A stretch of DNA of 26,200 nucleotides from a virus. Position 1 is the stretch's first letter. The number at the start of each line of letters is the position of its first letter. Positions 1-26,200 of this stretch are shown here, one piece after another. The notes under the pieces are model-generated. The model worked only from the letters and a program-made list of their open reading frames with translations. It was not told where the DNA came from and ran no database searches. Position numbers and translations under genes: made by a program. The DNA lies in the IMG/VR virus record IMGVR_UViG_3300009151_000325, positions 1 through 26,200 of that record. One strand, given 5' to 3'.

Positions 1-3000
1 ATTTCCAAATGTAGTGCCAACAAAGTAAACAGGCAATCCTTGATAGAATCCATTTGTTCCGCCTAATCCGCTAGTTGTTAATGGAACTGTAATTGTATTT
101 GTTACTGATTGTGTTTGTGTTACGGTTAAAATATTTGGATAATTTATAGTTACAATTGCGGTGTTTAATACCTCACCTACAATTGCTGCAACTCCTGAAC
201 TAGGAGCAGTAGCAGTTGTTAATGTAATAATAGTGTATGCAGTACCTGTACCTGTGCCTGCTCCCGAGGCAGTGAATATTGTTCCTAATGTATTACTTGA
301 TGCACCGATTGATGTAAAGTCAGTAGTTCCCAAACTATCAATAATATATTTTGTACCGTTGACGAAACTTACTGCATTAGTAGTAGCAGTATCATTTGAT
401 ATTGCAAAACTAGTTAGGTCAAATATATAAGAAACATAATATTCAGTACTAACTGTAATTCCACCAAATGAGACTCCGGCAAATTTTATTGGCATCGTGC
501 TATAAAATCCTGTAGTTGGACCTAAATACTCAGTCTCTAATAATCCACCTTCTGACGGTGATATAATTATACTATAATTACTAGCAGATGTTGAATCTAC
601 TACACGTGTTCTTGATGACCAATTTATTATTTGATCATTAGCTACACTTTGTATTTCAAATGTTATTCCTTGTGAACTTGCAAGAACTAAAGAAACAGGA
701 GCTTGTGAATAGTTTCCAGTTGATTCAAGTTTAATGGCTGAACTCGCAATTTGTGTGCTATTGTTAAATAATCCTGCAAAGAAACTTCCATAAAATCCTG
801 CCGGTGCCCAATCAACAACTTGTGAAGTGTAAGTAGTTCTATCAAATCGTAGTGTTATTTGATTTTCACGAATAGGTAATGATGATACAATTCCTATTGC
901 TCTTGCACTAACAGAAATAATATTATTACTTCCCGAACCTAAATCATAAAGTGCAACACTATTTACATTTTGTATACAGTCTGCATATGTAGTATAGAAT
1001 GAAATTACATAAATTGGTGATGTTTGTAATACTGCAATATAATAATATTGTCCTACAAATAATCCACCTATTGCAGTTGTATCACTACCAATAGTATATT
1101 GTACTAGATCGCCTGTTTGTAATAACTGATTTGAAATGTATACAGTATTTTGTTCTAAATTAATATTAGTACTTGAAAACGTAACTATAATACTAGGTGC
1201 TACTACTATTTCAGGAGTAACAACATAACCATCACCGGGATCAACTACATCAATACGTAATAATGAATCAAGGTTCATTACTGGTTGAAGTATAGCCTGT
1301 CTTCTAGGTGGAGGATATATAGAAGTATCTATGTATGCAGTAACTTTAGGAGGTTCTAAATATCCTCTACCGGCGTCTAATACTACAACAGGTGACAAAT
1401 TAGTATAAATTAATTCTCCTGGTATATGCGGAACAACTACTGTTCCATTAACACCACGAGTCAATCCTGAAATAATATTTGTTGCTATATCTACGCTAGA
1501 ATAACCAATTTGTTCTTGACCAATAGTTATTATTCCATTAATAGGGAATCCATATATATTATTAACATACATTGAATTAATATTTAGTGACACATATGAT
1601 TGTAATGCAGCGATGAGATAATTTTGATTACCGGTTAATGATACACCAAAATTGTTAAACCATTCACTATACGTATCAATACTCCATATACTTGATGTAG
1701 GTAAGTATTCATTTATGTTATTTGGATTTCTATATACTAGTTCAGGTGTAATATATTGTTCTACAGCAGTATTATATGTTGCAGGCAAATCAAAATCAGT
1801 GAAGTTTGCTTTATAAACATCCGTTCTTTTATATTCAAACAAGAAGTCTTTTATAACTACATGATAGGGCTTTATCTCATTCAAGTAACCACTTAAGAAT
1901 TGTTGGTTATCAGATTGAAATACTTGTAGAGGTAATAATTCACGTATAGTATGAGATACATCAACAAATGAAGTTTTATTTAACCAAGGAACATAATTTT
2001 GTGTTTCAATAGTTTCACTAATAATATATTCAAATAATAAAATTAATGCTTTATTACGGAAAATTAATAAATCATTTGGTAATTGTTCACATATTCCTCT
2101 GACAATCCATTTTGTTTCTTCGCTTGGGTAAGTATCAAATGGTGTTGTGTCAAAGAAATTATTTCCAAATCCTAATCCGGCGGCGGCATAATCCCATAGA
2201 GAACTCTTAAATTGAACAGTTCCATATTGTAATCCTATTCGTATCCATACACCGGCTTCATATAGATATGTTTCTTCTAAACCCTGTGGATTAGAAGCAA
2301 CAGTAGCTATCATACCTTCATATGCATTTACATATGCTAGTTGATAAAATCTATCAACTAGTATAGCGGCTCTGGTATTATCGCTATATCCAGGTGCCCA
2401 CCAAGTAACAAATTCCCAATAGTCTTGAACACTATAGAATGATTGTCCTGTTGAAGGATTAGTAGGTCCTACTAAGAATAAGAACGTAGCATTAAATTCT
2501 AATGCCGGTATTGTAATCAAAAGAGCATTTACAAACTCAAAGAAATTTTTCAAAGCATTAAATCTATTATAGAAAAAACTTTGTCTTGGTCTTACTAAAA
2601 TACCACTTTGTACTGCTTTAGGTAAGAATGGATCTGGTACAACACTACCTGAATCGTCAACCCCTGATAAACTTTCTAATAATCTATTATATAATGATAT
2701 AGGTGTATTTATACCGGCTGTTCCCGGTAACCCTGGTAAAAAGTCATCAGCATAATTAGCACGAATTAAACTATATACGCTATGGTCAATATTGTCTGTA
2801 AATCCTGTTGCATATCCAATATGTAATACTGAATCAACTTGTAATATATACTCTCCGCAATTATATAAACCAAATATGTTTGGTTCTAATGGTGTTAGAT
2901 ATGCAATGCCAGTAGCCTGTGGTTGTGCAATATATGATTCACATATTGAGTCGGATAATGTCTTTCCTTCTTTTGTGAATACTATGTTTGTGTTTCTTAC

Positions 3001-6000
3001 CCAATAGAAATATATGGGGGTAATTGCACCTGTGCTACTTTGAGTAAATTCAATTACATAATCATCAATACTGTAAGGTGTTCCGGGTCCTGTATAATCA
3101 ATCGGTAAAGAATCACTTGTGACCCAACTATAAACTTGCACATCACTTCCTGGGAAAACTCTACCCCACCATTTACTATTATATGACACACTATCATTTT
3201 GATGGTAATTTACAAATTTTACTCTTGATGTATTAAACCATAACTTACCAAGTTGTCCTGCACCCCAAATTAATTTACCCGGGCTTGTAGTATTAGGTGC
3301 GTTGTATGAAGCTGGATCTATTGTCGCAACTACATTAATATTTTGACTAACAACACCTAATAGTTTTCCTTGTAATGGGTCAATATAATCAAGGTTGATT
3401 AATGTATTATTAGTTGAAGCACTATAAATTTGAGTATTCTGTATTGAATTAATATCTGCTACTAATCCTGAATTACGGAATACTTCCCAATCTTGTACTC
3501 CGGATGCATTCTTATAAACAATAACTTGTCCACTTACACTATTAGGTAAGAAATTAGGAGTACCTATAATAACATTATTACTATTAAAATCAATGGCTGT
3601 ACCATAATAAGGTTGATATCCATAATCAAAATCAAGCGAGTTTACACTTTGTGCATATACAAATGAACCTGTATTTGTTATTGATTCACTATAAACACCT
3701 AAGTAGTCAAACATATAAACTGCACCTGCATTAGGACATTGGTCAATAAATTGAGTTGTATTATTATCAAACAACGTATCATTTGTATAATTTATATCAT
3801 CAGTCATGTCAAAGGTAGTATCTTCAAAACGTGTTCCAACAGGAGCACTTACTACTAATGAACCATATTCATTTAATTTTACAACCTTACCAAACTGTGT
3901 TCTAGATTCTGGGTGAGGGTTAGATAACACCTGTGTTTTAGTATAGGGTAATATTCCTAATTGACCCCAAATATTAGAATCAGTAACCATGACAGTTAAT
4001 TTATCGTTAATGTATGCTACATTTGAATCTTTAACACTTATTGTTAATATTCCATTTAATGCTGACGCAGTTACATTATTAATATTTGCACTAATAATTT
4101 GTTGTGCGACAGATGAAGCATCGCCCGGAATTAATGATACAATATATCCATTAATTAAAATAACTGAGTTTGATATGACTTGACAAGTTGATGTACCGAT
4201 TACTACTCCGTATTTTCCACCACTATTAGTATAACGATATACATTACCTTCGGCACCATCTTGTAATTCAAAAGGTGAACCAATTAATAATTCATTTCCA
4301 TAATTATCAAATTCTAAAGAATATCCAAACTGACATTGTTCATTGATCGGTGCATCTGAAGAAAGTTGTTGCGATTGTACAAAATATGATCCACTAATAA
4401 CTATAATACTACCTATTGCAAAAGAACCGTATAAATTAAAAGTATCTCCTATTACGCTATATGTACTATTGCTTACATCAGTACCATTAACTGATACGAA
4501 AATAGGCTCAATTTGTGCTACTGCACTCATTGTCCCTGATGCAGTTGATACCTGAAACGGTATTATACTTCCAAAAGTAGTTGTTATTGTAAATTCAGTA
4601 GAACTGTCAATAGTTAAAATATAATATACTGTATTTGCTGATACTCCACCAAACAATGTTCCAGTAAATACAACAGGCATTTGTAATGAAAGACTACTAG
4701 TTGTAGTTGTAGTAAACTTATCTGTTGCAGAATCAGTTGCAGTTATACCTAATGTAGATGTGCTTGGTGAGAATGCTAATGGTGTAGATAACGGTACATA
4801 CGGTGTACTCGCAAATGGTGCTTCAAACGTTTGAACTAGTCTATCAAATACATATGCATAACCATAATTACTAACACTTAATGAAGAGGCTTTATTAGGT
4901 GCACTAATAGTTACTGTATCTCCGTAATAATTAGTAGTAATTGAATAACCAAAATTATCACCTGAAACTAGTGATAGTGTTGATAATGATTTTGAATATT
5001 CGTATAAGTCAGTAATTGCTGATTTTCTATAAACATAAACTAAGTTTTGTTCATATGCTGAAATATATAACCAATTTGTATCACCTGAAACTGCAACGGC
5101 TGATCCCCAATTAGTAACTCCAGATGGTGCTGATATTGTTTGAATTAATTGAATCTCATTTACAAATTGATTATTAATTAATTCATAAATTCTTACAGAT
5201 GGACTTGTGATTGGTTGAGAAATAATAATTAAATTATTATTATAGGTTATTGTTGATCCAAATGAACTAGATCCAGTTAAAGTTTGTGATATATCATATC
5301 GTTTGAAAACTGGATTATAGATATATCGGTATACTTCACCTAATCCAGCATCAGAAATTAAATACCCTATATTATCAGTATATGCAACTGCACTACCAAA
5401 TGTGACTGAATCTATCTTTGTGATTTCATTGTCATAGGCATAATTTATTGACTTCTGATATACAGCCCAACCACTGTCACTATTTACATCTACCCATACT
5501 TTGTTTTTTACGAATTCTGTATTTAAAAGGTCTAGTGTATTAATTTGATTAGGTGATGCAACTCTTTGTGAGTCAAATTTAATACCAATTCCCAAACCAG
5601 TTATAGTTGTTATAGTTGATGGTAAACTTAATACAATTGTCACGCTGTGCGGGTCAACAACTGAACTAACTATTCTATATCCATCAACTACACTATTAAA
5701 ATTAATTACACCAAATGGTTGATATTTTGTAAGATTATGCGGTTGAGCAAATCTCAATGTTACTGTATTATTTAAATTATTAACTGCAAAAACAATAGTT
5801 CCTAAACTTGTGGGTGAATAGATTTGCCAAGTGCCTAAGTATTCTGCTAACCATAAAAATTCACCAACATATAATTTAGTAATAGGAACTATAGCAGTAT
5901 TCAATCCATCATAATAATATGAAAATGTTTTAACATCATTAAAATTTACATATCCTGCATCAGATAACAATACAGAAGGTATACCAGATGATACTGTTGG

Positions 6001-9000
6001 TAAAATGTTTGGATCTGATATAGGCCTTCCATAATTGAATAATGAATATAATTGAACTTCTTGTTCAACACCATCAGTAAAATAACCATTTGTCAATCCT
6101 ACAATAGCAGGATTGCCTGTCAATAAAGGTTCACTAAGTTTAAAATCAACAAAATTGTTATTTAATACCCCGCCAAACTCACCTGTTTTGATTGCCCAAT
6201 TCTCATAGATATCATAATCAATTCCACCTTGTGGTAATGTTAATCCTTTAAATGCATTTGCTGCAACTCTAGTTCCTTTAGTCTTAATCATATTCTTATA
6301 GACATTAACTTGTGTTATATCTGTAAGGTCGGCTAAAGCCAAATAATCTCTAGGACGATATCCAATTAAAGACCAACTTAATAAATCAGCATCATTATCT
6401 AAGTTTTGTTTATTAGTATCATAAAATAATGTACTCTCATATGAACGTGTGCTTGAGTTGGGTAACATTCCCTTTTGAATTTCATTATAATTAGTTTCTT
6501 TCCAATTTGATGGTTGAAATACAATTGATGGATTAATTACTTTTAATGCAGACCAATATTGATTTTTAAATAAAACAATAGATCCTTTAGTGTATTTTAC
6601 AGTTGGACTCCACTCTTTAATATTATCTTGATTTAATATAAATCCTTGTGCATCCATTGTACCGTTCCACTCAGCAGTTTTTACACCACGTAGGAAAATT
6701 CTATCTTGTTTTAGTCCGGTAGTTAAATTATATATTATGTCATTAAACAAAGTAACATTATTAAACACTATGCCATTTTCAATGTTACTAATATTAAACT
6801 GTCCGTATGCAACTGTATCACCTTCATTTAAAGGTTTAGCCGTAAATAATGTACCATCACGTACTACACTTAAGTCAACCGCTTGTATAGGATATAAATT
6901 TTGATTTAATATAAAGTTTTGTTTTTGTAAAGTTAATGGTTGTACAATATAACTATCTTTGTTGATAGAAATAATATTTGCTCCAGGATTTAAATTAACA
7001 ATACTTCCTGTTTCCCATCCTGATTGAATCCAATATAAGAATTCAGCAATCATTTGTTTCCAATTGACATCTAATCCAGATTCAATTTGATCAAACAATA
7101 CACCCTGTGTTAGTAAATATGTTCCGTAACTATTTAAAAATTGTGATAACTCTTGTGCTGAATAGAATTCAGTACCGTATGGTATTATTTCAACCTTATC
7201 TAATGAATACTCTTTTGCAATTTGCACCGAAAGTTTATCAACAGTAACTATTGAATAATTTCCATTTATCTTTGGTCTAACTGCTTTAAAGAATGCATTT
7301 GATTGTGAATTACCAAAAATTCTCCACCCATCTGCTGTACTTTGAATGATAACACCACTGAATACAATTTGAGTAAATGGTACATTATCATACAATAATA
7401 CACTATAACTCTCATTAGGAATCAACAATGATGCATTATTACTATTAGGTGTGCCTTTCTCAACGTAGAAGTTGAGTAATGTTTTATCACTAAATCCCGC
7501 TAGTCTATAAATTAAACGAACATCAAGGTTAGATAATAGATTAGTTATTGACTCTGTTGCATCTACACCAAATTGTTTTTCATAATCAACAATCCAATTG
7601 ATATAACTTGTTTTAGGAATACCTGAACCATAAACTTGAATATCAGAAATTATTAAATGATTTCTATCATTAACTAAGAATTGGTTAAACTCAGTATTAT
7701 ACTTATAGTTATCAACATCAACACCCAAGTTAAAGAAGTTTGCTGGTTTTGTTAATGCTAAAATTTTCATTAAATCAAATGGCCATGAACTACTTCTACG
7801 ATAACTAAATTCAGTAGGTCCTACATCTCCCACTTTCCAATCACGTTTAAATGTATTTTGACTAAAGTTACTAACAACGCTATAGAAAGGTGACACTAAA
7901 TTACCATCACTATCAACTGGTAAAACATCTAACAAACCAGGTCTAATACATTGTTGTATTACTACTGGATTACCATTATTCCAATTAATACCCGCTGATA
8001 AGTCACCCCATAAAATTAAGTTATCACTTGTATAAGGTGCCGCACCATATCGTGATTCCCACCATGATGGTTGATCTGTAAATCCTATCATTTGCCAAGG
8101 TGCAACATCAGGTTGTGAGGTATCATACATATATTGATATATACCTCTCCAGTATCCTTGTTGGATAACTGAACCATCTAATTTATTACTTGATTGATTA
8201 TAATTATATGTAAACTGATTATTTGCAATATATAATTGCTGTTTATAATCTACACGATTTTGTCCTACCCAATTTAAAAAGTATTGTGAGTAAATTTCTA
8301 ATATATCATCATATGAGTAATCAGTTGTTCTAAAGAATCCTGGAATAACATCATAATCTCTAATAGGAATAATATCACTTAATTTAAGATTATTATAAAT
8401 GCGTGTTTCAAATTCAAATAAAACTTTATCACGGAAATCAATTAAATGTCCATCAATATAATCACCATATAATTTATTATATGAACCATCATGTCCAACA
8501 ATAAAATATGTTGGTTGTAAATAATTTGAATCTAATATAACAGTAGGTATCCATGAAGGATATAAACCTAATTTTGTTGGGGTATTTGGAACATAAGTTC
8601 CGAATGTTTGATTGTATTCATTAATTGTAATTATGTCACCGGCAAGTAAATCATAGGTAACAGTAAGTGACGGGGAATCTGTACTTACAACATAATCTTT
8701 ATTAATTACTAATTGAGTTTGAATATCATTTCTTGTTAGATAAACTAAAACACCATTATAATTTGCAGTATTGTAATTATAAATTTGTATTAACGGATAA
8801 ATGCTAGTATCTAATGAGTTAGCAAATGTATATGAGTTAGTTGTATATGGTGCTTTTGATGGCAACATATCACTCCAAAAGAAAGGACCAGTATCAACTT
8901 TACTTGATGTTATGACATCCAATGCTTCATCTAGCATTACTGCCGGTGTTTGATAGTATGTATAATCTGTACTGTTTACTGTGTTAACTAATAGATTTTT

Positions 9001-12000
9001 AAAAATAACATATTGTTGACTATTATATTCTAATGAACTGAATAAATTATGATTTTGTTGACGTAAGAATGTTCCGGGTAAAACTAATGAGGCACTATTT
9101 TGTATAATGCTATTTCCCCAAGGAACTAGATTTCCTAAATCTCTATAGTTATTTGGGCCAAATACTTGTCCTGACGTATTAGGATTATTATAAAAAATAC
9201 TTAGATACTGCCTTCTAATATCACCTACGTCAACTGTAGTAATATCATTATTAAAAGGATTGTTACTTAAATTAACCGGAACTTGATAGAATCCCTGTAC
9301 ACTAACTTGGTCACTAATAATAGAAATTTGAATAACAGTATCTACTGTTGGATCCGGAACAGAGAAAGTTACTATAGTTGAAGTATCTGAAACAATGTAT
9401 GTATAATCAGTTGATGGTTGTAAATCATTATTTACAAATAATTGAATATTAGGCCAAATTGTTTCAGACAACGGTAAAGCTGCTACATCACAAACAAATG
9501 TTGTTGTAGGTGTGTCTGCATAATAATTAAAATATAATATTTGATATTGTGTACTTGGGGCAACTGTTGTTTGCCAACCTAATGTTTTACCATATGTTAC
9601 AGATCCATCAGTGTTTACTAGATTAACTACATAACCTACATTTACATTTTCTGTAATTGGTGTAGTTCCATTAACATAACTAAATGTTTCCGAGTTAAAG
9701 GTCACATCAAAACTTATATCACCTACATTAGTTATTGAGCTATATTTTAAAGGAAATCCTAATACTATATCGTTTATTCCATATCCAACCCCATATGCAA
9801 ATAATTTACTTCCTGTAAATGATGTACCTGCATAAACAACTTTATTTCCAAGACTGATGTTATTATAATCTACAATATCAAATAACGGTGGTTGATTAAT
9901 TGTAGTTTTTTGTTGTGCTTCTATCCAATCAGTTCCATCAAAATAAAAATCTTTTCCTTGATTATTATAACCCTTAAATGCAAATACACCTTCTTCTGGT
10001 AACACTAATCCATTCTCAACTTCAGTTAATGTTATAACTGGAGTTGAAGTTCCGGTTATACTTGTTAAACGTGCAACGTAAATTTTATTTCTAACTTCAG
10101 CATTTGTATCTGATGCAAAAACTATTCTTGCACCATCATATATTGAATAATCATCATTAGATAATGTATTAGCAATTAATGCTACGTTTGATGATGAACT
10201 AATAGTGGTTGAAAATGTCCAATAAACAACTATAACTAATGTAGTTGATCCACTAATTGAATATATTTGTGCATTTCTAGGTAAGATACTTAAATTATCA
10301 GAAATGAATTGGTTAACCGCAAATGTTCCTGTTACATCACTAGCAGCAACTTCAACTGTGGTATATGTTTGAGCGGTAGCAGTTCCAGATCCCTGAAAGG
10401 CTGTACCGTTTCCTAAACCTATTCCAGTAGCAGTAAAGGTTACCCCTATTGTATTTGATGCTGCACCAATTGCCACAAAATCAGTATTACCCACAAACAC
10501 AATAGTATATGAATCACCTATCACAAATGATCCGGCAAGAGTTAATCCTGTTGATGTTGCTGTAAATATTGTTCCTACAGTATTTGAACTTGCACCCAAT
10601 AAAGTAAAATCAGTAGTACCTAATGTCGTAATTTCATATTGTTGTCCAATGATAAAAGATCCGGCTGATGTTATTGGACTTGCATTTATTGTGGCAGTAT
10701 ATTCTGTATATACTTCAACATCGGGATAATATATTTCTTGTCCGGCAACTTGAAGGAATGCATCAGTTGTTCTAGTATCTAAAAAGTCAATAGGTAATTT
10801 TCCTACGATAGCATTATTAAATAATTTTAAGTTTGGATAAAATTCAATAATAGGTCTTTTTGCCTTATTATTTTTGGTAGCATATATAGTAGCAATAGCT
10901 GGATTATTTAAATATGATGCAGTTGCATTGATTACATCAATATGGAACCAACGATTACTACGACTCCATGGATTTCTATCAATACTATCTCGTGCAATAG
11001 TAATATAATCTTGTTGCACCGGTATATATAATGTACTATCCCAATTGTCAGTATCATATGGTAATACATCAAACGGTGAATATGCACCTTCTGTAAATAA
11101 TTCAGGTACAATCAAATTAATTGTATCAATTAATACAATTGCAGAACCTACTCCTTGTACATAGTATTCACCTGATTTATAACTAGTAGGAACAACATCA
11201 CCACTAAAAGTTACTTTTAATCCGTTAGTAAAAACTATTCCGTTAGGTCCGGTACTATAAGTTGGCTTTCCTAAAATATCACGAACAACATTAATTTGAT
11301 TAGTGTAATTACTATCAATTAATTTAATGATTCCTACTTTATCAGCCGTAGAACCATCTTGATAATATAATGTATCAAGTATTGAACTTAGATATGGTAT
11401 TAGAGTAATAGTACCTTGAATATTTCTATAGAAATTTCTTGCTCTCCATTGAACACCATAATTTATTGTAATCTTTTGTTCATTAGGTACTATTCCATAA
11501 CTGTTTAATTGTATTGTAGGATTTGATTCAGAACCAGTATATTCAATAATATATATATTTGATGAGATATCTAATGGGTTACCATCTACACCGGGAGTTT
11601 GACCATAAAATAAAACAGTGAGTCCATTTAATGATGTTACTCCGTCAATATCAATTAAGTCACTTAATAATACACCATTTACTTGATTGTATGGTACAGC
11701 TGCAACAACATCAATCTCAATGTTGCCAGGAAAATTATATTCAGATTGTGAATCTGTATAAGGAACATTGAATGTGACTGTCCCTGATGTTGCACCATTA
11801 TTGTCCACACCTAATACATCACGTGTTTGAATATTAAGTTGTTGTGGATCTAAACCAGTAACTCCTGGTTTGCCTTGAATCCAAAATGATGATGTTTGAT
11901 TTACAGCAAATGTATATGTACCACCGCGAATAAGTGTTAGTGTTGGGTTTGTAGTGCCTGTAGGATTTACATCACTTGAAATATTATATCCGTTACTAGT

Positions 12001-12483
12001 ATCATCCACTGTATAAGATGTTGATGTATAGATAATACCTGCTGAAATATTAACTGAGGGAGGTCCTTCAGGTAACCAATAATATTGATTGAAGTTAATT
12101 AGTTTATCTAAATCAACAAACGGATCCCATGAATAGATTTGACTATTGAATAGTCTATCATTGTTTTGTGCTAGTCCACCTTGATATGTAATACCATCAA
12201 CAATACCTGGATAAGTAACAAAATCAGTTGCTAATGATGTATTTGTTTTTGTAAAAACTACACCCGGGTCTAATTGATAATCGGTTCTTGTTTTTGTTGG
12301 TTCAACAACATAATTATCTTTAGCATTTATACCATAACCAAATTTACTACCTACATAGCCCTCAATAGGCATAGTATTAGGTTGATCTACTATTTGGTCT
12401 AACGTTGCACTTAAAAATTGTGCGTTAGTTACGGTTTGAAAAACTTCTGGTAAAAAGTTTAAAGTTCTAATTCTTGCTGCCAT
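1..12483 (-). CDS. Giant baseplate/tail structural protein, partial (4161 codons, no stop in window)
   Basis: The frame opens at an ATG (12481-12483) and I saw no in-frame stop to the window edge, so the protein exceeds 4161 residues and its C-terminus is missing. It directly follows gp6, where T4 has gp7 (about 1030 aa) and gp8-gp12, so a peripheral baseplate wedge or fibre-like role is inferred. Landmarks by residue: N-terminus with TLNFLPEVFQT; cupredoxin-like module about 176-241; two tandem 43-residue modules 608-695; GHDGS at about 1330; chitin-binding-like W/Y/G/W motif 1958-1996; seven FG-GAP-like repeats about 2355-2990 with inserts; EIKPYH near 3537; more adhesin-like beta modules after 3750, including a third 43-residue copy at 4040-4082. 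Composition is rich in N, T, S, Y, V and I, typical of beta-rich phage adhesins. The N-terminus resembles giant structural proteins I recall from marine T4-like phages. A weak AGAGAG and a late box precede the start. The reading frame is certain; the exact virion role is not. Confidence 0.95.
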   Translation of the reverse strand, partial: MAARIRTLNFLPEVFQTVTNAQFLSATLDQIVDQPNTMPIEGYVGSKFGYGINAKDNYVVEPTKTRTDYQLDPGVVFTKTNTSLATDFVTYPGIVDGITYQGGLAQNNDRLFNSQIYSWDPFVDLDKLINFNQYYWLPEGPPSVNISAGIIYTSTSYTVDDTSNGYNISSDVNPTGTTNPTLTLIRGGTYTFAVNQTSSFWIQGKPGVTGLDPQQLNIQTRDVLGVDNNGATSGTVTFNVPYTDSQSEYNFPGNIEIDVVAAVPYNQVNGVLLSDLIDIDGVTSLNGLTVLFYGQTPGVDGNPLDISSNIYIIEYTGSESNPTIQLNSYGIVPNEQKITINYGVQWRARNFYRNIQGTITLIPYLSSILDTLYYQDGSTADKVGIIKLIDSNYTNQINVVRDILGKPTYSTGPNGIVFTNGLKVTFSGDVVPTSYKSGEYYVQGVGSAIVLIDTINLIVPELFTEGAYSPFDVLPYDTDNWDSTLYIPVQQDYITIARDSIDRNPWSRSNRWFHIDVINATASYLNNPAIATIYATKNNKAKRPIIEFYPNLKLFNNAIVGKLPIDFLDTRTTDAFLQVAGQEIYYPDVEVYTEYTATINASPITSAGSFIIGQQYEITTLGTTDFTLLGASSNTVGTIFTATSTGLTLAGSFVIGDSYTIVFVGNTDFVAIGAASNTIGVTFTATGIGLGNGTAFQGSGTATAQTYTTVEVAASDVTGTFAVNQFISDNLSILPRNAQIYSISGSTTLVIVVYWTFSTTISSSSNVALIANTLSNDDYSIYDGARIVFASDTNAEVRNKIYVARLTSITGTSTPVITLTEVENGLVLPEEGVFAFKGYNNQGKDFYFDGTDWIEAQQKTTINQPPLFDIVDYNNISLGNKVVYAGTSFTGSKLFAYGVGYGINDIVLGFPLKYSSITNVGDISFDVTFNSETFSYVNGTTPITENVNVGYVVNLVNTDGSVTYGKTLGWQTTVAPSTQYQILYFNYYADTPTTTFVCDVAALPLSETIWPNIQLFVNNDLQPSTDYTYIVSDTSTIVTFSVPDPTVDTVIQISIISDQVSVQGFYQVPVNLSNNPFNNDITTVDVGDIRRQYLSIFYNNPNTSGQVFGPNNYRDLGNLVPWGNSIIQNSASLVLPGTFLRQQNHNLFSSLEYNSQQYVIFKNLLVNTVNSTDYTYYQTPAVMLDEALDVITSSKVDTGPFFWSDMLPSKAPYTTNSYTFANSLDTSIYPLIQIYNYNTANYNGVLVYLTRNDIQTQLVINKDYVVSTDSPSLTVTYDLLAGDIITINEYNQTFGTYVPNTPTKLGLYPSWIPTVILDSNYLQPTYFIVGHDGSYNKLYGDYIDGHLIDFRDKVLFEFETRIYNNLKLSDIIPIRDYDVIPGFFRTTDYSYDDILEIYSQYFLNWVGQNRVDYKQQLYIANNQFTYNYNQSSNKLDGSVIQQGYWRGIYQYMYDTSQPDVAPWQMIGFTDQPSWWESRYGAAPYTSDNLILWGDLSAGINWNNGNPVVIQQCIRPGLLDVLPVDSDGNLVSPFYSVVSNFSQNTFKRDWKVGDVGPTEFSYRRSSSWPFDLMKILALTKPANFFNLGVDVDNYKYNTEFNQFLVNDRNHLIISDIQVYGSGIPKTSYINWIVDYEKQFGVDATESITNLLSNLDVRLIYRLAGFSDKTLLNFYVEKGTPNSNNASLLIPNESYSVLLYDNVPFTQIVFSGVIIQSTADGWRIFGNSQSNAFFKAVRPKINGNYSIVTVDKLSVQIAKEYSLDKVEIIPYGTEFYSAQELSQFLNSYGTYLLTQGVLFDQIESGLDVNWKQMIAEFLYWIQSGWETGSIVNLNPGANIISINKDSYIVQPLTLQKQNFILNQNLYPIQAVDLSVVRDGTLFTAKPLNEGDTVAYGQFNISNIENGIVFNNVTLFNDIIYNLTTGLKQDRIFLRGVKTAEWNGTMDAQGFILNQDNIKEWSPTVKYTKGSIVLFKNQYWSALKVINPSIVFQPSNWKETNYNEIQKGMLPNSSTRSYESTLFYDTNKQNLDNDADLLSWSLIGYRPRDYLALADLTDITQVNVYKNMIKTKGTRVAANAFKGLTLPQGGIDYDIYENWAIKTGEFGGVLNNNFVDFKLSEPLLTGNPAIVGLTNGYFTDGVEQEVQLYSLFNYGRPISDPNILPTVSSGIPSVLLSDAGYVNFNDVKTFSYYYDGLNTAIVPITKLYVGEFLWLAEYLGTWQIYSPTSLGTIVFAVNNLNNTVTLRFAQPHNLTKYQPFGVINFNSVVDGYRIVSSVVDPHSVTIVLSLPSTITTITGLGIGIKFDSQRVASPNQINTLDLLNTEFVKNKVWVDVNSDSGWAVYQKSINYAYDNEITKIDSVTFGSAVAYTDNIGYLISDAGLGEVYRYIYNPVFKRYDISQTLTGSSSFGSTITYNNNLIIISQPITSPSVRIYELINNQFVNEIQLIQTISAPSGVTNWGSAVAVSGDTNWLYISAYEQNLVYVYRKSAITDLYEYSKSLSTLSLVSGDNFGYSITTNYYGDTVTISAPNKASSLSVSNYGYAYVFDRLVQTFEAPFASTPYVPLSTPLAFSPSTSTLGITATDSATDKFTTTTTSSLSLQMPVVFTGTLFGGVSANTVYYILTIDSSTEFTITTTFGSIIPFQVSTASGTMSAVAQIEPIFVSVNGTDVSNSTYSVIGDTFNLYGSFAIGSIIVISGSYFVQSQQLSSDAPINEQCQFGYSLEFDNYGNELLIGSPFELQDGAEGNVYRYTNSGGKYGVVIGTSTCQVISNSVILINGYIVSLIPGDASSVAQQIISANINNVTASALNGILTISVKDSNVAYINDKLTVMVTDSNIWGQLGILPYTKTQVLSNPHPESRTQFGKVVKLNEYGSLVVSAPVGTRFEDTTFDMTDDINYTNDTLFDNNTTQFIDQCPNAGAVYMFDYLGVYSESITNTGSFVYAQSVNSLDFDYGYQPYYGTAIDFNSNNVIIGTPNFLPNSVSGQVIVYKNASGVQDWEVFRNSGLVADINSIQNTQIYSASTNNTLINLDYIDPLQGKLLGVVSQNINVVATIDPASYNAPNTTSPGKLIWGAGQLGKLWFNTSRVKFVNYHQNDSVSYNSKWWGRVFPGSDVQVYSWVTSDSLPIDYTGPGTPYSIDDYVIEFTQSSTGAITPIYFYWVRNTNIVFTKEGKTLSDSICESYIAQPQATGIAYLTPLEPNIFGLYNCGEYILQVDSVLHIGYATGFTDNIDHSVYSLIRANYADDFLPGLPGTAGINTPISLYNRLLESLSGVDDSGSVVPDPFLPKAVQSGILVRPRQSFFYNRFNALKNFFEFVNALLITIPALEFNATFLFLVGPTNPSTGQSFYSVQDYWEFVTWWAPGYSDNTRAAILVDRFYQLAYVNAYEGMIATVASNPQGLEETYLYEAGVWIRIGLQYGTVQFKSSLWDYAAAGLGFGNNFFDTTPFDTYPSEETKWIVRGICEQLPNDLLIFRNKALILLFEYIISETIETQNYVPWLNKTSFVDVSHTIRELLPLQVFQSDNQQFLSGYLNEIKPYHVVIKDFLFEYKRTDVYKANFTDFDLPATYNTAVEQYITPELVYRNPNNINEYLPTSSIWSIDTYSEWFNNFGVSLTGNQNYLIAALQSYVSLNINSMYVNNIYGFPINGIITIGQEQIGYSSVDIATNIISGLTRGVNGTVVVPHIPGELIYTNLSPVVVLDAGRGYLEPPKVTAYIDTSIYPPPRRQAILQPVMNLDSLLRIDVVDPGDGYVVTPEIVVAPSIIVTFSSTNINLEQNTVYISNQLLQTGDLVQYTIGSDTTAIGGLFVGQYYYIAVLQTSPIYVISFYTTYADCIQNVNSVALYDLGSGSNNIISVSARAIGIVSSLPIRENQITLRFDRTTYTSQVVDWAPAGFYGSFFAGLFNNSTQIASSAIKLESTGNYSQAPVSLVLASSQGITFEIQSVANDQIINWSSRTRVVDSTSASNYSIIISPSEGGLLETEYLGPTTGFYSTMPIKFAGVSFGGITVSTEYYVSYIFDLTSFAISNDTATTNAVSFVNGTKYIIDSLGTTDFTSIGASSNTLGTIFTASGAGTGTGTAYTIITLTTATAPSSGVAAIVGEVLNTAIVTINYPNILTVTQTQSVTNTITVPLTTSGLGGTNGFYQGLPVYFVGTTFGN
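238..366 (-). repeat. TDFT module, distant third copy (giant protein)
   Basis: Residues about 4040-4082 read GTKYIIDSLGTTDFTSIGAS, then SNTLGTIFTASGAG and a GTGTGTA end. It is the same length as the tandem units near 10.5 kb, although about 3,400 residues away. This suggests shuffling of a module inside one protein. Confidence 0.8.
376..495 (-). repeat. Adhesin-like module with MPIKF...FGG...YY signature, copy 2
   Basis: Residues about 3997-4036 carry MPIKFAGVSFGGI followed by STEYYV, matching the pattern of the copy at 4561-4680. It stands directly before the third 43-residue TDFT module, so two module types are joined here. Confidence 0.6.
3514..5421 (-). repeat. Seven FG-GAP-like repeats in the giant protein (probable beta-propeller)
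   Basis: Each repeat reads roughly (F/W/Y)G-x-(A/S)(V/I), then a turn, then a hydrophobic strand ending in (I/V)(S/G)xP, then G-x-V-x-(V/R)-Y/F. The FG-type pairs fall at residues 2362, 2408, 2459, 2511, 2719, 2864 and 2960. Examples are FGYSI...TISAPN...YAYVFDR (fourth), FGYSLEFDNYGNELLIGSP (fifth) and YGTAIDFNSNNVIIGTPN (seventh). The first four are 46-52 residues apart, the usual FG-GAP blade spacing. Larger gaps hold insertions: about 155 extra residues between blades 4 and 5, 95 between 5 and 6, and 45 between 6 and 7. Integrin-alpha and related FG-GAP repeats form seven-bladed propellers, and seven are present here. The calcium-binding D-x-D-x-D-G loop is degenerate. The fold is inferred from the pattern. 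Confidence 0.75.
4561..4680 (-). repeat. Adhesin-like module with MPVVF...FGG...YY signature, copy 1
   Basis: Residues about 2602-2641 of the giant protein carry MPVVFTGTLFGGV, a TVYY pair and STEFTI. The pattern MPxxFxGxxFGGxxxxTxYY recurs at 376-495. The module lies in the insertion between propeller blades 4 and 5. I recall similar sequences in many marine phage tail proteins; its function is unknown. Confidence 0.6.
6496..6612 (-). other. Chitin-binding (CBM5/12)-like motif in the giant protein
   Basis: Residues about 1958-1996 read EWSPTVKYTKGSIVLFKNQY, then WSALK, and close with PSNWKE. This follows the W-x(5)-Y-x-x-G-x-x-V-x(5)-Y-x-A ... P ... W layout of small carbohydrate-binding modules of the chitin-binding type 3 group, with Trp at about 1959, 1979 and 1994. 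Sugar binding is inferred; a coincidental match within a beta-rich protein is possible. Confidence 0.45.
10399..10533 (-). repeat. TDFT module, tandem unit 2 (giant protein)
   Basis: The unit starts GSFVIGDSYTI and contains GNTDFVAIGAASNTIGVTFT, ending in a Gly-rich GLGNGTA. It is the downstream member of the tandem pair (residues about 651-695). Such modules are common in tail proteins of marine T4-like phages as I recall them. A small beta-rich spacer or adhesin domain is likely. Confidence 0.8.
10534..10662 (-). repeat. 43-residue TDFT module, tandem unit 1 (giant protein)
   Basis: The unit starts GSFIIGQQYEI and contains GTTDFTLLGASSNTVGTIFT. It is followed without a gap by a second unit with exactly the same 129-base period. 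The two share the frame GSF-(I/V)IG...G-x-TDF-xx-(L/I)GA-x-SNT-(V/I)G-x-x-FTAT, but their bases differ at many sites, so the duplication is old or under amino-acid constraint. Confidence 0.8.
11761..11958 (-). other. Cupredoxin-like beta module near the N-terminus of the giant protein
   Basis: Residues about 176-241 contain NPTLTLIRGGTYTFAVNQ, an SSFWI turn, NNGATSGTVTFNVP at the end, and a spacer between. The layout, a strand with a RGGTYTF turn and a closing GTVTFxVP, is the one I recall from cupredoxin-like modules in phage and archaeal surface proteins. The His and Cys copper ligands are not visible, so metal binding is not expected. Confidence 0.4.
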
Positions 12484-12506
12484 TATAACTCTCTAGTTGT
12501 TATACT

Positions 12507-12514
12507 TATTTATC
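12507..12514 (-). promoter_or_regulatory. Late promoter box GATAAATA for the giant gene
   Basis: The minus strand reads AGGATAAATAAG. The TAA inside the box is the stop codon of gp6 (12510-12512). The box ends 23 bases before the giant gene's ATG, which fits a T4-type late promoter with a leader of about 17 bases carrying AGAGAG. Confidence 0.7.
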
Positions 12515-15500
12515 CTATCTGTAATTGCACCGGTGTAAGTGCTGCAATTACAACCACATCATTTGATGTAGCACCATTAACAAAAATCTCATATGGTGCT
12601 GATTTAATTTCATACAAATCACCAAACCTCATAGTTGGATCATTTGGTACTAACACGATTGAACTTACTAAATCTGTTAATGATGAATGTAAATATGCAC
12701 TCAACTCCGAGAAGTAAAATGTATCTCCAAAATTCCAATTATTTATATTGAAATAATTATTCATTGCTGTCAATACTGCACTACGTATTTCACTATCACT
12801 TGCATTAGTTGACATAGATTTAATTACTTTAATTGTTCCCTGTAGTTGTTCAGCGGCCTTTGAACCAAATAACGGTACAAAGCGGACGCTATTAGGAATA
12901 AGACTATCAGTTAACATTTTAAAATCATCTAATGCTCCGTAAGCCTGTTGTAATTCATCAATAGTAGGGACATTAGGTATAGGAACTGTGCCTGTAGTAT
13001 CTTGTATCCAATTTTGATACGCTGTATAATATGCTTGTGTAACCAAATATAAATCAATAATATTTGTAGTAGCCGGATCAATACGTGTGGTATTATTTGA
13101 ATTGTGTCTATATTGAAATTCTAGACCCTGTCTTCCATATTGCATTAAATATTGCGGTTGTTCTACTGTCAAATAATATGGAGTTAATACTGCACTATCC
13201 TGAACAGTTGTATAGAATTTATTTTCAGAATATGCATAAAAGAGTTGTCCTAATGGATAATCATATTTAACTAACTCAATACTTGATTGTGTTGAATATT
13301 GGTATACAACATCAGTTGATGGTATCAATTGATATCTAGATAAGTTAACTGCATCCTGAATTAATTCAAAGAAAGCATACACACCTACATTAGCACCACC
13401 ATTTTGAAAGCCGGTGACAATTGTAAAGAAATCAGGATCTAATATTACATCAGTATTATTAACATCAATACTAGCAACTTCAACTTCAAAGTCATTTACA
13501 TAACCGTCACTTTCAATTGTTTGACCTATTACACTAACTTTTATTGGGTTCGCTAATGGATAGTTACTAGTTGGTTGTGTATTAACTGCTAAAACTTTAA
13601 CATAGTCTGCAAGAATTTTACCAGTAAACGGATCATATACTAATTTACCAGTTTCATACCAAAATCTATTATCTGAAACACTACCAAAATAGTAACGTAG
13701 TGATTTATAAGAAATTGAATATTTGTTCAATCCAGTTGAATTGAAGTTCACAAACCATCCTGTAGCATTATATGCTGCTACACTCCAGCGATCCTGTCCT
13801 ATAGTTAATGCATTATTAAATATTAATGAAAAACTTTGATTAAGTTCCATACGTGTAACAACTTCATTTTGCACAACTGTAGGTAATGTATTTTCAAATA
13901 CAGGAATCACCTGAACTAATGTTACACCATTTGGAACGTAGGCATTTAATGCTATTGGTCCTGTACCGTTTGCAAAATCACCTAAACCATTATTATAACC
14001 ATCACCTATTACACTTAATACGCCTGTCCAAAAGAATGTAGTATCTGATGGTCCTGCTAATCCAGCCACTAATCTATTATTTTCATCAAAGTAATATCCT
14101 AAAGGTGCGATGAATTTTAACAATGCTCCTTTAGTTACATACTTAACATTATGTGTTGAATAAGTTCCAGTTGCTATAGGTGTTTTTACATTGCTAGGTG
14201 TAGTATATAAATATCCAGTAACACTATTTGACGCTACAGTACTTGTGTTCCAATATACAGTGCCATCACCAGTTGAAACATTAACATCATATCTAGGATA
14301 ATTTTGTAGATAATATTGTTTTGCTCTATTGTTTGCTAACGCTATTGATAAGTTATTTGATAAAAATTTAATAATGTCGCCTACATCTACAATCGTTAAG
14401 AGTAAATAACTATCATCACTATTTTGATATAGTCCGCCGTCGGCTGAGAATGTGTTTGTACTTGAATATTTTCCAGTTGGATCTAATAAATCTAAATTTT
14501 TACTTACACCAACTGAACTACGATTAACTGCTTTGCTTTTAATAATTGAACTATATAATGTATATGGGAAATTGTTATAGTCTTCACCATTAACCATTCT
14601 GTTTTGAGTATAGTAACGAGCAGGGGCACGTAGTTTAATGTTAGCCAATGTTTCTCTTGCCTGTGCAGTTGATGCAGGTAACTGCAACTCTAGTCCTATA
14701 GTGAGTGCTTCTGTTTTACCTACTCTATTAATATACTGAATTGTTACACTGACCCCTTGCATTTCTGTAGGGTCAATTGTATAAGTTAATGCATTACCTG
14801 CACGAACATATGCTCTAAATGTTCCTACCGGAGCCTCAGAGAATACGCCATCACCAAATGAATAACTTACTTGGTCATTAAAACGAGATATTACTGAAAA
14901 TACTTTTTTATTTGATGTTGTTTTACTTAATGTTGCATTTGCATAAACACTATCAACTTCTTTCCAAAGTGTTCTTGCACCATTATTTACGTTAAGTTGA
15001 TATAACCATGTGTCTGTATTGTTGATACCTTGAATATCAACATCTACTACTTGATTTGAAATTTGTTGTGCTAAATTAAAATCATAACTTTGTAATGTGC
15101 CTTGTTTAAAATAAAAGAAGAAACCTGTATTTGGGCTTCCATATCCTAATTTGTCATTACGATATACCATATTAAATTTACCTGTCGGGCCAGGTGGCAA
15201 TTCATATACATAATCTTCATTGACACTAGTTACAGAAACTAATTCAAAATTCATATTAATATTATCTACAGTTGATGTGAATGGGACTACTGGTAATGAG
15301 TTAGGTGGTATATTGATTGAATATTCGTCTGTTTTAACTCCTAATATTTCTTGTGAGTTTCCTGGACGTCCAATACGTTGACTATTGATTAAAGATGCAT
15401 TTATGATTGTGTTAAATTGTTCTAACCAATTTGCATTTGCTGGATCATTCCAAAGAACAGTTTGGTTACTTAAATTAATACCATTTAAATCTATAATGTT

Positions 15501-15881
15501 TTCCGTAGTTTTGATACTAGTTACCTTAATATAACTTTGACCAGTTATATTACGTTTTGGATTATAACTAACTAGATTTGCTAGTTTAATAACACTATCT
15601 CTACGTTCAGCAGTATCAATAAAATTTTCACGGGTATTTAAATCATTACGGAAGGCCAGTCCCTGACCCATGTATGCAATGATATCTAGTAGTGCGATAA
15701 ATTCACTAGATTCAATAAAGTCATTGAAGGTTTCAGGATAGTATACACGCAAGTAGTCAATAAAACTCTTGCGTAGAGTTTCGTAGTCGTAACTTCTAAA
15801 GTCGGCTTCACGAAATGTCTGGTATATTGCTTGCCAGTCATTTACGCCGAATAATGCAGATTGTCTTGAACTTGTAGCCAT
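12510..15881 (-). CDS. 6: Baseplate wedge protein gp6, enlarged
   Basis: T4 gp6 is the wedge protein whose dimers form the inner ring of the baseplate. This 1123-residue protein is recognisable by an N-terminal wedge segment (SFIDYLRVYYPETFNDF at about 39, then FIDTAERRDSV near 87-97), a baseplate-J-like core with YSFGDGVF at about 340, APARYYTQNRMVNGEDYNNF at 419-438, and a C-terminal part with NWNFGDTF and the SAPYEIFVNG end. T4 gp6 is about 660 residues, so the extra length lies mostly after residue about 480, before the typical C-terminus. The ATG is preceded by AAGAGAA and a late box. It sits between gp25 and the giant protein, matching wedge-gene clustering in T4-like phages. Identity as gp6 is well supported; the role of the extra segment is unknown. 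Confidence 0.88.
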   Translation of the reverse strand: MATSSRQSALFGVNDWQAIYQTFREADFRSYDYETLRKSFIDYLRVYYPETFNDFIESSEFIALLDIIAYMGQGLAFRNDLNTRENFIDTAERRDSVIKLANLVSYNPKRNITGQSYIKVTSIKTTENIIDLNGINLSNQTVLWNDPANANWLEQFNTIINASLINSQRIGRPGNSQEILGVKTDEYSINIPPNSLPVVPFTSTVDNINMNFELVSVTSVNEDYVYELPPGPTGKFNMVYRNDKLGYGSPNTGFFFYFKQGTLQSYDFNLAQQISNQVVDVDIQGINNTDTWLYQLNVNNGARTLWKEVDSVYANATLSKTTSNKKVFSVISRFNDQVSYSFGDGVFSEAPVGTFRAYVRAGNALTYTIDPTEMQGVSVTIQYINRVGKTEALTIGLELQLPASTAQARETLANIKLRAPARYYTQNRMVNGEDYNNFPYTLYSSIIKSKAVNRSSVGVSKNLDLLDPTGKYSSTNTFSADGGLYQNSDDSYLLLTIVDVGDIIKFLSNNLSIALANNRAKQYYLQNYPRYDVNVSTGDGTVYWNTSTVASNSVTGYLYTTPSNVKTPIATGTYSTHNVKYVTKGALLKFIAPLGYYFDENNRLVAGLAGPSDTTFFWTGVLSVIGDGYNNGLGDFANGTGPIALNAYVPNGVTLVQVIPVFENTLPTVVQNEVVTRMELNQSFSLIFNNALTIGQDRWSVAAYNATGWFVNFNSTGLNKYSISYKSLRYYFGSVSDNRFWYETGKLVYDPFTGKILADYVKVLAVNTQPTSNYPLANPIKVSVIGQTIESDGYVNDFEVEVASIDVNNTDVILDPDFFTIVTGFQNGGANVGVYAFFELIQDAVNLSRYQLIPSTDVVYQYSTQSSIELVKYDYPLGQLFYAYSENKFYTTVQDSAVLTPYYLTVEQPQYLMQYGRQGLEFQYRHNSNNTTRIDPATTNIIDLYLVTQAYYTAYQNWIQDTTGTVPIPNVPTIDELQQAYGALDDFKMLTDSLIPNSVRFVPLFGSKAAEQLQGTIKVIKSMSTNASDSEIRSAVLTAMNNYFNINNWNFGDTFYFSELSAYLHSSLTDLVSSIVLVPNDPTMRFGDLYEIKSAPYEIFVNGATSNDVVVIAALTPVQLQIG

Positions 15882-15901
15882 GGATAGTGTTCTCTTTTAA
15901 G

Positions 15902-15909
15902 TATTTATC
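15902..15909 (-). promoter_or_regulatory. Late promoter box GATAAATA for gp6
   Basis: The minus strand reads TATGATAAATACTTAAAAGAG. The box lies in the 55-base gap after gp25, 20 bases before the gp6 ATG, and is followed by a weak AAGAGAA ribosome-binding sequence. It is the cleanest late promoter of the set because it overlaps no coding sequence. Confidence 0.75.
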
Positions 15910-15936
15910 ATACTTGAAAACACGGGATTTTAAGGG

Positions 15937-16386
15937 TTATTGAATAGTTGCTGTATTGGTCAAATTATTGAAAAAAACATTCATTATTTGAGCACTATTG
16001 AAGGGTGCAACCGCTAACTCTACTTCAATTAAAATTCCGTTATCTTGTGGGTAAGATTTGACGGTATTTATAATTAATCTAGGATCTTGTTGCGCTACAC
16101 GTTGTATTTCATTTTGAATTCTAAATTGAGTATCAGCATTATTCTGTTCAAAAATATATGACCACAATGTGGTTCCATATCCTGGATTTCCTACCTTCTC
16201 ACCCTGACGAATGTTTAATGCATTAACTAAATCTTGTACTACTAAAGGAGTATCAACTAAACGATACTTTTTACCTAAAATAATTGGCTGGACTATCCCG
16301 CCATTTCCACCGTCAACTCCGGGAGTTGCTCTAGTAGTCTTGGGTTTATTTGCATTAATTGTGCTGAATCCGATATATGTGGTCAT
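15937..16386 (-). CDS. 25: Baseplate wedge protein gp25
   Basis: This 149-residue protein belongs to the gp25 family of sheath-nucleating wedge proteins (T4 gp25 is 132 aa; type VI secretion TssE is related). Family marks are the N-terminal YIGFSTIN seen in marine T4-like gp25, LNIRQGEKVGNPGYGTTLW (the R-x-G-E-x-x-x-x-P-x-x-G-x-x-L-W pattern), I-x-x-E-I-x-R-V near the middle and DPRLIIN. I chose the ATG at 16386, which gives MTTYIGFST; the further upstream opening at 16410 is a TTG inside the gp5 coding end and adds eight unrelated residues. There is no Shine-Dalgarno sequence before the ATG. The gp5 stop lies 10 bases upstream, so re-initiation after gp5 is plausible. Confidence 0.92.
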   Translation of the reverse strand: MTTYIGFSTINANKPKTTRATPGVDGGNGGIVQPIILGKKYRLVDTPLVVQDLVNALNIRQGEKVGNPGYGTTLWSYIFEQNNADTQFRIQNEIQRVAQQDPRLIINTVKSYPQDNGILIEVELAVAPFNSAQIMNVFFNNLTNTATIQ

Positions 16387-16390
16387 AATG

Positions 16391-16398
16391 TATTTATT
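16391..16398 (-). promoter_or_regulatory. Late promoter-like box AATAAATA before gp25
   Basis: The minus strand reads TTAATAAATACATTATG. The box takes two bases of the gp5 stop codon (16397-16399) and ends only 4 bases before the gp25 ATG. With usual late-promoter geometry transcription would start at or just inside the ATG, so this would give a leaderless message, or the box is not used for gp25. Confidence 0.45.
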
Positions 16399-19300
16399 AA
16401 GTAGAAACAATAAAGTCTGTCAATTCGTTTGATTTTTTTATAAACGCAGATTTTTCTTCATAGTATTTCTTTCTGGCTTCTGCAATTCCTGGATCTCCTT
16501 CAGGTAAATTATTAACAGCAGTCTCATATGCTGTTTTTGCTTCTATTGCAATTTGATATTGTGCATCTGATGCTTTACTCAATACTGCTTTTTGTGCTTC
16601 TCTTTCTTGCAATTTTGCAGTTTCATTTTGAAAGTATGAAGCTATCGGAGATGAGTAATTGGGGGCTGGAATCTTTGTACTTCCTAAAACAGATGCAATA
16701 CTAGTTGTTATGCTACTTCTATCAGTTGTGTTAGTTGCTACAGTGGGTAACTTAATAGCAGACGGTCCACCTGAACTTAATGCTGCAATAGCCGCATTCA
16801 ACCCTACCATTGCAGTAGGAGATAATCCAACTGATGCTAATGCTTGTAATGAAGATCCTGGTTTCTTTAACTCTGCTAACAATGAACTTGCAGAACCACT
16901 TAAACTTCCTGTATTCACCGCAGCAGTAATACTAGATATGGCTCCTGTTATTTTACTTGCGCCTGGAATTGTGTTTAATGCTTTTACTCCATTATCAACT
17001 ACTGACGCTATTGATGATCCGCCACCTGGTAAATTTCCTATTCCGGTTGAAGTGTTACCTGGAAGAGTTGCATTTAGAGTAGAAGTTGCAACCTGAGTTG
17101 CTTGTGTAGATGGATCACCATTTAATTCTCCGGGTAAAGGAGGAGGTAGTCTTGATAATATAATAGGATCACTAGGATCTGCGTTGCCCAACCATTTTAA
17201 TTGACTTGGTGTTAATTCTGAAGTTGATGTTGCTGTACTTAACTGACTTCCGGTCGCCGAAGATGATTCACCTGATGCCAATGATATAGCCTTTGAACCT
17301 AAGTTAGATATTGTTGTGCCTGCTGATTTTGCCGCATCTGCTATAGTTGATCCGGCTGATTGTGCTACTGCTACTGCTTTATCTACAATCTGTTTTAAGT
17401 TTTGTGGTTCACCTGCTTTTAGTTTAGGAAATCCATTAGTTACTGCGGCAAATGCTGCTCCTGCAAGACCTTTTGCAGATTCTAATAAACTAGTTACACT
17501 TGAGAGTGGGTTCTTTGCTAATCCACTTAATGAACTAGTTAATGAACTTAGTCCACCTGTTATATTTGTTGCTAGATTGGCTGCAAAATTACCAGAAGAA
17601 ATATTATTTGCAACTGAACCAAAGAAGCCACTAATTGGCGCAGATAGACCTAATCCTGTACCTACACTACCTAATGTTTTAGTTGCGTTTGTTACAAATG
17701 AAACTGTACTTGCTACACCTATTGATGTTGCCGCAGTTATTAATCCTGCTACTTGGCTAGGTGCTTCTTTACCTGTTATTATACCTGCTTGAGTTAATCC
17801 TGATTGTGCTTTCTGAAAGTTAGCAACTTGTGTATTAACTTGTGCTAATGGATTATTTTGGAATGCTGATAAGTTTTCTGCTCCTGGTTTACCAGTAAAC
17901 ATATTTGTAGATAATGCTTTATCAATTGAAACACCTTGTTTAACTAGTGAACTTACTAATGCAGCTGAACCTGGTTTGATAACTCCTGCATTTTCTAATT
18001 GTTGCGGGCTTTGTGCTAATTGTCCTATAGCGGCTACTGGACCTGTTGCAGTATTAACTATACCACTTCCGGCAGAGATAGCGGCTGCGGCTGGCCCTGT
18101 TTGTGCAACTGCCGCTACTTGACTTACCATAGTAGCAGTTACATTTTTATCAAGTGTTCCACCTATTGCACCTGTTCCCGGAACAGTTGCTGCCGCAGCC
18201 GCACTAACCGGAACATCAGGAGTTGATGGTACAAAATTGTTAGTTGATGCTACTGCACTTGACGGTGCACTTGGGAAATTAGCATCAGCCGAATTATTAA
18301 CTTTTACATCTACCCCTTGATTAGCATTAGCCCATGGAGCATGAGCAGGTGCTCTACTTACTACACTTAACAACTTACCAGGAGCAGCAGCCCAACCCTT
18401 TGTACCATCAAATAATGTATCTGTATGTGCAATAATAGTAATAGGAGTAACTTCTTCTGGAGTAAATGATGAAGATCCTGTATTTAAATTAACTTTAGCA
18501 CCATTTACAAATGCATTTCCATCACCTGCTAATGACGCATCACCGCCTGTTTTTAAACTTAATGATCCTTTTGCATTAATACCAAACTTACCTAAAGTTT
18601 GTAATGCAAAGTCTGCACCTGTTCTCCAGTTTGTTTTTTCATCACTATTAACATTAATATTTTTACCATATATATTTAAATCATTTTTAGCATTAATGTT
18701 TATATTATTATCGGCATGTAAATTTAAATCACCCTGTGTTCTAATATTTACTGAGTTACTAGCGTACATATCAATAGTACCTTCTCTACCTAACTCAACC
18801 CATGATTGTCCATTAGCATGTATGATGAATAAACATTGGCCATCATCACTCATTAATATTTGATGTCCCAATGAACTTCTAATTCTAACTAGTTGATCCT
18901 TACCAGATATATCACCATCATCCATTACAACAGAATGTCCGCCTCTACGACTGATAATTTTTAATTGGTCTGCTTTTTTAGCATCTAAATTATCTTTAAT
19001 AGTAACATCATCATATCCACCGTCATATATTGGTCTACCTGGTGTGCTAACACCCCAGCCAACTCTTGATGGACTTTCACGTTGAGAACTAGTTCCTATA
19101 GCACCTCTTATACTATCACGTAACAATCCTTGTTGTGCTAAAATACTAGCCAAATAACTATGAACTGGTTTGGGTTGATCCCAAAATTCTAAACTTTTAT
19201 CAACTTTACTATTATTAGCATTTATGTTAGCAACTGGTAATCTAGTTGCACCACCGTATGCATTACTTTCACCATCATTCAATACAACAGTTTCTGATGC

Positions 19301-19720
19301 ACCTATTGCCGGAACCATATATAATGTTTCAGGTTGTGGTACACATCCTATCCAATATCCATAGTTAGGATCGCCATTTATAAAAACACAAATAACCACT
19401 GACCCTATATCAGGTGGACTATTCCACATTCCATATGATGATGGATTTTGTAAATATGTTCCATATCCGGTTTTAGCACCAGTACCTTGTGTTGCACCAA
19501 AGAAAGGAGTCATGTAATTTACAGTTACCCATGATGAATCTATATCTGGATTGGGCCCACCCATATCACTAATGTAGACTCGTAGTCTTCCTGAACGGAC
19601 AGTATCAATATTATCTTTTACTACTCCAAATACAGGTACAGATTTAACAACTGCACCACCGGCATCTGGTTTACTCGCACTCGTTGCCCCGTTTGGTAAT
19701 ATTATATTATAATTTGACAT
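16397..19720 (-). CDS. 5: Baseplate hub spike protein, gp5/VgrG-like, without lysozyme domain
   Basis: This 1107-residue protein has the parts of a gp5 spike. Residues about 28-137 form a gp5/VgrG-type OB-fold (VPVFGVVKDN, then GRLRVYISD, PPDIGSVVICVFINGDPNYG). Residues about 258-320 have the VVMDDGD and GHQILMSDDGQ turns, and 320-415 repeat short strands (VNIRTQGDLNLHADNNINI) as a trimeric beta-helix spike. T4 gp5 (575 aa) has a lysozyme domain between OB-fold and helix; here that space (about 140-255) is short and shows no lysozyme-like sequence. Residues 416-1020 are a long Ala/Ser/Gly/Thr-rich extension with possible helical parts, and about 1025-1105 look like a charged coiled coil. No Shine-Dalgarno sequence is visible; a late box sits 7 bases before the ATG. 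It would sit at the centre of the baseplate beneath the tail tube. Confidence 0.85.
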   Translation of the reverse strand: MSNYNIILPNGATSASKPDAGGAVVKSVPVFGVVKDNIDTVRSGRLRVYISDMGGPNPDIDSSWVTVNYMTPFFGATQGTGAKTGYGTYLQNPSSYGMWNSPPDIGSVVICVFINGDPNYGYWIGCVPQPETLYMVPAIGASETVVLNDGESNAYGGATRLPVANINANNSKVDKSLEFWDQPKPVHSYLASILAQQGLLRDSIRGAIGTSSQRESPSRVGWGVSTPGRPIYDGGYDDVTIKDNLDAKKADQLKIISRRGGHSVVMDDGDISGKDQLVRIRSSLGHQILMSDDGQCLFIIHANGQSWVELGREGTIDMYASNSVNIRTQGDLNLHADNNININAKNDLNIYGKNINVNSDEKTNWRTGADFALQTLGKFGINAKGSLSLKTGGDASLAGDGNAFVNGAKVNLNTGSSSFTPEEVTPITIIAHTDTLFDGTKGWAAAPGKLLSVVSRAPAHAPWANANQGVDVKVNNSADANFPSAPSSAVASTNNFVPSTPDVPVSAAAAATVPGTGAIGGTLDKNVTATMVSQVAAVAQTGPAAAAISAGSGIVNTATGPVAAIGQLAQSPQQLENAGVIKPGSAALVSSLVKQGVSIDKALSTNMFTGKPGAENLSAFQNNPLAQVNTQVANFQKAQSGLTQAGIITGKEAPSQVAGLITAATSIGVASTVSFVTNATKTLGSVGTGLGLSAPISGFFGSVANNISSGNFAANLATNITGGLSSLTSSLSGLAKNPLSSVTSLLESAKGLAGAAFAAVTNGFPKLKAGEPQNLKQIVDKAVAVAQSAGSTIADAAKSAGTTISNLGSKAISLASGESSSATGSQLSTATSTSELTPSQLKWLGNADPSDPIILSRLPPPLPGELNGDPSTQATQVATSTLNATLPGNTSTGIGNLPGGGSSIASVVDNGVKALNTIPGASKITGAISSITAAVNTGSLSGSASSLLAELKKPGSSLQALASVGLSPTAMVGLNAAIAALSSGGPSAIKLPTVATNTTDRSSITTSIASVLGSTKIPAPNYSSPIASYFQNETAKLQEREAQKAVLSKASDAQYQIAIEAKTAYETAVNNLPEGDPGIAEARKKYYEEKSAFIKKSNELTDFIVST

Positions 19721-19727
19721 AATAAGT

Positions 19728-19735
19728 TATTTATG
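19728..19735 (-). promoter_or_regulatory. Late promoter-like box CATAAATA before gp5
   Basis: The minus strand reads TAACCATAAATAACTTATT and then ATG. The box begins one base after the stop codon of the 952-aa hub-like gene and lies in a 16-base gap. Its end is 7 bases before the gp5 ATG, so a transcript would have almost no leader. Confidence 0.55.
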
Positions 19736-19736
19736 G

Positions 19737-22595
19737 TTATGCTTGATTAGAATAATCAAATCTAGAATTTAATGTATTTGCTGGTGTTTCTCTACCTGCA
19801 TCTGGTTCAGAAGATGTGACAGATCCTGATTGAGTCTGTCCTGAAACAGGTACACTATCATCATCTGCAACAGGTCCGTTTTGTGTTTGTATAGTTTCAG
19901 TTTGTGTAGTATTTGTAGACGGTCCTGAAATATAAAATGCATTAAATTCTGCATCTTGATTTATTGAAGCCTGCTCAGAACTAGTACTAGTATCTTGTAC
20001 AATAGGTTTGTCTGTAGTATATCCTGTATTTCCAGAAGTACTACCACCTGAACTAGGTGTAGGTGTACCACCTGCTGTAGTTGATTTTGTATTACCTGGT
20101 CTTATATCAGTTGCAGTTTGTGCGGTAGATGATCTTCCCTTATCATCTTGTACAAGTTGTGCAGCCGGAAACTCTTTAATATTACAATGTAACACTTGTG
20201 TAAATTTTCCCCTTGAAAAACTGCTCTCAACCAATTGTACCATATACACAACACCTTTAATTTTACTTGCTATATTTTGTGGATATTGCCAAAACAAAAT
20301 ATTTTGATTTACATCTAGTATACCGGTATTGTTATTATAATCTTCAGCCTCATTAAAAGAAACTTCAATAAATACTTGCCCTCCGTTTGGATTAATTACA
20401 AACCCATCAGAACCGTAAAATTGATTATACACTTCACTAAGAGATGATGGTGTCTCTTGTGCTAAAAAATCAGGATCACCCAAAATAGTAATCTTTGCCT
20501 CAGCATATGCTCCTGGATCAAATAGACTTGTCATATATGCATTTTGTGTTTCATTACCTTCATCTAATCTACCCTGCCTATCTTGATTTTGTCTTTTACC
20601 GGGAATGACTGGAACAGAAGCACCACCTGATTGAGCTGCACCATCACCTGTTCCATTAACTACTACATTAAAAAATAAATTGTCCAGTGATTGTTCATAT
20701 GATATGATTTCACTATTCTTTCCTGTAAACCAATATTGATATCTTTTATGTGGACCATAGTATGGACTAGATTTTGTAAATGGTGAATATGATGCCGGTG
20801 TTTCATACGGTTGAATTACATATGTAATATCATATGCAAAGTCTCCTACTTTCGTATCAAACCCTAATATTTTGATTTCAGTACTAAGATTATACCACTT
20901 TATCGGTGGAGGATCTTTCTTTGTTACTTGATCTGGTGAACCGGTGCTTGGGTCAGGTTCTTCAGAGGTGTCGTAAATTACCTTCATAGCATCTTCAAGG
21001 TAAGAACTTTGCATAATTATTTTTTTAATAGCCTGTGCAATTGAAATGTCACCATTAAATGTTATCAGTCTTTTGTTAGGACTAACAACTGCTTTGCTAC
21101 TAGTTGCCTCATTCACTTGTGATGATTTACTTGCCCTACTCATGGCTATCTTTTTCTTATCTAAGTCAGCATCACTAGATAATGTAGCACTTTGAATAGC
21201 AGTCGTGTCACCTAAAAATCTAACACTATATTTGTTTGCAATTTCAATTTCACTATTTTTTACCATCGTTTCTTGTGCTGAATTTAGTGTTCCAAATAAA
21301 CTTGTAATCCCGTTACCTTTTCCATCTAATGCTTCTTTTACAGTTGATGCGGATAGCGGAGCCATAGTGTTTACTCTTCCCCTTGCGATTCCTAAACCAG
21401 TCTGAGTTTGTGGTAAAGATGCAGTAATATTATATGTTGTTGCTGTTCCGTTTACTTTAAACTTTAATTCATTAATTACAATATCATAAAATCTTTCATA
21501 CACCCCACTAGCATCTGGGCTTAAATTTATTGTATCATCTGAAAAGGTTTGTGCAGCATTGGCAATATTACCATTTTTGTCATATCCTTGAAAACGAACA
21601 CCTAATATAAAGAATTGTTTTGATGCATTTAATGCTTTAGAATAATTAGGTATTTTACTAACAGTTTGTAATGATGAGAATGCACGTTTTAATTTTGAAA
21701 TAAGTGAAAATCCAAAAGGTTCGTATATATTAAATTTAAGTTCACTTATATTTGATGCAGTTTGTGTTGATTTACCACTTGTCTTTGTAGTTATTTTTAA
21801 ATCATCAATATAATAATCTAAATTAAATCCGGGTGCTCTACGTGATGTTTTATTATTTACACCACCACTTTGTGCTATTAAAAATGAACCACCATTAGTT
21901 GCTTTACCATTTACGTCAGCACTACTTAATGCATTAATATTCTTTCTACCTGAAACAACAAATGCATTGTATGCATCCGGTGAAATCATATATAAACTTA
22001 ACTGATATGTATATGTTGAAAAGTTACCTAATGGATTTTGTAATCTAGTGCCGGGTTTTGAAGTTAATCCAACACCGCGATTAGTTGCTGGTTTACCGGA
22101 TGCATTATTGTTTTGTGCTGAACCAGCAGTAGTGGATCCTGCATATGCATTTTGTATATCAGATTCTTGTCCACCTTGACGAGCCAATGCATCATTCTGT
22201 TTTGCTGCTAAAATTGCAGCTTCTGATTTATTATAACTATTATCATCATCTGATGGACTGTCTCCCAGATTATTTTCTTCTGTTGCATTAGAAAGACCAG
22301 GTTCACTAAATTGACTTTGAATTGCTTCTCCACCTACTTGTTGTTCAAATGCAGGCAATTCTGCAGGTGCTGCTGCATAAAATGATTTTGCGGCTTCAAT
22401 GTCACTTGGGTTTTTTAAATTTGCAATAGTAGATGCTTGTTTTTGAGCAACATACGCAGGGTCAGTAATACTGGTTAATGTTTCACGTGATATGGGTGCT
22501 ACTAATCCACTTGGAAATGTTCCTGTATAATTTATATTACCAGCAGCATCTGTTGATGAGGTGACAGTAATGCCACCGATATTAGTTGTTGCCAT
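19737..22595 (-). CDS. Large baseplate hub-like structural protein (952 aa)
   Basis: I do not recognise a named T4 family with certainty. It lies between gp53 and the gp5-like spike, the place of a hub component, and could be the functional counterpart of T4 gp27. Residues 1-180 are hydrophilic and probably disordered (SPSDDDNS, Gly/Asn/Ala-rich). A folded part begins near 184 (LQNPLGNFSTYTYQLSLYMI) and runs to about 830, including PGFNLDYYIDDLKI, ATTYNITASLPQTQTGLG and YMVQLVESSFSRGKFTQVL. The last segment has the look of hub proteins, where a strand pair with G-K-F/W-T-Q-x-L closes the domain. Residues about 835-952 are again Ser/Thr/Gly-rich and disordered. The start follows GGGAA 5 bases upstream (22601-22605) and abuts the gp53 stop (TAA then ATG), so translation is probably coupled. 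No signal peptide or membrane segment is seen. Confidence 0.7.
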   Translation of the reverse strand: MATTNIGGITVTSSTDAAGNINYTGTFPSGLVAPISRETLTSITDPAYVAQKQASTIANLKNPSDIEAAKSFYAAAPAELPAFEQQVGGEAIQSQFSEPGLSNATEENNLGDSPSDDDNSYNKSEAAILAAKQNDALARQGGQESDIQNAYAGSTTAGSAQNNNASGKPATNRGVGLTSKPGTRLQNPLGNFSTYTYQLSLYMISPDAYNAFVVSGRKNINALSSADVNGKATNGGSFLIAQSGGVNNKTSRRAPGFNLDYYIDDLKITTKTSGKSTQTASNISELKFNIYEPFGFSLISKLKRAFSSLQTVSKIPNYSKALNASKQFFILGVRFQGYDKNGNIANAAQTFSDDTINLSPDASGVYERFYDIVINELKFKVNGTATTYNITASLPQTQTGLGIARGRVNTMAPLSASTVKEALDGKGNGITSLFGTLNSAQETMVKNSEIEIANKYSVRFLGDTTAIQSATLSSDADLDKKKIAMSRASKSSQVNEATSSKAVVSPNKRLITFNGDISIAQAIKKIIMQSSYLEDAMKVIYDTSEEPDPSTGSPDQVTKKDPPPIKWYNLSTEIKILGFDTKVGDFAYDITYVIQPYETPASYSPFTKSSPYYGPHKRYQYWFTGKNSEIISYEQSLDNLFFNVVVNGTGDGAAQSGGASVPVIPGKRQNQDRQGRLDEGNETQNAYMTSLFDPGAYAEAKITILGDPDFLAQETPSSLSEVYNQFYGSDGFVINPNGGQVFIEVSFNEAEDYNNNTGILDVNQNILFWQYPQNIASKIKGVVYMVQLVESSFSRGKFTQVLHCNIKEFPAAQLVQDDKGRSSTAQTATDIRPGNTKSTTAGGTPTPSSGGSTSGNTGYTTDKPIVQDTSTSSEQASINQDAEFNAFYISGPSTNTTQTETIQTQNGPVADDDSVPVSGQTQSGSVTSSEPDAGRETPANTLNSRFDYSNQA

Positions 22596-22907
22596 TTATA
22601 TTCCCAATACTTGTACTAGTGTAGAATTCTCTGGTAGATATATACCCGTACCAGTAGTAAAATCAAATAAAGGATCTGTCAATGCATTTGGATTTCTACT
22701 TGAGAATACCCACCATAATTTAGAATTAGCATATAAGTCAAATGCTAATAAATCAGGACGTAGATTATATGTAGATGTTATTAACCAATATCGGTCTGAA
22801 CTTAATTTTGGTATAGGTCTATCAACCCACACATCTAAGAATTTTTTATTTATAACACCTGTATTATTATACGGGCTAGTTGCAGGATATAATAAATTGT
22901 TTGCCAT
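22596..22907 (-). CDS. 53: Baseplate wedge protein gp53
   Basis: This 103-residue protein matches the gp53 wedge family. It has RYWLITSTYNLRPDLLAFDL, then YANSKLWWVFSSRNPNALTD, PLFDFTTGTGIYLP and a short hydrophobic end. The RPDxLAxDLYxNSxLWWVF pattern is LysM-like and characteristic. T4 gp53 is about 196 residues, so only the core is present. I place the start at the ATG at 22907, which overlaps the upstream stop as TAATG; a TTG two codons upstream (22913) is less likely because a strong GGAGGT (22916-22921) sits 8 bases before the ATG. The protein joins wedges into the baseplate in T4. Neighbours are the tail-tube junction protein and the hub-like protein, with direct coupling on both sides. 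Confidence 0.88.
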   Translation of the reverse strand: MANNLLYPATSPYNNTGVINKKFLDVWVDRPIPKLSSDRYWLITSTYNLRPDLLAFDLYANSKLWWVFSSRNPNALTDPLFDFTTGTGIYLPENSTLVQVLGI

Positions 22908-24304
22908 TACCAAATACCTCCGCCTGAGCGTTTAGTTCCTCTTAATAGTTCACCTGTGCCGTATTTTGCAAGACTGAAGTTATTACTAATATCATTTCTA
23001 GTAACTATCGGAACCGCAGTAAGTTGTATTTGCATTTTTGTAGGCACATATGTTGCGTCTGAATTAATCAACGAATTTTGATTAGTCCAAGTTGGTTGAG
23101 TTTTTGTCAATCCGTTATAAGTTGTTCTTAGTTTTGTAAGTGAATCACTATTTGCAGGTGTTTGTTGCCTTGATAAATTTTGACCCGGTTGATTTGTTTG
23201 ACTACTTGCTCTGATATAGTCAACTTCAGTAGGTAAAGAATATGTAAAGTTTGTAATTGCTAACGGATGTGCATCAAACTGATATGTACCCAGTCCAGTC
23301 AAATATAATAATGGAGGAGGTACACCGTTCTTTGGATTCTCATCTTGTCCATAAAACATCTTTGTAACCGATCTAAAGAAATGAATAACTGCTAACAAGT
23401 AATTGGCTTCGGTTGTATCCTGTGCTGTAAAATCTCCTGTAATTTGAAAATTATCAACACTACTTCCTTTATATTGAAAAACTTTAAAGTTACTATGAAT
23501 TATATCAGTTGAATCATAACCTGCTACATAACTTACGCTAATTGCAGGTGTGTATGGAAATATAACACCGTCAGTTCTCTGTAATGGATTTAATATACCT
23601 GCTTGTCCATCACTTACTTTATACAAATAATTTGCCCCCGGTGCTAAACTTAATTTTACACGCCAATCAGGTTTATGTTGGAAACTTGTAGCATCATCTT
23701 GTGTGGCTTTAGTACGTGCTAAATTTGTTAAACCTTGTGTAGTAATTCCACCTGCAGTTTCCTCTGCCGCTAATTGAACACGTTGATCGGCTTGATATGA
23801 TTCAAGTACCGCTTGTTCTTCTTTACTTAACTGCGGATCATCTCCGGCATTTATAACATCTTGTTCAGTTGGTGAAATATCTGCATTCTCTCGTTCAGCA
23901 GCCAATCTAGATGCTTCAAATGGATCTTCTGCTGCGGTAACATCAGGTGGTGCATCTATTTTTGGAGGAGTACCTACAAAGTATGGTTGCCCTGTTTCTT
24001 CATTTATATACCATCCTGGATTTAAATTACCTTCATCATCGTATGGGGTTGATTGAATATTAGTTTCAGTGTTTGCTCTAGTGGGTGCAACTTTTGGTGT
24101 TGTGGCTGTATCAGAGGCTAATCGTGCTTGAGCGGTTGCAAGACTTGCATTTTGTGCAGCAATCTCACTCTTTAACCTAGTAATATATGCTTGGTTTGAT
24201 TGATAGTTGGGATTTATATTTGCGAGGCTCTGGTTCTTAATCCTCAATGATTCTTTTAGGCTTGCAATTTCAGCAAGCAATGCATCAATATTTGCCATCC
24301 CCAT
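22907..24304 (-). CDS. Baseplate-tail tube junction protein, gp48/gp54-like
   Basis: The C-terminal half (about 207-465) has the pattern I recall from marine T4-like tail-tube initiator proteins: KPDWRVKLSLAPGANYLYKV, then DGVIFPYTPAISVSYVAGYD, NFQITGDFTAQDTTEANYL, LLAVIHFFRSVTKMFYG and PPPLLYLTGLGTYQFDAHPL. In T4 gp48 (364 aa) and gp54 (320 aa) cap the baseplate and seed the tail tube; I cannot say which of the two this matches. Residues 1-65 form a likely coiled coil with repeated L/I spacing; residues 66-205 are acidic and probably disordered. The ATG at 24304 has AAAGG 10 bases upstream (24315-24319) and is preferred to the ATG two codons in (24298). It is the first gene of the late block, with a late box 24 bases upstream. 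Its stop overlaps the gp53 start. Confidence 0.6.
   Translation of the reverse strand: MGMANIDALLAEIASLKESLRIKNQSLANINPNYQSNQAYITRLKSEIAAQNASLATAQARLASDTATTPKVAPTRANTETNIQSTPYDDEGNLNPGWYINEETGQPYFVGTPPKIDAPPDVTAAEDPFEASRLAAERENADISPTEQDVINAGDDPQLSKEEQAVLESYQADQRVQLAAEETAGGITTQGLTNLARTKATQDDATSFQHKPDWRVKLSLAPGANYLYKVSDGQAGILNPLQRTDGVIFPYTPAISVSYVAGYDSTDIIHSNFKVFQYKGSSVDNFQITGDFTAQDTTEANYLLAVIHFFRSVTKMFYGQDENPKNGVPPPLLYLTGLGTYQFDAHPLAITNFTYSLPTEVDYIRASSQTNQPGQNLSRQQTPANSDSLTKLRTTYNGLTKTQPTWTNQNSLINSDATYVPTKMQIQLTAVPIVTRNDISNNFSLAKYGTGELLRGTKRSGGGIW
22916..22921 (-). promoter_or_regulatory. Strong ribosome-binding site GGAGGT for gp53
   Basis: GGAGGT on the minus strand lies inside the last codons of the upstream gene (encoding Gly-Gly-Ile of the SGGGIW end), 8 bases before the ATG at 22907. 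It decides the start against the TTG at 22913 and is the strongest Shine-Dalgarno sequence in the late block. Confidence 0.75.
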
Positions 24305-24328
24305 AGTGTTTATGCCTTTACTAAATAG

Positions 24329-24336
24329 TATTTATC
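24329..24336 (-). promoter_or_regulatory. Late promoter box GATAAATA heading the structural block
   Basis: The minus strand reads GGGGATAAATACTATTTAG, followed by AAAGG and the ATG at 24304. The box end is 24 bases from the start codon. It lies in the 120-base region shared with the oppositely oriented gp55 promoter, so late and early control sites are back to back. Confidence 0.75.
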
Positions 24337-24369
24337 CCCACAAAAATCACCATTTTTTACCCAGTTTTA

Positions 24370-24398
24370 TTGTTTTTTTAAAACAAAAGTGTTATAAT
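24370..24398 (+). promoter_or_regulatory. Sigma70-type promoter of gp55 (TTGTTT-17-TATAAT)
   Basis: TTGTTT (24370-24375) and TATAAT (24393-24398) are separated by 17 bases, and the -10 is preceded by TG one base away (TGTTATAAT), an extended -10. Transcription would start near 24405, leaving a leader of about 20 bases containing AAGGA (24416-24420), 4 bases before the ATG. It looks like a host-sigma promoter for early or middle expression. Confidence 0.75.
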
Positions 24399-24424
24399 GG
24401 CTGAATGAAAACAACAAGGAAACT

Positions 24425-25324
24425 ATGAGTCTACCATCAAAAAAACCAGTAAATTATTTAAATAATAAAGATATCCTTAAAGAGATACATGAGAGCAAAA
24501 TATCATATTGTTCTTTTTCAGAAACAAGTCATAGTAGATATGACTTTATTGTTGATATGCCACAATCTCCATTAAATGATAGTTTAGATTATATTTTAAA
24601 ACCAGAAGTTATACAGCAGGCACGTGAAACTAGAGCCACACGATTGGATGTAGAAGCTGGTCAAAAAAATGTTATAGACCCATTAAGTATTCCAATAACC
24701 GATTTAGTTTTTCGTGTTATGACTTGGGAACATGTTCCGGTCGCACCAAAACAACCAAGAAAAACAGTTAAAAAGAAAACAGCAAAAGATATATTTGAGT
24801 TTGAAGAAAGTGACCCAGATGAGATTTTTGCTGAGTTAGAAGATGTTATCACTAAAGCCGAAATTGATGACATGGTTCATGTTAAAGTAAATTTTCCACC
24901 TTTCCAACATTTTAAAGTAGATTCAACAAATTCATTTATTTGTATTGGTAAAAGTCATTGGGACGGTGATTTAAAAACAGGTGTATTCAATAAGGATCAC
25001 GGAAAGATTACTAATAAATTAGCCCGTATGTATATTATGATGTGTGAAAAATATGCTATGAAATATAATTGGCGTGGATATACATATAATGATGAAATGC
25101 GTAATAGTGCTATTCTTCAACTTACATATGTTGGCTTACGATTCAATGAAGCCAAATCAGCAAACCCATTTGCTTACTACACTGCCGCTATCACTAATAG
25201 TTTTTGTCGTGTATTGAATAGTGAAAAACGTAATCAGAACATACGTGACGATATTTTGGAAATGAATGGACTAAACCCAAGTTGGAGTCGTCAAGGTACA
25301 TCAAGCACGGTGTACGAAGAATAA
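24425..25324 (+). CDS. 55: Late transcription sigma factor gp55
   Basis: gp55 is the phage sigma factor that directs host RNA polymerase to late promoters. The N-terminus VNYLNNKDILKEIHESK (residues 9-25) resembles the T4 gp55 start, and the sigma region-2-like core lies at about 195-275: ITNKLARMYIMMCEKYAMKY, then NWRGYTYNDEMRNSAILQL and ANPFAYYTAAITNSFCRVLN. T4 gp55 is 185 residues; here about 165 residues (28-194) separate the two parts, including a basic-acidic stretch (KTVKKKTA, FEFEESDPDE) and KVNFPPFQHFK. The C-terminus ends SSTVYEE and shows no clear copy of the hydrophobic clamp-binding end that T4 gp55 uses (DFLYE). The gene is divergent from the late block it presumably controls and has its own sigma70-like promoter and AAGGA site. 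Confidence 0.88.
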   Translation: MSLPSKKPVNYLNNKDILKEIHESKISYCSFSETSHSRYDFIVDMPQSPLNDSLDYILKPEVIQQARETRATRLDVEAGQKNVIDPLSIPITDLVFRVMTWEHVPVAPKQPRKTVKKKTAKDIFEFEESDPDEIFAELEDVITKAEIDDMVHVKVNFPPFQHFKVDSTNSFICIGKSHWDGDLKTGVFNKDHGKITNKLARMYIMMCEKYAMKYNWRGYTYNDEMRNSAILQLTYVGLRFNEAKSANPFAYYTAAITNSFCRVLNSEKRNQNIRDDILEMNGLNPSWSRQGTSSTVYEE

Positions 25325-25344
25325 GTTGTTCCAAAACAAAATCG

Positions 25345-25358
25345 TATATTTAAATATA
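25345..25358. repeat. Perfect 14-base AT palindrome
   Basis: TATATTTAAATATA equals its own reverse complement and lies just after gp55. It could be an operator half-site pair or simple AT-rich chance. Nothing else supports a role. Confidence 0.35.
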
Positions 25359-25373
25359 GTTTTAAAAACTATA
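25355..25373 (+). terminator. AT-rich hairpin after gp55 (first of two)
   Basis: TATAGTTTT, one base, then AAAACTATA: nine complementary bases with essentially no loop, so about seven pairs can form. It overlaps the AT palindrome by 4 bases. It has no GC-rich base and is a weak terminator at best. Confidence 0.3.
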
Positions 25374-25377
25374 CTTG

Positions 25378-25402
25378 GGTTGGTTAAATCATTTAACCAA
25401 CC
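25378..25402 (+). terminator. Strong hairpin between gp55 and gp47 (second of two)
   Basis: GGTTGGTTAAA, loop TCA, TTTAACCAACC gives a perfect 11-base-pair stem followed by TTATTGCTTAT. It may end gp55 transcripts or stabilise message ends. The following tract is not a clean run of T, so factor-independent termination is uncertain. Because it is symmetric it could act on either strand. Confidence 0.5.
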
Positions 25403-25440
25403 TTATTGCTTATCTATGAAAAACAAACTAAAATATACAT

Positions 25441-26200
25441 ATGAGTAACCTTTTCAAAAAAGCGGCTGTTTTTACCGATATCCATTTTGGATTAAAAAGT
25501 AACAGCCTAATACATAATCAAGATTGTTCCGATTTCGTTGATTGGTTCATTAGTGAAGCCAAAAAAGAAAATTGTGAAACATGTTTTTTCTTAGGTGATT
25601 ACAATCATCACAGAGCAAATATTAATATTCATACACTTCAATTTGGTTTACAAGCATTAGAAAAATTAAACAATAATTTTGATACTGTATATTTTATTCC
25701 GGGTAATCACGATTTGTATTATCGTGACCGAAGAGATATTCATAGTATTGAATGGGCTAAACATTTACCCAATGTTAAAATTGTTAATGATTTCTTTAGC
25801 GAAGGTGATGTAGCGATCAGTCCTTGGTTAGTGCAAGATGATTATAAAAAGATTAAAAAATTAACTGGTAAATATATGTTTGGACATTTTGAATTACCTC
25901 ATTTCTATATGAATGCAATGGTAGAAATGCCCGATCATGGAGAAATTTCTACTAATCATATGACACACTTTGACCAAGTATTTAGTGGTCATTTTCATAA
26001 AAGACAGTCTAGTAAAAATATTTGGTATATTGGAAATGCATTCCCGCATAACTATGCTGATGCAGGTGATGATGCAAGAGGCATGATGATATTAGATTGG
26101 GGACAAGATCCTGAGTTTCGTAGTTGGCCTAATCAACCTGTATATAGAGTACATAAATTAAGTGATGTACTTGAAAATCCTAAAGGCTTGTTATTACCTG
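25441..26200 (+). CDS. 47: Recombination endonuclease subunit gp47 (Mre11/SbcD-like), 3' truncated by window
   Basis: gp47 is the nuclease subunit of the T4 gp46-gp47 complex, related to Rad50-Mre11 and SbcCD, which resects DNA ends for recombination-dependent replication. Metallophosphoesterase motifs are in order: DIH at residues 13-15, GDYNHH at 52-57, GNHD at 88-91, GHFEL at 148-152 and GHFHK at 183-187. The 253 complete codons in the window cover most of the roughly 340-residue family length. The stop lies beyond the window. The frame opens at ATG 25441; no Shine-Dalgarno sequence is visible, only AAACTAAAATACAT before it. It follows gp55 on the same strand after a gap with two hairpins. 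A gp46 (ATPase) gene is expected downstream. Confidence 0.92.
   Translation, partial: MSNLFKKAAVFTDIHFGLKSNSLIHNQDCSDFVDWFISEAKKENCETCFFLGDYNHHRANINIHTLQFGLQALEKLNNNFDTVYFIPGNHDLYYRDRRDIHSIEWAKHLPNVKIVNDFFSEGDVAISPWLVQDDYKKIKKLTGKYMFGHFELPHFYMNAMVEMPDHGEISTNHMTHFDQVFSGHFHKRQSSKNIWYIGNAFPHNYADAGDDARGMMILDWGQDPEFRSWPNQPVYRVHKLSDVLENPKGLLLP

Follow-up and report, generated by a model that had tools for sequence, protein, structure and literature searches.

The window, by which we mean the whole 26.2-kb virus record analysed here, carries on its minus strand a baseplate gene cluster in the order gp53-like subunit, structural protein, gp5, gp25, gp6 and, finally, a giant ORF. The wedge subunit, gp53-like by position (22596–22913), matches phrog_7145 (E 5.9e-21); the gp5-like hub protein (16397–19720) matches phrog_13211 (E 5.8e-36); the wedge protein gp25 (15937–16410) scores over the cut-off of PF04965, and the gp6-like wedge protein (12510–15881) matches phrog_10646 (E 1.8e-258). 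Genes for a late sigma factor (24425–25324) and an SbcD-like nuclease (25441–26199) lie on the plus strand, divergent to this cluster, as in the 121Q-type phages.

The giant ORF extends on the minus strand from 12483 to 1 and runs off the window edge, so that at least 4161 residues are present. Its profile match over the core to PHROG_10938 (“virion structural protein”) has E 2.5e-239 in five stretches. Complete relatives located on longer contigs comprise 5,705–6,462 residues; those of L090–L098 are single ORFs and are extremely large among phage structural proteins. Two conserved parts of the giant enclose the region considered below: the core (residues 1064–2340; 5464–9294, minus strand), which matches 85 cultured phage records, and a flank (residues 3007–3620; 1624–3465, minus strand) defined by comparison with relatives and by the slot map.

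Since the T4 gene following gp6 (order 53-5-6-7) is gp7, and the giant directly follows gp6 in the gp53–gp5–gp6 cluster, we call it the gp7-position protein. Comparison of T4 gp7 with the core, flank and propeller by hhalign gave probabilities below 1%, a PDB search with the core returned no credible match (gp7, 5HX2, included), and the Pfam families Gp7_helical, Gp7_5th and Gp7_6th match T4 gp7 itself, not the giant. The AlphaFold2 model of core residues 1064–2240 (pLDDT 48) is too poor for fold comparison. In T4 gp7 (L180:7061–10159), residues ~190–620, which are outside the Pfam domains, look propeller-like by eye and contain one conserved Asp-box, SNDKGQTW.

In phage phAPEC6, the gene of gp245 (382 kDa) adjoins that of the baseplate wedge protein gp244, and mass spectrometry identified gp245 through 17 peptides (PMC7247149). 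We infer from its matching size and gene place that gp245 is the counterpart of the giant, and this detection supports the presence of a giant homologue in the virion. The initial annotation had placed a propeller inside a baseplate protein, and this agrees with the giant adjoining gp6, gp25 and gp5; gene neighbourhood and the structural model put the propeller in a baseplate-cluster protein, and its corresponding position in the virion is presumed from them.

The region between the core and the flank (residues 2345–3006; 3466–5451, minus strand), referred to here as the slot, was delimited using AlphaFold2, Foldseek, Pfam and the slot map, and holds a predicted seven-bladed FG-GAP propeller with inserts. 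Seven FG-type repeats had been read here by eye in the initial annotation, and all of them are present: FGSAV at 2362, FGSTI at 2408, WGSAV at 2459, FGYSI at 2511, FGYSL at 2719, FGKVV at 2864 and YGTAI at 2960. They are mutually related, as 9 of the 21 blade-versus-blade profile comparisons reach 67–96% probability and together connect all seven blades, while the best blade-versus-control score is 4.6%. PF14312 (FG-GAP_2) matches the propeller region, scanned alone, with 25.8 bits against a curated cut-off of 23, and it matches 60 of 63 relatives at E ≤ 0.01; PF13517, one of the two profiles proposed at the outset for checking the repeats, has no match in the virus record. A phmmer search of the propeller region against PDB found no match, a profile search against PDB gave weak propeller matches only, and a weak match to the lactonase propeller PF10282 falls below its cut-off.

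The structure prediction and structure search bore out the proposed fold. The AlphaFold2 model of the propeller region, built with 63 sequences, is confident (pTM 0.84, pLDDT 82), and the strands listed for it can be read as seven blades of four strands each. Integrin-alpha propellers rank first in the Foldseek search against PDB (E 3.7e-9), and the TM-score on a complete seven-bladed WD40 protein is 0.70. We consider the ring to be closed because of the model and Foldseek scores together with the strand count, rather than from inspected coordinates; thus, according to sequence, structure prediction and comparison, residues 2345–3006 are a predicted single closed seven-bladed FG-GAP propeller. 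Integrin-type FG-GAP repeats (PF01839) are defined by calcium-binding DxDxDG loops in the A–B hairpins, and the corresponding motif D.[DN].DG is absent from residues 2340–3006. The propeller is therefore “integrin-type” in having the seven-bladed fold of integrin heads, but not in its calcium loops.

Blade 1 (residues 2358–2403; 5275–5412) and blade 2 (2404–2451; 5131–5274), all positions being on the minus strand, were assigned from model strands and blade profiles, and blade 3 (2455–2502; 4978–5121) from comparison with relatives. Strands A–C of blade 4 (2507–2555; 4819–4965), assigned from Pfam and the model, contain the PF14312 match; strand D (2693–2707), identified from the model and conservation, follows a small beta module starting with VSVNGT (2662–2692), both lying at 4363–4500. 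Strands A–C of blade 5 (2715–2755; 4219–4341), blade 6 (2860–2950; 3634–3906) and blade 7 (2956–3005; 3469–3618) are again supported by model and blade profiles. Blades 5–7 are more conserved than blades 1–4, and the propeller alignment as a whole has a mean column identity of 45% against 75% for the core (36 relatives), which is the more conserved.

Three enlarged gaps with adhesin-like modules had been proposed at the outset. Those after blades 4 and 5 do hold extra domains, and inserts in the propeller loops are indeed variable between relatives, but the third gap is due to a loop that belongs to blade 6 itself. The C–D loop of blade 4 accommodates, beside the small beta module, an 84-residue module B (2578–2661; 4501–4752, minus strand) recognised by comparison with relatives, which matches no Pfam family, is missing in 7 of 79 sequences and is doubled in L026. 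The C–D loop of blade 5 holds an alpha/beta insert of ~90 residues (2757–2846; 3946–4215, minus strand; DSSP), which is present in the aligned relatives, has no Pfam match over cut-off and by eye looks similar to the flagellin hypervariable region. A further module A (~50 residues) occurs at site 2491 in the blade 3 C–D loop (39 of 79 sequences) and, in three of the 79 (L005, L006, L012), at site 2402 just before blade 2. Its length would suit an eighth blade at 2402 or 2491, but its sequence is that of module A, not of an FG repeat; the FG pairs at 2611 and 2637, considered as blades, are both inside module B.

The distribution of these modules over the core tree requires at least two changes at site 2402, at least eight at site 2491 and at least five at the module B site. 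The same module kinds are found elsewhere in the giant, a full-length protein having 9–14 copies of module B and 1–4 of module A. In the window, repeat comparison revealed two module A copies in the N-terminal part (residues 604–646 and 649–709; 10357–10674, minus strand), and another one (4033–4085; 229–387) lies beside a partial module B copy (3989–4042) near the window edge (229–519, minus strand). The module A consensus, GxxYxIxxxGTTDFTxIGAxxNTxGxxFTAxGxGTGTGTA, recurs within and between giants, and matches to it are also found in cyanophage S-TIM54 and in a Caudoviricetes sp. protein.

Blade 6 is long solely through its B–C loop (residues 2886–2916; 3736–3828, minus strand), which bears the signature TTFDxxxTxF. 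The initial annotation regarded this enlargement as a displayed adhesin module; instead, conservation makes it the most conserved stretch of the propeller in the window clade (0.80), and it is the least ordered part of the AlphaFold2 model. In about 40 widely diverged propellers the Asp of this loop is present in 100% and the following Thr in 97%. An extended signature, TTFDxxxTxF...SGxVYVY (residues 2889–2923; 3715–3819, minus strand), is nearly invariant in the slots of L100–L178, despite its predicted disorder.

To compare the slot among relatives, we applied the core and flank profiles to eight cultured phages and to another 80 loci that the core alignment had retrieved; as these 80 are the closest ones to phage 30-3, the sampling is uneven. 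Only 2 residues separate the two flank profiles in Pseudomonas phage 30-3 (PA5oct-like), and 24–34 residues do so in XaC1, RaK2, 121Q and Vibrio phage 2.275, versus 649 in the window. By this sequence comparison, these five cultured jumbo phages have nothing or next to nothing in the slot. Other material fills it elsewhere: glycine-rich GxGY repeats in Atu_ph07, Phosso and the contigs L103, L106 and L108, and, in SCTP-2, ~280 residues that by eye resemble LamG and have no Pfam match. Repeats of the form GxGYxxxPxV, likely an elongated beta structure, were noted in the slots of L103, L106, L108, L084 and L086.

At least five FG-type repeats are present in the slot of 51 of the 64 uncultured loci having both flanks, and in some (L140, L131 and L121, for example) the propeller is minimal, at ~400 residues. 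A tblastn search of cultured phages with the window propeller and the minimal propellers of L131 and L107 found no match. When viral contigs were scanned with single cultured-phage proteins, only Atu_ph07 itself matched, while the alignment query succeeded. Judged from these alignments, the propeller occupies one fixed slot of the giant.

In the tree of core columns, a single branch (support 100) separates all 67 propeller rows from the 21 others, not one of which is placed among the propeller rows, and no shuffle scored as low. Because the tree is unrooted, this pattern fits one gain or, if the root is inside the propeller side, one loss. Probably, the ancestor of a large uncultured clade acquired the propeller in a single event, and all members sampled have retained it.

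Propellers on baseplates and viral FG-GAP proteins are already known, and the initial view that the architecture had no described precedent was too strong. Described baseplate propellers are gp45 of Staphylococcus phage phi11 (five blades) and gp131C of phiKZ (seven blades, PDB 4GBF) (PMC4901313). As in the window, phi11 gp45 has a propeller domain in a baseplate protein, one that recognises the host; however, it is a separate, trimeric, five-bladed protein, and its nearest fold is glutamine cyclotransferase, not integrin (PMC4901313). For phiKZ gp131C receptor binding was suggested, not proven (PMC4901313); its propeller is the C-terminal domain of a separate protein, whereas here an FG-GAP domain lies inside a wedge-position giant, and gp131C is not among the best 50 Foldseek matches listed for the window propeller.

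The integrin alpha heads (e.g. 7nwl, 4wk2), the best fold matches in PDB, share with the window propeller the FG-GAP repeats and the seven blades, and some of them likewise bear a domain inserted in the propeller; the window propeller differs in the missing DxDxDG loops, in sequence (10–11% identity) and in having its inserts elsewhere and of other kinds. The giant virion proteins of the RaK2/121Q/PA5oct/Atu_ph07 type (PHROG_10938; 3323–4555 residues) have a homologous core and flanks and share the gene order following gp6, but their slot is near-empty or holds other material and no propeller. Free-standing viral FG-GAP-like proteins of similar fold, the Atu_ph07 “hemagglutinin” A0A2L0UZX4 (TMt 0.66) and H6WG31 of cyanophage S-TIM5 (TMt 0.58), are separate proteins of ~400 residues, not embedded in a wedge-position protein. 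In the viral library, the protein with the most similar fold (E 1.3e-27) is the unannotated uncultured Caudovirales protein A0A6J5L8L4, of which one chunk was modelled and which is probably a homologue of the giant. The literature searched, mostly without subscription papers, yielded no baseplate protein with an FG-GAP propeller. What appears to be new is the FG-GAP type of the propeller, its fixed slot, its distribution throughout a single clade, its conserved loop and its location in a giant wedge-position protein.

We suppose, with slightly better than even confidence, that the best explanation of the whole is a propeller that fills the fixed slot in the giant and serves as a host-contact scaffold. 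Six copies, one per wedge, would be located at the baseplate rim. The nearly invariant blade-6 loop may dock the propeller on a conserved baseplate partner or act as a switch, while the C–D loops of blades 3–5, on the opposite face, would display small modules, open to exchange, towards the host surface. Loops are assigned to faces according to the topology common to propellers, not by inspected coordinates, and the two-face picture is imperfect, as the module A site 2402 is a D–A loop and shares its face with the conserved blade-6 loop. Receptor binding by the propeller is likely, and we favour it because domains are tolerated and swapped in exposed loops and because host contact was proposed for the described baseplate propellers.

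Conservation of the propeller would suit a protein–protein hub equally well. The main rival to receptor binding, which we consider possible though rather doubtful, is that the propeller has a structural role as an internal hub, joining the wedge to baseplate or fibre proteins via the blade-6 loop, its inserts being neutral passengers. The near invariance of this loop across diverged phages and the higher conservation of blades 5–7 would suit such a role, and the viability of propeller-free cultured relatives would allow a lineage-specific partner; yet the loops repeatedly gain and lose module kinds found elsewhere in the giant, as expected of exposed parts, and unrelated material takes the slot in other lineages. 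An enzymatic role, e.g. as a glycan-cleaving domain acting on capsule or cell wall, is improbable: enzymes are common among propellers, Asp and Thr abound in the conserved loop and a lactonase propeller is weakly matched, but by fold the propeller is most similar to integrin heads rather than hydrolases, the PF10282 match does not reach its cut-off and little order is predicted for the conserved loop. Hardly credible is the suggestion that the propeller is a counterpart of one already in T4 gp7, involving no new acquisition, since its gene position and the propeller-like appearance of gp7 with its single Asp-box are set against the lack of profile similarity to core, flank or propeller and the near-empty slot of five cultured relatives.

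Extending the host-contact scaffold reading, we tentatively suggest, at clearly less than even confidence, that a single slot of the jumbo gp7-position protein is reserved for host-recognition folds and is empty or filled depending on the lineage. A single capture of an integrin-type propeller would have founded a very large uncultured clade, in which host contact has since changed by swapping small loop modules while one loop was kept as a fixed trigger or dock.

For the study of host recognition by jumbo phages without cultured hosts, the fixed slot with its module-swapping loops offers a place to seek determinants of host range across hundreds of uncultured genomes. The core tree together with the TTFDxxxTxF loop provides a marker for the propeller clade. 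In these phages, an integrin-like head would be used within a tail-machine protein of up to ~6,400 residues.
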